Source: Bosea sp. NBC_00550
GTDB lineage: Bacteria; Pseudomonadota; Alphaproteobacteria; Rhizobiales; Beijerinckiaceae
NCBI RefSeq assembly: GCF_026020075.1
Contig: NZ_CP102772.1
Location: 1 to 64,000, forward strand
Direction of reading: 5' to 3'
DNA: 64,000 nucleotides
Under the pieces are notes generated by a model. It was not told the DNA's origin, did not search any database, and saw only the letters and a program-made list of their open reading frames with translations. Within the stretch, counting starts at the first letter, position 1, and each line of letters opens with the position of its first letter. A program made the translations under genes and the position numbers. This document shows positions 1 through 64,000 of this stretch, in pieces.

Positions 1-332
1 TTTCAGCTTCTTGTTGGCTGTGAACCATCGATCCGCCTGCACCACCTCCAGCGGATAGGTCGAAGCCATCGGCACCTGTGCGAGCAAGGCGTCGGGGTAG
101 AGCGCGATCGGCGCAACGAGCGCAACGGAGGGCCGCTGGAGAGAACTTCTTCGCCCTGCCCGCCTGGGGCGCCACGGGCACCTGCGGTTTTGAAGGGGGC
201 GCAGTCGCCTGCCCCTACCCCTGAGAGGCGAGCCCGCTGAGGATAACGCTGTCGAACACAATTTGCAGATGCATAGTCATACCTCGCAACGGCCCTGCAA
301 CGCGATGAAGCGCGCCTCTTGCCGCAGCATGC
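1..332. other. Left-edge stretch without a supported gene
   Basis: No reading frame here has a convincing start, length and composition. The stretch may contain the end of a gene lying outside the window, but I see no recognisable protein in it. Confidence 0.4.
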
Positions 333-590
333 TCATCTGCTCGCCGGCGGAATTCGACCCGCAGCTTGATCCGCGGCTTGCTGGCGGCGGAAGGCCTGAA
401 TGTTCTCCTGGCCCTCGCGCATGTTTTCGTTCATGCGGCCGTCGTGCATCATGTCATGCCCCTCGAGCAGAACATCCATCGTGCATCCATTTATACGATT
501 GCACGCAGCGGCCGGGCGCGGGCAGATGGACGAGAATACTGCGGCAGCGAATATCGCTGAGATCACGCCGATCAATGAAATCTTGTTCAT
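333..590 (-). CDS. Small secreted protein, unknown function
   Basis: An 85-residue protein that I do not recognise. The start was moved inward to the ATG at 590 because the sequence from there begins MNKISLIGVISAIF and runs into a hydrophobic stretch ending near PAAAC, a typical Sec signal peptide; the longer frame would bury it behind 33 residues. The mature part is hydrophilic, with one Cys pair (ACNRINGC) and Met/Gln/Arg-rich helices around MMHDGRMNENMREGQ. It stands alone: the next gene starts 250 bases away on the other strand. Export to the periplasm is inferred; the role is unknown. Confidence 0.5.
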   Translation of the reverse strand: MNKISLIGVISAIFAAAVFSSICPRPAAACNRINGCTMDVLLEGHDMMHDGRMNENMREGQENIQAFRRQQAADQAAGRIPPASR

Positions 591-837
591 CCGATTAGCT
601 CCGCGACAACAAATCACAGTCGAGCGCACAAGTTTCTGGCGGCTTATAAGATCAATCCTGGGCTCGACCTGCGCCAAACTCGATTGCAATTCTGGCGACC
701 AGAAACCGACGCTCGATCGATCATTAGCACATCCGCAAGAGCGGAAACCTGTCCCTAGGGACAGTACGCGATCAGCCCGGGATGTGCTGATTGACTGAGC
801 TCAATACAGTGCGACCTGCGAGAGAACAGGAAACAGG

Positions 838-3597
838 ATGGCTTCTCCCGTTCAGGAATCGCGCAGCATCGATCACTTTTTTTCCGCCCCGTCCGGTCGC
901 ACCGACCGTTGGCGCGACCTCCACGCGGTGGCGCGTTCCTGGTCGACGGGCAGCAAGAGCCGCAGCGCAGTCGAGGCCGCGCTCGACGAGCTGGGTGTCA
1001 TCGAGGAGTTTCACGCATTCCCGGGAGCCGACCTTATCTCGGTGCTGCGAGGCTTCCTCCAGAACGACGACGCCAGCGGCTTCCTCTCGCTCGCCAAGCG
1101 GATCTCGGTGGCGATCATCACAGGCAATTACAAGCACGACTCAAAGGAATGGCAGGCGGCCGACCTGTCGCTGGCGGAGCCCGCCGACATGCTCCCGTCC
1201 TCGTTGGGAGAGGCGCCGGTCTATAGGCCCTATTTCGAGATGCTGGCCGTGACGCCGGCGCCGATGGCGCGCTGGCCGCATATGGCCGCCGAATTCCGCC
1301 GCCTGCGGCGCGCCGAGGACGCCTTCGTTTACGAAACGGTCCTGGTCGGCAGCCTGGAGGATGCGGTCTGTGCGGCCGTGCTCAACCCGAACATCGCTGC
1401 CGTCGTCATCTATGAAGGCTTCGCGTTGAAATCGCGGCACGACGCGCCGGTGCTGCGCAGCGTGCTCGCGGCGCAGCAGCCCTATCTCGACAAGGCGGAC
1501 GAAGCCGATCTGGCGCTGCGACTCGCGGCCGGCCTGAAAGCGATCAGGCCCGAGCTCGACATCTACCTGTTGTCGGACCGGCGCGTCGAGAAGCTCGCCG
1601 GCGATCCGCGGGCCGCCATAATCAGGCGCGTCATGTACCAGATCGAGGAGCCGCTCGAACTCCATCTCTCGGTGCAGGAGGGCATCGCGGCGCGCTACGA
1701 AACGCCGTTCTTCGACAATCTCAAGCGCTATGCGCAGCGGCCTGTCGGCACCTTCCACGCGCTTCCGATCGCACGCGGCAAATCGGTGTTCCGCTCGCCC
1801 TGGATTCGCGACATGGGGCAGTTCTACGGCATCAACCTCTTCCTGGCGGAGAGCAGCGCCACGACCGGCGGTCTCGACAGCCTTCTCGAGCCCACTGGGA
1901 ACATCAAGCGGGCGCAGGAGATGGCTGCGCGGGCCTTCGGCGCCGACGAAGTCTTTTTCGTTACCAACGGGACGAGCACCTCCAACAAAATGGTGCTGCA
2001 GGCGCTGATCGGGCCCGGCGACATCGTCATCCTCGACCGCAACTGCCACAAGTCGCACCATTACGGCTTGGTGCTGTGCGGCGCGCAGCCCTTCTACGTC
2101 GAAGCCTTCCCCATGCCGGAGTTCTCGATGTACGGGGCGGTGCCGCTGCGTACCATCAAGAAGGCTCTGCTGGATCTCAAGGCCGAAGGACGCCTCGACC
2201 GTGTCAAGATGGTCGACCTGACCAACTGCACCTTCGACGGGCACATCTACAACACGCGGCGCGTGATGGAGGAGTGCCTCGCCATCAAGCCGGACCTGAT
2301 CTTTCTGTGGGACGAGGCCTGGTTCGGCTTCGCGCATTGGTCGCCCTTCCTGCGGCCACGGACCGCGATGGGCGCCGCGGCCGACATCGAGGCCTGGATG
2401 CAGGATCCCGACGCGGCCGCGCAGCACAAGAAACAGCGGACAGCGCTTGGCGCTAACCCTTCAGCCGAGAAGCTCCTCGATACGCGCCTGGTGCCCGACC
2501 CGGACGCCATCAGGCTGCGGGTCTACCAGACCAATTCCACGCACAAATCGATGTCGGCGATCCGCCAGGGCTCGATGGTGCTGGTCAAGGATGTCGATTT
2601 CCACAAGGTCGAGGCGCAGTTTCACGAGGCCGTCTTCACCCATGCCTCGACCAGCCCGAACCAGCAGCTCATCGCCAGCCTCGACGTCGCGCGCCGGCAG
2701 ATGGAGCTGGAGGGCTACGGGTTGGTGATGAACGCCATCGAGGTCGCGCTCGACATCAGGCGCGAGATCGCCGTCCATCCGGTCATCTCGAAATATTTCA
2801 AGGTCGTCGGTGCCGACGGAATGGTGCCGCAAGAGTACCGAACCAGCGGCTTCACCGATTTCCTCGCGCCGGACACGCGCTGGGACGATCAGTTGCGCAG
2901 CATGCGGGAAGACGAGTTCTGCCTCGATCCGACCCGCATGACGCTGGTCTGTGGAACAGCGGGTTTCGACGGCACGTCGTTCAAGGGCCTGCTTGCCGCG
3001 CAATACAACATCCAGGTCAACAAGACCTCGCGCAATTCGGTGCTGCTGCAGTCGAACATCAACAACACCCGCAGCGACGTCGCGCTCCTGATCGGGGTGC
3101 TGCTCAAGATCAGCAACGAGATCGAGCTGCGCCTGCGCCAGGGCGGCGAGGATGAGCGCAAGGCCTTTGACGCTCGCGTGCACAGCCTGATGAACGAGGT
3201 GCCCGACCTTCCGAATTTCAGCCGGTTCCACGATGCGTTCCGCATGGACGCCGGAAAAGCGACCCCGGAAGGTGACATCCGCACCGCCTTCTTCTCTGCC
3301 TATAAGGAGGAGAAGTGCGAGTATCTGCGCATAGACAGCCCGGAATGCGACCGCCGCATCGACAAAGGCCCGGCACTGATCTCGGCCAACTTCGTCATTC
3401 CCTATCCGCCGGGTTTCCCCATCCTCGTGCCGGGTCAGGTCGTGACACACGAGACGATCACCTTCATGCGAAAGCTCGATGTGAAGGAGATCCACGGCTA
3501 CGAGAAAGCAAAAGGCCTCAAATTGCTGAAGCCGGACGCGCTGGGCGCCAGGACGAACCCGGGCTCAGAGAACGGCGGGAATAAATCGCGCAGCTGA
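838..3597 (+). CDS. Orn/Lys/Arg-family PLP-dependent amino acid decarboxylase
   Basis: A 919-residue fold-type I decarboxylase of the biodegradative Orn/Lys/Arg family, longer than the 710-760 residues of the enterobacterial enzymes because of an extended N-terminal region. Visible landmarks: a glycine/threonine phosphate-binding stretch FFVTNGTSTSNK, the cofactor-stacking His in NCHKSHHYG (about 404), the Asp of FLWDEAWFG (about 492), the Schiff-base Lys in STHKSMSAIRQGS (about 571), and the C-terminal signature PYPPGFPILVPGQ. The reaction removes CO2 from a basic (or possibly other) amino acid and consumes a proton in the cytosol. The ATG at 838 follows a purine-rich AACAGGAAACAGG. An AspT-type exchanger follows 149 bases downstream, suggesting a substrate/product antiport cycle. 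Substrate is not decidable by eye. Confidence 0.85.
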   Translation: MASPVQESRSIDHFFSAPSGRTDRWRDLHAVARSWSTGSKSRSAVEAALDELGVIEEFHAFPGADLISVLRGFLQNDDASGFLSLAKRISVAIITGNYKHDSKEWQAADLSLAEPADMLPSSLGEAPVYRPYFEMLAVTPAPMARWPHMAAEFRRLRRAEDAFVYETVLVGSLEDAVCAAVLNPNIAAVVIYEGFALKSRHDAPVLRSVLAAQQPYLDKADEADLALRLAAGLKAIRPELDIYLLSDRRVEKLAGDPRAAIIRRVMYQIEEPLELHLSVQEGIAARYETPFFDNLKRYAQRPVGTFHALPIARGKSVFRSPWIRDMGQFYGINLFLAESSATTGGLDSLLEPTGNIKRAQEMAARAFGADEVFFVTNGTSTSNKMVLQALIGPGDIVILDRNCHKSHHYGLVLCGAQPFYVEAFPMPEFSMYGAVPLRTIKKALLDLKAEGRLDRVKMVDLTNCTFDGHIYNTRRVMEECLAIKPDLIFLWDEAWFGFAHWSPFLRPRTAMGAAADIEAWMQDPDAAAQHKKQRTALGANPSAEKLLDTRLVPDPDAIRLRVYQTNSTHKSMSAIRQGSMVLVKDVDFHKVEAQFHEAVFTHASTSPNQQLIASLDVARRQMELEGYGLVMNAIEVALDIRREIAVHPVISKYFKVVGADGMVPQEYRTSGFTDFLAPDTRWDDQLRSMREDEFCLDPTRMTLVCGTAGFDGTSFKGLLAAQYNIQVNKTSRNSVLLQSNINNTRSDVALLIGVLLKISNEIELRLRQGGEDERKAFDARVHSLMNEVPDLPNFSRFHDAFRMDAGKATPEGDIRTAFFSAYKEEKCEYLRIDSPECDRRIDKGPALISANFVIPYPPGFPILVPGQVVTHETITFMRKLDVKEIHGYEKAKGLKLLKPDALGARTNPGSENGGNKSRS

Positions 3598-3746
3598 GGG
3601 CAACTCTCAACCTGTCTGAATCAAAGGGCCGTTCATGCACTGCGATTGACACATAAATGCGAAAGAAATCGCGGCCTCAACTCTCGAGGCCGGACAGGCG
3701 TCGGAAGCAAGGCGCCAGGTAAGTGAACGATGCTGGGGCGAACTCT

Positions 3747-5447
3747 ATGCAGGCAACATTCCATTTTCTCGCGACCAATCCGTACATCCTACTGTTTCTA
3801 ACTGTGGGGCTATCGGTCTGGCTCGGGCGCCAGACCATCGCGGGATACGGGCTCGGCATGGTCGCATCGGCGATCATCGTCGGTTGCGGCCTTTCGGTCT
3901 GGGCATCCGTATATGGGGAAAAACTTGCGCTCGATAATTTCGCCCGCCTGCTCTTCTACTATCTCTTCATGTATGGCGTTGGGCTGCGGGTCGGCCCTTC
4001 GTTCGTCAACAGCCTGGGTGGCGACGGCATCAAGTTTACTTTTCTCGCCGTCGTCTCCTGCGTGATCGGCCTGTTCCTCGTTGTCGTAGGCGCGAAGTGG
4101 CTGGAGCTCCCCCCCGGCGCAGCCGGCGGCATGCTAGCCGGGTCGCAGACCATGTCGGCCGCCATCGGTTCCGCCGAACAGGCGGTGCTTGCTGGCGCAA
4201 TTGCGTTGCCGCCGGGGACAAACCCCGACCAGGTGAACGCCATGATCGCGCTCTCCTATGGCATTACTTATATTTGGGGCACCGTCGGCATTATTCTCAT
4301 TACCAAGTACCTGCCGAAATGGTGGGGCATAGACGCGCGCGAGTCGGCCAGGGCGTATGAGAAGGAGCACGGCGTCGCTAGCGGCGACAGTCCAGCTCTG
4401 TCTGGCTGGACGGCTGGCGGATTGCGGGCCTACCGGCTCGAGAACGAGGCTTGGGTCGGGCGCACTGTGCGCGATCTGCTGAGAGAAAATCCTGAATACC
4501 GCTTCGTGAATCTGGCGCGCGGCGACGCAGCGCTAGGCGCGAGGTTGGATGAACCTCTCCGAGCCGGCGATTTGATAGCCTTAGGCGGCAAGCGCGAAAC
4601 AATGACGGAGAAAATGGGCCTGATCGGCCCCGAGGTCTCCGATCGCGTGGTGCTGGATCTGCCGCTGGACCGCGCCGAGATCCTCGTGACCAACGGCGAG
4701 ATCCTCAAGAAGACGCGTGAGGAATGGCGTACGTTGCCAGGCGCCGATGAGATTCAGGTCACCGGGCTTGAGCGTTCGGGCGTGCCCATTCCGATTGGAA
4801 ACGACACCAAACTGCAGCGAATGGACATCGTCACGGTCGTCGGCCTTAAGGATGCGGTCAACAAGATCGGCGCGACCTTTGGGCGCGTCGTGCGTCCGTC
4901 CACCGCCACGGACCTTCTGACGCTATCGGTGGGTATGATCCTCGGCTTCCTGATCGGCGCGATCCAATTCCCGGCCTTTGGCGCAAAGGTCGGGCTCGGC
5001 AATGCGGGCGGACTTCTGGTCGCCGGCGTGATCGTCTCGTCTGTCGTTTCGCGTCTGCGATATTTCGGCAACACGCCCACAGCAGCTCGGAACGTGCTGG
5101 AAGATCTCGGTCTCGTGGTTTTCGTTGCGATCGTCGGCATCAACGCCGGCAACTCGCTTCTATCACAGCTCACCGGTGCCCTCGCCCTCAAGATCTTTCT
5201 GGTCGGGTTTATCGCCTGTTCGATCCCGCCATTCATCGTATGGGGCATTGGCTTGTACGTGTTCAAAATGAACCCGGCCGTCTTGATGGGCGGCGTCGCC
5301 GGCGCGCGCAGCCACAGCGGACCCTGCCGCGAGGCCGCGGTCGAAATCCAGTCGAACGTCCCCTGGATCGGGTTCCCTGTCGCGTATGCGGTATCCGGCA
5401 TTCTCCTGACGGTGTTCGGCTACTTCGCCATGGTGCTCGCGCAATAG
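3747..5447 (+). CDS. aspT: AspT-family aspartate:alanine-type exchanger
   Basis: Integral membrane antiporter of the AspT/YidE/YbjL duplication family, about 566 residues. Two hydrophobic halves, each opening with the family's repeat, flank a large cytosolic loop (about residues 210-385) with two TrkA-C/RCK_C-like segments (WVGRTVRDLL and a second before VRPSTATDLL). Conserved family stretches such as FYYLFMYGVGLRVGPSF and AGSQTMSAAIGSAEQ are clear. I start at the internal ATG (MQATFHFLATNPY), which matches the usual N-terminus; a GTG at 3723 would add eight residues. Known members exchange L-aspartate for L-alanine and, with a decarboxylase, generate proton-motive force. Here the neighbour is an Orn/Lys/Arg-type decarboxylase rather than an aspartate 4-decarboxylase, so the exchanged pair may differ. 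Confidence 0.85.
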   Translation: MQATFHFLATNPYILLFLTVGLSVWLGRQTIAGYGLGMVASAIIVGCGLSVWASVYGEKLALDNFARLLFYYLFMYGVGLRVGPSFVNSLGGDGIKFTFLAVVSCVIGLFLVVVGAKWLELPPGAAGGMLAGSQTMSAAIGSAEQAVLAGAIALPPGTNPDQVNAMIALSYGITYIWGTVGIILITKYLPKWWGIDARESARAYEKEHGVASGDSPALSGWTAGGLRAYRLENEAWVGRTVRDLLRENPEYRFVNLARGDAALGARLDEPLRAGDLIALGGKRETMTEKMGLIGPEVSDRVVLDLPLDRAEILVTNGEILKKTREEWRTLPGADEIQVTGLERSGVPIPIGNDTKLQRMDIVTVVGLKDAVNKIGATFGRVVRPSTATDLLTLSVGMILGFLIGAIQFPAFGAKVGLGNAGGLLVAGVIVSSVVSRLRYFGNTPTAARNVLEDLGLVVFVAIVGINAGNSLLSQLTGALALKIFLVGFIACSIPPFIVWGIGLYVFKMNPAVLMGGVAGARSHSGPCREAAVEIQSNVPWIGFPVAYAVSGILLTVFGYFAMVLAQ

Positions 5448-5859
5448 CCGCATCGAGCCGGCGAAACGTCCCACGAAATTGGGAAGCCTAATTCGTTGGC
5501 TCCCCCGTTTCGGCGGAGCCCGAGTGACGCCGGGCCCGGCTCCTGGAAGAAAGTCGACTGATTGAAGGCCGGGTACAGCAGGTGGCGCGCCTCGCCAAGC
5601 GCAGCGCGGTTCACCGGACTGGTCATCCCGCAGCCGTCGGTCCGAGCCGACGAGGAAGGGAGAACCATCCTGGAATGCTTGCTGCTGGACGTCTCGCAGG
5701 CGATGACGGGAATCTGCGAAGGTGCCGACCCGCCCTAGTACTCCTTTGGCAGATTTTGAGGTGGGCAGCATTTTTTGGGATTCCGACGGCGCGGTTTAGT
5801 GGTCGCTTATGGAGAGCCGACCAGTGACGCGATCTCGAAGTCCGATCTTGAGCGCTCGA
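5448..5859. other. Gene-free stretch after aspT
   Basis: About 410 bases with no supported gene on either strand. Frames here lack ribosome sites and recognisable motifs. It leads into the decayed transposase and is probably eroded mobile DNA. Confidence 0.4.
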
Positions 5860-6310
5860 TCACCGGCGTCGATCAGCCCTGCACAAAAGCCGGACACACC
5901 TGCACCGTTTCTCGATGCTCTTGGGCGCGCGGGCGCGCAAGAGCATCCAGCCGATGGCGGCGCGCGACGGTGACGTCGGCTACGACCAGCTTCATCATTC
6001 ACTGATAGCGGGACATGGGATGCTGCGCCCCTCAAGAAAGGCCTTGCTCAACAGGCCGACAGGATGGTTGGCGGCGCTGAGACCTGGTAATCGTCGATGG
6101 CAAGCCCCTGCCGAAGAAGGGCGAACGCTCGGTCGGCGCCGCGCCAAAATACGCCTCGGTGCTCGGCAAGAATGCCAGCTGTCAAACACTCATGTCGCTG
6201 ACGCTGGCTTCCGGTGAAGTCCCCATGGTGAAGTTGCGGCTTTTCTTGCCCGAGAGCTAGACGAGCGATCCCGCTCGGCTCTCACGTGCGGGTGGCCCGC
6301 GCGGACGCGT
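5860..6310 (+). pseudogene. Decayed IS701/IS4-type transposase fragment
   Basis: Remnant of a DDE transposase of the IS701 group, broken by several frameshifts and a stop. Three consecutive pieces in different frames can be joined: a stretch with RKSIQPMAARDGDVGYDQLHH (about 5926-5990), a piece reading QADRMVGGAETW (about 6050-6090), and an uninterrupted run of nearly 60 codons that begins LVIDGKPLPKKGERSVG and ends LRLFLPES before a TAG (about 6087-6260). These are hallmark segments of that family, the middle one carrying the first catalytic Asp. The C-terminal two thirds are missing. No terminal inverted repeats were found. It cannot make an active enzyme. Confidence 0.75.
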
Positions 6311-6858
6311 AACCGGGGCGAGTTGCGCAGCCGCCCGCGCGGTCATGGCGGGATTGCGCGGCGTTGCAGACGCTGTCCGCTCGATCGATGTCAGGAAGCT
6401 CGTTCGGCTACAAGCCGGCGAGGTATTCACGCCAAGGCCAACCTTTCACGAACAATCGCCGGACCGCCCACAGGGGCCTGCGATCAGGCCGGCGAAATTG
6501 GCGAACTAGACATGCCGACCTGATACCGCTCCCGCACTCCCCAAAAAGCAAGACGCCACCGCAGGGCCTGGGAGGCTGCGAGCGGTGGCGTCCGGCCGTT
6601 TCCGCTGCGCCTGCGCGAGCAGTAACCGCGAATGGAGATTATTCAATCGGCGTGCCCGCGTCCAGAAGCTGTACCCCCGGATTAACCTCCATCGCGGAGG
6701 TTGGGGGATCTGGAGGTTTGCGGATGTCCAGCTAGGGGGGACCCGATGAACATCCACAAGAATCCCGACTGACTCGGTAGAGCTGCGCTGGCGGGCCCGG
6801 CGTTCTGGCCTAAATTGACGCGTTCGCATTCGCGCGCAGACTTGAAGAAGGACCCAAA
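6311..6858. other. Gene-free stretch with hairpins and an IS481-like 5' stub
   Basis: No intact gene. A long hairpin (stem GACGCCACCGC / GCGGTGGCGTC, 6551-6592) has a T-rich tail when read leftwards and may be an orphan terminator. A second short hairpin, AACCTCC-ATCGC-GGAGGTT, lies at 6684-6702. At 6746 a good ribosome site precedes an ATG reading MNIHKNPD then stop; MNIHKN is a common opening of IS481-type transposases, so this may be a frameshifted stub. The same stub occurs upstream of the second lipoprotein copy near 25965. Confidence 0.4.
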
Positions 6859-7134
6859 ATGATCCGTTCGATCACTATTGCCGGCTTTATCGGCCTCGGC
6901 CTTTTACTCGCAGGCTGCAACCCCGAGTCTCAGTCCCACCGTACGCTTGGCGGCGCCGCCATTGGCGCTGGCGGTGGCGCGCTCATCGGAGGGATCGCGG
7001 GCGGCGGACGTGGGGCCGCCATCGGTGCCGTAGCAGGTGGCGTGGCCGGCGCGGTGGTCGGTCGGGCGACGACCCCGAACAACTGTATCTTCCAGGACAC
7101 GAGCGGTCGCCGTTTTACAGGTCCCTGCCCGTAA
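6859..7134 (+). CDS. Glycine-zipper outer membrane lipoprotein, copy 1
   Basis: A 91-residue lipoprotein. The N-terminus is a signal peptide ending in the lipobox LLAGC (Cys20), so it should be lipidated and sent to an outer membrane. The centre (about 33-72) is a glycine zipper, with G/A every third or fourth position (GGGALIGGIAGGGRG), as in the 17-kDa surface antigen group, likely packing as membrane-associated helices. The tail has two cysteines and ends TGPCP. Ribosome site GAAGGA precedes the ATG. A copy differing at only two residues lies inverted at 25572-25847 together with matching flanks. Function is unknown; stress envelope proteins of this type are common. Confidence 0.8.
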   Translation: MIRSITIAGFIGLGLLLAGCNPESQSHRTLGGAAIGAGGGALIGGIAGGGRGAAIGAVAGGVAGAVVGRATTPNNCIFQDTSGRRFTGPCP

Positions 7135-7449
7135 GTGACAGAGCGCACCTGTCGGGCCAATTAGGGATCGATACCAGCAGCATTAGGTTTCTTGCACAGC
7201 CGCTCCGCTGGGGGCGGCTGTTGCGCGCGAGGATCGCCAGGGGAACTTTGCGGGCAGCGGACCGTGGCGCGGGGCCGCAATATTCTGGAAGCGATCATCG
7301 CCGAAGAAGCTCATGTCATCCGCGCGTTGCAAGTCGACAGGCTGATGATGACGACCGATACGGGCTTCTACTGAGCCCGGCGGATAAGGCAGGCATGGCG
7401 CTGCGATCAGCGCGGGTTGGTTTCGAGAAAGATTGCAGGGGGAAGCTGC
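7135..7449. other. Intergenic stretch shared with the second lipoprotein locus
   Basis: The first 115 bases repeat, with changes, the sequence downstream of the second lipoprotein copy, including CTGTCGGGCCAATTAG and a GC hairpin (AGCCGC / GCGGCT, about 7199-7220) that may terminate the lipoprotein transcript. A 60-codon frame (7192-7374) ends in EEAHVIRALQVDRLMMTTDTGFY and could be the tail of a lost gene, but I do not recognise it. Confidence 0.4.
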
Positions 7450-8841
7450 ATGGATTTCCTGATCGCCGTCGCAGCCCTCGTCCTGCTGATGTTTGTCGCC
7501 TATCGCGGTTTCAGCGTGATCCTCTTCGCGCCCATCGCTGCGATGCTGGCCGTTCTCCTCACCAATCCCCAGGCCGTGCCACCCGTATTCACCGGCATCT
7601 TCATGGAGAAGATGGTCGGCTTCGTGAAGCTGTATTTCCCCGTCTTCCTGCTGGGCGCGGTCTTTGGCAAGCTCATCGAACTGTCGGGGTTCTCCAAATC
7701 GATCGTCTCGGCGGTGATCGGCGTCGTCGGGCGCGAGAGGGCGATGCTGTCGATCGTGCTGGTCGGCGCCGTCCTCACTTATGGCGGCGTTTCGCTCTTC
7801 GTGGTCGTTTTCGCGGTGTACCCATTCGCGGCCGAAATGTTTCGGCAAAGCGACATCCCCAAGCGTCTCATCCCGGGCACGGTTGCCTTGGGTGCCTTCA
7901 CCTTCACCATGGATGCTCTTCCCGGCACGCCGCAGATCCAGAACATCATCCCGACGACGTTCTTCAAGACGGATACCTGGGCTGCGCCCATTCTCGGAAC
8001 GATCGGCGCGATCTTCATTCTCACTACTGGCATGGCCTACCTGCAATGGCGCCGGCGAGCGGCCGCGGCCGCTGGGGAGGGCTATGGCGAGGGCCACACC
8101 AACGAGCCCGAACCCATGGCCGCGGAGAAGCTGGTCCACCCGGCCATCGCCCTGGCTCCACTGGTCGTGGTCGGCGTGGCGAACAAGATCCTCACCAGCC
8201 TGATCGTCAAATATTACGGCGCCACTCACGAGGTGGCGCTGGCGGGAATGGCCAAGCCACTGGTTACGCAGGTGTCATCGGTCGCCGCGATCTGGGCCGT
8301 CCAGGGCGCGCTCCTGCTCGGCATCCTTACGGTGCTGACCTTCGCGTTCCGACGGGTCATGGAGCGCTTCGCTGACGGCACCAAGGCGGCGGTGGCCGGA
8401 TCGCTTCTCGCCTCGATGAACACGGCCTCCGAATACGGCTTCGGCGGCGTGATCGCGGCACTGCCGGGATTCGTCGTCATCGCCGACGCCCTCAAGGCGA
8501 TCCCGAATCCGCTGGTCAACACGGCGATCAGCGTATCGGTGCTCGCTGGGATCACCGGTTCGGCCTCGGGAGGAATGAGCATCGCGCTCGCGGCCATGTC
8601 GGAGCAGTTCATCGCCGCCGCCAACGCAGCGCAAATCCCGCTCGAGGTCCTGCATCGCGTGGCCGCGATGGCGAGCGGTGGCATGGATACATTGCCGCAC
8701 AACGGCGCGGTCATAACCCTGCTTTCGGTGACCGGCCTGACTCACAAGCAGTCCTATCGGGACATCTTCGCTATTACCCTGATCAAGACGCTAGCGGTCT
8801 TCTTGATCATAGCTGTCTACTACATGACCGGACTGGTTTGA
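7450..8841 (+). CDS. GntP-family permease (organic acid:H+ symporter)
   Basis: Inner membrane transporter of the GntP family, 463 residues, close to the family's 440-460. About twelve hydrophobic segments are seen, with family stretches LTYGGVSLFVVVFAVYP, FTMDALPGTPQIQN and SGGMDTLPHNGAV. The ATG at 7450 was chosen over 7417 because GGGGAAG lies seven bases before it and the protein then begins directly with a membrane helix. Members carry gluconate, citrate-like acids or 3-hydroxybutyrate. Ninety bases downstream sits the start of a 3-hydroxybutyrate dehydrogenase-like gene, a common partner, so the original substrate was plausibly 3-hydroxybutyrate. That partner is now truncated. Confidence 0.85.
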   Translation: MDFLIAVAALVLLMFVAYRGFSVILFAPIAAMLAVLLTNPQAVPPVFTGIFMEKMVGFVKLYFPVFLLGAVFGKLIELSGFSKSIVSAVIGVVGRERAMLSIVLVGAVLTYGGVSLFVVVFAVYPFAAEMFRQSDIPKRLIPGTVALGAFTFTMDALPGTPQIQNIIPTTFFKTDTWAAPILGTIGAIFILTTGMAYLQWRRRAAAAAGEGYGEGHTNEPEPMAAEKLVHPAIALAPLVVVGVANKILTSLIVKYYGATHEVALAGMAKPLVTQVSSVAAIWAVQGALLLGILTVLTFAFRRVMERFADGTKAAVAGSLLASMNTASEYGFGGVIAALPGFVVIADALKAIPNPLVNTAISVSVLAGITGSASGGMSIALAAMSEQFIAAANAAQIPLEVLHRVAAMASGGMDTLPHNGAVITLLSVTGLTHKQSYRDIFAITLIKTLAVFLIIAVYYMTGLV

Positions 8842-8930
8842 CCGATTTTGCAAGAGGTTCGTTAGCAAAAGAAGCGCGAGCGGGCAGATCGCTCGCCCAC
8901 AAACGGCGCTTAGGCGCCACTGGAGGCAAG

Positions 8931-9056
8931 ATGTCACTTCAAGGAAAGGCGGCCGTCGTCACCGGATCGACGAGCGGCATCGGGCTTGCTCTGGCGCGTG
9001 CCTTTGCCGCGGTGCCCAGATTAGGAGCCGCCGTTCACCGCGGGAGAGGTTCGTAA
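8931..9056 (+). pseudogene. Truncated 5' end of an SDR (3-hydroxybutyrate dehydrogenase-like)
   Basis: A good ribosome site (GGAGG) and ATG open a frame reading MSLQGKAAVVTGSTSGIG, the TGxxxGIG nucleotide-binding motif of short-chain dehydrogenases and very close to the start of 3-hydroxybutyrate dehydrogenases. Similarity stops after about 27 residues (LARAFAA near 9011), and the frame then runs through unrelated sequence to a stop at 9056. The catalytic Ser-Tyr-Lys region is absent. The break marks a deletion or insertion junction at about 9011. The upstream GntP permease supports the identity. Confidence 0.7.
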
Positions 9057-9548
9057 ACCCCAGGCCAAATCCACGTCGGGCCGATTGGAGATGAGCTGAA
9101 TCGCTGCTGTAGGCTCACTGGCAGCATTGTATTCCCAGAGTGTACGTGGATTACCCAGGACCTGTGCGGAGGTTCGTCGGACCGGCCGCGCGTCTCGACG
9201 ATGACACCAACCGACAGGCCTTGATGGATGACGGTCCAGAACTTGTCGTCATCCTAAGGGCGTGGCTGATTGCAAGCACGCCAACGGCGTTCGATCCCAA
9301 ATGGCTGTCCAGGGAGAGAGGCAACTCGTGATGCGTGCCTCCCCGCCTTCCGACAAGCCTTCGAGCGCTACCTAATCTTCATCGGCGAGGAGGGCTGGGC
9401 CGGCCATGTCGAGCACATGAGGCGGTTGGGCCTGCGCAGCGCGGAAACAAGTCGGTACTGAAAACCCGCCACAGTCGGAGCGAAGTGGGGCCTACGCTTT
9501 GCACTTCGGGGGAGCGGAACGAACGAGCCGGCGCCCGGTTAAGGCGGG
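9057..9548. other. Gene-free, scrambled stretch
   Basis: About 490 bases with no supported gene. Short open frames (9140-9331, 9270-9461) lack ribosome sites; one reads AFERYLIFIGEEGWAGHVEHM and might be the tail of a lost gene. The stretch begins at the break in the dehydrogenase gene. Confidence 0.35.
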
Positions 9549-9758
9549 ATGGGCCGCATCGTGATCCGCAACGAAGAGGAACTGAGCGCTGCGCTCGAGC
9601 GCGCCCAGGAGCTGATGGGCTTCACGAACGGCAGCGACGAAGAGCGCGAAATGGCAGCGATCGCGGACGCCGTGAAGGTCTACGAGGATTCGCTCGCCAT
9701 GATGAAGGGCGTCGGCAACAGAGCTGCCGGTCATTCCTCCGAGGATTGCAACACGTAA
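9549..9758 (+). CDS. Small acidic protein, HigA-N-terminus-like
   Basis: A 69-residue frame reading MGRIVIRNEEELSAALERAQELMG, with strong acidic/helical character. The pattern (I-x-N/S-E-x-E-L-x-x-A-L-x-R-x-x-E-L-M) resembles the N-terminal part of HigA-like antitoxins, but no helix-turn-helix follows. The last 28 bases overlap the 3' end of the DNA ligase gene, which runs the other way. It could be a genuine short protein or an antitoxin cut short by rearrangement. No toxin gene is adjacent. Confidence 0.45.
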   Translation: MGRIVIRNEEELSAALERAQELMGFTNGSDEEREMAAIADAVKVYEDSLAMMKGVGNRAAGHSSEDCNT

Positions 9759-10783
9759 ACCGAGGCCTCGTCGGCTTCCTCACGCAGCCCCTTGAACGAC
9801 GCGTGCCGCAGCTTTCCGTCGTCCGTCCAGGCGCGGAACTCGACCTCTGCGACCAGAGCCGGCGTGAGCCAGCGATAGGCCTGTCGACGCCCACTCAGGC
9901 TGACTGCCGGCTTCGGGATGACGAGCTTGTCCATCTGCTTGCGCAGCGCGGTCGCGCTGGCGTGGCTGAAGCCGGTACCGACGCTACCGACATAGACCAG
10001 CTTGCCGGCTTTGCGAGCGGCCAGCACTAGCCGACCAATCCCGCCGAGCGCCGCAGTCGACGGCTCATACCCGATGATGACGAAACCCTCGGACTGGACG
10101 CACTTGATCTTGAGCCAGTCGCCGCCCCGCCCTGATCGATAAGGCGCCGATCGGCGCTTCGCGATGATGCCTTCAAGCCCGAGCTCGCAGGCAAGCTTGA
10201 GGAACGGGGCGCCCTCTGTGTTGATCTCCTCGCCGAGCCGGATCGAGCCATGCGGCTGCGAGGCCAGGACATCCTCCAGCATCGCCCGGCGCTCATCTAG
10301 GCTGAGCGAGCGGAGGTCGTGGCCATTGAGATAGAGCAGATCGAAGGCATAGAGCATCGCGCTCGCAGCGGATCGCTTGCCGCTGCGCCCACCCAGCGCC
10401 TTTTGCAGGGCGCCGAAGTCGGAAGCGCCGCGCTCGTCCAGCACGACCGCCTCGCCATCGAGGATTGCGCTGTCCAGGCCGAACTCAAGCGCGTCGTGGG
10501 CTATGGTCGGAAAGCGGCTGGTCCAATCGTGACCACCGCGGGTGATGACCCGAACCTTTTTGCCAGGGCCTATGTGCACCCCGAGCCGATAGCCGTCCCA
10601 CTTCACCTCGAACGCCCAATCGTCGCCGGTCGGCGGCTTGCTTTGGAGAAGAGCAAGGCAGGGCTCGACGCGCTCCGGCATTGGATCGCTGAATAAGTTG
10701 CGCTCGATTTTCGGCCGCCGCGTTACCGGCCCCTTGACCGTATCGACACCAAGCCCGGCTCTGAGAACCCGACGAGCACACAT
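9731..10783 (-). CDS. Stand-alone ATP-dependent DNA ligase (LigD/LigC type)
   Basis: About 350 residues. The adenylation domain is recognisable from EVKWDGYRL, whose Lys (about 61) is the AMP-accepting residue, followed by LDGEAVVLDERG, EGIIAKRR and WLKIKC. An OB-fold domain ends with VAEVEFRAWTDDGKLRHASFKG, the usual close of bacterial NHEJ-type ligases. There is no polymerase or nuclease domain and no Ku gene in the window, so this is a ligase-only form sealing nicked or broken DNA. The start at 10783 (MCARRV) is chosen because its first 16 residues and ribosome region repeat those of the upstream gene; a later ATG at 10681 (MPERVEP) would also keep the whole ligase core. Transcribed after the gene at 10816-11271, with a gap of 32 bases. 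Confidence 0.85.
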   Translation of the reverse strand: MCARRVLRAGLGVDTVKGPVTRRPKIERNLFSDPMPERVEPCLALLQSKPPTGDDWAFEVKWDGYRLGVHIGPGKKVRVITRGGHDWTSRFPTIAHDALEFGLDSAILDGEAVVLDERGASDFGALQKALGGRSGKRSAASAMLYAFDLLYLNGHDLRSLSLDERRAMLEDVLASQPHGSIRLGEEINTEGAPFLKLACELGLEGIIAKRRSAPYRSGRGGDWLKIKCVQSEGFVIIGYEPSTAALGGIGRLVLAARKAGKLVYVGSVGTGFSHASATALRKQMDKLVIPKPAVSLSGRRQAYRWLTPALVAEVEFRAWTDDGKLRHASFKGLREEADEASVYVLQSSEE

Positions 10784-10815
10784 GACCGCAACTCCACTCC
10801 GGCGGCAGGCGCCAG

Positions 10816-11271
10816 CTACATCTTCATCCGGTCGTATGCGTCGTCCGCCTGTTCCTCGACGGGATCGCGTTCCTTGATCTCGAACTTTCGGCACTCGACC
10901 AGCGGGATATCCATCCAGCGGCCGGTCGCTTGGAGACCGCGCGCTTCGGCATTTTCGATCAGAGCCGTGATCAAAGTGTCCGCCGCCTTCGCGATCGAGG
11001 CGATTTTCGCGTTGACGCTGGCCGCGTCTGCCTGGTCCAGTTCACCGGTGTTTCGGATGCTCTTCACATCCTCGAGCCGATCCGCAAACGCGCTTGTGAG
11101 CATCGCGACTTCATCGACCTTGTCGACCCAGCCTCGGGTCGCGCTGTAGGCGCGATAGGTTGGGAGAACGCGGAGATCGAGAACACCCTGGCGCTCGTCA
11201 TCCCGCGGCATTGGCCGGCTGCTGACGGTGTCCGAGGATAGGCCAGCTCGAAACATTCGCTGGGCACACAT
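10816..11271 (-). CDS. Hypothetical protein upstream of DNA ligase
   Basis: About 151 residues, not recognised. The N-terminus MCAQRMFRAGL is nearly the same as that of the downstream ligase (MCARRVLRAGL), and the DNA just before both ATGs (GGAGTTGCG-TCATGTGTGC) is also shared. The middle is helical (VDEVAMLTSAFADRLEDVKSIRN and AKIASIAKAADTLITALIENAE) and the C-terminus is charged (KFEIKERDPVEEQADDAYD). It is first in a two-gene unit with the ligase, so a role in the same repair or mobile-element function is plausible but unproven. Confidence 0.6.
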   Translation of the reverse strand: MCAQRMFRAGLSSDTVSSRPMPRDDERQGVLDLRVLPTYRAYSATRGWVDKVDEVAMLTSAFADRLEDVKSIRNTGELDQADAASVNAKIASIAKAADTLITALIENAEARGLQATGRWMDIPLVECRKFEIKERDPVEEQADDAYDRMKM

Positions 11272-12216
11272 GACGCAACTCCAACTCAACGGAGTCGAGA
11301 ACCGCAGCTCCGAAGAATCGTTCCTTCGATAGAGAACCGCGATCAGGCTAAGTCTTCGGAACTGAAGAATGCAGGCGAATGCGGCACCATCGCTCTGTCG
11401 CCCCCTGGGCTTTCCAGTTCATAGACTGAAGACTCACATGAAGAGCATTCGGGGCGACGCTGCGGTCGTTCGATTGCGCGCCGAGATCGAGCGCTCAACC
11501 GCATTGAGGCGGAACTTAAACGAAAAAGACCCGGCCTCCTTTCGGAGTGCCGGGCCTGTGACCGTCGTCGCGCGCGGGCGAACGGCCGCTTCTGAATTCG
11601 ATGGCTACCGGCCGATCGGGCGCTGCCAGTACATCCGCGGCTCGCTTCCTGATCGGCGGTAGAAAGAAGGGAGCCAGCGGGGGGTGTATGCCGGCTCCCT
11701 TCGGTGGTCATCTTGGCAGAGAACCATCACCCCCGTCGCTTGGACACACAACGGCTGCGCTGCCACAACGAGGTAGCCTCAGCGGAGTTCCCGCCCGTCA
11801 AGAATTGAATAGTCCTCCGGGAGACTCCCGTGCAAAGTGTAAGGGTGAGGTCGCACGGGCGCGGTTCTCACGGCGGCGAGACCGCCCTGCAAGGCGGGTT
11901 CGTCGGAAGCGACGGCGGGGGTGCTGGCGCCCACCTGGTTCTCCCGTCGTCGCTGACCTGCATCTCCCGCGCAAGACCGACCCGAAAAAAGGCAGCCCCG
12001 CCGAAGCGAGCCCGGGCCAGCTTGAACGGCAATCCCACGCCGCGATGGGCGCGACCTTCGCCCGAGACGAAGTCCCGGGGCCTGATCCGCTATAGGCACT
12101 CCCTCAACACGGGAATGGTCGGGTTAGCGCACTTTCACGGGCAAGAAGGCCCCAGCGCGAGCGGGTAGCGAAGGCGAATTTACCTAACGGTAACTCGCTG
12201 TTGGCACCGTTCAGCA
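11272..12216. other. Long stretch without a convincing gene
   Basis: Roughly 945 bases. Frames on both strands overlap one another, are Arg/Ser/Pro-rich and have no ribosome sites, so none is called. Two hairpins stand out: 11529-11556 (stem CCGGC/GCCGG, with a T-run read leftwards) and 11667-11701 (GGGAGCC / GGCTCCC). Both look like terminators on the minus strand although no minus-strand gene lies just upstream of them. Confidence 0.4.
11521..11556 (-). terminator. Rho-independent terminator-like hairpin
   Basis: Read leftwards, a GC-rich stem (CCCGGC ... GCCGGG around AAAGGAGG) is followed by TCTTTTTCG. No gene ends directly before it, so it may belong to a lost gene or small transcript. 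Confidence 0.45.
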
Positions 12217-12579
12217 ATGAGGCCGAGCGACAGATCCCCAGATAAGCGCCGCCATGGTCGCGTACCTGTGAGCCTGGCTGGCCGCCTGATGCTGACCCCG
12301 CGCCAGGAGGCAACCTGTCGCGCAGTCGATATGAGCCCAGGCGGCCTTAGCCTTGAAACGGCCGTCCAAGTTCGTCCGGGTGAGCGCATTGTTGCCTACA
12401 TCGACGAAATCGGCCGCATCGAGGGTTTGGTCGCCCGAACAACCCGGACTGGGTTCGCAATGACGATAAACGCGACCGGCCGCAAGCGGGACAAGCTGGC
12501 AGCAATCCTGACTTTTCAAGCGAACCGTGAAGACCTCGATATCGCCGATATCGCCAGCGGCGGTAAGGAATGCCCATAG
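12217..12579 (+). CDS. PilZ-domain protein
   Basis: A 120-residue single-domain PilZ protein, the cyclic-di-GMP-binding fold. Both ligand motifs are visible: the RxxxR element in KRRHGRVPVSL (about residues 11-19) and the D/NxSxxG element in VDMSPGGLSL (about 42-51). The rest (VRPGERIVAYIDEIGRIEGLVAR) fits the beta-barrel. Such proteins relay cyclic-di-GMP levels to motility, polysaccharide or surface functions; the partner is unknown. The last codons overlap the 3' side of a cut-off gene on the other strand (see 12551-12630). The start ATG has no strong ribosome site. Confidence 0.8.
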   Translation: MRPSDRSPDKRRHGRVPVSLAGRLMLTPRQEATCRAVDMSPGGLSLETAVQVRPGERIVAYIDEIGRIEGLVARTTRTGFAMTINATGRKRDKLAAILTFQANREDLDIADIASGGKECP

Positions 12580-12630
12580 CGGCCGCCAGCGCTCGATCGC
12601 GGCGAAGACAGGATTGGGCTGCTCGCTCAT
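12551..12630 (-). pseudogene. 5' stub of a small accessory gene
   Basis: A strong ribosome site (GGGAGG) precedes an ATG that opens MSEQPNPVFAAIERWRPL, a style of N-terminus seen in small accessory proteins of Hyphomicrobiales. After about 26 residues the frame runs antisense through the PilZ gene with no further sensible composition, so the gene seems truncated at that junction. Confidence 0.35.
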
Positions 12631-12651
12631 TGGCGCGCCTCCCTCGGTGGT

Positions 12652-12864
12652 TTGCTCGCTGACACCCGTGCCACGAAGACTGAGAAGGCCGAACGTCGCG
12701 AAGCGCTGACAGAGGAGCCGGCGGTCACCGGACGGCGAGAGGCAAGGGGCAGGGTCGCAAGCGCTAGCGCGAAGATCTGGCCGGAAGCGGGGACGCGGGC
12801 GATTGCTACTGCCGAGCATCCCATCGCGGCCGGTTCGGCGGATGGAACAAGCGGGGAGAAATGA
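12652..12864 (+). CDS. Possible small basic/acidic hypothetical protein
   Basis: A 70-codon frame with a TTG start whose stop overlaps the next ATG (ATGA), suggesting translational coupling. The sequence is low-complexity Ala/Glu/Arg (AERREALTEEPAV) and unrecognised. The coupling to 12861 is the only positive evidence. Confidence 0.25.
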   Translation: MLADTRATKTEKAERREALTEEPAVTGRREARGRVASASAKIWPEAGTRAIATAEHPIAAGSADGTSGEK

Positions 12865-13157
12865 GGGTGATGCTGCCGGAAGCCCTCCAGCAAGCCTACG
12901 AGCACGCACTCGCGGCTGGAGCCGTAAGGCGGGGCGATCCGATCATCATGGGCGCGATGCCCGGGCCTGCTGAGTTGCCGGAAGCGCGGTGGAGCGATGT
13001 GCCGGGGCTTTCCGACACGGAACTGGCGGCGCTCGTGTCAGGTGCCGAGCCTTGTGATCGGCTCGATCAAACGCGGGGCAGCCGCGCTGTGCGGCTGATG
13101 TCCGACGCCGCGTTGAATGCCGCCATCATCGCGAGCGCAGCGAGGCCGGCGCCATGA
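12861..13157 (+). CDS. Hypothetical protein (phage/island type)
   Basis: A 98-residue protein I do not recognise. GGGGAG lies a few bases before the ATG, and its stop overlaps the start of the next gene by ATGA, so the two are probably co-translated. The first part is helical (LPEALQQAYEHALAAGAV), followed by a Pro-rich bend and another helix (SDTELAALVSG). Small coupled genes of this kind are typical of phage-derived islands. No known domain is seen. Confidence 0.5.
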   Translation: MRVMLPEALQQAYEHALAAGAVRRGDPIIMGAMPGPAELPEARWSDVPGLSDTELAALVSGAEPCDRLDQTRGSRAVRLMSDAALNAAIIASAARPAP

Positions 13158-13363
13158 CGCGATTGTCACAGCGCATCGCGAAACTGGAGACACGCGCCAG
13201 CAATAGCGTGCGCCACGATATAAGCGCCCACCCGCTGAGCGATGCGGAAAGGGAGGCCATCAAGGATGGAGTGGCTTTCGAGTTCGACGAGGCGGCAGGC
13301 CAGAGCCCGATGACGGAAGCTGGATGGCAGGAGCTGTTCTGCCGTGAACCAGAAACCCGCTAA
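13154..13363 (+). CDS. Hypothetical protein (phage/island type)
   Basis: A 69-residue protein beginning MTRLSQRIAKLETR, an opening shared by many short phage-island proteins, followed by an acidic segment (LSDAEREAIKDGVAFEFDEA). The start codon overlaps the stop of the preceding gene by four bases. No domain is recognised. Confidence 0.5.
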   Translation: MTRLSQRIAKLETRASNSVRHDISAHPLSDAEREAIKDGVAFEFDEAAGQSPMTEAGWQELFCREPETR

Positions 13364-13487
13364 CGGCGCGAGGCGCCGCTCGTGCGGAGCATGCGAGAGA
13401 CGGCCGACATGGTGGAGTAAGAGTGAGCCGTCGGTGGGTCGAATTGCTCTCAATTATTTTGTCGAGGGTTCACCTGTTGGCATCAGC

Positions 13488-13694
13488 ATGCTCGCCATGG
13501 GCAATTATCGTAAGTGCCGCGCCTTTTTGATGGAGGCGTTCCTTACACTTGATAGCGATAGTATCGAAGACGAGCGGCTGTGCCGCGCCATCGTGCTTCT
13601 GCTCGAGGCGGTGGCGCGCACTGAACGGGATGCGCGGCCTTCGAACGTCGTGCGTTTTTCAACGCGACCCGTCGAGAGAAAACCGGGGACGTAA
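13488..13694 (+). CDS. Hypothetical helical protein
   Basis: About 68 residues from the ATG at 13488; a longer frame starts at 13344 but overlaps the previous gene and has an atypical Arg/Cys-rich beginning. The core MLAMGNYRKCRAFLMEAFLTLDSDSIEDE looks like a compact all-helical protein and ends in a basic tail (VVRFSTRPVERKPG). Function unknown; the start is uncertain because no ribosome site is clear. Confidence 0.4.
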   Translation: MLAMGNYRKCRAFLMEAFLTLDSDSIEDERLCRAIVLLLEAVARTERDARPSNVVRFSTRPVERKPGT

Positions 13695-13740
13695 TCTCGA
13701 TCGCCGGGCGGGCTTGCCTTGGCGTTGGATCGAAGGTGGT

Positions 13741-13822
13741 TGGTGCGGCGGCGGGAGTCGAACCCGCCCGATAAGTGCGCGCGATGCGCGCTGAAGATTG
13801 GATCGGTCACCCGACGCCGCGT
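13741..13822 (-). other. tRNA-like remnant (T-arm and acceptor stem only)
   Basis: Read leftwards, the end of this stretch has a good T-arm (GCGGG-TTCGACT-CCCGC) followed by CGCCGC-A-CCA, and the matching GCGGCG lies about 80 bases earlier. However, there is no D-loop GG and no seven-base anticodon loop; the middle is a GC hairpin (GCGCGC...GCGCGC). It may be a decayed tRNA or an attachment-site relic, not a working tRNA. Confidence 0.25.
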
Positions 13823-13887
13823 CGAATCACTTCGGCGTTAGGGTTAGCCAGCTGCGATGACTTGTCACCGGCACAATCCTCTCGCCT

Positions 13888-14136
13888 CTAATTGGCATGT
13901 CGATTGCGCGATCGAAGGCTGTTCTCAAGGGCCGCCCGAGCGGCAACAAAGGCCTCCTGCCTCGCAGGCACGCTGGCCTGTTGCAGCTCCAGCAGCATGA
14001 GGGCCGTCTCATAGATCTCGCGAATATCGCCCGGAGCTAGCACGCCTTTCTGCACGAGGCAGCGCAACAGGCCGGCCATGGTCACTGATGACACCAGATT
14101 GCTGGCCGTCACTGCGTCGGGCGCTTGCATTGGCAT
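13888..14136 (-). CDS. Hypothetical protein in a Fis-type regulator operon
   Basis: An 82-residue mostly helical protein (SVTMAGLLRCLVQKGVLAPGDIREIYETALMLLE). The ATG at 14136 lies eight bases after the stop of the Fis-type gene, so the two should be co-transcribed. I do not recognise a family. The partnership suggests an accessory role to the DNA-binding protein. Confidence 0.6.
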   Translation of the reverse strand: MPMQAPDAVTASNLVSSVTMAGLLRCLVQKGVLAPGDIREIYETALMLLELQQASVPARQEAFVAARAALENSLRSRNRHAN

Positions 14137-14144
14137 GGCGGTGC

Positions 14145-14363
14145 CTACCGCGCCGCCGACTGAGGCCCATCGTGCCCTTTTCCGCGATAGGCGCTGATCT
14201 TGTTGCGCAGGGTACGGATGGAGATGCCAAGCATGTTCGCGGCATGGGTGCGGTTGCCGCCGGTCTCGTGCAGCGTCGCCAGGATCAGATCGCGTTCGAC
14301 TTCGGCGAAAGTCAGGCCGACGAGCTGCTCCACGGCAGCGTGATCCAAGTGCAAGTCGTGCAT
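14145..14363 (-). CDS. Stand-alone Fis-type helix-turn-helix protein
   Basis: A 72-residue DNA-binding protein. The C-terminal helix-turn-helix ERDLILATLHETGGNRTHAANMLGISIRTLRNKI is the classic Fis-type domain normally found at the end of sigma-54 activators such as NtrC or FlbD, here with no receiver or AAA domain. I start at the internal ATG (MHDLHLDHAAVEQLVG); the longer frame adds 29 residues without a ribosome site. It heads a two-gene unit with 13888-14136. It may be a nucleoid-type or local regulator; its targets are unknown. Confidence 0.75.
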   Translation of the reverse strand: MHDLHLDHAAVEQLVGLTFAEVERDLILATLHETGGNRTHAANMLGISIRTLRNKISAYRGKGHDGPQSAAR

Positions 14364-14473
14364 GGCCACGGTCCCCCCTCGAGCCCCCCAAGACCCCGAT
14401 GGACTATGCCAGGGGGCGCCTGCAGTGGTTAAGAAGTGGTTAATCAGCATGGGACGGTAGCGGGAGCGGTGTG

Positions 14474-14644
14474 ATGAAGATTGTGGGCAAACAAGCTGCC
14501 GCGCTCGCCTCTTACGCGCTGCAGGCGGACGACCAAGAGCTTGTCCAATACGCAGTGCGCCTCCGCGCTCGCGCCGTCAGGCGTGCAGGAGAGTTGCTCA
14601 AGCAAATCCGGCCACAGCACGGATCGAACCCACTAATGTTGTGA
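14474..14644 (+). CDS. Short protein, possible truncated island gene
   Basis: A 56-residue frame (MKIVGKQAAALASYALQADD...) with the segment YAVRLRARAVRRAGELLKQI. That segment resembles the N-terminal part of larger helix-turn-helix proteins found on plasmids and islands (A-x-x-IRxRAxRRxGELLxxI). The C-terminal half seems to be missing, so it may be a remnant rather than a full gene. Confidence 0.4.
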   Translation: MKIVGKQAAALASYALQADDQELVQYAVRLRARAVRRAGELLKQIRPQHGSNPLML

Positions 14645-15266
14645 CGCGAACAGATCTCCCCCGCAAAGCCGGCATGCTCGAGAGGCGAAGAGGCTTGGCG
14701 ATGGGCTTAAGATAGCCGCTTGGCGATCATCTGCGCTCGTCCAGTTCGCGCCGTGTGCGGTGGCCTTATCATCCCTTATCAGGCGGGACGCTGTGTCTAG
14801 GCTAGAGACGCATTGCACAACCGTTCCGGTTGATTCAGCGTTCGTTCGCGGTTTGAGCAGACGCCGCGCCGGGCCACAGGAGGCCCAGGTTTGGCATTTC
14901 GCGCGATTTTGGCTATCCGAAGGGCAGAAAATTTTTTCCGCCCACCGGCCGCCTTCTAAACGCTTCCACGGGGCTATGCCCCTTGAAGGAACTTTCGGAC
15001 CACCTACCTGTTGAGGACGCGGCGTCGGAGACGATGCCTGCCTGCTCTCCGGTTGGATGCGTTGCCGCGGATGTACCGGCCGCACCTACGGGAGGGCAAA
15101 GCCAGTTTCCCGGCGATGGCCGGAACCGCCAAGTCCTGACAGAAGTCAGAGGCCCGTCGCTTCCCAAGCGGCGGGCTTATTATTTCCCGAGCCGACGTTC
15201 GCGGAGTAATAAGCGCGCAAGCGGCTTCCGATGCCGGCATGTCCGAGAGGCATCTGCGCCTGGCCA
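14645..15266. other. Gene-free stretch with a terminator-like hairpin
   Basis: About 620 bases without a supported gene. At 15152-15188 a stem (GCCCGTCGCTT / AAGCGGCGGGC) is followed on the plus strand by TTATTATTT and may be a terminator. Nothing else is recognised. Confidence 0.4.
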
Positions 15267-15341
15267 TCATGTGCTCCGGGTAGCCGCGCGGCTTCTGGTG
15301 CCGGTCTTGGTCTGCCCGGCACGGCGTTGCTTGCGGTTCAT
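15267..15341 (-). CDS. Tiny ORF beginning MNRKQRRAG, possibly truncated
   Basis: Twenty-four residues, basic. AGGAGG lies nine bases before the ATG and the ATG overlaps the stop of the preceding gene (ATGA), so translation is likely. MNRKQRR is a frequent opening of longer small proteins, so this may be the surviving start of one. Confidence 0.4.
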   Translation of the reverse strand: MNRKQRRAGQTKTGTRSRAATRST

Positions 15342-15832
15342 GATTGCGTCCTCCTGTGTATCCCGATGGCTGCGAGGGAGGCTTCGGCCTGCGCGACACG
15401 GTCAGCGTGCCAGGCGGACCAGCAGCCGTCGTGCAGCCAGACCTGATCGGGCGCGATGCCGATGGCGAGCAGGATGTCTCCCGCCCGTTCGGGGCCGCCG
15501 CAGCTGCCGCAACTGCCGCACTGCCGCAGGGGGGCGGAGGAAAAACTAACTGGATTGCGGTATTGCCAGTGCATGAGACAGGCGTGGTAGGCGGCGTCCT
15601 CGGCCTCGGCCTTGGACTTCCCCAACTCGGTCAGCCGAGCCACATCGCGCTCAAACGTCAGGACCAAGTCACTGACCGAAACAAGATAGGATTTGGCTTT
15701 GGGTGCTGCGGCAGTTGCGGCGTTCGCGGCACTTCCCCCAGATGGCGGGGTGCGCGTTTCCGGTTTCACACCCTGCGGCAGTGCGGCGTTTGCGGCGTTT
15801 GTGTCTGGAAACTGAAACCGCCTGTAGCTCAC
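15338..15832 (-). CDS. Hypothetical Cys-rich accessory protein
   Basis: A 164-residue protein. An Ala/Pro-rich N-terminus leads to a helical middle (VSDLVLTFERDVARLTELGKSKAEAEDAAYHAC), a cysteine cluster (QCGSCGSCGGPE) and a C-terminal block DQVWLHDGCWSAWHADR with AEASLAAIGI. The Cys cluster plus the HDGCW block suggest a zinc site. Similar C-termini (W-L-H-D-x-C-W-x-A-W) occur in small proteins that follow primase genes on phage-like islands. Its start overlaps the stop of a truncated primase-like frame and its stop overlaps the next tiny gene, so all three form one translational unit. Function unknown. Confidence 0.6.
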   Translation of the reverse strand: MSYRRFQFPDTNAANAALPQGVKPETRTPPSGGSAANAATAAAPKAKSYLVSVSDLVLTFERDVARLTELGKSKAEAEDAAYHACLMHWQYRNPVSFSSAPLRQCGSCGSCGGPERAGDILLAIGIAPDQVWLHDGCWSAWHADRVAQAEASLAAIGIHRRTQS

Positions 15833-16025
15833 GCGCTGGCCTCCTGGACCAGCCGCACGCGGCGAGGACGGGCCGACACCTCCTCGATCCAGCCATGCGA
15901 GGCGAGGATGGCGATGGTCGATCCTATCTCATCGGCGGGATCGAGGCACTCGCCGATCATCGCTCGCGGATCGTGTTGCTGGAGGCTGCGAGGCGAACCG
16001 ATTGCCCGGCGAACGGGAGCGTCGA
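15829..16025 (-). pseudogene. 3' remnant of a phage-type primase/helicase
   Basis: Sixty-odd codons ending in DEIGSTIAILASHGWIEEV and a basic tail. The pattern (helical segment, then HGWI-x-EV-x-x-x-PRR) matches the C-terminal winged region of DUF3987/primase-type phage proteins. The frame has no start of its own; it becomes recognisable right after the end of napC (16029). Its stop overlaps the next gene by ATGA, the usual layout after such primases. I infer that the rest of the gene was lost when the nap block was joined here. Confidence 0.35.
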
Positions 16026-16028
16026 CAC

Positions 16029-16742
16029 TCAGCGCTTTTCGATCTCGGCCAGATAGGAGCGCACGGCGTGTTCCGGCTCGTGCCAGGAGGCGCTGCCCTT
16101 GCCTTGGTTTTCCGGCGGCTCCTTCCAGCCGGGCTCGATGCCGGTCATGTCCGGTAGGAGATGGGCGATGCCCTTGTGGCAATCGATACAGGTCTTCTCC
16201 TTCGGTATCAGGTAGCGGCTATGGATTTCGGCCGCGCGGCGGGTCTGCTTGGTGAAATCCATCGCCACTGAGGAGTGGCAGTTGCGGCATTCCAGGGAGT
16301 CGTTGGCCTTCAGCCTCGCCCATTCGTGCTTGGCGAGCTCGAGTCGCATGCCGAGGAATTTCTCGCGGGTCGAGATCGTCCCGAAGATCTTACCCCAGAC
16401 CTCCTTCGAGGCTTGCATCTTGCGGGCGATCTTGTCGGTCCAGTTATGCGGGACGTGGCAGTCGGGACAGCTCGCGCGCACCCCCGAGCGGTTGGAGAAG
16501 TGTACCGTCGACTGCATCTCCTGGTAAACGTTGTCGTGCATCTCGTGGCATGACGTGCAGAATTTCTCGGTGTTGGTGACCTCCAGCGCGGTGTTGAAGC
16601 CGCCCCAGAACAGTACGCCGCAGATGAAGCCGCCGAGCGTTAGGAAGCCGAGAGGGAGATAGGCGCTGGGGCGGCTTATGATCCGCCAGAAGCGCACGAC
16701 GACGCTCCAGCACCAAAGGACGAGGGATTTGAGCCTAGCCAT
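16029..16742 (-). CDS. napC: Tetraheme cytochrome c NapC
   Basis: Membrane-anchored quinol dehydrogenase of the NapC/NirT family, 237 residues. A single N-terminal transmembrane helix (about 25-50, [20 protein letters not shown]) anchors a periplasmic domain with four CXXCH heme sites: CTSCH, CPDCH, CRNCH and CIDCH. It takes electrons from the ubiquinol pool and passes them to NapB. It is the last gene of the nap operon, starting 12 bases after napB. The length and spacing are normal for the family. Confidence 0.97.
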
Positions 16743-16754
16743 GATCCCGCCCCG

Positions 16755-17222
16755 CTACGGCTTCCGGCCGACATCTTTGGCGTCCTGAAACTGGTTCTGG
16801 ACCAGCGGTGGAACGTCGGTCTGCTGGACGTGGCAGGCGGTGCAGAAATAGCGCCGCGGTGTCACGTCGGATAGCACTTGCCCATCCCGGTCCTGGAAAT
16901 GGGTGATGCTGATCATCGGCGCGCCCGAGCCTTCCGTGAACTCGCGCTTGTGGCAATCCATGCAACGATTGGTGTTGAGGGTAAGCTGATAGCCGTCGAT
17001 CGAATGCGGGATGACGGGCGGCTGCTCGGGATAGTTCCGCATGCGCTTCACGTCGTCGACGACCGGGCGGCCGAGCGCCGGCACTCGGTCGAGGTCCATG
17101 GGATGGGCGTTGCCGGTCACGCGCGGAACGACCCTGATCGGTGCTCCCTCCTGCGAGAGCGCGCCGACGGTGAGGACGACGAGGGCTGCCAGCGCCGCCC
17201 CGAGACCGGTCCAGGAGCGCAT
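16755..17222 (-). CDS. napB: Diheme cytochrome c NapB, nitrate reductase small subunit
   Basis: Periplasmic electron-transfer subunit, about 155 residues. A Sec signal peptide (residues 1-25) is followed by the family's NapB core with two CXXCH heme sites, CMDCH and CTACH, and the conserved PPVIPHSIDGYQLTLNTNRC stretch (ending at the first heme Cys). The ATG at 17222 lies five bases after the napA stop; the longer frame extends back into napA. It accepts electrons from NapC and delivers them to the NapA iron-sulfur cluster. Confidence 0.96.
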   Translation of the reverse strand: MRSWTGLGAALAALVVLTVGALSQEGAPIRVVPRVTGNAHPMDLDRVPALGRPVVDDVKRMRNYPEQPPVIPHSIDGYQLTLNTNRCMDCHKREFTEGSGAPMISITHFQDRDGQVLSDVTPRRYFCTACHVQQTDVPPLVQNQFQDAKDVGRKP

Positions 17223-17227
17223 CACGC

Positions 17228-19723
17228 TCAGACCGCGAGGATCTTGACCGCGCATTTCTTGAAATCCGTTTGCTTGGAGATGGGATCCGTGGCGTCGAGA
17301 GTAACCTTGTTGATGAGCTGGCTGGCGTCGAACCAGGGCACGAAGACCACGCCCGGCGGCATACGGTTGCGCCCGCGCGTCTCGAGGCGCGTGATCATCT
17401 CGCCGCGCCGAGAAACGATCTTCACCTCCGCTCCCTGGTTGAGCCCGCGCTTGCGAGCGTCCTCGGGGTGCATGAAGCAGCGCGCGCCGGGGAAGGCCTT
17501 GTAGAGTTCGGGCACGCGCATCGTCATCGAGCCTGAATGCCAGTGTTCCAGAACGCGGCCGGTGACGAGCCAGAAATCGTACTCGCCATCGGGCGATTCC
17601 GCCGGCGGCTCATACGGCACCGCGATGATCCGGGCCTTGCCGTCCTTGTTGCCGTAGAACTCGACGCCCTTGCCCGGTTTCACATAGGGGTCCAGCCCCT
17701 CGCGATAACGCCAGAGCGTCTCCTTGCCGTCCACCACCGGCCAGCGCAGCCCCCTGACCTGATGATAAAGATCATAAGGACCGAGGTCGTGGCCATGACC
17801 TCGGCCGAACGTCGCATACTCTTCAAATAACCCCTTCTGGACATAGAAACCGAAGTTCTTGGCTTCGAAATTGTCGTATTCCGCATCGATTTCGCTCGCT
17901 GCGAACTGGTCGACCTGGCCGTTGCGATACAGCACGTCGAACAGCGTCTTGCCCTTATAGTTCGGGTTGGCGTCGAGGATCTCCGCGGGCCAGACTTCGT
18001 CGGTGGTGAAGCGCTTCGAGAACTCCATGAGCTGCCAGAGGTCGGAGCGCGCCTCGCCTGGCGCCTGGACGAGCTGGTGCCAGACATGGGTGCGCCGCTC
18101 GGCATTGCCGTAGGCGCCTTCCTTCTCGACCCACATCGCGGCGGGCAGAATGAGATCGGCAGCCATCGCCGTCACGGTCGGATAGGCATCCGAGACGACG
18201 ATGAAGTTCTCCGGGTTGCGATAGCCGGGATACGTCTCGTTGCTGTTGTTGGGCGCGGCCTGGAGGTTGTTGTTGACCTGGACCCAGTAGAAATTCAGCT
18301 TTCCGTCCTTGAGCATGCGGTCCTGCTCGACGGCGTGGTAGCCGGGCTTCTCCGGGATGATGCCGTGTGGAATGCGCCAGATCTCCTCGGCATGCTTGCG
18401 GTGCTCGGGATTGGTCACGACCATGTCGGCCGGCAGCCGATGGGCGAAGGTGCCAACCTCGCGCGCCGTGCCGCAGGCCGAGGGCTGGCCGGTGAGCGAG
18501 AAGGGGCTGTTGCCCGGCTCCGAGATCTTCCCGGTCAGCAGATGCAGGTTATAGACGAGCTGGTTCGCCCAGACCCCGCGCACATGCTGGTTGAAGCCCA
18601 TCGTCCAGAGCGACATGACCTTGCGCTTGGGGTCGGCATAGAGCTCGGCAAGCTGCTGCAGGAAGCCGGGTTCGACCCCGGTCAGAGCGGAGACCTTCTC
18701 CAGCGTGTATTCCTTGACGGAGTCCGCGAAGGCCGCAAAGTCGATCGGCGTCGTCGCCGTGACATCGGCGGCCTTGCGCGCCTTGACCTCGCGCGGATCG
18801 TCGGCGCGCAGACCGTACCCGATCTCGGTCGCGCCCTTCACGAAGGTCGTATGCTTGTCGACGAAGTCCTTGTTCACCCGGCCGGTCGAGATGATGTGGT
18901 TGGCGATGTAGTTCAGGATCGCCAGGTCGGTGCCCGGCTTGAAGACGATCGGGATATCGGCGAGGTCCGAGCTGCGATGCGTGAAGGTCGAGAGCACCGC
19001 GACCTTGACATGGGGATGGCCGAGCCGGCGGTCGGTCAACCGCGTCCATAGGATCGGGTGCATCTCCGCCATGTTCGAGCCCCAGAGCACGAAGGCGTCG
19101 GCATGCTCGAAATCGTCGTAGCAGCCCATGGGCTCGTCCATGCCGAAGGTGCGCATGAAGGCGACAGCGGCCGACGCCATGCAGTGGCGGGCGTTGGGGT
19201 CGAGATTGTTGGAGCGGAAGCCGGCCCGCATCAGCTTGGTCGCGGCATAGCCCTCGAAGATCGTCCACTGGCCGGAGCCGAACATGCCGAGCGCGGTCGG
19301 CCCCTTGGCCTTCAGCGTCTCCTTGGCCTTGGCGGCCATGGTGTCGAAGGCCTCTTCCCATGAGACCGGGGTGAACTCGCCGTCCTTGGCATAGACGCCG
19401 TTCTTCTTGCGCAGCAGCGGCTGGGTCAGCCGGTCGCCGCCATACATGATCTTGGAGAGGAAATACCCCTTCACGCAGTTAAGGCCGCGGTTCACCTCGG
19501 CCTTCATGTCGCCATGTGTGGCGATCACGCGCCCTTCCTTGACGCCAACCATAACGCCGCAGCCGGTCCCGCAGAAGCGGCAGGGCGCCTTCGACCATTT
19601 GATCTGCAACGCGTCGACGCCGCCGGAGACCGGTTGAGCGCCAGCGGGAACGCTCATGTTCGCGGCAACCGCAGCGACGCCGGCGGCTTGAGCCTTCAAC
19701 ATCTCACGACGGGAAATCGTCAT
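17228..19723 (-). CDS. napA: Periplasmic nitrate reductase catalytic subunit NapA
   Basis: Molybdopterin enzyme that reduces nitrate to nitrite in the periplasm, 831 residues, the usual length. A twin-arginine signal ([12 protein letters not shown]) is followed by the [4Fe-4S] ligands in [13 protein letters not shown] and a fourth Cys in LNCVKGYF. Downstream come the bis-MGD domains: [23 protein letters not shown] contains the conserved Cys that ligates Mo in this family. The C-terminal molydopterin-dinucleotide-binding domain is complete ([17 protein letters not shown]). The ATG overlaps the napD stop by four bases, so synthesis is coupled to its Tat chaperone. Reads in an operon napEDABC. 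Confidence 0.97.
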
Positions 19724-20067
19724 GCGGCTGCTCCGTGATCCAGGGGTTCGATTTGCTCGTAGACGAGGTTGGCTGAGAACACGCGGTTCATCAGCGCCAT
19801 CTCGGTCAGGCGGCTGCCAATCTCGCCGCGGTTCTCGCTCTCCATCACCACGATGATCTTAGTGTCCTCGAGGCCGTGTACTTCGACGCCGGGCATCTCC
19901 GCGAGGAGACGAGCGATCGAGGGGCAATCCTCCGCGCGAGCGGTCACGACCGCGCTTGCAATGTGGAGATAGCGCGCAGGCCGGGTCGCGACTTCGAAGT
20001 GAGGCGAGATCCGTCCTTTGAGAAAGTCGCGGCGGTCGATGGCGTGGTCGGGCATGTGTCGGCTCAC
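19720..20067 (-). CDS. napD: NapD, chaperone for NapA with an N-terminal extension
   Basis: Cytosolic chaperone that binds the NapA Tat signal before export. The NapD ferredoxin-like fold is clear from [20 protein letters not shown] through [17 protein letters not shown] to the end. The protein is 115 residues, against about 87 in E. coli, because of an N-terminal stretch [16 protein letters not shown] that resembles the opening of NapF/Tat-type proteins. The start could be the Met at 20067 or 20055. The frame overlaps napE upstream and napA downstream by four bases each. No napF gene is present, so the extension may be its remnant, or a normal feature in this clade. Confidence 0.9.
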
Positions 20068-20255
20068 CGTGGAGGTCCAGGCGGGCCAAGAACGATCTGC
20101 GACATCCAGATCAGGAAGCCGAAACCGCCAACGATGCCTACCGCCAGAATCGGCCAGATCAAGACAGCGAGCGTCAAGAAAGCGAACAACTCGGCGCGTC
20201 GCGTCGGCTTCGCCTCTCCCGCATGCGCTTCCTGAACCGTCGTTTCACTCGTCAT
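20064..20255 (-). CDS. napE: NapE, small membrane protein of nitrate reductase operon
   Basis: A 63-residue protein with one long hydrophobic helix (FAFLTLAVLIWPILAVGIV and on to WMSQIVLG), ending GPPGPPR, which matches NapE. It is first in napEDABC and overlaps napD by four bases. Its function is not well defined; it is presumed to sit with NapC in the inner membrane. Nothing resembling a full FNR box was found upstream, only a half-site TTGAT near 20309. Confidence 0.9.
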   Translation of the reverse strand: MTSETTVQEAHAGEAKPTRRAELFAFLTLAVLIWPILAVGIVGGFGFLIWMSQIVLGPPGPPR

Positions 20256-20662
20256 CCAATTCCCCTCGCGCGGGATACGCAGGACTTAAGCGCGTTAGAT
20301 TAGATTTTGATGAAAGTGCGCATGCTGTCCAGCACAAATCGCCCCCACCACCGTGCCCAAATGCAAGGGTCAGACCCTACAATCGGGACGGACATGAGGA
20401 GTGGCGTTTCCATTGAACTGGGTCCACCCCTCGCGCTCATAGACTGCGCGTCGCGACGCCATATCGATTCGGACCGACTGGTCCATGATCGGTTGAGCTT
20501 CCAGGGTTCGAACGTCGTCCACGCGGATTGGCGCCCGCCCAGCCGCCGCGACGGACGCTCTCAGCGTAAAAATGCGCTTCGCTGTACTACTCGGCGCTTT
20601 CCAAGGCTCTGACCGATCCGCTAGCTCCCGCGCCGGCCGCGCGTGAGGCCCGCGCTCCGTCT
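20256..20662. other. Region upstream of nap operon
   Basis: About 400 bases between two minus-strand genes. It must hold the nap promoter next to 20256. I see no full FNR, NarL or NnrR-type palindrome and no gene. Confidence 0.4.
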
Positions 20663-21643
20663 CTATTGAACGGTTGCTGCGAGTCGTAAGCGGGAGCTTA
20701 CGGCCTCAGCGATCCTGGAGGCGAGGCCCGTCTCGAGTTCGAAGGCGCTGTTGGAATTCAGATCGGCCTCATAGCTGCCGGACCAGATTATTGCGCTCGT
20801 TTCGCTATCCAGAAGGAGGCTGGTGATCCTGACTTTGCTATCGCTCGTACGGATCACTCCCTCCAGGATGTGCCGGTTGCCCAACGACCGATTGCTCGGG
20901 ACCGCCGAGGGGGGCGGATCCAAAGCAGACAGCGCCTCGCCGCGAAAGACTGTCAGCTCCCCTCGCGGAGCAAGATGTGAGAGCAGCTCGTCGGAAAGCT
21001 GCGCTGCAAAAGCCTCGGCTTCGGCCCTCCTGGTCAGACTGACGAAAGGCTTCACGACAACCGCTGGTCGCGCGAGGCTCGCCTGCTGCGTCGGGGCCGG
21101 TCGCTTTGCCATCACCATTGTGGCCACTAAAGGGATGATCGCGAGCGCCGCAGTGACACCGACAAGCCGATTTCGCCACGGCCAGCAGCTCGTCCGCGAG
21201 CGGGGTGGTTCGTCGGGCGCGGGATCGGATGGTGAAAGCGGCGCAGGCTCCTCCTGATCGTCCAGCCTCCAGCGGAAGCTGGGCACATAGCCCCCCTTGG
21301 TAATCTCGATCACAAGCGGGTCGGTACTGCCTTCGAGCAGGTAATACCGCTCCAATCCGCGCCTGAGCCGCCCCGCCTCAATGCGAACGACGGGATCGTT
21401 CGAAACGTCGAAATCTGCCCTCCGGCCGAAGACTTCGACTGCGATCGCATAGGCTTTGATGCGGTCGGCCCGGCCAAAGAGCGTCTCTTCAACCACAAAG
21501 GACAGAAACCGGCGCACCCGCTCGGGCACCTTAAAGTCGTCACTTGCTAAAATGCGACCCAGTTGGGCACGAATATCGTCTTCAGAGATCCCAGGAACAA
21601 CGCAGGAAACTGAGCCACTGCTGGAACTCGTCGGCATCATCAA
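20663..21643 (-). CDS. Transcriptional regulator-like protein with membrane helix and TolB-like domain
   Basis: About 326 residues. The N-terminal third (ASDDFKVPERVRRFLSFVVEETL ... RIEAGRLRRGLERYYLLEG) is a domain common in Hyphomicrobiales, usually annotated as winged-helix or adenylate-cyclase-associated. It is followed by a Pro-rich linker, one membrane helix (LVGVTAALAIIPLVATMVMA, about 165-185) and a periplasmic TolB-N-like domain (PAVVVKPFVSL... HILEGVIRTSDSKVRI). Together this suggests a CadC-like one-component membrane regulator. There is no cyclase domain. It lies upstream of nap on the same strand but 400 bases away, so a link to nitrate use is only possible. Confidence 0.7.
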   Translation of the reverse strand: MMMPTSSSSGSVSCVVPGISEDDIRAQLGRILASDDFKVPERVRRFLSFVVEETLFGRADRIKAYAIAVEVFGRRADFDVSNDPVVRIEAGRLRRGLERYYLLEGSTDPLVIEITKGGYVPSFRWRLDDQEEPAPLSPSDPAPDEPPRSRTSCWPWRNRLVGVTAALAIIPLVATMVMAKRPAPTQQASLARPAVVVKPFVSLTRRAEAEAFAAQLSDELLSHLAPRGELTVFRGEALSALDPPPSAVPSNRSLGNRHILEGVIRTSDSKVRITSLLLDSETSAIIWSGSYEADLNSNSAFELETGLASRIAEAVSSRLRLAATVQ

Positions 21644-21759
21644 TCACTCCGGCCGCGTGACCACGCACCATCTCGAACAGATGGAGAAATTAGTGCAACA
21701 CAAAATCAGTGAAGGGCAAGGAGTGCATCGACCCGCCCTCACATATCGAGGTCGGCATT

Positions 21760-22017
21760 ATGACCCGGATCGAGGAGCGCGGGCGCGCCCGTCTGAAACT
21801 GCGTTTTCCTGATTGGCGGGCCCGTTTTGATCTCGCCGCAAGCGAAACCTTTCTCGACCTTTGCGAGGCGTACGAATTGGCGCATGTGGGGCTGGATTAC
21901 TGGACCAGGTCAGACGCACCGTTACGCGACGAGATGATTGCAGATTATCGAGACCTGATGGCCTCCCTAGAGTTGGAAGCCCAGATCTCGCCAGCTCGCG
22001 ACATCATGGCAGGATAG
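21760..22017 (+). CDS. Hypothetical protein, ERGRARLKLRF family copy A
   Basis: An 85-residue protein beginning MTRIEERGRARLKLRFPDW, then a helical acidic core (FLDLCEAYELAHVGLDYW). A second protein at 23827-24165 has the same layout (ERGLARLMLRFPEFRQGF ... CEEYDLVWEVISRW), so the two define a small family within this window. The ATG at 21760 is preferred over 21709 because the shared block starts there. Function unknown; the size and charge fit a small DNA-associated or regulatory protein. Confidence 0.55.
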   Translation: MTRIEERGRARLKLRFPDWRARFDLAASETFLDLCEAYELAHVGLDYWTRSDAPLRDEMIADYRDLMASLELEAQISPARDIMAG

Positions 22018-22261
22018 GCTCAGCGAGAGGGCATTGACCCGAGCCGTCGACTGACTTTCTTGATTAAGCCCGCAGCCTCTCAGACGGGCGCGCCACGCGC
22101 TTAGCGTCTGAGGCAGGCCCGAAATCGCATTGGACGCATGCCTGCAAGCGACGCTCCCATGTTGCAAACTGTAACCTACTTCCTTCCGCGCCATTTGCGG
22201 CGTTGATTTCGATGAATCAGGCAATCGGCATGATTAACAAATAGCTGGCGCGGCTATTGAA

Positions 22262-22420
22262 ATGAATGAGCAGTTTGGGTGGGATTCTCGTATCATGTGG
22301 GCAGCGACAATGTTGACCATAGCTACTACGCTGGCTGCTTTCTCGTTCGTCGGTTGGCGGAGAGAGCGGCGCGAGGAAGTCGAAGCTGATGACGCGCAGC
22401 GAAAGCCCACCCGGCCGTAG
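22262..22420 (+). CDS. Small single-span membrane protein
   Basis: Fifty-two residues: a short polar start, one hydrophobic helix (MWAATMLTIATTLAAFSFVG), then a highly charged cytosolic tail (WRRERREEVEADDAQRK). The topology follows the positive-inside rule. No family recognised and no strong ribosome site. Confidence 0.45.
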   Translation: MNEQFGWDSRIMWAATMLTIATTLAAFSFVGWRRERREEVEADDAQRKPTRP

Positions 22421-22486
22421 TGGGGCGCACAGGGCGCCGCCGCAGCCTTGAGCTTTTCTGGCTGATCCCCGGCCCGCCACCCGGCC

Positions 22487-22634
22487 GCAATTGGAAACCG
22501 TGCGGGACCTGCTGGCGCAGGATGCAGGTGTCAGCGTCATTGCCAGGACGACCGGTCTGTCCCGGCAGACGATCTACCGGATGAAGGATGATCCCGCGGA
22601 GGCAGAGGCGGCGCTGGCAAAGTGGGGCTTATAG
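22487..22634 (+). pseudogene. 3' copy of the serine recombinase gene
   Basis: About 148 bases almost identical to the last 150 bases of the recombinase gene at 26553-27188, including the same stop codon position. It encodes only the C-terminal helix-turn-helix (DLLAQDAGVSVIARTTGLSRQ). The catalytic domain is absent, so this is a duplicated fragment. Confidence 0.8.
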
Positions 22635-22757
22635 CGCGCGGGTCCACCTGTGGCGTTGGGGAGAAGCTACCGGGCAAGGTAAGCTTGAGGGCACGGATGG
22701 CCTCAAGGACCAATGCCGGTGGCCGCTAAATTCATCACCCTAATGTCGGCTTGGGGA

Positions 22758-23243
22758 TTATTGGCCCGGGGGCTGGGTGTAGTTCGTCGCGATCCGCAGC
22801 AGTGCGCGGAAGTGGTCAAGCAGGCTGCGCTTACGAAGCCTGATCTCGATGTGGACCTTGGATCCGGGTGCCGAGGGCCGGCAGACTATCGAACCGTGCT
22901 CCTTGATTGTAGCTTCGATCTCGGCAAGGCTGATCTCTTCGGCCATTCCGTTTGCCTGAATGAGATCGGCCAGTTGGCGCGCCGTGAACAGTGAGCGCTT
23001 TTCCTGGCCATTCTCGCGGACGGTAAGCACATCATAGGACTGCGCGTGCTTGTGCGCGGGGACGGCCATTGCCTCCTGTGCGCGCTCGTTGATGATCTCC
23101 TCCTTGGCATTGCGAAGCAGGCTCGCCCAGAACATCTGTCGCGCCTTGCCTGCATTGGTTGGGTTGGGGATCGGTGCGTTCTTGCCGGCCTTGGCGCGGA
23201 AGCGCCTGAGAGCTCGAGCCATCGCCTCTTCGTCGATAGTCAT
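22758..23243 (-). CDS. Hypothetical helical protein in a small operon
   Basis: A 161-residue protein rich in Ala, Glu, Lys and Arg. The first half is helical and basic (EEAMARALRRFRAKAGKN; QMFWASLLRNAKEEIINERAQEAM), the second half has a mixed segment (FTARQLADLIQANGMAEEISLAEIEATIKEHG). No known domain is recognised. The start overlaps the stop of 23240-23446 by four bases, so they are coupled. Similar three-gene sets of small proteins are usual on phage-like islands. Confidence 0.6.
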   Translation of the reverse strand: MTIDEEAMARALRRFRAKAGKNAPIPNPTNAGKARQMFWASLLRNAKEEIINERAQEAMAVPAHKHAQSYDVLTVRENGQEKRSLFTARQLADLIQANGMAEEISLAEIEATIKEHGSIVCRPSAPGSKVHIEIRLRKRSLLDHFRALLRIATNYTQPPGQ

Positions 23244-23446
23244 TGATAGTCCCCGACCGTATCGAGGAGAATGTCCTTGGCCTGGTTGAGGCCGGTGTTG
23301 GGAGCCGAAAGCCCCTCGGATTTCGCTTCGAGGCCTGGCTCTCTCCGGCGGTCCCCGAAGCCGATCGATTGGAACTCGTGACCAAGTACCTGATCAAGCC
23401 GTTCATTCGCCGTATGTATCCTGGCGCGGACATCAGCGTTCTGCAA
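23240..23446 (-). CDS. Small hypothetical protein
   Basis: Sixty-eight residues (MQNADVRARIHTANERLDQ...), hydrophilic. It overlaps the next gene by ATGA and begins 12 bases after a tiny membrane protein gene, giving a three-gene unit. Function unknown. Confidence 0.5.
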   Translation of the reverse strand: MQNADVRARIHTANERLDQVLGHEFQSIGFGDRRREPGLEAKSEGLSAPNTGLNQAKDILLDTVGDYQ

Positions 23447-23458
23447 CGGCTGACTCGC

Positions 23459-23572
23459 TCACCTGATGAGCGGGATGAAGACGATCGCGCCGACCACGAT
23501 CACGATAGCTGTTCGGATCAAAAGGCCGTTGACTCGCGCCATCTCCGCCTCGGACGATTTTGATCTACTCAT
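23459..23572 (-). CDS. Tiny single-span membrane protein
   Basis: Thirty-seven residues: a polar start (MSRSKSSEAEMARVNG) and a C-terminal hydrophobic helix (LLIRTAIVIVVGAIVFIPLI). The internal ATG at 23572 is chosen since upstream codons look non-coding. First in the unit with 23240 and 22758. Confidence 0.45.
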   Translation of the reverse strand: MSRSKSSEAEMARVNGLLIRTAIVIVVGAIVFIPLIR

Positions 23573-23826
23573 GTCGAACTCACTGCCTACGCGTGATACT
23601 TCAGCGCGAGATTGATCAGCGCAATCGGCAATCCGCAGACGGTTCATTTTTAAGCGCTGGGCGTGGCCCAAAAAGCACTGGGCGGCGCGGCTCTTCGCAT
23701 TGTGCGCCGTCGACGCAGCGTCGCGCCTATCTTCCCAAAGGGAATGGCGTTAATTGACATAGTCGCTGCATCCGCCGTTGCTATGCTGCTGTTGCCTATG
23801 TCCCCCATGGTTCATGTGAGCGCTTG

Positions 23827-24165
23827 ATGTCGGCCCAAGAACGCGGGCTTGCCCGTCTCATGCTTCGGTTCCCCGAGTTCCGCCAGGGCTTCGCGCGACT
23901 GCGGGGCGGCAGGTTTGGCGGCGTCTGCGAGGAGTACGACCTCGTCTGGGAGGTGATCAGCAGGTGGTCCCAAGACGAACACTGCGCGATGTTTCGCTAT
24001 GGCGATTACTGCCTTCTGGCGGCCGCGATCGAGCGCGACGCGATCGCAATGGCGAAGGCCGTGCCGGATCCCGGCGCCATCGCCAAGGCGGCTGGGGCGC
24101 AATCTGCGCCCACGGCATCCTCGGAGTTTCGACAGCCAGTGCCGCCGATATCTCCCTCTTGGTGA
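23827..24165 (+). CDS. Hypothetical protein, ERGRARLKLRF family copy B
   Basis: A 112-residue relative of the protein at 21760-22017: it shares the opening block (ERGLARLMLRFPEFRQGF) and the central CEEYDLVWEV segment, then adds an Ala/Pro-rich tail of about 40 residues. The ATG at 23827 sits directly after a possible TTG start. Function unknown. Confidence 0.55.
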   Translation: MSAQERGLARLMLRFPEFRQGFARLRGGRFGGVCEEYDLVWEVISRWSQDEHCAMFRYGDYCLLAAAIERDAIAMAKAVPDPGAIAKAAGAQSAPTASSEFRQPVPPISPSW

Positions 24166-24311
24166 AGCGGGGGCCCGCCAGCATCCGCTTCAGGATCGCC
24201 ACGCGGGAGGCCCGTGTCCGACGAGTCAGGCCTGAGACGGTTCACACGATCCCTGGTGCCCCGGCCCCGGTCCGGTGACCGGCAAACCAGCGAGCCAACA
24301 CTGTTGGGCTA

Positions 24312-24342
24312 ACAAAAACAGCCCGGCGCAAGGCGCCGGGCT
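24312..24342 (-). terminator. Terminator of the outer membrane protein gene
   Basis: Read leftwards after the stop at 24367: stem CCCGGCGC-CTT-GCGCCGGG followed by CTGTTTTTGTT. A clear rho-independent terminator. Confidence 0.85.
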
Positions 24343-24366
24343 GCTCGCAGGTCAAAAGCTGTCGCT

Positions 24367-25104
24367 TCAGAACTTGTAGTTCACGCCGACGCGCACGAGC
24401 CCGGCACCGCCGCCGCCATTGCTGACTGCGGTATAGGTTCCGGCCGGGAGCACGCCGCCCGCCGCATTGTCGAAGGATCGGGCGCGCCGGCCCTCGCCGG
24501 TATCGACGTAGAGGCCTTCGATCTTGGCCGTCCAGTTGTTGGTGAAGGCGTATTCGACACCGCCGCCGACGGTCCAGCCGGCGTTGCTCGTCGTGTTGCC
24601 GGTCAGCGGGTTGGTGTTCAGGCCGCCATAGGCCAGACCGCCGGTGACGTAGACCAGGGTTCGGTCGAAGGCGTAGCCGATGCGAGCACGCACAGTGCCG
24701 AAATAGGCGCCGTCACCGCCGCCGCGGCCATCCCACCAGGAATAGCGGCCCCAGGCCACGCTACCGCCTGCATCGACATACTGGATGTCGGTCTCGAGGC
24801 CGTAGACGATCGCGCCGGACTGCCAGTTATAGCCGATCTGGGCGCCGCCGACGAACCTGCCGTCACCACCGCCAACACCGCTCAGGACGCCGGAAGAGGC
24901 GGCCGTCGGTCCGTTGACGCCGATCTCGCCCGAGTCAGCCCAGCCCACGCCGGCGTTGAGACCGACATAAAGACCAGCCCAGGTGAACAGGGGCGCGTAG
25001 ACGGGAGCGGGAGGCGGGGCGTGGCGGCTGGGAAGATCGGCCGCGAAGGCCGAGGTTGCCAGGCAGGTTGCCAGCACAGCAGTGGAAACGAGGCCTAGAC
25101 GCAT
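24367..25104 (-). CDS. Outer membrane beta-barrel protein (Omp25/31-like)
   Basis: A 245-residue porin-family protein. A Sec signal peptide ends at AFAAD; the mature chain starts with a Pro-rich segment and then the typical TWAGLYVGLNAGVGW. Alternating beta-strand patterns fill the rest, with YAFDRTLVYVTGGLAYGG and YAFTNNWTAKIEGLYVD as family stretches, and it ends in the aromatic outer membrane insertion signal VGVNYKF. It should form an eight-stranded barrel. It is a single gene with its own terminator. Part of it is duplicated at 27193-27310. Confidence 0.9.
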   Translation of the reverse strand: MRLGLVSTAVLATCLATSAFAADLPSRHAPPPAPVYAPLFTWAGLYVGLNAGVGWADSGEIGVNGPTAASSGVLSGVGGGDGRFVGGAQIGYNWQSGAIVYGLETDIQYVDAGGSVAWGRYSWWDGRGGGDGAYFGTVRARIGYAFDRTLVYVTGGLAYGGLNTNPLTGNTTSNAGWTVGGGVEYAFTNNWTAKIEGLYVDTGEGRRARSFDNAAGGVLPAGTYTAVSNGGGGAGLVRVGVNYKF

Positions 25105-25571
25105 AATACTCTCCTAGGGTGATTTCATTAGCCGATCCGTAGCGTACGATGTTTTCAGCTGCGAAGTTGAATGATTGGTGACGCTGGCTGATCGAGGGGC
25201 CAGAAAATCACTGAGAGTGGCATTTGGGTCACTGGGTTGATACCAATGGCCACTCCTTATCTCCGTGCAAATTTCAGTCTTCGCCGCCATCCGCTGAGAC
25301 AGCTATCGGCTCCGCGAAAATCGTCGCAGCGGCCTTTCGCAAAAGGCCGCCGACGCCTCAACCCGCAACCGCCTGAAAGGCAGTCGGCATGGGGGGCAGT
25401 TCTTCATGACGAAAAGAGGGCAGTTCAGAATGTCGCTGGACACGGTCTGTTCCCGGAAGTGTTGCCCGGTTGATCCTCACGCGCAACAGCCGCCCGAGCG
25501 GAGCGGCTGTGTATGAAACCATATGCTGCCGGTCGCCTCGCTAATTGGCCCGACAGTTGCCCTCAGGCGCC
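25105..25571. other. Region between the OMP gene and lipoprotein copy 2
   Basis: About 470 bases with no supported gene. The OMP promoter lies near 25110-25160. From about 25460 to 25571 the sequence is the inverted match of the region downstream of lipoprotein copy 1, including the GC hairpin near 25490-25510. Confidence 0.45.
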
Positions 25572-25847
25572 TTACGGGCAGGGACCGGTGAAACGGCGAC
25601 CGCTCGTGTCCTGGAAGATGCAGTTGTTCGGGGTCGTTGCCCGACCGACCACCGCGCCGGCCACGCCACCTGCTACGGCACCGATGGCGGCCCCACGTCC
25701 GCCGCCCGCGATCCCTCCGATGAGCGCGCCACCGCCAGCGCCAATGGCGGCGCCGCCAAGCGTGCGGTGCGACTGGGACTCAGGGTTGCAGCCTACGAGT
25801 AAAAGGCCGAGGCCGATAAAGCCGGCGACTGTGATCGAACGGATCAT
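25572..25847 (-). CDS. Glycine-zipper outer membrane lipoprotein, copy 2
   Basis: A 91-residue lipoprotein differing from the protein at 6859-7134 at only two positions (Ile to Val at 7, Ala to Val at 18). The lipobox is LLVGC and the glycine-zipper core and TGPCP end are unchanged. The ATG at 25847 follows the same upstream sequence as copy 1 (TTCGCATTCGCGCGCAGACT). Retention of the protein while the flanks have drifted suggests recent duplication or selection. Role unknown. Confidence 0.8.
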   Translation of the reverse strand: MIRSITVAGFIGLGLLLVGCNPESQSHRTLGGAAIGAGGGALIGGIAGGGRGAAIGAVAGGVAGAVVGRATTPNNCIFQDTSGRRFTGPCP

Positions 25848-26477
25848 ATTGGGGTCCTTGCTCAAGTCTGCGCGCGAATGCGAACGCATCAATCTAATAG
25901 GCCAAGACGTCGGGTGCGCCATCGCAGAGCGACCGCATCGGTCGGGAATTCCTGTGGATGTTCATCAGGTCTCCTCCGATAGCAGTGGCCCATCACAGCG
26001 GGCGGGGAGCGCCCCCGACCACGCGTGGACGTGTGAACGGCAGGACGGCGTCCGTTCAGAAACTGTGGCGCATAAATGGGCCAACCGCTGACGCCGCTAT
26101 CGATGCCGGGGGCACGCCCAAGCACAGCCTGGATTAGCCTTTCGCTCTGCGGCGGACATCGCGGATTTTCAGCGGTTGCCACAGCCGGCCGCTCGCCATC
26201 ATGCGGACATTCGATCTCGGGGCGTGAGCGCCGCCAGAGCCCCTGGGACGTCAGCCAGCTTCGCCGCAGCCGCTGGGCTGTCTCCGGCGGTAAGGTTGCC
26301 CCGCAGTCGTTGCGCGTCGCCGGGCCGCTCTGACAGCTGCTACCATGAGCCTTGTCCCGCGCGGCTATGTCTTTGACCAGATCAACGTCCAGCTGACTGG
26401 CATCGTCGCTTTCGTTCGACGGTCGAACGACCGATAGAGTATACCGTAGCGGACACATCACAGGTGGCGCAAAACGG
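25848..26477. other. Stretch upstream of lipoprotein copy 2 and the recombinase
   Basis: About 630 bases without an intact gene. It contains a 23-codon frame at 25894-25965 (minus strand) with a strong ribosome site GGAGGAG that opens MNIHRNSRPM, an IS481-transposase-like start matching the stub at 6746. The rest shows no supported coding region. Confidence 0.4.
25894..25965 (-). pseudogene. IS481-like transposase 5' stub or leader ORF
   Basis: Twenty-three codons starting MNIHRNSR with GGAGGAG just upstream. The opening resembles the MNIHKNARLTP start of IS481-type transposases, then decays to a TAG. It lies 46 bases before the lipoprotein start, so it could also act as a leader ORF. The same block occurs upstream of copy 1. 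Confidence 0.35.
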
Positions 26478-26509
26478 TGTCCGTAAGGCTTGACGCGAGC
26501 CTACGGACA
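26478..26509. promoter_or_regulatory. Palindromic site upstream of the serine recombinase
   Basis: Inverted repeat TGTCCGTAAGGCT ... AGCCTACGGACA (12 of 13 bases pair) with an eight-base centre, 44 bases before the recombinase ATG. A related pair (GCGGACG / TACGGACG) follows at 26520-26540. Position and symmetry fit a resolvase res/crossover site or its operator. Confidence 0.55.
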
Positions 26510-26552
26510 TGCATTTCTGCGGACGATATCTCTACGGACGGGAAGCTCGCCC

Positions 26553-27188
26553 ATGCAGATTGTGTTCTATGCCCGCGTCTCGACTGCCGATCAGACCATT
26601 GCCCATCAGGAGCGGCAGGCGCGGGACGCCGGCTTCGCGATTGACCGCGTGGTCGCTGACAATGGCGTCTCCGGCGTCAGTAGCCGGCTTGCCGAGCGGC
26701 CAGAGGGCCAGCGCCTGTTCGACCTGCTCCGGGCCGGGGACGTGTTGGTCGTGCGCTGGGTCGACCGGCTCGGGCGCAACTACGCCGACGTCACCGAAAC
26801 GATCCGGGAGTTCATGCGACGGGGTGTGGTCATCAAGACCATCATCAACCGCATGACCTTCGACGGGGCCACGGCAGACCCGATGCAGCAAGCCGTCAGG
26901 GATGCCCTTATTGCCTTCATGGCAGCCTCGGCGCAGGCGCAGGCGGAAGCTACAAAGGCGGCACAGGCGGCTGGCATCGAGCACGCGAAGGCGAGCAATG
27001 GCAGCGCCTACAGGGGCCGCAAGCCGAGCTTTACCCGAGCGCAAATGGAAACCGTTCGGGACCTGCTGGCGCAGGATGCAGGTGTCAGCGTCATCGCCAG
27101 GACGACCGGTCTGTCCCGGCAGGCGATCTACCGGATGAAGGATGATCCCGCGGAGGCAGAGGCGGCGCTGGCGAGGTGGGGGATATAG
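26553..27188 (+). CDS. Serine recombinase (resolvase/invertase family)
   Basis: A 211-residue small serine recombinase. The catalytic domain opens MQIVFYARVSTADQT, where Ser10 is the nucleophile, and continues with the Arg-rich catalytic residues in VVRWVDRLGRNYADV. The long helix and a C-terminal helix-turn-helix (DLLAQDAGVSVIARTTGLSRQAIYRM) bind the site. The start at 26553 has GGGAAG about ten bases before it; the longer frame from 26490 would run across the palindromic site. It probably resolves or inverts DNA at the nearby palindrome. No transposase is adjacent, so it may be the survivor of a Tn3-like or other element. Confidence 0.85.
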   Translation: MQIVFYARVSTADQTIAHQERQARDAGFAIDRVVADNGVSGVSSRLAERPEGQRLFDLLRAGDVLVVRWVDRLGRNYADVTETIREFMRRGVVIKTIINRMTFDGATADPMQQAVRDALIAFMAASAQAQAEATKAAQAAGIEHAKASNGSAYRGRKPSFTRAQMETVRDLLAQDAGVSVIARTTGLSRQAIYRMKDDPAEAEAALARWGI

Positions 27189-27192
27189 CCAT

Positions 27193-27310
27193 CTAGCCGG
27201 CGTTGCCCAGGGTGTTGCCGGTGAGCGGGTTGGTGTTCATCCGGCCAGAGGCCAGACCGCCGGTGATATAGACGGGGGTCCGGTCGAAGGCGTAGGCGAT
27301 GCGGGGCAAA
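27193..27310 (-). pseudogene. Internal fragment of the outer membrane protein gene
   Basis: About 118 bases that match the middle of the gene at 24367-25104 and encode the same segment (YAFDRTPVYITGGLASG ... NTNPLTGNT). No start, signal or C-terminus. It is a relic of a second OMP gene, or of recombination, between the recombinase and kup. Confidence 0.7.
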
Positions 27311-27376
27311 GGGGAAGCATGCCTTGCTACCACCGCTGCTGCATGCGCTATTCCCATGTAACGGGGAGTCCGGCGC

Positions 27377-29299
27377 ATGGCTCGTGAGGTTCTTTCGCAA
27401 GACGGCTCTGCGTCTCACCGCGATCACAACGGCTCCGTCCGCGCCCTGACGCTCGGCGCTCTGGGCGTCGTTTATGGCGACATCGGCACCAGCCCGCTCT
27501 ATGCGCTCAAGGAAGCGGCGAGGGCCGCGGCTGCCGGAGCAGCCTTGCGGCCGGAAGCCGTTATCGGCTGTGTCTCGATGATCCTCTGGGCGCTGATCCT
27601 GATCATCTCGATCAAGTACTCGATCTTGATCCTGCGCGCCGGCAATCGCGGCGAAGGCGGCATCATGGCGATGCTGGCCCTGCTCAAGGCGCGCCATGCC
27701 AAGCCCGGCACAGGGCGCGCCTATGTCCTCGTCGTCGGCCTCGTCGGTGCCGCCTTGCTCTATGGCGATGGCGCGATCACGCCGGCCATCTCTGTGCTCA
27801 GCGCGATCGAGGGCCTCAAGATCGACGCACCGATGCTGGCGCCGGCCGTCGTGCCGCTGACCGCCGCGATCCTGATGGGCGTCTTCCTGGTCCAGAGCAA
27901 GGGCACCGGCTTCATCGGTCGGCTGTTCGGGCCGATCATGCTGCTCTGGTTCCTGGCGCTCGCTCTGCTCGGCATCCGGGGCATCCTGATGGCGCCGGAG
28001 ATTCTCGCAGCGATCAACCCGTTGAAGGCGCTCTACTTCATTACCCACACCGCCCCGCTAGTCGGCTTCGCCGTACTGGGCGCCACATTCCTGGCTGTGA
28101 CCGGTGGCGAGGCGATGTATGCGGATATGGGCCATTTCGGTCCAAAACCCATCCGCCTCGCCTGGTTCACCATCGTGCTGCCTGCGCTGATGCTCAATTA
28201 TTTTGGCCAGGGCGGGCTGCTGCTCACCCAACCTGCAGCCCTTACCAACCCATTCTACCAACTCGCCCCGGACTGGGCGCACTACCCATTGATCTTCTTC
28301 GCCACCGCCGCCGCCGTCATCGCCTCGCAGGCGGTAATCACCGGCGCCTTCTCGCTTACTCGACAGGCAGTGCAGCTGGGCCTCTTCCCCGCCGTCCACA
28401 TCAAGCACACGGCTCATGACCAAAGGGGACAGGTCTACATTCCGATCGTTAACTGGATGATCTGCCTGGCGACACTCACCTCGGTCTTCATGTTCCGCTC
28501 GTCCGATGCGCTGGCCGGCGCCTATGGCATCGCCGTCTCATTGCTCATGGCCATCACCACCGGACTTGCAGCGCTGATCGCCCTCAAATGGGGCTACAAC
28601 CCAATCCTTGTCGTGGCGGTCAACGGCTTCTTCCTGCTGATCGACCTTGCCTTCTTCTCCGCCAACCTGCCGAAGCTGCATGAAGGTGGCTGGTATCCCC
28701 TGGTCCTGGCGCTCGTGCTGGTGGTGGTCATGCTGACCTGGCGGGGCGGCCTCGCTTTGGTGGAGGCCGCGCGTGGCCGCCAACGCGAGCCGGAGTGGGA
28801 CTTTCTCAACATGCTCGCGACGAACCCGCCACTCCGCCTGCCGGGCACCGCCGCCTTTCTGGCCTCGGCCGCGCGCGGGCTTCCGCTCTCACTCACGCAT
28901 TTCGTTCGCCACAATCATGCCCTGCACGAGCGCGTTCTTCTTGTTACCGGAAAGCTCGAGGAAATCCCGCGCGTGCCCGACGAAAACCGGATGCAGGTGA
29001 TCGAACTCGCGCCAGGCGTCACTCGCGTGATCCTGCATTTCGGTTTCATGGAGACGCCACGTATTCCCGATGGCCTGCGCTGCGGCGCCGACCGGGGTCT
29101 TCTGCCGGGCGTCGATCTCGACCAAATGTCGTACTACATTGGCCGCGAGACGATCATTCCGCGCGCGGACATAGTGGGAATGGCCATGTGGCGCGAGACG
29201 CTCTTCTCCTTTATGCAGCGTAACGCCGAGCGCTCAGCTGCCCATTTCCACATCCCGGCGAAGCAGGTTGTGGAGGTCGGCGTGGAGATCGAGATCTGA
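27377..29299 (+). CDS. kup: Kup-family potassium uptake protein
   Basis: K+:H+ symporter, 640 residues. The N-terminal family motif ALGVVYGDIGTSPLYAL is complete, followed by about twelve membrane helices and the family stretches YGDGAITPAISVLSAIEG and GGEAMYADMGHFG. A C-terminal cytosolic domain of about 190 residues begins near WDFLNMLATNPPLRLPGTA and ends with a regular IEI. The length is typical (620-640). It is a single gene, with an accessory element beginning about 150 bases downstream. Confidence 0.96.
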   Translation: MAREVLSQDGSASHRDHNGSVRALTLGALGVVYGDIGTSPLYALKEAARAAAAGAALRPEAVIGCVSMILWALILIISIKYSILILRAGNRGEGGIMAMLALLKARHAKPGTGRAYVLVVGLVGAALLYGDGAITPAISVLSAIEGLKIDAPMLAPAVVPLTAAILMGVFLVQSKGTGFIGRLFGPIMLLWFLALALLGIRGILMAPEILAAINPLKALYFITHTAPLVGFAVLGATFLAVTGGEAMYADMGHFGPKPIRLAWFTIVLPALMLNYFGQGGLLLTQPAALTNPFYQLAPDWAHYPLIFFATAAAVIASQAVITGAFSLTRQAVQLGLFPAVHIKHTAHDQRGQVYIPIVNWMICLATLTSVFMFRSSDALAGAYGIAVSLLMAITTGLAALIALKWGYNPILVVAVNGFFLLIDLAFFSANLPKLHEGGWYPLVLALVLVVVMLTWRGGLALVEAARGRQREPEWDFLNMLATNPPLRLPGTAAFLASAARGLPLSLTHFVRHNHALHERVLLVTGKLEEIPRVPDENRMQVIELAPGVTRVILHFGFMETPRIPDGLRCGADRGLLPGVDLDQMSYYIGRETIIPRADIVGMAMWRETLFSFMQRNAERSAAHFHIPAKQVVEVGVEIEI

Positions 29300-29445
29300 T
29301 CGCCACGCCTTGACCCTGCCCTTGAGAAGCAGATCGCAAAAGCGTTCAGCGAGAAGCAGTGGCCGTGGTCTCGGCCCGGACGGGTCACACAATCCCGGTC
29401 CAGCCGACCGGAAGCGCGAGCACGCGGTCGGCTCCCTCGCCAAGC

Positions 29446-29892
29446 TCAATGATGATCGTCCTCCCCTGACGGGACGCCCCGCGCGTTTCTCTCGAACCAT
29501 GAAGCAAGATCGTCACCCCATAAGGCGGCGAGTTCAGAGGGGCTGCAATCATAGGGCGAGCGAGGGTTCAGCGCTTCGATGCCTTTCCGCCAGCGCCCTT
29601 GATGCTTCGGCGGCAGAAGCGGGTTATTCACGTCGATCGGCTTGTCGTCCATCGCCTTGAGGACGTCCTTCATCCGCAGCGAACGCGGTTTCCGCCGGGT
29701 CTGCGTGTTCCGCTCCGTCGCGAGCTTCTTGAAATGCACCAGGTCGCTGACCAGGCGGGCATAGGCGGGGACGTTTGTCTGCCGGAGCTTTTCGATCACC
29801 TCCGCGCCGTGTTCGGCGACATCGGCGGCCACGAGTTCGATGATCGATGCGCCGAGGCGATCCCGGGCGTTGAGCAGGTTCCTTCGCTGCAT
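29446..29892 (-). CDS. Phage-type hypothetical protein
   Basis: About 148 residues from the internal ATG at 29892 (MQRRNLLNARDRLGASII). The opening pattern (ARDRLGASIIELVAADVAEHGAEVIEKLR ... PAYARLVSDLV) matches a small phage protein family that often sits near terminase genes. A basic middle (RRKPRSLRMKDVLKAMDDK) and an acidic tail follow. It is the leftmost gene of the putative integrative element. Its role is not known; a DNA-packaging or replication link is possible from family context only. Confidence 0.55.
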   Translation of the reverse strand: MQRRNLLNARDRLGASIIELVAADVAEHGAEVIEKLRQTNVPAYARLVSDLVHFKKLATERNTQTRRKPRSLRMKDVLKAMDDKPIDVNNPLLPPKHQGRWRKGIEALNPRSPYDCSPSELAALWGDDLASWFERNARGVPSGEDDHH

Positions 29893-30321
29893 GGCGGCTT
29901 CTCTCGCGCCTGCGCGCGACGCGCGCGAATGGGGCAATTCTAGCAGGAACCAGCTGTCCGTATCTGGCGAAAAGTAAGACGCCGCAGTTGGCCGGCAACC
30001 GCCTTTGGCGCTGCGCCTCCATCGATCATCGCAGCCAGGGCTTCAGGAACCGCCAGGGGGAGGTCTGCTTCAGGCGGGTCAGCCGGGGCTGGCCTGTCGT
30101 CGGCCGATCTCGTGAATATAAATTCATTCGATTCAAGTTTAACCCAGAAGTTCGTGTTGAAATTCTAATAATACGAACTACTCCAATTTATTATGAAGGC
30201 AAAAACGAATTGACCCTGTATGTCGTCGATGATATCGTTATTATATTATTACTTATAGGCTCGCGGACTGGAGGCGCGTGCGTTAAGTGGTCGACAACAT
30301 TCTAGCGTGAGGATGTTTTCC
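29893..30321. other. AT-rich intergenic stretch in the element
   Basis: About 430 bases, of which 30115-30260 is strikingly AT-rich compared with all neighbours (AATTTATTATGAAGG, TTATTATATTATTACTTATAG). No gene is supported. It may be a promoter region for the divergent genes on each side or an origin-type unwinding region. Confidence 0.45.
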
Positions 30322-31131
30322 ATGCAGAAATTGCCGCCCCGGAATTCGTTCTCTCCGCCCCGTCGCCTGATCGGCGACGGCGGTCCGCCGCCAAACGGCG
30401 TCGCGCAGGCCAAGCCGGTCGCGCCCTACCGCGACCCGGCGATGGTCGGTTCGAACTACGACCGGCTCCCGAACGAAGGCTATATGACGATTGACGCCGA
30501 CTGGATCATTCCGGCGTTGCTAAAGGGCGTCCCGATCGAGGGGCGGATCCTGGAGCCGTGCGCAGGCCGCGGCCACATGGTCTACGCTCTCCGCCAGGCC
30601 GGGCTTGTTGTGATCGCCCGCGATCTGTTCGCCTATCCCGACCCGTTGGTCGCCGACATCGAGAGCGGCTGCGATCTTCTGGACATCAGCACACTGACCG
30701 GTTTCGACTGGGTGATCACGAACCTGCCTTTCAAGGATCAGGACGAGTTCCTCGCGCACCTCCTGCGCCTGGCAACCGAGGCCGGATGCGGCGTGGCAGT
30801 GCTGACGCGGCTGGAGTGGACTTCGGCGCAAGCGCGTCGTTTCCTTGTTCACGACCATCCGAACTTCGCGGGAAACGTGCTGCTGACGCGCCGTCCGCGC
30901 TGGAGTGAGGACGAGAAGGCGGCTCCGCGGCACAATTTCTCCTGGTCCGTCTGGCAGCCCGAGCCTCGGCCAGCCTCACGGCCCGCGTGGCTTCGGTTTG
31001 ACCAATTCACGCGCGCGTCTGCCGCGCTTCAGACCGGCCGTCGCCTTCCCACCTCACGGTCGGTAACCCGCTTGCACCGCGAGCGGCCAGAACGTGAGGG
31101 CCCCAACTTACGTCCTGGCTTCGAGGAGTGA
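30322..31131 (+). CDS. Orphan DNA adenine methyltransferase (phage type)
   Basis: About 269 residues. SAM-binding motif I is ILEPCAGRGHMVYAL (about 76-90) and the catalytic motif is WVITNLPFKDQDE (about 130), a variant of the N/D-PP-Y/F site with Leu in the second position. The short length and lack of a target-recognition domain resemble phage-encoded methyltransferases. GTGAGG lies nine bases before the ATG at 30322; a GTG at 30307 would add five residues. No restriction enzyme is adjacent, so it likely protects or marks the element's DNA. The N-P-P-to-N-L-P change leaves activity open. Confidence 0.7.
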   Translation: MQKLPPRNSFSPPRRLIGDGGPPPNGVAQAKPVAPYRDPAMVGSNYDRLPNEGYMTIDADWIIPALLKGVPIEGRILEPCAGRGHMVYALRQAGLVVIARDLFAYPDPLVADIESGCDLLDISTLTGFDWVITNLPFKDQDEFLAHLLRLATEAGCGVAVLTRLEWTSAQARRFLVHDHPNFAGNVLLTRRPRWSEDEKAAPRHNFSWSVWQPEPRPASRPAWLRFDQFTRASAALQTGRRLPTSRSVTRLHRERPEREGPNLRPGFEE

Positions 31132-31294
31132 GGTGCGACCTTTAAAGATCACGCTGAGGCAGCAATCGGGCATCGACGCTTGCCGCTTGCGTTTCGCGCT
31201 TCGCCCGCACCTGCGGTGGCTCCCGCCCCCTCACCCCCGCACCCCTCCCCCCTAAAGGGGGAGAGGGTGCGGTACGGGATTGGGGGCTGTAGTT

Positions 31295-31334
31295 TTCCGC
31301 ACCTTCCCGCACCTCTTCCGCACCTCAGGTGCGG
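31295..31334. repeat. CCGCACCT repeats next to the replication gene
   Basis: Three direct copies of a C-CCGCACCT unit within 30 bases followed by an inverted AGGTGCGGG, just after the stop of the primase-helicase gene. They could be iterons of an origin or part of a terminator. There is no T-run suited to a terminator. Confidence 0.4.
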
Positions 31335-31339
31335 GAACG

Positions 31340-33682
31340 TTATTCGGGAACAATAATGTATTTCCTGCCATCGCTGTTCTTGTCCGGGCGCTTTTCCTCT
31401 CGCAGGTGGCCGGCTTGCACCAGGCGCCGGATGTATCCACGGATCCTGTCCCTCTGTTCCTTAATTTCGGGGTCGAGGTTCAAGAGCGGGCCAAGCACGT
31501 ATCCGACCCAATCTTCAGCCGCGAAGTGGGCTCGGTAGTTGCCGGCGCGGACCGTGGCCTTGATATCCTCGAGGAGAGCCGGGGATATCGTCGTGTCCGC
31601 CAACCGCGCCTCCCACGGGACCGGTACGCCGATATGATCGCCTTCCGGGTTGTCGGCATCGTGGTTGTAGAGCGGGACGTTCTCGAGCCTGATCCAGGTC
31701 GAGGCATGGGCCGGCGGCGCGTGGTTGGTCTTGCCATCGACGAGGCGCAGGTGGCGCCAGCGCTGCTGCGGATCGATCCCGAAATTCTCCGCCTCTTTCT
31801 GCGTCATGCGCTGCACCAGGCGAACGTGGCGGCAGCCGTCGACGAAGGCAGCGGCCCCGCGGGCGTCACCGGCTTCGAGTTCGCGGGCTTGGCCGGCGGG
31901 GCCTTTGCGCGCGTGATGGACGAGCAGAATGGCGCAGTTTGCTCTGGTTGCGACGGCAGCCAGGGCCTTGATCACGGCGTCGACGGCGACGTTGTCATTT
32001 TCCGGGATGCCGTGCGCCGAGATCACCGGATCAATCACGAGGACATCGAGACCGTGCGCGACAATCGTCGCCTCGAGCCCGGCGAGGCTCGCCTCGTCGA
32101 GGGTGAACCCGTGGCCGTCGGCGCTGGCGATCTTGAGCGGCAGATCAAGTCCGCTCTCGAAGAACAACCGGCCTTCGTATTGATCGGGCGTGATACCGAA
32201 TTGCCGTGCGACGCCAACGAAGCGGCGCTCGAGTTCGTCGATTGGATCTTCAAGGTTCCAATACAAAACCCTGAGGGGCCGGATTGGGAGGTCGTGCAGG
32301 AGCCGCCGCCCGGTCGCCATCGCCAGTGCCTCGACCATGGCGACGATCGACTTTCCCGATCCGCCAGGCGCGACGAGGGCAGAGACGCACTGCCGCAAAT
32401 AGGCTTTGCCGTAGAGCCAGCGCCGCGGCGTAATGTCCTTGGCCGGGCGAAGGACGCGCGGCTGGATTGGCAGCACCTCCGGCTCGGGGGGCTCGTCCCA
32501 CCCTTCCGTGTCGTCCCCGCCGCCGCCGTCGGGGTCTGGCTCGGGGGGCTCATCCCACCCCTCGGGCCCCTCTCCGGCGTCCCGGGCTGGATTGTCCCCA
32601 TCCGCAGTGCGGTCCCCGGCGGGCGGGCCCCCATCCGCAGTGCCGTCCCCGGCGTCGTCAGCGGCCTCGTCCCAACCCCCGGTGCCGACTCCGGCGCCGC
32701 TGGCGGGTCTGTCCCAACCCTCGGTGCCGTCCGCAGGGCCGTCGTCGGGCCGAGCGTGAGCGTTCGTATCGCCACTGCTGCCAGGCTCCGGGCCAAGATT
32801 TGGGTCCGGGCGCCTGGACGGCTTCCTCCAGCCCGGGACCCGCCCAAAAACTTCAGCGAAGAGGCTCGCGGCCGTGATCGACCGGATGTCGGTGAAGCTC
32901 TCCCAGGTAGCCCTCGTGTGATCTGGATCGTAGCCCCACCACTTTTGGGACCATCTGTCGAAGGCCTCGAACGAGGCTCCCCCGGCCCGCGCCGCCATGC
33001 CGATCTTCAGCCACTTGTCACGGTCAACGTAGTCATTGGGCAGGGCGTCGAGCGCGGCCTCGACATCCGACGGGATGCAGGTGTGAAAGAAACCGAAGAT
33101 CTTGCCGTTGGCTCCTGCCGGAGCGTCGGCTGTCGTCTTCGCCGACATCGGCCAGCGTGCCTTGCACTCCCTCTCGAACGCTTCTTCCTGCCCCTCGGTG
33201 ATCAGCGGCAGATCGTCGAATGGAACCGCGTCGAGCGGCACATCGCGCCACTCGTAGGGCACGCCGGACACATGGTCGCCGAACGCGACAAACTGCTGAC
33301 CGTCGCCGAGTATCTCGATCTTGCTTCCGGTGTGAAAGGGCAGCGCGATCGTCCGTTTCAGGCGCGGCCGGTCGGAGCGGTAAACGGACAGTACGCGCGG
33401 TGAATTGCTTCGGAACCGCGTCGGCGCCGGCCCGAAATGTTTCTCGACCAGCGCCTCGACCTCGGCTGCCCTGTCGGGATCGTCAACGTCGATGTCGACG
33501 GCGCGCAACTTGTCGCAGCGAATTCCTGTGCTCGCGCCTTCCTGGTTGAAGACCGGCACGCCGGCCGTCTGCCGCCAGCCCGCCTCGAATGGCGCCTTCC
33601 CGGCGGTCCGCACGGCGATGACGCGATAGCCCCTGGCGTCCAGGCGCTCGCGAAGCTCCGTCACCTCGCGTTCGAGGGTCAT
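31340..33682 (-). CDS. Prim-pol / PriCT / RepA-like AAA ATPase replication protein
   Basis: About 780 residues in three parts. Residues 1-190 are a bifunctional primase-polymerase domain with the acidic pair in AVDIDVDD (about 60). Residues 200-265 are a PriCT-2 domain (DRDKWLKIGMAARAGG ... WWGYDPDHTRATW). After a long linker (about 284-407) comes a RepA/DnaB-like ATPase with Walker A GGSGKS (about 438) and Walker B VLVIDP (about 548). Such proteins prime and unwind DNA at the origin of phage satellites and plasmids. The linker repeats a GWDEPPEP-like unit four times. The start at 33682 overlaps the stop of the upstream gene by ATGA. C-terminal winged helix may bind the origin. Confidence 0.8.
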   Translation of the reverse strand: MTLEREVTELRERLDARGYRVIAVRTAGKAPFEAGWRQTAGVPVFNQEGASTGIRCDKLRAVDIDVDDPDRAAEVEALVEKHFGPAPTRFRSNSPRVLSVYRSDRPRLKRTIALPFHTGSKIEILGDGQQFVAFGDHVSGVPYEWRDVPLDAVPFDDLPLITEGQEEAFERECKARWPMSAKTTADAPAGANGKIFGFFHTCIPSDVEAALDALPNDYVDRDKWLKIGMAARAGGASFEAFDRWSQKWWGYDPDHTRATWESFTDIRSITAASLFAEVFGRVPGWRKPSRRPDPNLGPEPGSSGDTNAHARPDDGPADGTEGWDRPASGAGVGTGGWDEAADDAGDGTADGGPPAGDRTADGDNPARDAGEGPEGWDEPPEPDPDGGGGDDTEGWDEPPEPEVLPIQPRVLRPAKDITPRRWLYGKAYLRQCVSALVAPGGSGKSIVAMVEALAMATGRRLLHDLPIRPLRVLYWNLEDPIDELERRFVGVARQFGITPDQYEGRLFFESGLDLPLKIASADGHGFTLDEASLAGLEATIVAHGLDVLVIDPVISAHGIPENDNVAVDAVIKALAAVATRANCAILLVHHARKGPAGQARELEAGDARGAAAFVDGCRHVRLVQRMTQKEAENFGIDPQQRWRHLRLVDGKTNHAPPAHASTWIRLENVPLYNHDADNPEGDHIGVPVPWEARLADTTISPALLEDIKATVRAGNYRAHFAAEDWVGYVLGPLLNLDPEIKEQRDRIRGYIRRLVQAGHLREEKRPDKNSDGRKYIIVPE

Positions 33683-34248
33683 CCCGCCCAACCTTCTGGT
33701 TCGGTCGCATCGGACGCGCCCGCGTTCTGGGAATGGGAGCGGTCGGGGTTCGGGAACGCCTGGTTGCGCGGCACCCAATCCACCACCCTGTAGGCGAGCA
33801 GCCGCGTTTCATGGTCCCCGAACTGGATCGGCTGCGATGGGCCGAAGACGATGAGCGGGACCAGGCCGCGTCCGAACCGGGGTTCGCATTCGTTGTAAAG
33901 ACGGGTGACGAATTCGCAGTGTGAGTACGTCCAATTGGTCATTTCGAATGCGATGTCGGCGACGCCGAAGGCCTTCGGCGCGAGGGCGAACAGCGACAAT
34001 GCGGGCTTTGCCTCCGCCGTCGGCGGCGGCGGCATCGGACCGTCGAGCCCCGGGACCGGCGTGAATTTACGCTTGCCGCTGCCGTCATGGCCGGTAAGCC
34101 AGCCGCGCCGGACGCGCTCGATATCGATCGCAACGGCCTGGCCCTCGAGCGAGATGAAGCGGGAGCCCGCCTTGCTGCTGATCGCCCACTCGTCGCGTGA
34201 TGGGGCGTAGCGGATGTACGGCCGACGGATCGGCATCGCGATCGGCAT
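33679..34248 (-). CDS. Hypothetical protein coupled to the replication gene
   Basis: About 189 residues from the ATG at 34248 (MPIAMPIRRPYIRYAPS). It has a beta-rich front (DEWAISSKAGSRFISLEGQAVAIDIERV), a Pro-rich middle and a C-terminal region with LVPLIVFGPSQPIQFG. I recognise no domain. The overlap with the primase-helicase (four bases) means that the two proteins are made together, so it likely helps replication of the element. The longer frame to 34320 is less likely because of an AT-rich control region directly upstream. Confidence 0.5.
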   Translation of the reverse strand: MPIAMPIRRPYIRYAPSRDEWAISSKAGSRFISLEGQAVAIDIERVRRGWLTGHDGSGKRKFTPVPGLDGPMPPPPTAEAKPALSLFALAPKAFGVADIAFEMTNWTYSHCEFVTRLYNECEPRFGRGLVPLIVFGPSQPIQFGDHETRLLAYRVVDWVPRNQAFPNPDRSHSQNAGASDATEPEGWAG

Positions 34249-34481
34249 GATGGAGCCTCCATTTCGGAAGACCGCCGGCGCAGGACAGCGCAGCCCGCCA
34301 AGCTCCAGAGATGTTGTCAATCTCTGTGGCCGTGCGGATGGAAGTATTAGCGACGGTATTTCTATTTATTCACGGAATATCTTGTCGGAAGACAAGACCA
34401 TTATTCGTTCTATGAGGACGTAACGACAAAATTAATCTTACGTGTCGGCTGACATCGTCAGATATCCCGCGTCCATTGGCC
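34249..34481. promoter_or_regulatory. AT-rich control region upstream of the replication operon
   Basis: From about 34330 to 34445 the sequence turns AT-rich (TATTTCTATTTATTCACGG) and contains a perfect six-base hairpin CTTGTC-GGAA-GACAAG at 34381-34396. It lies between AlpA-like regulator and the replication operon, all on the minus strand, so it probably holds the promoter controlled by the regulators. Confidence 0.45.
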
Positions 34482-34694
34482 TCAGGTCGATGTCTGCATC
34501 CGGCCAGCGAGCCACTGCTCGACGTCGCGCCAGCGGTATCGGACCGCCCGGCCAAGCTTCAGGAACTCCGGGCCGGTGCCGTGGCAGCGCATGCGCGCCA
34601 CCGTGTTCTCGGCGAGGCCAAGGCGCTCCGCCGTTTCCCTTGAGGTGAGGAGCTGCTCGGGAGGGGTGGTCGGCAAGCGTCCATTCATCAGCAT
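34482..34694 (-). CDS. AlpA-type helix-turn-helix regulator / excisionase
   Basis: Seventy residues, a MerR-like winged helix of the AlpA/excisionase group. The motif is LLTSRETAERLGLAENTVARM ... GPEFLKLGRAVRYRWRDVEQWL, the standard helix-turn-helix with the RYRxxDVExWL wing. I begin at the ATG at 34694 (MLMNGRLP); 34688 is a close alternative. AlpA proteins drive integrase or replication genes in P4-like satellites. It sits directly upstream of the replication operon's control region and downstream of a second protein of the same class. Confidence 0.8.
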   Translation of the reverse strand: MLMNGRLPTTPPEQLLTSRETAERLGLAENTVARMRCHGTGPEFLKLGRAVRYRWRDVEQWLAGRMQTST

Positions 34695-34773
34695 GCTCCT
34701 CGGGCAGCGTTGAATAGTGGGGCGCGGCAGCGCGCCCGGGTCGCGGGGAACACGCCGCGGTCGATTGGCGCGT

Positions 34774-35046
34774 TCACAGGGTTTCGGGCGGCTCGGTCGC
34801 TCGTTGCCTAACTTGTGGCGGGGTGCCGGAGGAGCTGTCCGCGCGCTGCTCAATCCAGGCGACGAGGTCCCTGGCGCGCCACCCGAGCTTTCGCGTGGAG
34901 AGCCGCAGCGGGAGGGGCGCCCGTCCGCTCCGCGAGAGGCGTCGCCAGTGTGCGACGCTGAAGCGGCAGAACGCGGCGGCCTCAGCGGTGCTCAGGACGC
35001 GATTGCCAGCGATCGAGGCGGGGAGATTGTCGAGGAGGTTCGCCAT
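34774..35046 (-). CDS. Second AlpA-like helix-turn-helix protein
   Basis: Ninety residues. The core NRVLSTAEAAAFCRFSVAHWRRLSR ... LRLSTRKLGWRARDLVAWIEQR is another AlpA/excisionase-type winged helix. It lacks a strong leader; the ATG at 35046 is chosen where the motif region begins. Two such proteins in a row are unusual for an element this small and could split the jobs of excision and replication control. The last codons lie 80 bases before the next gene. Confidence 0.75.
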   Translation of the reverse strand: MANLLDNLPASIAGNRVLSTAEAAAFCRFSVAHWRRLSRSGRAPLPLRLSTRKLGWRARDLVAWIEQRADSSSGTPPQVRQRATEPPETL

Positions 35047-35176
35047 TCCGTGACACTCACAAGAAGCTCGAGAGGTGGGCTTATGAGAGCAGAATTGGCT
35101 TTGGCGGGTCGTGAAGTCCAAGGGGAAGTTGTCGATCGAGCGACGCGCAAAAACCCCTAAAGCCCGGGACTGACCG

Positions 35177-35956
35177 TCAGGTGGGTTCCGGCTTGGCGCC
35201 TGCGCCCCTTCGCCGGGCCGCCAGCACCTCCGAAATCGCATCCGCCATCGTGTCGTGCGAGCCATGGTGTTGGCGGTACGGTTCGGGCACCGCTTGCATG
35301 ACGGCCCATGCGAACTGCGTGAATGGGGTGGTGCGGGACTTCTCGCTTTTTTTCGAGGCCGTGACCGGTAGCCCCTGACCTTCGAAGACCGCGGCCAGCT
35401 CGGTCACGAAAAATCGCCAGCTATATGAGGTGTCGAGGGGTGACCGGGTCTTTTCCTCGGCATCCAGTTGGTCGACTGCTTGGCGGGCCCGGGCCGCCAG
35501 GCTCAACAGTACCGGATGAACGTCCTCCCTGCGAAAGCTGGTTGAATTCCCAACATCGACCTTTTCAAGACGGCGCCACGTCTCAGCCATATCCCCCTGG
35601 TCAAGCGCCGCGACCAAGTCGCGCGATGCACGCCTGATCCGCTTGAGCAAGGATCCGACTTCGTCATGGGTGGTGCCGTGGATGAGCGACGCCCGCTCCC
35701 AGCAGAATTGCTGGGCCACACGATGCACCAGGGCCAAGTCATGCCCTGACAGTGCAAACCCCTCCAGCGCCTTTTGCCAGCCCGGCAGTAAGTCCGGGGC
35801 AATCTCACCACCGAGCAAGACCGCACCTCTCGCGGGTACGGGCTTGCCTTGAAGGACGTCACCGAGATGTTCGCCCGGGACCACGTATGCCCGTTCGATC
35901 TTTGGTCGTACCGCAAGCGATTTGCGCGGGTTGCGGACTGGTTGACGCTTAGCCAT
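35177..35956 (-). CDS. Hypothetical protein, element cargo
   Basis: About 259 residues with no recognised domain. The front (VRNPRKSLAVRPKIERAYVVPGEHLGDVL) is basic and extended; the rest is helical (HDLALVHRVAQQFCWERASLI; LLKRIRRASRDLVAALDQGD; LLSLAARARQAVDQLDAEEK). No signal peptide and no membrane segment. It lies between the integrase pair and the AlpA genes in the same direction, the spot where satellites often carry cargo such as phage interference or defence genes. That function is guessed from position only. Confidence 0.55.
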   Translation of the reverse strand: MAKRQPVRNPRKSLAVRPKIERAYVVPGEHLGDVLQGKPVPARGAVLLGGEIAPDLLPGWQKALEGFALSGHDLALVHRVAQQFCWERASLIHGTTHDEVGSLLKRIRRASRDLVAALDQGDMAETWRRLEKVDVGNSTSFRREDVHPVLLSLAARARQAVDQLDAEEKTRSPLDTSYSWRFFVTELAAVFEGQGLPVTASKKSEKSRTTPFTQFAWAVMQAVPEPYRQHHGSHDTMADAISEVLAARRRGAGAKPEPT

Positions 35957-36054
35957 GGCCATTTTCTCCGAACCGGCTCCCGAAATTGGCGCCGGCGCGC
36001 GCGACCGAGCGAGCCCTCGGCGTTGATGGAGAGGACGCTGGCTCCAGGCCCAGG

Positions 36055-36522
36055 TTACGAACGAGGATCAGCCGGGCTCGGCCCAGCGGGCTCGTCGCGT
36101 CTACCGGCTGCGGTGATACCGATGCGTGCAAGCTCCGCCTCCACCTGTTCGAGGGTCATGTGCTCGACCTTGGTCGACGGCAGCTGGCCTGTCGGCGCCT
36201 CGATCGATTTCGGCTCGCGCCAATGGGCCGACCTGGTCCGCAGCAGCATCTCATTGGCTCGGAGCGCCACGCCCAAATCGTCGGTCTGATTGGCGAGCGC
36301 CAGGATGTTGCGGGCGGCGAGTGCCAGGAACTGGTACTCGGTCAGCTCCAGCTCCTCCTTGTAGTGATATTCCAAAGCCTCGACGCCGATGCGCAGGATC
36401 CGGGCGATGATCTCCTTCGGCACCCTGTTGTAGGCGTGAGCCCTCACCACCGACCGCGTCGTCTCGGTCGGCTCGTGCTGGTTGGGCCCCAAGGCGCCCG
36501 GCGGTGGTGCTTCGACCGTCAT
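36055..36522 (-). CDS. Terminase-small-subunit-like DNA-binding protein
   Basis: A 155-residue protein. The front half has a helix-turn-helix pattern (VPKEIIARILRIGVEALEYHYKEEL) like that of phage small terminases and related DNA-binders, followed by a helical block AARNILALANQTDDLGVALRANEMLLRTRSAHWREP that fits the oligomerisation region and the W-R-E ending of such proteins. The C-terminus is flexible. It overlaps the integrase stop by four bases. A small terminase without large terminase or capsid genes is typical of phage satellites that redirect a helper's packaging. The identification is by pattern only. Confidence 0.5.
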   Translation of the reverse strand: MTVEAPPPGALGPNQHEPTETTRSVVRAHAYNRVPKEIIARILRIGVEALEYHYKEELELTEYQFLALAARNILALANQTDDLGVALRANEMLLRTRSAHWREPKSIEAPTGQLPSTKVEHMTLEQVEAELARIGITAAGRRDEPAGPSPADPRS

Positions 36523-37748
36523 CGCATCTCTCCGGGCACTGGCTCCAGGCGGCCTGAAAGACGTGCTGTCGAGCTTGGCTGCGCTGCCAACAGCTCCGCA
36601 ACGTGCTGGCCCCAGCGCTCGAGCGCATCGCGTCGCTCCGCCATGAACTCGTGGCGCTGGTAGACTGCCGCGACGCCGGAAATGGTGCCGGACGTATGAT
36701 TGAGGATCTTGTCGGCTACGTGAGGAGCTATTCCGAGCCGGGCCATGCCTGAAACGGCCGTCCGCCTCAGATCATGCAAGCGCCAGCCGACAATCCCGGC
36801 TAGTCCGTCCAGCTCCCGCTTCGCCTTGGAGAAGTTATTGAAGGGGGCAGCGCCGCTCGGGGTGAAGACGTAGTGCCCGAGCCGAGGCATGCGCCGGATC
36901 AACGCGGCCGCGGGATCCGTCAGATGGACCAGGTGGGGCCGGCCGTTCTTGGTTCGCCCCGCGGGAAGCGTCCAGGTCCGCGCCTCAAGGTCGATCTCGT
37001 CCCAGCCCATCCGGGCGACTTCCTCGCGGCGCTGGGCCGTCAGGGCCAGCAGTTCCACGATACCGCCATAGGCACCACCCAATTGACGGGCTGCCATCAG
37101 CACCTGGGCCAGTTCCGCGTCGGACAGCACGCGATCGCGCGAGATCACGCGACTGGGCGCTGGGATACCATCGCAGGGCGACCGCTCGAGCAGCGCCTTG
37201 CCGATGCACCAGTTGAACAAGGTGCGCATGACCCTGAGGAGCTTGTTGGCCCCGATCGGGGCTCCCCGGTCGACGACCTCGCCCAGGCAGGCCACCACGT
37301 CCCGTTTGGTGATGGAATGGATGCTGCGCGCGCCCCAGCGCTCGACCATATCCCGGCGGAGCAGCCGCTCGATCTCCCGCCCTGACCGGCGCTTGGAGGC
37401 ATGCTGCTGGACAAACAGTTTCACGACGTCCTCGACCCGATCGCTCGACAGCCTGCGCCGCGCTTCGCCCTTCTCTGCAGCCGGGTCGCGCCCCTCCCGC
37501 CGCGCGCTGAGCACCTTGTGCGCTTCACCCCGAGCCAGATGCAACGTGACGCGGCCATGGGGCCCGATGGTATATTTGCGCAAGGCCGACCCCGCCCCGC
37601 CGGTGCGGTAGAGGACGATGAACACCTTTCGCCCGGCGGGGGTTACCTTGACGCCGAAGCCCGGCAGCGTCTCGTCCCAATAGACCAGCTCGCGCGACGG
37701 TGTCGGAAGGGCATCAATGATGGACTTGGTCAGGCGTGCCCGTGGCAT
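36519..37748 (-). CDS. int: Tyrosine-type site-specific integrase
   Basis: A 409-residue P4/bacteriophage-type integrase. An N-terminal DUF4102-like arm-binding domain (LTKSIIDALPTPSRELVYWDETLPGF) precedes the SAM-like core-binding domain, then the catalytic domain: Arg in TAQRREEV (about 239), the H-x-x-R box in LHDLRRT (about 324), His in LNHTSG (about 347), and Tyr in AVYQRHE (about 363). All key residues are present. It lies at the right end of the element, starting next to the host junction. An inverted repeat overlaps its start codon and may be its operator or an arm site. Confidence 0.95.
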   Translation of the reverse strand: MPRARLTKSIIDALPTPSRELVYWDETLPGFGVKVTPAGRKVFIVLYRTGGAGSALRKYTIGPHGRVTLHLARGEAHKVLSARREGRDPAAEKGEARRRLSSDRVEDVVKLFVQQHASKRRSGREIERLLRRDMVERWGARSIHSITKRDVVACLGEVVDRGAPIGANKLLRVMRTLFNWCIGKALLERSPCDGIPAPSRVISRDRVLSDAELAQVLMAARQLGGAYGGIVELLALTAQRREEVARMGWDEIDLEARTWTLPAGRTKNGRPHLVHLTDPAAALIRRMPRLGHYVFTPSGAAPFNNFSKAKRELDGLAGIVGWRLHDLRRTAVSGMARLGIAPHVADKILNHTSGTISGVAAVYQRHEFMAERRDALERWGQHVAELLAAQPSSTARLSGRLEPVPGEMR

Positions 37749-37783
37749 GAGGTGCTACCCAAGAGAGATATAGGTAGCCTCAT
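37747..37783. promoter_or_regulatory. Inverted repeat overlapping the integrase start
   Basis: ATGAGGTGCTACC and GGTAGCCTCAT, separated by 13 bases, form an imperfect palindrome over the integrase start codon. It is well placed for autoregulation or as an integrase arm-binding site. Confidence 0.5.
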
Positions 37784-37897
37784 AGAGCCAATTCGCTCCA
37801 TGGCTGTCAATACCAGATCAGAAAATCATCAACAAACCCAGCTAGATATCCATCTCAATCCATCCCCATCCATTTCCAGACAGCTGATCCCCGGTAA

Positions 37898-38036
37898 CCT
37901 TGCGGGAGAAGGTGCCGGCAGGCGGATGAGGGGTCGCGCCACGATCCCAACGTTCACGTATGCCTGCCGCAACTCCTAAAGCGTCGCGTGACCCCTCATC
38001 CGTCAGCGCTTTGCGCTGCCACCTTCTCCCGCAAGG
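37898..38036. repeat. Large imperfect inverted repeat between int and hisZ
   Basis: CCTTGCGGGAGAAGG...GGATGAGGGGTC (37898-37935) is mirrored by GACCCCTCATCC...CCTTCTCCCGCAAGG (37989-38035). This is a dispersed palindromic repeat type common in Hyphomicrobiales intergenic regions. It is followed by a partial GTCGAGCCCGAGCATGAC element. Confidence 0.7.
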
Positions 38037-38170
38037 GGAGAAGGGAAGGGGTGCCGGGTCGAGCCCGAGCATGACGGCTTGCAGATTCCCATTCACCCAT
38101 TTCCCTCAAATCGCTCGAAAATTCGTCGCGCCGCTGCTAGGACGGCGCTCGCAACAGGACAGGACGCCCC

Positions 38171-39283
38171 GTGCCCGCCAGCCGCGCCAGCATCGACACC
38201 GTGATCGCGCTCTTTGCGGGCGAGGGTTATGCGCGGGCGGAGCCCGCCATCCTCCAGCCCGCCGACGTCTTCCTCGATCTGTCGGGTGAGGACATCCGCC
38301 GTCGCATCTTCATGACGCAGGATGCCGATGGCCGCGACTGGTGCCTGCGCCCCGAATACACCATCCCCGTCGCGCTCGATCACATCGCCTCGGGCTCGAC
38401 CGAGCCGGCGGCCTATGCCTATGCCGGGCCGGTCTTCCGCATGCGCTCGGGCGAGCCGGGCGAGTTCCAGCAGGCCGGGCTCGAATCCTTCGGCCGGGAC
38501 GATGCCACCGCCGCCGATGCCGAGATCATGGCGCTCACCATCGACACCACCGCCGTGCTCGGGCTGAAGGCGCCGCGCATCGCTATGGGTGATGTCGCGC
38601 TGCTTGGCGCGCTGCTCGATGGGCTGGCGGTGCCGCAGGGCGCGCGCCGCCGTCTCGTGCGCGCCGTCGTGCAGGGCAAGGGCGCGGAAGCCGTTGATGC
38701 GCTCGATCCGCCCGCGGCCGATGACGACGCCGCCCATGCCGGCCTGCTCAAGGCGCTGGAAGGGCAGGACCCCAAGGCCGCCCGCGCCTTCGTCGAGGAT
38801 GTCCTGTCGATCGCCGGCATTTCGACGGTCGGTGGACGCACGGCGGGCGATATCGCCGAGCGTTTCCTGGCGCGCGCCGCCGAGCGCGAGAACCCGGTCA
38901 ATGGCGACGTCAAGGCGCTGCTCGCCCAGGTGCTCGCCGTGTCGGGCGATCCGGATGCGGCCTCCGCGGCGCTGCGGGCGCTCGCCGATCAGGCTTCGCT
39001 CGATCTCGGCCGGCAGCTCGATGCCTTCGACGAGCGCACCGGCTTCCTGGCCGCGCGCGGCGTCGATGTCGGCGCCATCCAGTTCTCGGCAGGGTTTGCC
39101 CGAAATCTCGACTACTACACCGGCTTCATCTTCGAGCTGCACGACGACACCCGTGGCGATGGCAAGCCCGTCGCCGGCGGCGGCCGTTACGACAACGTCC
39201 TCGGGCGCCTTGGCGCGGGCCGGCCGATCCCGGCCGTCGGTGCCTCGCTCTGGCTCGACCGCCTGACGGGAGAAGCCCGATGA
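38171..39283 (+). CDS. hisZ: ATP phosphoribosyltransferase regulatory subunit HisZ
   Basis: A catalytically inactive histidyl-tRNA synthetase paralogue that allosterically activates HisG in histidine biosynthesis, 370 residues. The class II synthetase-like core is visible from the [23 protein letters not shown] front through [13 protein letters not shown], the [20 protein letters not shown] stretch, [16 protein letters not shown] (motif 2-like) and the closing [13 protein letters not shown]. It has no anticodon-binding domain. GTG start, preceded by AGGACAGGA. The stop overlaps the hisG start by four bases. Confidence 0.95.
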
Positions 39284-40251
39284 CCGATGCGCCTCTCGTC
39301 CTTGCCGTGCCCTCGAAGGGGCGGCTGCAGGAGAACGCCACCGCCTTCTTCGGTCGCGCCGGGCTGAAATTCGTCAAGGCCAGCGGCGAGCGCGGTTATC
39401 GCGGCACGATCGCTGGGCTTGATGGCGCGGAGGTTGCCTTCCTCTCGGCCTCCGAGATCGTGGCGCAGCTCGCCTCGGGCGCCGCCCATATCGGCATCAC
39501 CGGCGAGGACCTCGTCCGCGAGCAGCTCCCGGATGCCGATGCGGCGGTCGAGATGCTCACCCCGCTGGGCTTCGGCCATGCCAATGTCGTCGTCGCCGTG
39601 CCGCAGGCCTGGATCGACGTGCGCAACATGGCCGATCTCGACGATGTCGCCTCGACGATGCGCGCCCGCCATGGCCGCAAGCTCCGCGTCGCCACGAAAT
39701 ATGTGCACCTGACCCGCCGCTTCTTCGCGCAGCACGGCCTTGCCGATTACCGCATCGTCGAAAGCCTCGGCGCCACGGAAGGTGCGCCGGCTGCCGGCAC
39801 GGCCGAGATCGTGGTCGACATCACCACCACCGGCGCGACGCTCTCCGCCAATGCGCTGAAGGTGCTCGATGACGGCGTGATGCTGGCCTCGGAGGCCAAT
39901 CTCGTCGCGTCGATGCAGGCGCCCTGGGGCGATCGTGCCAAGGCCGCCGCCAGGACCATCCTCTCCCGCATCGCGGCGGAGGAGGAGGGACGCACGGTCC
40001 GGGAAGTGCGCGCGAGCCTCGCTCTCGCGCCGGATGTTCTGGCGGCACTAGAGGAGCGCTTCGGGGCGCGTCTTCCCTTTGGCGCGCCTGCGCCCGGCGC
40101 GCCGCTCACGCTGCATTGCCCGGACAAGGTCGTGTTCGCGCTGGTCGAGCATCTCGACGGGCTCGGCGCCGACGACGTGACCGTGACGGCACCGGCCTAT
40201 GTCTTCCGCCGTTCGAACCGCCTGCTCGAGCGGCTCAACGCCAGGATCTGA
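39280..40251 (+). CDS. hisG: ATP phosphoribosyltransferase HisG
   Basis: First enzyme of histidine biosynthesis: joins ATP and PRPP to N1-(5-phosphoribosyl)-ATP. Conserved front [19 protein letters not shown], and the PRPP loop in [20 protein letters not shown]. The length is 323 residues, longer than the usual short HisG of HisZ-dependent organisms (about 210), because of an extra C-terminal domain (about 225-323) that ends in ARI. Long HisG together with HisZ is known in alphaproteobacteria. Start ATG within the hisZ stop. Confidence 0.95.
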
Positions 40252-40382
40252 AACGATTTTCCGTAGCGGAATGCTTTCCGCCGCGCTTCAGCCTTGATCC
40301 TGAGCCAATTGGCCTCTAGGCGTGTTAACCGATTTTGACGGCACGTCGCGCTGCCGCGCGAGTGAATGCAGGTAAGACGATC

Positions 40383-40868
40383 ATGATCCGACGCCTTGGC
40401 CTTGCGGCCGTTCTTGCTGGCCTGGCCGTGCCGATGTTGATGCCGGGCGAGGCCGCCGCGCAGCGCCGCCAGCAGATGCCGTCCCGCTCCGAGCTGGGCG
40501 GCGGACAGACCGAGATCCCGCAAGCCCAGCAGGAGAAGACCTTTCCGCTGGGTGCGAGCTGGAGTGTCGTTCAGCTCAACGGCAAGCCGGTCTACGACCG
40601 GCGCGCGACGCTGCTCATCGACAAGAACCTGCGCGGCACCGGCTTCGGCGGCTGCAACACCTTCTCGGCTTCGGCCTATCCGCTGCGCCAGCAAGCGCTC
40701 GCCGTGGGGCCGATCGCGCTGACGAAGCGCAGCTGTGACAAGGGCGCGCTCGAATTCGAGCGCGCCTTCCTGACCGCGCTGCGCGCAACCCGCAACTGGG
40801 ACCTCGTCAATGGGCGTCTCGTGCTCAAGGGCGCCGCGGGCGAGCTGACCCTCAGCCGCTCGCTCTGA
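40383..40868 (+). CDS. Secreted META-domain (HslJ-like) protein
   Basis: About 161 residues. Signal peptide (MIRRLGLAAVLAGLAVP ... EAAAQ). The META/DUF306 domain runs from the WSVVQLNGKPV region to the end, with the family features GTGFGGCNTFSASAY and LTKRSCDKGALEFERAFLTALR. The ATG at 40383 starts the signal peptide; the longer frame from 40335 lacks a ribosome site. Relatives include HslJ and META proteins linked to stress or drug tolerance; the exact role is unknown. A strong terminator follows at once. Confidence 0.85.
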   Translation: MIRRLGLAAVLAGLAVPMLMPGEAAAQRRQQMPSRSELGGGQTEIPQAQQEKTFPLGASWSVVQLNGKPVYDRRATLLIDKNLRGTGFGGCNTFSASAYPLRQQALAVGPIALTKRSCDKGALEFERAFLTALRATRNWDLVNGRLVLKGAAGELTLSRSL

Positions 40869-40895
40869 TCGTTTCGATCCCGACCGGACCGTTTC

Positions 40896-40928
40896 GCGCC
40901 GGCTGCCTCAGGCAGCCGGCGTTTTTGC
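40896..40928 (+). terminator. Terminator after the META-domain gene
   Basis: Stem GCCGGCTGCC-TCA-GGCAGCCGGC followed by GTTTTTG. It also overlaps the last codons of the convergent ABC transporter gene. Confidence 0.85.
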
Positions 40929-43001
40929 TGTCGGCGTCGGCGTGAAGGTGCCGTCCGCGTTCGGCTCCATGATGACGATGGCGTCATGCATGGCGCGCAG
41001 CGTCGCGCGGTGGCCGATCGAGACGATGCGGGCCTCGGGCAGCTCGGCATCGATCGTGCCGTAGATCTCGCCTTCCAGCTTCTCGTCGAGCGACGCGGTG
41101 GCCTCGTCGAGGAAGAGCCAGTCCGGCTTGCTCAGCAGCGCGCGCGCGACGGCCAGCCGCTGCTGCTCGCCGCCGGAGAGCCGCTGCCCCCACAGATCGA
41201 TCTCGTCGAGCCTGTCGGCGAGATGGCCGAGCTTGACCTTGTCCATCGCCGCACGGATTGCGGCGTCGTCATAGGCTGTCTCTTCGGCCGGATAGGCCAG
41301 CGCAGCCCTGAGCGAGCCCTGCGGCAGATAGGGCCGCTGCGGCAGCAGCATGATCTCCGCGTTGGCGGGAATCCCGACCTTGCCGTCGCCGAAGGGCCAG
41401 ATGCCCGCGATGGCACGGAACAGCGTCGATTTGCCGGAGCCCGAAGGCCCGATCAGCAGCGTCGAACGCGTCTTGCCGAGATCGAGTTCGCCGAGCTTCA
41501 CGATCGGCTTGCCGTTCGGCAGCAGGAGCGTGGCGTTGCGGATGCGCAGGCTCTCGTCGCGCGAGGTCTCGCGGCCGAGCGCTTCCTCCGAAATCGGCCC
41601 GTGATGCGCGTCTGCGATGGCGGTCTCGAAGGAGGTCAAGCGGTTGATCGAGGCGAGGTAGGACGCGATCGACGAGTAGCTGTTGATGATGAAGGAGAGC
41701 GCGGTCTGCACCCGGTCGAACGCGCCGGCGACCTGCATCATGATGCCGAGCGTGATCGTGCCCGCGAAATAGTACGGCGCAAGAATGATATAGGGCAGCA
41801 CCACGCTGAGCTGGTTGTAGGACAGGGTGAAGCTGGTGAGCTTCAGCCGGCGCCAGACCAGCCGGTAGAAGTTCTCGACGATGTCGCGGAAGCGCTGGGC
41901 CAGATGGCTGCGCTCGGTCGGCTCGCCCACCATCAATGCGATCTGCTCGGAATATTCGCGCAGGCGCGCCAGCGAGAAGCGGAAGTTCGCCTCGCGTTTC
42001 TCCTGCTCGAATTCGAGCCGGATAAGGGGGCGTCCGATGAGATGGGTCAGCCAGGTCGCGGCAGCCGCATAGAAGAACGCGACCCAGAAGATGTAGCCGG
42101 GGATGGCGAGGGAGGTGCCCGGCAGGGTGAAGGCGACGGGAATGTTCCAGAGGATGATCGAGAACGAGACCAGCGTCGAAACCTGCGAGAGCAGGGGCAG
42201 CGCGAAATTATAGGTTTGGTTGACGAAGGAGCGTGTGTCCTCGGCGATACGCTGGTCGGGGTTGTCGACGGTGCCGGCGAGCGCGATCCGGTAATGCGTG
42301 GCATGGTCGAGCCAGCGCTGCGTGTACTCGTTCGCCATGAACTGCCGCCAGCGGATCAGGATGGTGTAGTTGGCGAAGAGCTCGATCAGGTTGGCGACTA
42401 CCCATATCGCGGCCCAGATGCAGAAGACGTAGAAGAGCTGATACCAGAACGCCGCCGCATCCTTGTTCTGCAGCGCGTCATACATGTCGCGATTGAAGAA
42501 CGAGAGCCGCAGTGTGATGCCGACCTGCGCCTGGTTCAGCACGATCAGGAAGACGAACAGCGCGACGGCCAGCGTGCCGAGGCGGATATTGAACGGCCCG
42601 ATCGGCCAGAGATTGGCGGTGGTGGTCTGGTCGGATTCGAAATAGGGCGATGCGATCCGCGATATGCGCGCGATGACCGGCACGAAGGAGATCGCGTAGA
42701 TCAGGATGCCGAAGACGCCGACAGTGATCGGCAGGCTCGTGGGAGCCGGCGGGATCTGCAGCGCCTCGGACCACCAGCCGACCTGCGCCATGATCGCGGC
42801 GGCGCCGAACAGCAGATACTCGATGGCGAAGACGCCCGAAAATATCCGCAGGAAGAAGGACAGGCTCGGCGAGCGGAAGGTCACCACCGCGAGCAGCAGG
42901 CCAACGACGCCCATGCCGATCAGCCCGGCCGATCCGGCTTGCTGGCCGACGACCAGCGTGACGACCGCCAGCACGGCGACGAGAATGCTCAACAGACGCA
43001 T
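40908..43001 (-). CDS. ABC exporter, fused permease-ATPase (SbmA/BacA, YddA-like)
   Basis: A 697-residue half-transporter. Two N-terminal helices (1-60) precede the ABC_membrane_2/SbmA-type six-helix domain, with FNRDMYDALQNKDAAAFWYQL and WRQFMANEYTQRWLDHATHYRI as hallmark stretches. The ATPase has Walker A GPSGSGKST, the signature LSGGEQQRLAVARALL and Walker B WLFLDEATASLDE. Proteins of this class (BacA, YddA, Rv1819c) move vitamin B12 and peptides or modify envelope lipids. The start at 43001 is the first Met before the hydrophobic front; a longer frame to 43175 is arginine-rich and unlikely. Confidence 0.9.
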   Translation of the reverse strand: MRLLSILVAVLAVVTLVVGQQAGSAGLIGMGVVGLLLAVVTFRSPSLSFFLRIFSGVFAIEYLLFGAAAIMAQVGWWSEALQIPPAPTSLPITVGVFGILIYAISFVPVIARISRIASPYFESDQTTTANLWPIGPFNIRLGTLAVALFVFLIVLNQAQVGITLRLSFFNRDMYDALQNKDAAAFWYQLFYVFCIWAAIWVVANLIELFANYTILIRWRQFMANEYTQRWLDHATHYRIALAGTVDNPDQRIAEDTRSFVNQTYNFALPLLSQVSTLVSFSIILWNIPVAFTLPGTSLAIPGYIFWVAFFYAAAATWLTHLIGRPLIRLEFEQEKREANFRFSLARLREYSEQIALMVGEPTERSHLAQRFRDIVENFYRLVWRRLKLTSFTLSYNQLSVVLPYIILAPYYFAGTITLGIMMQVAGAFDRVQTALSFIINSYSSIASYLASINRLTSFETAIADAHHGPISEEALGRETSRDESLRIRNATLLLPNGKPIVKLGELDLGKTRSTLLIGPSGSGKSTLFRAIAGIWPFGDGKVGIPANAEIMLLPQRPYLPQGSLRAALAYPAEETAYDDAAIRAAMDKVKLGHLADRLDEIDLWGQRLSGGEQQRLAVARALLSKPDWLFLDEATASLDEKLEGEIYGTIDAELPEARIVSIGHRATLRAMHDAIVIMEPNADGTFTPTPTAKTPAA

Positions 43002-43170
43002 GGGCTGAAATCCTGGCGGGAAACGGTGGGAGCCACGATTCGGACCATGTCGCAGCGGATAGGGCCTTTCAATGGCCATGCGCCTGGATGAGCAAATTGT
43101 CATCTGACGGACAGGCGCTCGCGAGGCGCAGGAAGGCGCTGGTTGCCTCCTGCTTTTCGTCGAGGCGCGG

Positions 43171-43261
43171 GTCATCCCGGACGCAGCGCAGCGGAGATCC
43201 GGGATCCATCATGGAGCGCCGTCGAGGCCCTCGATGGATCCCGGGTCGAGCCCGGGATGAC
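43171..43261. repeat. Dispersed palindromic repeat (GTCATCCCGG type), copy 1
   Basis: Opens GTCATCCCGGACGC and closes GAGCCCGGGATGAC with an inner GATCCGGGATCCAT / ATGGATCCCGGGTC pair. The same unit occurs at 44652-44755 and, more diverged, 63842-63943. Confidence 0.75.
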
Positions 43262-43300
43262 GGCGTGGTTCGGTGAAACGAGGGCATGTTTTTCGAGCCA

Positions 43301-43341
43301 GAAAACGAAACGCCCCAGACGAGCGATGCTCGTCCGGGGCG
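43301..43341 (-). terminator. Terminator of the LivK-type gene
   Basis: Read leftwards: stem CGCCCCGGACGAGCA / TGCTCGTCTGGGGCG followed by TTTCGTTTTC, 38 bases after the stop at 43380. Confidence 0.8.
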
Positions 43342-43379
43342 CGAAGCTGGAGGGCCGGCAGGGTCGAAAGCCCCGCTCG

Positions 43380-44498
43380 TCAATCGGCCGAGACGATCTT
43401 GCCAGCATCCCATTTGTACATGGCGAAGCTCGGTGAGCTCAGGTCGCCGGTCTTGCCATAGGTCAGCGTGCCGATCGCCGTCTTGACCGGCATGCCGGAT
43501 TGCAGCGCCCTGGCGGCCCCGCTGGCGTCGCCCGCCTTGCCGGCCTTCTCGATTGCGGCCTTGAGCACCTCGACCGCGGCATAGGCATTGAGCGTGAAGG
43601 CCTCGGGCGGAATGCCCTTCTCCTTCAGCGCGGCGACGGCCTGGGCCGAATCCGGGTTCTTCAGCGCGTCGGTGGCGTTGGTGAAGAGGGTGCCCGTGGC
43701 GTGGTCGCCGCCGATCGCGGCGAACTCGGTGTTGGACAGGCCCTCGCCGCCGATGATGGTCGCCTTGACGCCGGCATCGGCGAGCTGGCGGGAGAGCAGC
43801 CCGCCTTCCGGGTGATAGCCGCCGAAATAGATCAGGTCGACATTGGCGGCCTTGAGGCGCGTCACGACCGCGGACATGTCCTTGTCGCCGGGGTTGACCG
43901 TCAGCGCGGCGACCTCCTTGAGGCCGCCGGCATTGATGCCCTTCTGGAAGGCGTCGGCAAGGCCCTTGCCGTAAGTGCCCTTGTCATGGACGATCGCGAT
44001 CTTCTTGTCCTTCAGGTTCTTCAGGACGTAGGTCGCGGCGATCTCCGCCTGCTGGTCGTCGCGGCCGCAGGTGCGGAAGACGTTGGTCAGGCCGCGCGTG
44101 GTCAGCGCCGGCGAGGTCGCCGTCGGCGTCACCATCAGCAGGCCGCTTTCCGCCAGCACGTCGGAAACCGCCATGGCGACGCCCGAGGTCACCGGCCCGA
44201 CCACGAACTTGACCTTCTCGCCGACCAGGAGGTTGGCGGCCGAGACACCCTGCTTGGGATCGCCGGCATCGTCGGCGAGCTTCAGCACGAGCTTCTCGCC
44301 GAGCACGCCGCCGCTCTTGTTGATGACATCGACGGCGGTCTGGGCGCCGTTCTTCACCTGGTCGCCATAGGCGGCGACCGGACCGGTCAACGGCGCGACG
44401 AGTCCGATGGTGATGTCGGCCTGCGCAGCCTGGCTTGAGAGGAACAAGGCGGTCGCGATCGCGGCGCCCGAGAGGAAATGGGACTTTTTCATTTTCAT
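43380..44498 (-). CDS. Branched-chain amino acid-type ABC substrate-binding protein
   Basis: Periplasmic binding protein of the LivJ/LivK family, 372 residues. A Sec signal ([21 protein letters not shown]) is followed by the family front [19 protein letters not shown] and the Leu/Ile/Val-binding fold: [39 protein letters not shown], and [15 protein letters not shown]. Permeases and ATPases (livHMGF) are not here, so it serves a transporter encoded elsewhere. Single gene with its own terminator. A Met two codons in (44492) is an alternative start. Confidence 0.93.
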
Positions 44499-44651
44499 CT
44501 CCCTACGACATGCAACTTATGCGCGCGATCCTGCCGTGGATCGCTTGTCGCCTGTATAGGCCATGACGAGCCGAGGGGCACTGCCTGCTTTTTCATCAGC
44601 TGTGGCGGGAAACGCATGGCTGCTGCTGGCCCGCTCCCGCGAAATCCTGAT

Positions 44652-44755
44652 GCCGTCCCGGACGGAGCGAAGCGGAGATCCGGGATCCATGCCTGAACTC
44701 AGGCGGAGATGCTCCGGCGTGGATCCCGGGTCTCCCTTCGGTCGCCCGGGATGAC
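44652..44755. repeat. Dispersed palindromic repeat, copy 2
   Basis: Opens CCGTCCCGGACGGAGCGAAG and closes GCCCGGGATGACG; it contains the same GATCCGGGATCCAT core as copy 1. Confidence 0.75.
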
Positions 44756-44774
44756 GCGGCGCATGTTTGCTCAA

Positions 44775-44804
44775 ACGAAAAAGGCCCGGCTTGCGCCGGG
44801 CCTT
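44775..44804 (-). terminator. Terminator of groESL
   Basis: Read leftwards after groEL: stem AAGGCCCGGCG-CAA-GCCGGGCCTT with TTTCG tail. Confidence 0.85.
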
Positions 44805-44828
44805 CCATAGTTCGCTTGGAGCGATGGA

Positions 44829-46511
<1,683 letters not shown>

Positions 46512-46514
46512 CTA

Positions 46515-46802
46515 TCAGCCGACGACGCCCATGATGTCGGATTCCTTCATGATGAGGAGATCCTGGCCGTCGATCTTGACCTCGGTGCCCGACCACTTGC
46601 CGAACAGGACGCGGTCGCCCTTCTTGACGTCGAGGGCAACGAGCTTGCCGGCTTCGTCACGCGCGCCGGAACCGACGGCGATGACCTCGCCCTCCTGGGG
46701 CTTTTCCTTGGCGGTCTCGGGGATGATGATGCCACCCTTGGTCTTCTCTTCGCCATCCAGGCGGCGGACCACGACGCGGTCATGCAAAGGACGGAACTTC
46801 AT
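46515..46802 (-). CDS. groES: Co-chaperonin GroES
   Basis: Ninety-five-residue lid protein of GroEL. Typical front [21 protein letters not shown], mobile loop [21 protein letters not shown] and the conserved [29 protein letters not shown] end. First gene of the operon, 63 bases downstream of the CIRCE element. Confidence 0.98.
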
Positions 46803-46865
46803 GGTTCTGTCTTCCTCTCGGTCTTATTCGGTGCGGGCGCCGCTGAAGGGCCCCGGGTGAGGCTG

Positions 46866-46892
46866 TTAGCAGTCACCTGACGGGAGTGCTAA
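46866..46892. promoter_or_regulatory. CIRCE operator (HrcA-binding site)
   Basis: TTAGCAGTC-N9-GAGTGCTAA, eight of nine bases of the left arm and all of the right matching the CIRCE consensus TTAGCACTC-N9-GAGTGCTAA. It sits just upstream of groES; HrcA repression released by heat is the known mechanism. Confidence 0.95.
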
Positions 46893-47029
46893 CAGATGCC
46901 GCGGAGATAGGCTTGGGGTCGCGGAGAGTCAAGGAAGCCTGCGACGATAAAGTGAACGCCGCCAGATGCGGCATCGCCGCCCTTCGCCTACCGGCTGCCG
47001 CCAGCGCTAGAACACGCTAAGATGGCCGA

Positions 47030-47485
47030 ATGACGACACCCGTGCCCGACCCCCGCCTCGACGCCATCGCCCGCTCCTGCGTCGCGCTGCACGTCCGCAT
47101 GACAGCGCGCGCCGTGACGCGCGCCTATGACGAGGCGATGCGACCGAGCGGACTGAAGATCACGCAGTTCGTGCTGCTCTCGGCCTTGAGCACGGGGCAA
47201 TGGAAGTCGGTGACCGAGCTGGCCGAGCGCTTCGCGCTGGAGCGGACATCGCTGACGCGCAATCTCCAACTGCTGGCGGTCGAGGGAATGGTCGAGCCGG
47301 TCGAATGCCGCGGGCGCGCCTCCGTCTATGCCGTGACGGAGAAGGGCCGGGCCGCGATCGAAGCCGCCATCCCCTATTGGCGGGCCGCACAGGACAAGAT
47401 CGAGGGCGGCTTCGGCGAGGAGCGCTGGCGCGATACGCGCGACGGGCTCAAGGCGCTGCGCAAGGCGGCGCGTGATGTGCGTTGA
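47030..47485 (+). CDS. MarR-family transcriptional regulator
   Basis: A 151-residue winged-helix regulator. The MarR DNA-binding helices lie around ITQFVLLSALSTGQWKSVTELAERFALERTSLTRNLQLLAVEGMVE, followed by the wing (RGRASVYAVTEKGRAAIEAAIPYW). It has no obvious partner gene other than the thioesterase 69 bases downstream, in front of which lies a perfect 18-base palindrome that is a good candidate for its operator. The ligand is unknown. Confidence 0.93.
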   Translation: MTTPVPDPRLDAIARSCVALHVRMTARAVTRAYDEAMRPSGLKITQFVLLSALSTGQWKSVTELAERFALERTSLTRNLQLLAVEGMVEPVECRGRASVYAVTEKGRAAIEAAIPYWRAAQDKIEGGFGEERWRDTRDGLKALRKAARDVR

Positions 47486-47498
47486 CGCACGGCTCCGA

Positions 47499-47541
47499 TT
47501 GACGCGCATGCCATCCTCTCTCTATCGTGCAGATACACGAT
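47499..47541 (+). promoter_or_regulatory. Promoter with palindromic operator before the thioesterase gene
   Basis: A possible -35 TTGACG (47499-47504), 18-base spacer and -10 TATCGT (47523-47528). The palindrome ATCGTG-CAGATA-CACGAT (47524-47541) covers the -10 element, where a MarR-type repressor would block transcription. Confidence 0.55.
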
Positions 47542-47554
47542 TGGAGAAGAAGTC

Positions 47555-48037
47555 ATGGATCGGACCTTTGGTGTTGTGTCCCGCGAGGTGCTGGTTGCGG
47601 ATGGGGGCCTGAGCTTCTTGCGCGGCATCATTGCCGGCACCCAGCCGGCCCCGCCCTTCGCCCAGACCATGGATTTCGATCTGGTCGAGGCGGAGGAGGG
47701 CAGGGTCGTCTTCGTCGGTGTGCCGTCGGCGCGCTTCTTCAACCCGCTCGGCACGATCCATGGCGGCTGGACCGCGACGATCCTCGACTCCGCCATGGCC
47801 TGCGCCGCGCACTCCACGTTGAAGTCCGGCGAGGGCTACACCACGCTGGAGATGAAGCTGAACTATGTCCGGCCGGTCATGCCCGATAGCGGCACGGTGC
47901 GCTGCGAGGGCAAGCTGATCCATCGCGGCGGTTCGGTGATCACGACCGAAGGCAACCTGCGAGACGAGCGCGGCAGATTGCTGGCGCACGGCACGGAGAC
48001 CTGCCTGGTCTTTCCGGCGAAGCCTAGCGCCGGCTGA
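47555..48037 (+). CDS. PaaI-type hotdog thioesterase
   Basis: A 160-residue acyl-CoA thioesterase of the hotdog fold. The PaaI/DUF4442-type core is FNPLGTIHGGWTATILDSAMACAAHS, in which HGG is the substrate-binding and catalytic stretch, then the beta-rich region TTLEMKLNYVRPVMPDSGTVRCEG. It hydrolyses a CoA thioester, likely aromatic or medium-chain. Downstream of a MarR gene in the same direction. The last 14 bases overlap the convergent EamA transporter gene. Confidence 0.9.
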   Translation: MDRTFGVVSREVLVADGGLSFLRGIIAGTQPAPPFAQTMDFDLVEAEEGRVVFVGVPSARFFNPLGTIHGGWTATILDSAMACAAHSTLKSGEGYTTLEMKLNYVRPVMPDSGTVRCEGKLIHRGGSVITTEGNLRDERGRLLAHGTETCLVFPAKPSAG

Positions 48038-48866
48038 CCGCGACGGCGCCGGCCACGATCAACAGCGCGCCGAGATAGGTTGTGTACAGCGGCACCTCGC
48101 CGAAGACGAAGAAGCCGAGCAGGCTCGCCCAGATCAGCGCCGTGTATTCGATCGCTGCCAGCCGGGAGGCGGTCGCCCTGGCATAGGCCGAGGTGAGCGT
48201 GAGATGACCGGCGACGCCGAGCGCGCCGGCGACCAGATAGATCCCGAGGTCGGCAAGGCCCATCGGCACGAAGGCGAAAGCGGCGGGGACGGCGAGGCAC
48301 AGCGCCGGCCCGACATTCTGGAAGGCGACGATGACGGTGGGGTGTTCCCGGACCGCGATCCGCCGCAGCAGGATCAGGTTGAAGGCGTAGCTCACCGCCG
48401 AGAACAGGGCGGCCGCGACGCCGAGACTGGCGCCGCTGACATGGCCCTGCAGCCGCGGCCAGACCATGACCAGCATGCCGGCGAGCCCGAAGCCGAGCGC
48501 CTGCAGGATGCGTTTGTCGATCCTCTCCTTCAACAGCAGGCCGCCGAGCAGCGCGACGAAGACCGGGGCGAGGAACGACAGCGTCAGCGCCTCGGCGAGC
48601 GGCAGCACCGAGATCGAATAGAAGAAGCTGCCGGCCGTGAGCACGACGAGGGGGATGCGCGCGACATTGCCGATGACGCTCGCGCGCGTCGGGCGGAGCG
48701 GGCGTGCGATCGCGAGGACGATCAGCGCGCAAAGGCCGCCCATCAGGAAGCGCATGAACAGCGCCAGGGCAAAGGGCTGATGCTGCATCTGGCCCTTCAG
48801 CACCGCATCCATGGCGGTGAGTAGGGCGATGCCGAGCGCGGCGCGCAGAGCGATCGACGAGGTCAT
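48024..48866 (-). CDS. EamA/DMT-family transporter
   Basis: A 280-residue permease with ten membrane helices made of two EamA repeats; the second repeat ends AIEYTALIWASLLGFFVFGE, the usual motif. The frame remains open far upstream to 50594, but everything before the ATG at 48866 (MTSSIALRAALG) is antisense to another gene and hydrophilic, so I start here. The substrate of such drug/metabolite exporters cannot be told. Its 3' end overlaps the thioesterase gene. Confidence 0.88.
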   Translation of the reverse strand: MTSSIALRAALGIALLTAMDAVLKGQMQHQPFALALFMRFLMGGLCALIVLAIARPLRPTRASVIGNVARIPLVVLTAGSFFYSISVLPLAEALTLSFLAPVFVALLGGLLLKERIDKRILQALGFGLAGMLVMVWPRLQGHVSGASLGVAAALFSAVSYAFNLILLRRIAVREHPTVIVAFQNVGPALCLAVPAAFAFVPMGLADLGIYLVAGALGVAGHLTLTSAYARATASRLAAIEYTALIWASLLGFFVFGEVPLYTTYLGALLIVAGAVAVSRR

Positions 48867-49148
48867 GATGTCAGGCCGCGTCCATGGCTTTCCGGAAGGC
48901 GCCCGTGCGGACCATGGGCAGCAACTCCCGTCTAAGGCCGATCCCGGGGCGCGGATAGGGGAGGGGCGCACAGGCCCCCAATGCCGCCATTGCAGGTGTG
49001 AAAGCGCCGGAACGTCCCGGCGCCGACACCTCCCCGCTTGGAAAAGGGCCGCGCCGACGCTAGGCCGTATCGGGGCAGGCTTGCGGCAGCCGGGCGAATC
49101 GCGCGAACCGCCACATAGCGCCGCGCAGGACGAAGTGACCGAGAGGCG

Positions 49149-50573
49149 ATGACCGTTCTTCTGCCCTTCATCGTCAATGCCGGGCTGAATTTCGTCCTCG
49201 GGCTGCTCGTTGCCCTGTTCCTCGGCCCCGCAGCCTTCGGGGTCTATGCGATCGGCGCCGCGATCGTCGTCCTGGTCAACACGGCGCTGCTCGACTGGCT
49301 GAAGCTCTCGGTCATCCGTTTCTATTCGGGCCGCGAGCGCGAACCCGGTATCCGCGCGACCCTCGATCTGCTCTTCGCCGGCATCGGCCTCTCGCTCTGC
49401 GCGCTGCTGGCGGCGGCGCTGCTGGCCGGCATCGATACGGGCCTGCCGATGACCCTGCTCGTCGTCGCCGTTGCCGGGGGCGTCGGTGCCGGCTGGTTCG
49501 ACTATCACGGCGCCATCGCCCGCTCGCGCTTTCTCGATGCCGCCTATGCCCGTCTCGTCGTCGTCAGGAGTTCCGTTGCGCTCCTGCTGATGGTCGGTGC
49601 GGCCTGGCTGATGCGCGATCCCGTGCTCGTCCTTCTTGGCGGGCTCGTCAGCACCATCGTCTCGGTGCTCGCCGTGCGCCGCAGGCTGGCCGAGGACGGA
49701 CCGAGCTTTGCCGCGGCGCGGGCCGACCTCGCCCGCAGCTTCGCGCGCTATGCGCTGCCGCTGGTGGCCGGCAACGCCGTCTATTCCATCATCCCGCTGC
49801 TCAATCGCGCGATCCTGGCGGATCGACTCGGTTTTGCGGAAGCCGGCTATTTCTCGCTCGCCTCCGATATCGGCCTGCGGCTTTTCCCCGTTCTGGCTTC
49901 GATGCTGGAGATCCTGCTGCTGCGAGAGGTCATCCGTCTCGACGAGACGCGGGGGCGGCTGGCAGCGCAGAAGCGCATCGCGCGCAATATGGCGTTGGTG
50001 CTTGCCGTCGTCCTTCCCGTCGCCCTGGGCTTCTGGCTGACGCTGCCGGCCTTCGAGCGGGTCTTCGTGCCGGTGAGTTTTCGAGGTCACTTTGCCAACC
50101 ACATGGCATTGCTGCTGCCCGGCTTCGCGGCGATCGCGCTGTTCCAGGCGGCGATCTACCCGGTCTTCCTGCTGGAAAGGCGTACGCGCGTCGCGGCGCT
50201 CGCCGCTCTGGTGGGGCTGGTGGTCAATCTCGCCGTCATCTACCTGCCGCCGGGAGCGTTTGCGCCCGGAACGATCGCAATCGCGCAAAGTGCCGCCTTC
50301 GTCACGGCGTTTCTCGTCACCGGCTTGGTGGCCTTGCGCGCGCTGCCGTCCTGGCCGCCGCTGCACGATATCGGCTGCATCATCCTCGCCGGTGTCGTGA
50401 TGGGAGCGGTGGTCTGGCCGCTGCAGAACCGCTTGCCTGCCTTGCTGGAGCTGCCGCTTCAGATCGTCCTCGGCGGGTTGGCCTATGCGGCTGTCATCCT
50501 CGCTTGCGATATCGGCCGCTGGCGCACCGGCCTGAAACTGCGGTGGCTCGCCCGAAAGAGCGCGCGGCGATAG
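49149..50573 (+). CDS. Polysaccharide flippase (Wzx/oligosaccharide exporter-like)
   Basis: A 474-residue membrane protein of the MATE/MVF superfamily, with about 13 hydrophobic helices. Conserved features are FVLGLLVALFLGPAAFGVYAI at the front, LARSFARYALPLVAGNAVYSIIPLLNRAIL in the middle and RSA-like basic loops. It would flip lipid-linked oligosaccharides across the inner membrane. GAGAGG precedes the ATG. No glycosyltransferases are adjacent, so the polysaccharide is unknown. Confidence 0.85.
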   Translation: MTVLLPFIVNAGLNFVLGLLVALFLGPAAFGVYAIGAAIVVLVNTALLDWLKLSVIRFYSGREREPGIRATLDLLFAGIGLSLCALLAAALLAGIDTGLPMTLLVVAVAGGVGAGWFDYHGAIARSRFLDAAYARLVVVRSSVALLLMVGAAWLMRDPVLVLLGGLVSTIVSVLAVRRRLAEDGPSFAAARADLARSFARYALPLVAGNAVYSIIPLLNRAILADRLGFAEAGYFSLASDIGLRLFPVLASMLEILLLREVIRLDETRGRLAAQKRIARNMALVLAVVLPVALGFWLTLPAFERVFVPVSFRGHFANHMALLLPGFAAIALFQAAIYPVFLLERRTRVAALAALVGLVVNLAVIYLPPGAFAPGTIAIAQSAAFVTAFLVTGLVALRALPSWPPLHDIGCIILAGVVMGAVVWPLQNRLPALLELPLQIVLGGLAYAAVILACDIGRWRTGLKLRWLARKSARR

Positions 50574-50736
50574 CGCCCGCAACTTTTCCTTCACCCTGAC
50601 ATTTGACGCCGCGCTAAGGTTAATTCCGTGAATTGAGCGGTTTGGGCCCGGTTTGGACCCGCAAACCTCGGCGATTCACCATTCCTTTGAGGCAGCGCCG
50701 CAGGCTCCCGGCAGTTGATGTCGAGAGTATTGCGTG

Positions 50737-51534
50737 ATGCGTCGAACGATTGTGCTTCCGCTGCTGGTCGTTGCCGGCACCCTGGCTGCGAGCGCGGCCG
50801 TGGCGCAGGGCTATGCCGCCCCGAACGACCCCATGGCCGCCGCCCGCGGCCGGGCGAATTATGGCGGCGGCTTCATCGAGATGCTGATGACCGGCCGGGA
50901 CCCGACGCCCTATGGCCGCGGCGGCGCCGTCTACAATCGCCCCGGCGGCTACGCTTATGGCCAGACGGTCCGATCGGCGCCCGGCTACGAGGTCGACCCG
51001 TTCGAGGCGGCGGGGCAGCCGCGTGCCGGCCGCCGCATGGCCGCGCTCGGCGAGCCGGTCGAGCCGCAGCAGGGCATCCAGCAGATCGTCGATCCGCGCT
51101 TCCGCAAGCAGGAGGTCGCCTATGACGGGCCGCACAAGCCCGGCACGATCATCATCGACACCCCCCAGCGTTTCCTCTTCCTGGTGCAGCCCGGCGGCAG
51201 GGCCCTGCGTTACGGCATCGGCGTCGGCCGCCCCGGCTTCTCATGGGCGGGGATGAAGACGGTGTCCCGCAAGGCGGAATGGCCGAGTTGGACGCCGCCG
51301 GCCGAGATGCTCAAGCGTCGGCCGGATCTGCCGCGCTTCATGGCAGGCGGCCCGGAAAACCCGATGGGCGCGCGCGCCATGTATCTCGGCTCGACGCTCT
51401 ACCGCATTCACGGCACCAACGAGCCCAATACCATCGGGCAGGCGGTCTCGTCAGGCTGCATCCGCATGACCAATGACGACGTCACCGATCTCTACGAGCG
51501 CGTGCGCGTCGGCGCCAAGGTGCTGGTGATCTGA
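50737..51534 (+). CDS. L,D-transpeptidase (YkuD), copy 1
   Basis: A 265-residue periplasmic enzyme that forms 3-3 cross-links in peptidoglycan or attaches proteins to it. Signal peptide 1-23 (LLVVAGTLAASAAVA). The YkuD domain starts near GTIIIDTPQRFLFLVQPGG and carries the catalytic block RIHGTNEPNTIGQAVSSGCIRM with Cys in SSGCIR. The ATG at 50737 follows a GTG at 50734. A second enzyme of the same type lies at 52513-53274 on the other strand, with DUF2076 between. Confidence 0.93.
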   Translation: MRRTIVLPLLVVAGTLAASAAVAQGYAAPNDPMAAARGRANYGGGFIEMLMTGRDPTPYGRGGAVYNRPGGYAYGQTVRSAPGYEVDPFEAAGQPRAGRRMAALGEPVEPQQGIQQIVDPRFRKQEVAYDGPHKPGTIIIDTPQRFLFLVQPGGRALRYGIGVGRPGFSWAGMKTVSRKAEWPSWTPPAEMLKRRPDLPRFMAGGPENPMGARAMYLGSTLYRIHGTNEPNTIGQAVSSGCIRMTNDDVTDLYERVRVGAKVLVI

Positions 51535-51560
51535 GGCGGAGCGGAGAGCCGCTCGCAAGA

Positions 51561-51588
51561 AAAAGCCCGCCTTCTCAGGCGGGCTTTG
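51561..51588. terminator. Bidirectional terminator
   Basis: AAAAAGCCCGCC-TTCTCA-GGCGGGCTTTG: a symmetric hairpin with A-run and T-run, positioned between two convergent genes. Confidence 0.85.
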
Positions 51589-51605
51589 TCGTTTCGGTGC
51601 TGGCG

Positions 51606-52415
51606 TCAGACCCAGCTGTCATCGTCGCCGGAATCGAGGCCCGGATCGTCGTCCTCGTAAGTCGCTGGCTCGGATCTGGCCTCGCCGTCATAACCCTGGT
51701 CGTAGCCCGAGCGATCCTGCGCTGCCTGGTCCGAGGCGCCCTGGTCATAGGCCGCCTGTTGCGTGCTGGCACCGGCATCGGTGTTGGTGCTGGCGTTCGT
51801 ATCCGCCGCGGCCGCCGGGGTCGCGGGCTTGGCAGCGTTACCCGCGCCGCTGAAGGCATTGGTCAGGACGTTGCCGAGGACGAGACCGCCGGCGACGCCG
51901 GCCGCCGTCGTCAGGGCGCTCGCCATGAAGCCGCCGCCACGGCCGGCGGCCTGCTGCGGCTGGTTGCTCCACGGGCCGGGCTGCGCGGACGCGGCGGCCT
52001 GCATCGGCGCCGCCTGCATGGGCTGGCCCTGCGGCTGCGTGTTCCAGGCGCCGGACGGCGCGGGCGCGTCGCCGCGCGGCGGGACGGAGGGCACCGATCC
52101 GGCACGCGGCGGGCTGGCGCCGCCGAAGATGCCTGACAGGAAGCCGCCGGCCGCCGGCTGGGATGCGGCCTCGCTGGCGCGGGTCTGAGCTTCGCGCAGC
52201 TGCGCCTGCAGGCTCTCGACCTGCTGGTTCAGATTGGTGAGGGCCTGCTCCTGCACATAGACCGCCTGGGCCATGGCATAAGGCGCATAGGGCTGCTCGC
52301 GCAGGCGTTCTGCGATGAAGTTCTCAGCCTCGGGGTCGCGGGGCTGATTGGCCGCCTGTTTCAGGCGGTCGAAAATCCCGGCGATCACGTCGCGTTCCTG
52401 CGGCGTCATCGTCAT
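51606..52415 (-). CDS. DUF2076 protein
   Basis: A 269-residue protein of the DUF2076 family, identified from the front TPQERDVIAGIFDRLKQAANQPRDPEAENFIAERLREQPYA (only a fragment shown) and a coiled-coil segment (LTNLNQQVESLQAQLREAQTR). A long Pro/Ala/Gln-rich linker includes two Gly-rich hydrophobic stretches (FLSGIFGGASPP, ASALTTAAGVAGGLVLGNVL). The tail is acidic (YEDDDPGLDSGDDDSW). The role is not established; it is suspected to be envelope-linked. Lies between two L,D-transpeptidases. Confidence 0.85.
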   Translation of the reverse strand: MTMTPQERDVIAGIFDRLKQAANQPRDPEAENFIAERLREQPYAPYAMAQAVYVQEQALTNLNQQVESLQAQLREAQTRASEAASQPAAGGFLSGIFGGASPPRAGSVPSVPPRGDAPAPSGAWNTQPQGQPMQAAPMQAAASAQPGPWSNQPQQAAGRGGGFMASALTTAAGVAGGLVLGNVLTNAFSGAGNAAKPATPAAAADTNASTNTDAGASTQQAAYDQGASDQAAQDRSGYDQGYDGEARSEPATYEDDDPGLDSGDDDSWV

Positions 52416-52512
52416 CTCCTCTCGTTGCGCGGCATTGCTTGCGCCGCGCTCAAGAGGTGGGACCGTCCTGTGACAGTATCAAGGCCGAAGCCGCGGCACG
52501 CTGCCGCGCGCT

Positions 52513-53274
52513 TCAGATGCTGCCGCCGAAATCGTCATCCGGCGGCGGGATCTCGTCGCCGTCCATATTCGGCTGCAGCGTGCCGCGGTTGAGCACCACG
52601 ACGGCCGTGCCGGTCGGCACGCGGCTGTAGAGGTCGATGATGTCCTGGTTGAACAGGCGGATGCAGCCGGACGACACCGACTTGCCGATCGACCACGGCT
52701 CGGACGTGCCATGGATGCGATACAGCGTGTCGCGGCTGCCCTGGTAGAGATAAAGGGCGCGGGCACCGAGCGGGTTCTCGAGTCCGCCGGCCATGCCGGC
52801 AGCCCAGGCGCGGTTCCGCTCCGGCTCGCGGGCGATCATCGCGGGAGTCGGGGTCCAACGCGGCCACTGCGCCTTGCGGGCGACGGTGGCCCGGCCACGC
52901 CAGGACATGCCCTGCTTGCCGACGCCGATGCCGTAGCGGATCGCCTTGCCGTTCTCCTGAACGAGGTAGAGGAAGCGGTTGTCGGTATCGACGACGATGG
53001 TGCCGGGCTGCTCGCGCGTCGGATACGACACGATGCGGCGCAGGAACTGCGGATCGACCTCGTCCAGGTCCGTCGCCGGCAGCGGGTGCTGCTCGTCGGG
53101 CCGCTCGCCATACATCGTGAGATACTCGGCACTGACATGCGGCCCACGCGAGGCAACCTCGAAGGGTTGCTGGCGCTGGCCTACGCAGGCCGCGAGGAAG
53201 AGCGGGGTCAGCGCCGCAAAAACGCGACGGGTCGGCCGGGCGAGGGAAGAGGCGGGCGGGCGGGCGGGGGACAT
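52513..53274 (-). CDS. L,D-transpeptidase (YkuD) lipoprotein, copy 2
   Basis: A 253-residue relative of the enzyme at 50737-51534. The front carries a lipobox LFLAAC so it should be membrane-anchored. The YkuD domain starts at [19 protein letters not shown] and the active site is [22 protein letters not shown]. The start at 53274 ([10 protein letters not shown]) is the Met nearest the signal; upstream codons look non-coding. It cross-links or modifies peptidoglycan. The tail is acidic (PPPDDDFGG). Confidence 0.92.
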
Positions 53275-53488
53275 CGACAAAAAACTCGGCGTTGCGGGCG
53301 GGAAATCAACGGTGGGACGGCGCCGGGGTTCCATGCGCCGTTGCAGGTCCCCGTTCAAGGTTCCCGAGATGGCCGTGGGGTGAACAGGAGGTGGCCAAAT
53401 TGTGTCCGTGCAACTCTGTTGCCGATCAGCCACAGACGGGGTCGGGTCACACCCCTGCATCAGGCGCCGCTTCGATGAGCGGATTAAG

Positions 53489-54894
53489 CTAGGACGCTTC
53501 CCTCAAGCCCCACCGCAGCAGGCCCAGCCGCTCGCGCGCCCACCAGCGCCACAGCATCATCACGGCGACGACGGCAAGCCCGATCGCGAGCCCGATCCAG
53601 ATGCCGCGCCCGGCGAGCGGGGTCAGGAAGCCGAGTGCCGCTGAAAGCGGCAGGCCGATGCCCCAATAGCCGATGCCTGCCAGGATCATCGGCAGGCAGG
53701 TGTCGCCGAGCCCGCGCAGGATCGACGAGCCGATGACCTGCGCGCCATCGGCGATCTGGAAGACCGCGGCATAGAACAGGAAGATCATCGCGAGCTGCGC
53801 CACCGCTTCCGCCCCCGGCTTGGAGCGGTCGAGGAAGGGCGCGACCAGCCATTGCGGCACGACAGCCATCAGCAGAGCCGTGCAGGTCATGAAGCTCAGG
53901 GCGAGGATGAGCGCCATGGTGCCGGCGCGGCGGATGCCGTCCTTGTCGCCGGCGCCGAAGGCGCGGCCCACGCGCACCGTGCCGGCCTGGCCGATGCCGA
54001 GCGGCACCATGAATGTCAGCGAGGCGATCTGGATCGCGATGGCGTGCGCCGCGAGGGAGGACGCGCCGATCAGACCCATCAGGAAGGCGGCGCCGTTGAA
54101 GATCACCACCTCGAAGGCGAGCGTCAGGCCGATGGGCAGGCCGAGGCGCCAGAAGGCGCGGTAGCGCGACCAGTCCGGCACCCAGAAGCGGCCGAGCAGA
54201 TGATAGCGCCGGAAGCGCCGGTCGAGCACGACGACGAGCGCCAGCCCCGCGAACATCAGGGCCGATGACAAGGCCGTCGCCAGCCCCGAGCCCGGCAGGC
54301 CGAGCGCGGGAAAGCCCAGCTGCCCAAACATCAGGCACCAGTTGGCGAGGGCGTTGAAGGCGACCGCGAACAGCACGACGATGAAAGCCCAGCGCGGCCG
54401 CTGCAAAGCGGCGACGAAGCCGCGCAGGCACAGATAGAGGAAGAAGGGCAGCAGGCCCCATTGCAGCGTGTGGACATAGGAAGCTGCTGCCTTCGACAGG
54501 CCGGGGTCCTGCCCCATCGCCCTGAGAATGAACTCGGCCTGCCACAGAAACAGCCACATCGGCCCGACCATCGTGGCGGCGGCCCAGAAGCCTTGCCGCA
54601 CCGTGCGGCGCAGATCGCGCACCGCATGCCGGTTGCGGCCGAGTTCGATCGCGATCATCGGCGAGACCGCACCCATCACGCCGATGCCGAAGATCAGCAC
54701 GGAATTGTAGAGATTGGTGCCGAGCGCGCCGGCTGCCAGGGCGTCCGGCTGAGATGGCCCATCATGATGACGTCGGTCGCCGTCATCGCCGTCTGCGCGA
54801 CATTGGTCAGCACCATCGGCCAGCTGAGGGCGAGCATGGCGCGCGCCTCGGTGAGCCAGGGACTGAGCGGTTGCGAGGCGTCGGCGATCGTCAT
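53489..54894 (-). pseudogene. MATE-family efflux transporter with a frameshift
   Basis: Twelve-helix MATE multidrug exporter. The first 49 codons (MTIADASQPLSPWLTEARAML ... MTATDVIMMGHLS) are in one frame from the ATG at 54894, and the remaining 400 residues in another, from about 54745. A single missing base near 54747 (CCGG for CCGGG on the plus strand) would join them as MGHLSPDALAAGALGTNLYN, the expected family sequence. All other landmarks are complete (SPMIAIELGRNRHAVRDLRR; LPIGLTLAFEVVIFN). It is either a recent pseudogene or a sequencing error. Confidence 0.85.
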
Positions 54895-55052
54895 GAAGCT
54901 CTTTCTCGGGGCGCCGCTTCTACTCCCGATTGCAACCCCGAAACAGCCACGCCCATGTCTGACGCCGCCCGGAGCCGATGCGCTGGACGCGGGTCGACAA
55001 GCGACGTCGCGGTCTGCATCTTGCCTTCCGGAACGCAGGGGGGCCTGAAGCG

Positions 55053-56282
55053 ATGAGCACCAATCTGAGGATCGACGGCGCGAGATTGACCTCGCGCCTC
55101 GGAGAACTCGCGAAGATCGGTGCCACGCCGGAAGGGGGCTGCCGCCGCCTTGCCCTGACCGACGAGGACAAACAGGGTCGCGACTGGCTCGTCGCTCAGA
55201 TGCAGGCGCTCGGCCTCGACGTCCGCGTCGACGCGATCGGCAACATCGTCGGCATCCTGAAGGGGCTCGAGGACGGACCGGCTCTCATCATGGGCTCGCA
55301 TATCGACACGGTCGGCACCGGCGGGCGCTTCGACGGCGCGCTCGGCGTCGTCGCCGGCGTCGAGGTCCTGGCGGCGCTGCGCGATGCCGGGCTCACGCCG
55401 AAGCGCGACATGGCCGTCATCGCCTTCACCAACGAGGAAGGCGCCCGCTTCCATCCCGACATGCTCGGCTCCTATGTCTGGGCCGGCGGCATGAGCGTCG
55501 ATGCGGCCCACAAAGAAGTCGATTCCGAAGGCGTCGGCCTCGGCGCCGAGCTGAAGCGCATCGGCTACGAGGGTGCCGAGCAGCCGGGCTTCCTGCCCGC
55601 GCATGCCTATCTCGAGATGCATATCGAGCAGGGGCCGATCCTGGAGAGCGAAGGCGGCGGCCTCGGCGCCGTCACCGGCATCCAGGCGATCTGCTGGCTG
55701 GAGCTCACCCTGAAGGGGCGCCCGAGCCACGCCGGCACGACGCCGATGGCCTATCGCAAGGATCCCGGCCTCGCTGCCGCGCGCATCAACATCTTCGCCA
55801 ACGAGCTGACCAAGACGATCCCACACCAGCTCGCCAATTGCGGCGTCATCCGCACGCAGCCCGGCAACGTCAATGTCGTGCCCGAGACGGTGGTGATGAC
55901 GCTCGATCTGCGCAATCCGCTCGATGCGCCGCTCGCCCAGGCCGAGGAGGCGGTGCGCCGCTTCTGCGCCGAGCTGGCCGAGCGCGACGACATCCAGATC
56001 TCGTTCCGCGACCTCGCGCGTTTCCCCGCGACGCCCTTCGCCGAGGAGTTGATCGCCGAGATCGAGCGCAGCGCCGGCGAATTCGGGCTGCCGATCCGGC
56101 GCATGATCTCTGGCGCCGGCCATGACGCGCAGATGATGGCGCGGCTCTGCCCGACCGCGATGGTCTTCATCCCCTCGATCGGTGGGCTCTCGCACAATCC
56201 GGCCGAGTTCAGTACCGACGACGACATGGTCGCCGGCGCCAACATCCTGCTCAGCACGGCCTGGCGCGTCGCCAACGCCTGA
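55053..56282 (+). CDS. M20-family N-carbamoyl-L-amino acid hydrolase / allantoate amidohydrolase-like
   Basis: Metal-dependent amidohydrolase, 409 residues. Metal-binding stretches are clear: MGSHIDTVGTGGRFDGALG, FTNEEGARFHPDMLGS, HIEQGPILE and, near the end, MISGAGHDAQMMA. These match the hydantoin utilisation HyuC, beta-ureidopropionase and allantoate amidohydrolase group. It would hydrolyse an N-carbamoyl amino acid to amino acid, CO2 and ammonia. The start at 55053 has a G-rich ribosome site; the frame from 54978 overlaps the MATE promoter. First gene of the catabolic cluster. Confidence 0.9.
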   Translation: MSTNLRIDGARLTSRLGELAKIGATPEGGCRRLALTDEDKQGRDWLVAQMQALGLDVRVDAIGNIVGILKGLEDGPALIMGSHIDTVGTGGRFDGALGVVAGVEVLAALRDAGLTPKRDMAVIAFTNEEGARFHPDMLGSYVWAGGMSVDAAHKEVDSEGVGLGAELKRIGYEGAEQPGFLPAHAYLEMHIEQGPILESEGGGLGAVTGIQAICWLELTLKGRPSHAGTTPMAYRKDPGLAAARINIFANELTKTIPHQLANCGVIRTQPGNVNVVPETVVMTLDLRNPLDAPLAQAEEAVRRFCAELAERDDIQISFRDLARFPATPFAEELIAEIERSAGEFGLPIRRMISGAGHDAQMMARLCPTAMVFIPSIGGLSHNPAEFSTDDDMVAGANILLSTAWRVANA

Positions 56283-56305
56283 AAGCGCTTGAACAGATCA
56301 GCCCT

Positions 56306-56345
56306 CATCCTGAGAAGCGCCACTGGTGCGACTCAGGATGAGGGC
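56306..56345. repeat. Hairpin repeat CCTCATCCTGAG type
   Basis: CCCTCATCCTGAG ... CTCAGGATGAGGG palindrome between the carbamoylase and amidase genes. This short dispersed repeat occurs widely in Hyphomicrobiales; here it may reduce or stabilise the transcript. Confidence 0.6.
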
Positions 56346-56379
56346 TCTGTTTCCCGATAAGGTCATAAAAGGAGCTTCG

Positions 56380-57792
56380 ATGACGACGATCGCCTCGCTT
56401 TCCGCCGCCGAGCTCGGCCCGCTCTACGCCAGCAAGGAACTCTCTCCCGTCGAGGTCGCGAAGGATGCGCTCGCCCGCATCGAGCGCTTCGAGCCCGACA
56501 TCAACGCCTTCACCGTGCGCGGCGACGCCGTGGCGCTGGCGATGGCGGAAGCGTCGCAGGCACGCTGGCTGAAAGGCGAGGCGGTCGGCCCGCTCGACGG
56601 CGTGCCCGTCACCATCAAGGACAATATCGGGGTCGCCGGCTGGTCGATGCAGCGCGGCTCCGCAATCGCCTCCGACGCGCCCTTCGCCGAGGATTCGCCG
56701 GCCACGGCGCGGCTGCGCGAGGCCGGCACGGTCTTCCTCGGCAAGACCACCATGCCTGAATATGGCTGGAAGGGCGTCGGCGATTCCCCGGCCTCGGGCA
56801 TCACGCGCAATCCCTGGAATACCGGGACCGGGCCCGGCGGTTCCTCCTCCGGTGCCGCTTCCTGCGCCGCGCTCAATCTCGGCTGTATCCATATCGGTAC
56901 GGATGGCGCCGGCTCCGTGCGCATTCCGGCTGCCTTCACCGGTGTCGTCGGCCTGAAGCCGAGCTATGGCCGCGTCCCGGCCTGGCCTGTCTCGACCATG
57001 GGTTTCCTCGCCCATATCGGACCGTTGACCCGCACCGTCACCGATACCGCGCTGGCGATGCAGGTGATCGGCCAGCCCGATACCCGCGACATGACCGCGA
57101 TGACGAGCCGCCCGCCGGATTATGTCGACGGGTTGAAGGGCGGCGTCAGGGGTCTGCGCGTCGCCTGGTCGCCGCGCCTCGGTCAGGATGTGATCGTCGA
57201 TCCCGAGATCGCGGCGCTGACGGCAGCCGCTGCCCAGGTCTTCGCCGAACTCGGCGCGACGGTCGAGGAAGTCGATCCCGGCTTCGCCGACCCCGTCGAG
57301 ACACTGATGACGATCTGGGCGTCCGGGGCGGCCCTGGCGCTGCGCGGCGTCGACGCGGCGACGCGGGCACGGATGGATCCCGGCCTCGTCGCGGTGGCCG
57401 AGCGGGGCGAACGCATTCCGGCATCGACCTATGCCGACGCGCTGCTCAACCAGCGCAATGCTCTGGCCTCGCGCATGGCGCAGTTCCATGCCCGCTACGA
57501 CCTGCTGCTGACCCCGACGCTGCCGCTGCCGGCCTTCGCCGTCGGTCGCAACACGCCGGAGCATGGCGCCTATGGCGAGGACTGGACGCGCTGGACGCCC
57601 TTCACCTACCCCTTCAACATCACCGAGCAGCCGGCGGTCTCGGTGCCTTGTGGGCTGACACGAGCGGGGCTGCCGGCGGGGCTTCAAATCGTAGGCGCCT
57701 TTGGCAAAGATGCACTGGTGCTCAGAGCGGCTGCGGCCTTCGAACAGGCCCAGCCTTTTGCGCGCATCGATCTGCCGGTCAAACCGCTTTAA
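56380..57792 (+). CDS. Amidase signature family amidase
   Basis: A 470-residue amidase. The Ser-cisSer-Lys triad is complete: Lys in VTIKDNIGVAG, the Gly/Ser-rich signature TGPGGSSSGAASCAA and Ser in GTDGAGSVRIPAAFTG. The front (IASLSAAELGPLYASKELSPVEV) is typical of GatA-like and indoleacetamide-type amidases. It hydrolyses a carboxamide to acid and ammonia. AAAGGAG lies seven bases before the ATG. In the cluster it would process amides supplied by the uptake system; the substrate is unknown. Confidence 0.92.
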   Translation: MTTIASLSAAELGPLYASKELSPVEVAKDALARIERFEPDINAFTVRGDAVALAMAEASQARWLKGEAVGPLDGVPVTIKDNIGVAGWSMQRGSAIASDAPFAEDSPATARLREAGTVFLGKTTMPEYGWKGVGDSPASGITRNPWNTGTGPGGSSSGAASCAALNLGCIHIGTDGAGSVRIPAAFTGVVGLKPSYGRVPAWPVSTMGFLAHIGPLTRTVTDTALAMQVIGQPDTRDMTAMTSRPPDYVDGLKGGVRGLRVAWSPRLGQDVIVDPEIAALTAAAAQVFAELGATVEEVDPGFADPVETLMTIWASGAALALRGVDAATRARMDPGLVAVAERGERIPASTYADALLNQRNALASRMAQFHARYDLLLTPTLPLPAFAVGRNTPEHGAYGEDWTRWTPFTYPFNITEQPAVSVPCGLTRAGLPAGLQIVGAFGKDALVLRAAAAFEQAQPFARIDLPVKPL

Positions 57793-58008
57793 TCGCGAAT
57801 TTTTTCGCTATTGTCGGAATTTCCGCATAATATTGCAATGGGAGCGACAAGCCAAGGATTCCAGCTCCTGAGGCTCCGTGTGGCACGAACCGTGCAGGCG
57901 GCCGAAAGGTCTCGATCAGGTGCCATTGCTTGTTGTCAGGCAGGATTTTTCTGCCCAGACTTGCAGCAAGGCAGCCCGATCAGAGGCGCCGCTTCAGGGG
58001 AGAACATA

Positions 58009-59604
58009 ATGGATCGCAGGACATTTCTGAAATCCGCGACGGGCGTCGGCGTAGCCGCAGCCACGGGCGGGCTGGCGATGCCGGCGCTGGCGCAAGGGGC
58101 AAGCAAGACCCTCCGCTTCGTGCCGCAGGCCAACCTCGCGAATTTCGACCCCATCTGGGGAACGCAATACGTCGTCCGCAACGCCGCCGCGCTGGTCTGG
58201 GACACGCTCTACGGCATCGATTCCAAGTTCCAGCCGCAGCGCCAGATGGTCGAGGCCGAGGAGGTCTCCTCCGATGGCCTCACCTGGACCTTCAAGCTGC
58301 GCTCCGGCCTGAAATTCCATGACGGCACGCCGGTCACGTCGAAGGACGTGGTCGCGAGCCTGGTGCGCTGGTCGGCGCGCGACCCGATGGGCCTGATGAT
58401 CCGCGGCCTGCAGGTCGAGCTCGCCCCGGTCGACGAACTGACCTGGAAATGGACGCTGAAGCAGCCCTTCCCGAAGATGCTGCTGGCGCTCGCCAAGAAC
58501 AACGCCCCGTGCTCCTTCATAATGCCGGAGCGCATCGCCAAGACCGACCCCTTCACGCAGATCACCGAATATGTCGGCTCGGGCCCGATGAAGTTCCTGC
58601 GCAGCGACTGGGTGCCCGGCGCCAAGGCGGTGTTCGAGAAGTTCGCGGACTACAAGCCACGCTCCGAGAAGGCGGACTGGCTCGCCGGCGGCAAGAACAT
58701 CCTCGTCAACCGTATCGAATGGGTGATCATGCCCGATGCGGCGACGGCGGCCGCAGCGCTCCAGAACGGCGAGGTCGACTGGTGGGAGACGCCGCTCGCC
58801 GATCTCGTGCCCGTGCTCAAGGCGCATAAGGACATCAACGTCGATATCGGCGATCCCCTGGGCAATGTCGGCGCCTTCCGCATGAATCACCTCTTCCCGC
58901 CCTTCAACAATCTGAAGGTGCGTCAGGCCGTGCTGACGGCGCTGAACCAGGAAGACTACATGCGCGCCGTCGTCGGCGACGACGACAAGCTCTGGAAGTC
59001 GCTGCCGGGCTTCTTCACGCCGGGCACGCCGCTCTACACCGAAGAGGGCGGCGACATCCTGAAGAAGCGCAACGTCGCCGAGGCGAAGAAGCTGCTGGCC
59101 GAGTCCGGCTACAAGGGCGAGCCCGTCGTCTGCGTCGTCGCGCAGGACATGGCAGCCACCAAGTCGATGGGCGACGTCACGGCCGAGTTGCTCAAGAGCA
59201 TCGGCATGAACGTCGATTTCGTCGCCACCGACTGGGGCACGGTCGGCTCTCGCCGCGCCCAGAAGACCCCGCCGGGGCAGGGCGGCTGGAGCATGTTCCA
59301 CACCTGGCACGCCGGCGCCGACTGCATCAATCCGGCCGCCTATACCGCGATCCGGGCCAATGGCGAAAAGGCCTGGTTCGGCTGGCCTGACGTGCCGACC
59401 GTCGAGGCAGAGGTCACCAACTGGTTCAATGCCAAGGACCTGGCCGGCGAAAAGGCGGCGATGGCCAAGCTCAACAAGGCGGCGGTCGAAAACGTCGTCT
59501 ATGCGCCGACCGGCTTCTATCTGAGCTACCAGGCCTGGCGGAAGAACGTCTCGGGCGTCGTCAGCGGCCCGCTGCCCTTCTTCTGGGACGTCACCAAGGC
59601 CTGA
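58009..59604 (+). CDS. ABC dipeptide/oligopeptide-type substrate-binding protein
   Basis: A 531-residue family 5 (DppA/OppA) binding protein. The start has a twin-arginine signal (MDRRTFLKSATGVG ... ALAQ), unusual for this family but seen in many alphaproteobacteria. Family stretches are WDTLYGIDSKFQPQRQMVE, LTWTFKLRSGLKFHDGTPVTSKDV and FPPFNNLKVRQAV. The longer frame from 57811 includes non-coding leader. Periplasmic receptor for the permeases that follow; the ligand may be a carbamoylated amino acid, hydantoin or peptide. Confidence 0.93.
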   Translation: MDRRTFLKSATGVGVAAATGGLAMPALAQGASKTLRFVPQANLANFDPIWGTQYVVRNAAALVWDTLYGIDSKFQPQRQMVEAEEVSSDGLTWTFKLRSGLKFHDGTPVTSKDVVASLVRWSARDPMGLMIRGLQVELAPVDELTWKWTLKQPFPKMLLALAKNNAPCSFIMPERIAKTDPFTQITEYVGSGPMKFLRSDWVPGAKAVFEKFADYKPRSEKADWLAGGKNILVNRIEWVIMPDAATAAAALQNGEVDWWETPLADLVPVLKAHKDINVDIGDPLGNVGAFRMNHLFPPFNNLKVRQAVLTALNQEDYMRAVVGDDDKLWKSLPGFFTPGTPLYTEEGGDILKKRNVAEAKKLLAESGYKGEPVVCVVAQDMAATKSMGDVTAELLKSIGMNVDFVATDWGTVGSRRAQKTPPGQGGWSMFHTWHAGADCINPAAYTAIRANGEKAWFGWPDVPTVEAEVTNWFNAKDLAGEKAAMAKLNKAAVENVVYAPTGFYLSYQAWRKNVSGVVSGPLPFFWDVTKA

Positions 59605-59740
59605 TGCCTGTCGCGGAGCGGCGGGGCCGCTCTGCCTCTTCGGAGCCGGCCCGGCCGCTCCGACACCTCGCCTCGTCGCGACCCGGACGAAAACCGGGCC
59701 GCGGCTCCTGGATTCGATGTGAACGAGGCTCGTCGGCCTT

Positions 59741-60682
59741 ATGCTCGCTTTTGTTGTCAGGCGCATTTTCACGACCATCCCTGTGATGGCCTTCGTGGCG
59801 CTGTTCGTCTTTTCGCTGCTCTATATCGCGCCGGGCGACCCGGCGGCCATCATCGCCGGTGACCAGGCCTCGCCCGCCGATGTCGAGCGCATCCGCGCCA
59901 GCCTCGGGCTCGACCGGCCCTATCTCGTGCGCTTCGCCGAATGGTCCTTCCGCGTGCTGCAGGGCGATCTCGGCACCTCGATCTTCACCTCGCTGCCGGT
60001 GACGCAGCTCATCTCCCAGCGCATCGAGCCGACCGTCTCGCTGATGGTGCTGACCCTGATCTTCGCCGTCGTCATCGCCGTGCCGATGGGCGTGCTCGCG
60101 GCCTGGAAGGCCGGGAGCTGGATCGACAAGGCCGCGATGGCCTTCGCCGTCCTCGGCTTTTCCGTGCCGGTCTTCGTCGTCGGCTACCTGCTCGCCTATT
60201 TCTTCGCGCTGAAGCTCGATTGGCTGCCGGTGCAGGGCTACACCCCGATCTCGCAGGGCCTGTGGCCCTGGCTGCGGAACCTGATCCTGCCCTCGGTGAC
60301 GCTGGGCCTCGTCTATATCGCGCTGATCGCCCGCATCACCCGCGCCACGATGCTCGAGGTGCTCCAGCAGGACTACGTCCGCACCGCCCAGGCCAAGGGC
60401 GTGGCGCAGAAGGACGTGCTCTTCCTGCACTCGCTCAAGAACGCGGCGGTGCCGATCGTCACCATCATCGGCATCGGCATCGCGCTTTTGATCGGCGGCG
60501 CGGTCGTCACCGAGAGCGTCTTCGCCATTCCCGGCCTCGGCCGGCTCACCGTCGATGCCATCCTGCGGCGCGACTATCCCGTGATCCAGGGCGTCGTGCT
60601 GATGTTCAGCCTGGTCTACGTGCTGGTGAACCTGCTGATCGACCTGACCTACACCCTCGTCGACCCGAGGATCCGCTATTGA
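59741..60682 (+). CDS. ABC transporter permease, DppB-like
   Basis: A 313-residue inner membrane subunit of a peptide-type importer: front LAFVVRRIFTTIPVMAFVALFVF, a long periplasmic loop, then the BPD_transp_1 domain with the EAA loop LEVLQQDYVRTAQAKGVAQKDVLFLHSLKNA. Six helices are expected. The stop overlaps a TTG start of the next gene by four bases. Works with the binding protein upstream. Confidence 0.95.
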   Translation: MLAFVVRRIFTTIPVMAFVALFVFSLLYIAPGDPAAIIAGDQASPADVERIRASLGLDRPYLVRFAEWSFRVLQGDLGTSIFTSLPVTQLISQRIEPTVSLMVLTLIFAVVIAVPMGVLAAWKAGSWIDKAAMAFAVLGFSVPVFVVGYLLAYFFALKLDWLPVQGYTPISQGLWPWLRNLILPSVTLGLVYIALIARITRATMLEVLQQDYVRTAQAKGVAQKDVLFLHSLKNAAVPIVTIIGIGIALLIGGAVVTESVFAIPGLGRLTVDAILRRDYPVIQGVVLMFSLVYVLVNLLIDLTYTLVDPRIRY

Positions 60683-61590
60683 CCGCGCAATCGTCCATTC
60701 CGGCCCCCGTCGGCGTCGTGGCTGCCGAGCCGATCAAGGCTCCCGGCCTCAGCCGCTCCGTGCGCTTCCGCCGCTATCTGCGGCGCCACCCCTCCGTCGC
60801 GATCGGCGGCGGCCTGCTCGTGCTGATGGCGCTCATCGGCATCTTCGCCCCGCTGCTCGGCACGGTCGACCCGACCGCGATCTCGCCGTCCAGGCGCACC
60901 CGCGTGCCCTCCGAGCTCTACTGGTTCGGCACCGACATGCTCGGCCGCGACATCTACTCGCGCGTGATCTACGGGGCGCGGGTCTCGCTCCTCGTCGGCT
61001 TCAGCGTCGCCGTGCTGTCCTCGGTCGTCGGGCTGACCATCGGCCTCTTCGCCGGCTTCGTGCGCTGGGCCGACGGCATCATCATGCGCGTCATCGACGG
61101 CATGATGTCGATCCCGCCGATCCTGCTCGCCATCGCCCTGATGGCGCTGACGCGCGGCTCGGTCGGCAACGTCATCCTCGCCATCACCATCGCCGAGATC
61201 CCGCGCGTGGCGCGCCTGGTGCGTGGCGTCGTGCTGTCGCTGCGCGAGCAGCCCTATGTCGAGGCTGCCGTGGCCAATGGCGCGCGCGTGCCGCGCATCA
61301 TCATCAGACATATCCTGCCCAACACCTTCGCGCCGATGAGCGTGCAGGCGACCTATATCTGCGCCAGCGCCATGATCGTCGAGGCGATCCTGTCCTTCAT
61401 CGGCGCGGGCGTGCCGCCGGCGACGCCGTCCTGGGGCAACATCATGGCCGAGGGCAGGGCGCTCTGGCAGGTTAGGCCGCACATCATCCTGTTCCCGGCC
61501 GTGTTCCTCTCCATCACCGTCCTCGCCGTCAACCTCCTCGGCGACGGCCTGCGAGACTCCCTCGATCCGCGTCTCGCCAAGTCCCTCTGA
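60679..61590 (+). CDS. ABC transporter permease, DppC-like
   Basis: A 303-residue permease partner. The frame starts with a TTG that overlaps the DppB stop (TTGA); the larger open frame upstream is only the shadow of DppB. Landmarks: N-terminal helix (SVAIGGGLLVLMALIGIFAPLL), the conserved FGTDMLGRDIYSRVIYGARVSLLVG and the EAA loop REQPYVEAAVANGARVPRIIIRHILPN. Two ATPase genes would normally follow; they are not in the window up to 64000. Confidence 0.93.
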   Translation: MTAQSSIPAPVGVVAAEPIKAPGLSRSVRFRRYLRRHPSVAIGGGLLVLMALIGIFAPLLGTVDPTAISPSRRTRVPSELYWFGTDMLGRDIYSRVIYGARVSLLVGFSVAVLSSVVGLTIGLFAGFVRWADGIIMRVIDGMMSIPPILLAIALMALTRGSVGNVILAITIAEIPRVARLVRGVVLSLREQPYVEAAVANGARVPRIIIRHILPNTFAPMSVQATYICASAMIVEAILSFIGAGVPPATPSWGNIMAEGRALWQVRPHIILFPAVFLSITVLAVNLLGDGLRDSLDPRLAKSL

Positions 61591-61702
61591 AAGCCAGCCC
61601 TGCCGCTGGAACAACCCTCGCCCTGCATTGCCGGCGCTTGACGCGCCGGCTCAGTGCTTGAAAGCCTTCGCTGTAGGGTGATCTTCATCCGGAGCCTATG
61701 AC

Positions 61703-62638
61703 GTGACCCGCATCCTCACCGTCGCCGCCGCCCAGCTCGGCCCGATCCAGCGCGCTGAAAGCCGGGCCTCGGCCGTCGCCCGCCTGATCGAGCTGATGCG
61801 GCAGGCCAAGGGGCACGGCGCCGATCTCGTCGTCTATCCGGAAGCGGCGCTCACCGCCTTCTTCCCGCATTGGTGGATCGACGACGAGGACGAGATCGAC
61901 AGCTGGTTCGAGACGGCGATGCCCTCGAACGAGACCGCGCCGCTCTTCGCCGAAGCGGCGCGCCTCGGCATCGGCTTTCATCTCGGCTATTGCGAGCTCG
62001 CCTTCGAGGAGGGCCGCAAGCGCCGCTTCAACACCGCGATCCTGGTCGACAAGACCGGCTCGATCGTCGGCAAGTACCGCAAGATCCATCTGCCGGGGCA
62101 TCCCGAGCATCGCCCAGCCGCACCGTTCCAGAATCTCGAGAAGCGCTATTTCGAGACCGGCAATCTCGGCTGGCCGGTCTGGCGGACGATGGATGCCAAT
62201 ATCGGCATGATGATCTGCAACGATCGCCGCTGGCCGGAGAGCTACCGCTCCATGGGCCTGCAGGATGTCGAGCTGGTCGTGCTCGGCTACAACACGCCCA
62301 AGCACAACCCGCCGGCGCCGGACCATGACCGGCTCGGCAATTTCCACAACCAGCTCGTGATGCAGGCCGGGGCCTATCAGAACGCCACCTGGGTGGTCGG
62401 CGTCGCCAAGGCAGGGCCCGAGGCCGGCGTCGACCAGATCGGCGGCTCCTGCATCATCGCGCCGACCGGAGAGGTCGTCGCGCAGGCCGTGACCGAGGGC
62501 GACGAACTCGTCGTCGCCCGTTGCGACATGGACCTCGGAAAGAGCTATAAGGCCTCGACCTTCAATTTCGCCAGGCATCGCGAGCCGCAGGCCTATGGCC
62601 TCATCGTCGAGCGCAAGGGCGCCGTCTCCCCGGTTTGA
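61703..62638 (+). CDS. N-carbamoyl-D-amino acid hydrolase (nitrilase superfamily)
   Basis: A 311-residue amidohydrolase very close in pattern to the Agrobacterium D-carbamoylase. The Glu-Lys-Cys triad lies in VVYPEAALTAFFP (Glu47), KYRKIHLPGHPE (Lys127) and MMICNDRRWPE (Cys172). Further shared segments are GYNTPKHNPPAPDHD and LVMQAGAYQN. It splits N-carbamoyl-D-amino acids into D-amino acid, CO2 and ammonia, the last step of D-hydantoin breakdown. GTG start. Oppositely specific to the M20 enzyme at 55053, so the cluster may process both enantiomers. Confidence 0.92.
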   Translation: MTRILTVAAAQLGPIQRAESRASAVARLIELMRQAKGHGADLVVYPEAALTAFFPHWWIDDEDEIDSWFETAMPSNETAPLFAEAARLGIGFHLGYCELAFEEGRKRRFNTAILVDKTGSIVGKYRKIHLPGHPEHRPAAPFQNLEKRYFETGNLGWPVWRTMDANIGMMICNDRRWPESYRSMGLQDVELVVLGYNTPKHNPPAPDHDRLGNFHNQLVMQAGAYQNATWVVGVAKAGPEAGVDQIGGSCIIAPTGEVVAQAVTEGDELVVARCDMDLGKSYKASTFNFARHREPQAYGLIVERKGAVSPV

Positions 62639-62656
62639 TCATCCTAGAGGACTAAA

Positions 62657-63820
62657 ATGACCCACGATCTCATCCTGAAGGGCGGCCGCGTCATCGACCC
62701 GTCGCAGAAGCATGACGGCATTCTCGACGTCGCCTTCACGGACGGAAAGGTGTCCGGCTTCGGCAAGGACCTGAAAGGCGCCAAGGAGATCCGCGACGTC
62801 TCCGGCTACATCGTCTCGCCGGGCCTGATCGACCTTCACACCCATGTCTACTGGGGCGGCACCTCGCTCGGCATCGACGCCGACGAGTTCTGCCGCCTTT
62901 CTGGCGTCACCACCTCGGTCGACACCGGCTCGGCCGGCCCCGGCAACTGGCCCGGCTTCCGCAAGCATGTGATCGAGCAGAGCCAGGCGCGCATCCTCGC
63001 CTATCTCCACGTCTCGCATGCCGGCATCTACGGCTTCGACCACCGGGTCATGGTCGGAGAGAGCGGCGATCTGCGCCTGATGAACCCGATCGACTGCGTC
63101 GAGGTCGCCGACAAGAACCGCGACTACATCGTCGGCATCAAGGTCCGCGTCGGCCTCCATGCCTCGGGCAACTCCGGCATTGTGCCGCTCAACATCGCGC
63201 TGCAGGTCGCCAACGAGGTCGGCATGCCGCTGATGTGCCATATCGACCATCCGCCGCCGTCCTATGAGGAGGTCATCGGCATGCTCCGGCCGGGCGACGT
63301 GCTGACCCACGCCTTCCGCCCCTTCCCGAATGCGCCCGCGACGGCGCAGGGCACGGTGAAGCCGGAGGTGTTGGCCGCCCGCAAGCGCGGCGTCATCTTC
63401 GACATCGGCCACGGCAAGGGCTCGTTCTCCTTCAAGACGACGCGCGCCATGCTCGCCAACGGCTTCGAGCCGGACGTGATCTCGTCTGACGTGCACAAGC
63501 TCTGCATCGACGGCCCGGCCTTCGACCAGGTCACCACCATGTCGAAGTTCCTCTGCATGGGCATGAGCCTGAACAACGTCATCGCCGCCTCGACCGTGAA
63601 CGCCGCCATGGCGCTGAAGCGGACCGAGTACGGTTCGCTCAAGGTCGGCTCGCTCGGCGATGCGACAATCCTGACCGTCAGGGAAGGCAAGTTCGACTAT
63701 GTCGACGTCGTTGGCGAGCACCTGATCGGCGACAAGAAGATCGCATCCGAAGGTGTCGTGCTCAAGGGCAAGTGGTGGCACCCGAAGCGGACGAGCAAGT
63801 TCCCGAAGGTCGCGGCTTAA
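62657..63820 (+). CDS. Amidohydrolase (dihydroorotase/deacetylase-like metallohydrolase)
   Basis: A 387-residue cyclic-amidase-superfamily enzyme. The front LILKGGRVIDPSQKHDGILDVAF is usual for hydantoinases and dihydroorotases, and the metal site DLHTHVY (HxH) with HIDHPPPSYEEV and a late Asp (SSDVHK) are visible. Family members include putative deacetylases and dihydroorotase-like proteins; the second His pair is conserved (LTHAF). In the cluster it could open a cyclic ureide such as hydantoin or act as deacylase upstream of the carbamoylases. Ribosome site GAGGA before the ATG. Confidence 0.88.
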   Translation: MTHDLILKGGRVIDPSQKHDGILDVAFTDGKVSGFGKDLKGAKEIRDVSGYIVSPGLIDLHTHVYWGGTSLGIDADEFCRLSGVTTSVDTGSAGPGNWPGFRKHVIEQSQARILAYLHVSHAGIYGFDHRVMVGESGDLRLMNPIDCVEVADKNRDYIVGIKVRVGLHASGNSGIVPLNIALQVANEVGMPLMCHIDHPPPSYEEVIGMLRPGDVLTHAFRPFPNAPATAQGTVKPEVLAARKRGVIFDIGHGKGSFSFKTTRAMLANGFEPDVISSDVHKLCIDGPAFDQVTTMSKFLCMGMSLNNVIAASTVNAAMALKRTEYGSLKVGSLGDATILTVREGKFDYVDVVGEHLIGDKKIASEGVVLKGKWWHPKRTSKFPKVAA

Positions 63821-64000
63821 TTGCCGCGCACGACACGCGGCGTCATTCTCGGGCGAAGCGAAGCGCAGACCCGGGAAACTCGGGGCGTTGGCGCGCAGGA
63901 GACTCCTTCGGCGGAAGATGCTCGGGTCAAGCCCGAGCATGACGGGCGAGGAGGGGGCTGGCGCCCGATGGCGCCCTCCGATCTGCCGGCCGTGATGGCG
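63821..64000. other. Right edge with a third palindromic repeat
   Basis: 63842-63943 is a diverged GTCATTCTCGGGCG ... GCCCGAGCATGAC palindrome like those at 43171 and 44652. No gene is supported up to the window end; the ATPase genes of the transporter could lie beyond. Confidence 0.55.

What the first reader, a model, noticed from the sequence alone, without database searches (positions are those of the whole stretch)
29446..37748. Putative phage satellite or integrative element with its own primase, AlpA pair and small terminase
In about 8.3 kb are an integrase at one end, a small-terminase-like protein, two AlpA-type regulators, a prim-pol/PriCT/AAA protein, an adenine methyltransferase and unknown cargo, but no structural genes. 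That is the architecture of P4/PICI-type satellites, few of which are described from Hyphomicrobiales. GC drops and control hairpins sit at two places inside.
Basis: partly seen in the sequence, partly recalled or inferred. Interest (0 to 1): 0.75.

Follow-up and report, generated by a model that had tools for sequence, protein, structure and literature searches.

The report
Core module of cargo-carrying genomic island
The stretch is not a small stand-alone phage parasite but the integrase end of a 38-kilobase mobile-looking island in a bacterial chromosome that also carries nitrate-respiration and potassium-uptake genes, and it holds a phage-type DNA-packaging gene that may let it travel inside phage particles.

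Summary
The genes described are real (int, small-terminase homologue, two AlpA-like HTH genes, Prim-Pol/PriCT-2/AAA, methylase-like gene; no structural gene found), but the 8.3-kb boundaries are wrong. In 27 of 29 relatives' loci hisS and hisZ are neighbours; here 38,286 bp separate them, from C1:5,686,802 (outside the window, across the contig start) to w37898, with a 7-bp core, CCTTGCG, at both ends. Removing the insert gives the palindrome found at the same place in one relative. kup, nap and a decarboxylase lie inside. A second island (23,276 bp, SDR|prmA, core CCTGCAC) carries the same module (89-93% DNA identity from w29570 on) with different cargo. So 29446-37748 is the integrase-end core module of a cargo-carrying integrative island. 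The 155-aa protein is very probably TerS: homologues directly precede a large terminase in 4 of 4 phage/viral sequences examined. Best reading: a satellite-like island that excises, replicates and may be packaged by a helper phage; these steps are inferred and no helper was identified. New variant of a known kind (PICI/I55/tycheposon-like), unusual in size, cargo and palindromic target sites.

The parts
1..37897 (.). Window part of island 1 (38,286 bp core to core; its left 389 bp lie at the end of the contig, C1:5,686,802-5,687,190)
   Evidence: hisS|hisZ neighbours in 27 of 29 relatives' loci; 7-bp core at both ends and reconstituted empty site; homology runs across the contig junction in another copy, I1 3-719, 91%
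37898..37904 (.). Right attachment core CCTTGCG, followed by the palindrome half GGAGAAGG
36519..37748 (-). Tyrosine integrase, 409 aa, about 150 bp from the right core
   Evidence: PF00589 6e-15, PF13356, phrog_1; 97% identical copy in island 2
36055..36522 (-). Small terminase (TerS) homologue, 155 aa
   Evidence: Homologues immediately upstream of TerL in 4 of 4 phage/viral sequences; P0086 continues into a TerL-like N-terminus
35177..35962 (-). Unknown, 261 aa
   Evidence: No Pfam or PHROG family; weak PADLOC PDC-S39 7.5e-4; conserved in island 2, 80%
34774..35265 (-). AlpA-like HTH protein (HTH at residues 90-141; the true start is probably internal)
   Evidence: HTH_17 1.5e-4 (below Pfam cut-off), phrog_66 1.3e-6
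34482..34853 (-). AlpA-like HTH protein (HTH at residues 68-118; the true start is probably internal)
   Evidence: HTH_17 3.8e-9, phrog_66 1.6e-8
33679..34320 (-). Unknown, 213 aa, upstream of the primase
   Evidence: No family; conserved in island 2
31340..33778 (-). Prim-Pol + PriCT_2 + AAA_25 replication protein, 812 aa
   Evidence: PF09250 2e-11, PF08707 5e-14, PF13481 1e-37; 86% identical in island 2
30307..31131 (+). DNA-methylase-like protein, 274 aa
   Evidence: phrog_799 4e-33, no Pfam hit; the island-2 copy is split over two frames
29446..29937 (-). c163: 163-aa protein of unknown function, predicted helical at low confidence; border between core module and cargo
   Evidence: 33 proteins at E<=0.001; follows a Prim-Pol gene in Microvirga sp. 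3-52 and two unnamed large genes in the G081 element, with cargo-like genes beyond it; model
27377..29299 (+). Cargo: accessory kup potassium transporter
   Evidence: PF02705 5e-172; 84-90% identity in 5 of 24 other same-genus genomes
26490..27188 (+). Cargo: serine recombinase; its region is repeated beside the c163 genes of island 2 and of L006
   Evidence: PF00239 1.6e-26; copies
16029..20067 (-). Cargo: periplasmic nitrate reductase genes napC, napB, napA, napD
   Evidence: PF03264, PF03892, PF00384/PF01568/PF04879, PF03927
9731..10894 (-). Cargo: ATP-dependent DNA ligase
   Evidence: PF01068, PF04679
838..5447 (+). Cargo: Orn/Lys/Arg decarboxylase (838-3597) and Asp-Al_Ex family permease (3723-5447)
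   Evidence: PF01276, PF06826

Best explanation
29446-37748 is the integrase-proximal core module of a 38.3-kb cargo-carrying integrative island sitting in a hairpin-like palindrome between hisS and hisZ. Shown by sequence: both ends, the 7-bp core, an orthologous empty site, and a second island in the same chromosome with the same module, its own core and other cargo. Inferred: the integrase, aided by one of the AlpA-like proteins, excises a circle; the Prim-Pol/AAA protein replicates it; the TerS homologue directs a helper phage's terminase to the island's DNA so that it is packaged and transduced. Because the core sits at one end and cargo at the other, islands can exchange cargo (nap/kup/decarboxylase here, surface-polysaccharide-type genes in island 2).
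For: Empty sites: hisS|hisZ adjacent in 27 of 29 loci (gaps 105-624 bp; 2 without hisS in the 1.5-kb flank), SDR|prmA adjacent in 17 of 29 (gaps 43-884; 12 without the SDR gene in the locus). Cores CCTTGCG/CCTTGCG and CCTGCAC/CCTGCAC at both ends of the two islands; joined flanks form palindromes, which fold as DNA at -10.2 and -8.7 kcal/mol, z -3.6 and -3.4. Joined site 1 equals the sequence in L021 at the same locus. Module 89-93% identical between islands (from w29570 on) while cargo differs. dN/dS below 1 in all 8 gene pairs compared (7 of the 9 module genes, one AlpA gene and the methylase left out, plus the recombinase): int 0.16, c163 0.26, alpA 0.34, primpol 0.42. TerS homologues neighbour TerL in 4 of 4 phage/viral sequences. 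No relaxase, conjugation or virion family in the 9 module proteins (Pfam and PHROGs) or in 18 cargo proteins of island 1 (Pfam; the 8 without a Pfam family also against PHROGs).
Against: Nothing shows excision, replication or packaging. No helper was identified: the three TerL matches (E<=1e-20) in this genome are only 31-32% identical to the TerL paired with the nearest viral TerS, and no TerS match (E<=0.001) other than the two island copies exists in the genome. dN/dS of terS (0.77, 18 changes), u213 (0.72) and u261 (0.53) is weak evidence of constraint. The AlphaFold model of TerS is low-confidence (pLDDT 67, pTM 0.42) and Foldseek against PDB gave nothing at E<=0.001. The SL25 match is short (46-65 residues) and that phage's complete genome, 33.9 kb, is smaller than island 1. 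The module is rare: in 23 of 200 genomes the primase matched at E<=1e-30, but outside the own genome the best stretches cover only the C-terminal ATPase half at 30-41%. Only 1 of 13 printed empty sites holds the exact palindrome. Two lone left-end copies (C1:4.80 Mb, C2) have no related integrase in the stretches searched. 8 of 18 cargo proteins of island 1 had no Pfam family, so an unknown transfer gene could hide there.
Confidence: 0.7

Rival explanations
1. An integrative island that is mobile or formerly mobile, but moved by conjugation in trans (unrecognised oriT), generalised transduction or not at all; the TerS homologue is a leftover or a DNA-binding regulator.
For: No relaxase or T4SS family found, but oriT-only elements would look the same; terS dN/dS 0.77; no resident helper with a related TerS found; the methylase gene of island 2 is split over two frames.
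Against: TerS lies beside int in both islands at 93.5% identity and its homologues sit beside TerL in 4 of 4 phage/viral sequences.
Confidence: 0.22
2. A free-standing 8.3-kb P4/PICI-type satellite bounded by kup and hisZ, perhaps inserted beside an older island.
For: The module is a compact unit with the gene set of a satellite; DNA similarity to the G081 (Bosea BIWAKO-01) element begins exactly at w29449.
Against: No repeat of 9 bp or more between w29300-29470 and the right end; CCTTGCG inside the island occurs only at 18619, 18772 and 27543, within genes. The partner of the right core is at the hisS side. Island 2 is likewise bounded by left end and int, with cargo between. In G081 and Microvirga genes that look like cargo also lie beyond c163.
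Confidence: 0.04
3. The end of a prophage whose late genes were replaced by chromosomal genes.
For: Int, Prim-Pol/AAA and TerS all have phage relatives; a same-genus relative has a related AAA/Prim-Pol gene about 10 kb from a TerL gene (G006:C14).
Against: No virion family in the proteins scanned; the same truncated set is kept in two islands with different cargo, and cousin elements show a similar plan.
Confidence: 0.04

Closest known systems
Gram-negative phage-inducible chromosomal islands (PICIs; PMC6092414, passages read)
   Same: Integrase at one end, AlpA regulator, primase/replication gene, terS in some, accessory genes, specific att site
   Different: 38 and 23 kb, where PICIs are usually about one third of a helper genome; Prim-Pol/PriCT/AAA primase; metabolic cargo; target is an intergenic palindrome; induction and packaging unshown; other host group
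I55-family islands moved by a jumbo phage (PMC12595487, passages read)
   Same: Large islands with tyrosine integrase, AlpA, short direct repeats, variable cargo, no autonomous transfer genes
   Different: I55 family uses tmRNA, has AlpA at the end opposite int, and defence genes in all three elements; no TerS or Prim-Pol in the passages read
Tycheposons (known here from passages of PMC10872708 and PMC11389934; the original paper not read)
   Same: Large cargo-carrying elements with tyrosine recombinase and nutrient genes; proposed as satellites
   Different: tRNA borders; other taxa; no sequence relation tested
P4-like satellites (partly from passages of PMC6092414, the rest recalled)
   Same: Int, AlpA/Vis-type gene, primase with helicase
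   Different: No psu, sid or delta-type gene found; far larger; different primase
Phages with TerS-TerL-portal-coat order, e.g. viral contig IMGVR_UViG_3300032205_000005
   Same: Related TerS, 48% identity
   Different: The island has TerS, but no TerL, portal or coat was found

Membership tests
Site-specific integrative island | Orthologous empty site and direct-repeat core at both ends | tested here: met
   for two islands
Site-specific integrative island | Excised circle (attP) exists | not testable with these tools
   No reads held; attP PCR needed
PICI | int + AlpA-type regulator + primase/rep, no structural genes | tested here: met
   cargo by Pfam and partly PHROGs
PICI | Own small terminase or other packaging-redirection gene | tested here: met
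   TerS homologue by neighbourhood in 4 of 4 sequences; biochemical function untested
PICI | Size about one third of the helper genome (usual, per PMC6092414) | tested here: inconclusive
   38,286 and 23,276 bp; the helper is unknown; not filed as a PICI
PICI | Helper-dependent induction, packaging and interference | not testable with these tools
   Needs phage experiments
P4-like satellite | psu, sid and delta-type capsid-remodelling genes (recalled) | tested here: not met
   No such family in the 9 module or 18 island-1 cargo proteins scanned
cfPICI | Own head and packaging operon | tested here: not met
   No head family in the proteins scanned
IME/ICE | Relaxase or conjugation genes | tested here: not met
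   None among the proteins scanned with Pfam; small ORFs not all scanned; oriT not tested
Tycheposon | tRNA at border | tested here: not met
   No tRNA gene in the window, at the hisS side (L063) or in L005, or in L160 at island 2's left border

The most novel reading that the evidence does not exclude
A family of alphaproteobacterial satellite islands that, unlike typical PICIs, are not trimmed to fit a small head: they keep a self-replicating TerS-bearing core at one end, swap tens of kilobases of metabolic cargo (nitrate respiration, potassium uptake, surface polysaccharide) at the other, insert into intergenic palindromes through a core flanked by inverted repeats, and travel in full-size helper capsids. 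The 38.3-kb island is a little shorter than two viral contigs that carry related TerS genes (42.7 and 45.0 kb, completeness unknown), though longer than phage SL25 (33.9 kb), which has a distant one.
Probability: 0.35. Interest if true: 0.75.

Novelty: new variant of a known kind. Interest (0 to 1): 0.55.

Why it matters
Many metabolic genomic islands have no known way of moving. Two islands in one chromosome with one core, different cargo, sequence-supported ends and a TerS homologue make the idea that such islands are phage satellites directly testable by attP PCR and by sequencing DNA from phage particles. Insertion into repeat palindromes between genes would offer harmless landing sites.

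Tried and rejected
Tested kup as chromosomal flank: rejected. Plasmid near match of the 8.3 kb: none. Primase in phage records: 230 records match, none over 80% of the query. Genome-contig scan with the primase: no relative; viral-contig scan with c163: none. tRNA or Rfam features in the window: none. PADLOC on 10 proteins: only weak hits. Considered the serine recombinase as the mover: its 757-bp unit is repeated independently and its ends do not match the empty site. Considered the C2 left-end copy as a second attP: no related integrase in the stretches searched. Considered a TerS fold match: not significant. A Pfam search of one L006 frame for AlpA found nothing, and the two large proteins of the G081 element have no Pfam family, so calling them replication genes would rest on reading only. 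Paper searches returned no paper; (Bosea + genomic island + integrase) returned one, by its title about pigeonpea bradyrhizobia (listing only).
Full report
Check of the observation. No virion-structure family was found among the nine. GC drops to 0.556 at 30.0-30.5 kb and about 0.60 at 34.0-34.5 kb.

Boundaries. Of 61 genomes searched with HisZ, 30 loci were returned, 29 of them from relatives; in 27 of the 29 hisS ends 105-624 bp before hisZ, and in 2 hisS is not within the 1.5-kb flank. None of the 29 loci showed kup (blastn and tblastn). In this genome hisS ends at C1:5,686,789 and hisZ starts at w38171 on a 5,687,190-bp contig that begins at the window's base 1. Homology to another place in the genome (C1:4.80 Mb) runs through the contig end/start junction (I1 3-719, 91%), so the junction looks genuine; a 3.5-kb repeat also starts at base 2 of the contig, so the contig was probably opened at a repeat edge. 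The hisS side reads CCCTTCTCC|CCTTGCG|TGATCGGG, the hisZ side CCCCGGTAA|CCTTGCG|GGAGAAGGTGCCGG; removing the insert gives CCCTTCTCCCCTTGCGGGAGAAGGTGCCGG, which stands at the same place in relative L021. Of the 13 empty sites printed, only L021 has this exact sequence; L012, L026 and L027 have the same kind of stem (CTTCTCC...GGAGAAG) with another loop, the others differ. A 7-base repeat alone is weak (CCTTGCG occurs at 18619, 18772 and 27543 too); the strength lies in its position and in the reconstituted orthologous site.

A second, independent island. The module recurs at C1:2.08 Mb. The first island's left end (402 bp) is found four times in the genome, itself included, one copy about 14 kb upstream of the second module's c163 gene. 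The second island runs from C1:2,062,586 to 2,085,862 with core CCTGCAC at both ends, between an SDR gene and prmA that are neighbours in 17 of 29 loci examined; in 12 the SDR gene was not in the locus. The joined site is again a palindrome, CCCTCTCCTGCACGGAGAGGGG; none of the 10 relatives' intergenic regions printed there has that exact sequence. Folded as DNA the two joined sites give -10.2 and -8.7 kcal/mol, z -3.6 and -3.4. Between the islands the module is 89-93% identical from w29570 to w37873, the left end 77%, and the rest unlike except the serine-recombinase gene; the left 120 bp or so of the module (end of c163) is replaced in island 2 by sequence shared with L006.

Cargo. Island 1: Orn/Lys/Arg decarboxylase, Asp-Al_Ex permease, DNA ligase, napDABC, an outer-membrane barrel, a glycine-zipper protein, kup; 8 of 18 cargo proteins had no Pfam family, and of these one had a PHROG of unknown function. 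Island 2: glycosyl transferase, GtrA-like, FdtA/hexapeptide and DegT/DnrJ proteins and transposase pieces. No relaxase, T4SS or virion family was found in the proteins scanned; small ORFs were not all scanned.

Small terminase. The 155-aa protein matched no Pfam family above cut-off. A viral contig encodes a 48% identical protein directly before TerL (phrog_38 1e-99), portal (phrog_156) and major head protein (phrog_334). Two more viral contigs (L221, L222) have a homologue directly before TerL, and in Pseudoalteromonas phage SL25 an unannotated 124-aa ORF with a short match (46-65 residues, 38-46%) overlaps the annotated large terminase. That is 4 of 4 phage or viral sequences examined; the metagenome proteins were not examined for context. 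One of them (P0086) continues into a TerL-like N-terminus. AlphaFold gave an N-terminal HTH and helices at low confidence; Foldseek found nothing significant. Three TerL matches occur in this genome, 31-32% identical to the viral TerL, and no further TerS match, so no helper is named.

Distribution. TerS: 4 of 150 genomes, the three others weak. c163: 5 of 150, one at 83% (G081), three weak. Integrase at E<=1e-60: 19 of 150, best outside this genome 52% (G106, beside a tRNA-Thr gene). Primase at E<=1e-30: 23 of 200, outside this genome essentially the ATPase half, with weak Prim-Pol matches also in L075 and L077. Left end: 3 of 101, a 138-bp piece in G081 and 32 bp in G148 being the only ones outside.

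c163 and cousins. The 163-aa protein has 33 matches at E<=0.001. In Microvirga sp. 3-52 (L214) a double c163 follows an integrase and a Prim-Pol/DUF3987 protein and is followed by AIPR, HerA-like and cytosine-methylase genes. In G081 (L144) c163 follows an integrase and two large proteins without Pfam family, with a serine recombinase and a cytosine methylase further on; the integrase lies next to what reads as a tRNA 3' half (ARAGORN reports no complete tRNA there). A third element in this genome (L006) has another integrase, a 1266-aa protein without a significant Pfam family and c163. So c163 seems to mark the border of core and cargo in a wider group. Its model is all-helical and low-confidence.

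Selection. dN/dS between islands: int 0.16, res 0.18, c163 0.26, alpA 0.34, primpol 0.42, u261 0.53, u213 0.72, terS 0.77; the methylase gene and the other AlpA gene were not compared. The first five suggest function kept; the last three say little.

Mechanism. Excision by integrase with AlpA-type help, replication by Prim-Pol/AAA and packaging with TerS follow from the families (PICI biology in PMC6092414, passages read) but are inferred here. Large AlpA/integrase islands moved by a jumbo phage (PMC12595487, passages) and tycheposons (passages in PMC10872708 and PMC11389934) show or suggest that big cargo islands can be satellites. The size is unlike the usual PICI and P4 hallmarks were not found, so neither membership is claimed.

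Verdict.

Noticed in passing
26433-27189; also 22479-22635, C1:1315386-1316142, C1:2075333-2076087, C1:4032373-4032627: A 757-bp serine-recombinase unit occurs in full or in part five times; all five matches end at the same 3' point just after the stop codon.
   Followed up: partly
window 2-3538: The decarboxylase region is 96.6% identical over 3.5 kb to C1:about 1.29 Mb (L200), and this repeat starts at base 2 of the contig.
   Followed up: partly
C1:4801519-4802238 (L196) and C2:137358-137738 (L198): Two further copies of the island's left end; the first abuts a CCCCTCTCC palindrome half, the second follows an MscS-like gene (by reading); no related integrase in the stretches searched.
   Followed up: partly
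L006 (C1:1306000-1322000): A third integrase element with a 1266-aa protein without a significant Pfam family and a c163 gene, 97.8% identical over 1.95 kb to the recombinase-c163 part of island 2.
   Followed up: partly
L214 3370-19078 (Microvirga sp. 3-52): Cousin element: integrase, Prim-Pol/DUF3987 protein, double c163, then AIPR, HerA-like and cytosine-methylase genes.
   Followed up: partly
25441-25974 and 6737-7266: Inverted 538-bp repeat, 88% identical, inside the island.
   Followed up: no
L005 7566-8504: The island-2 methylase gene is split over two reading frames, unlike the window copy.
   Followed up: no
L005 12136-12710: About 575 bp present between the two AlpA-like genes of island 2 but not island 1, a possible second variable slot.
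   Followed up: no
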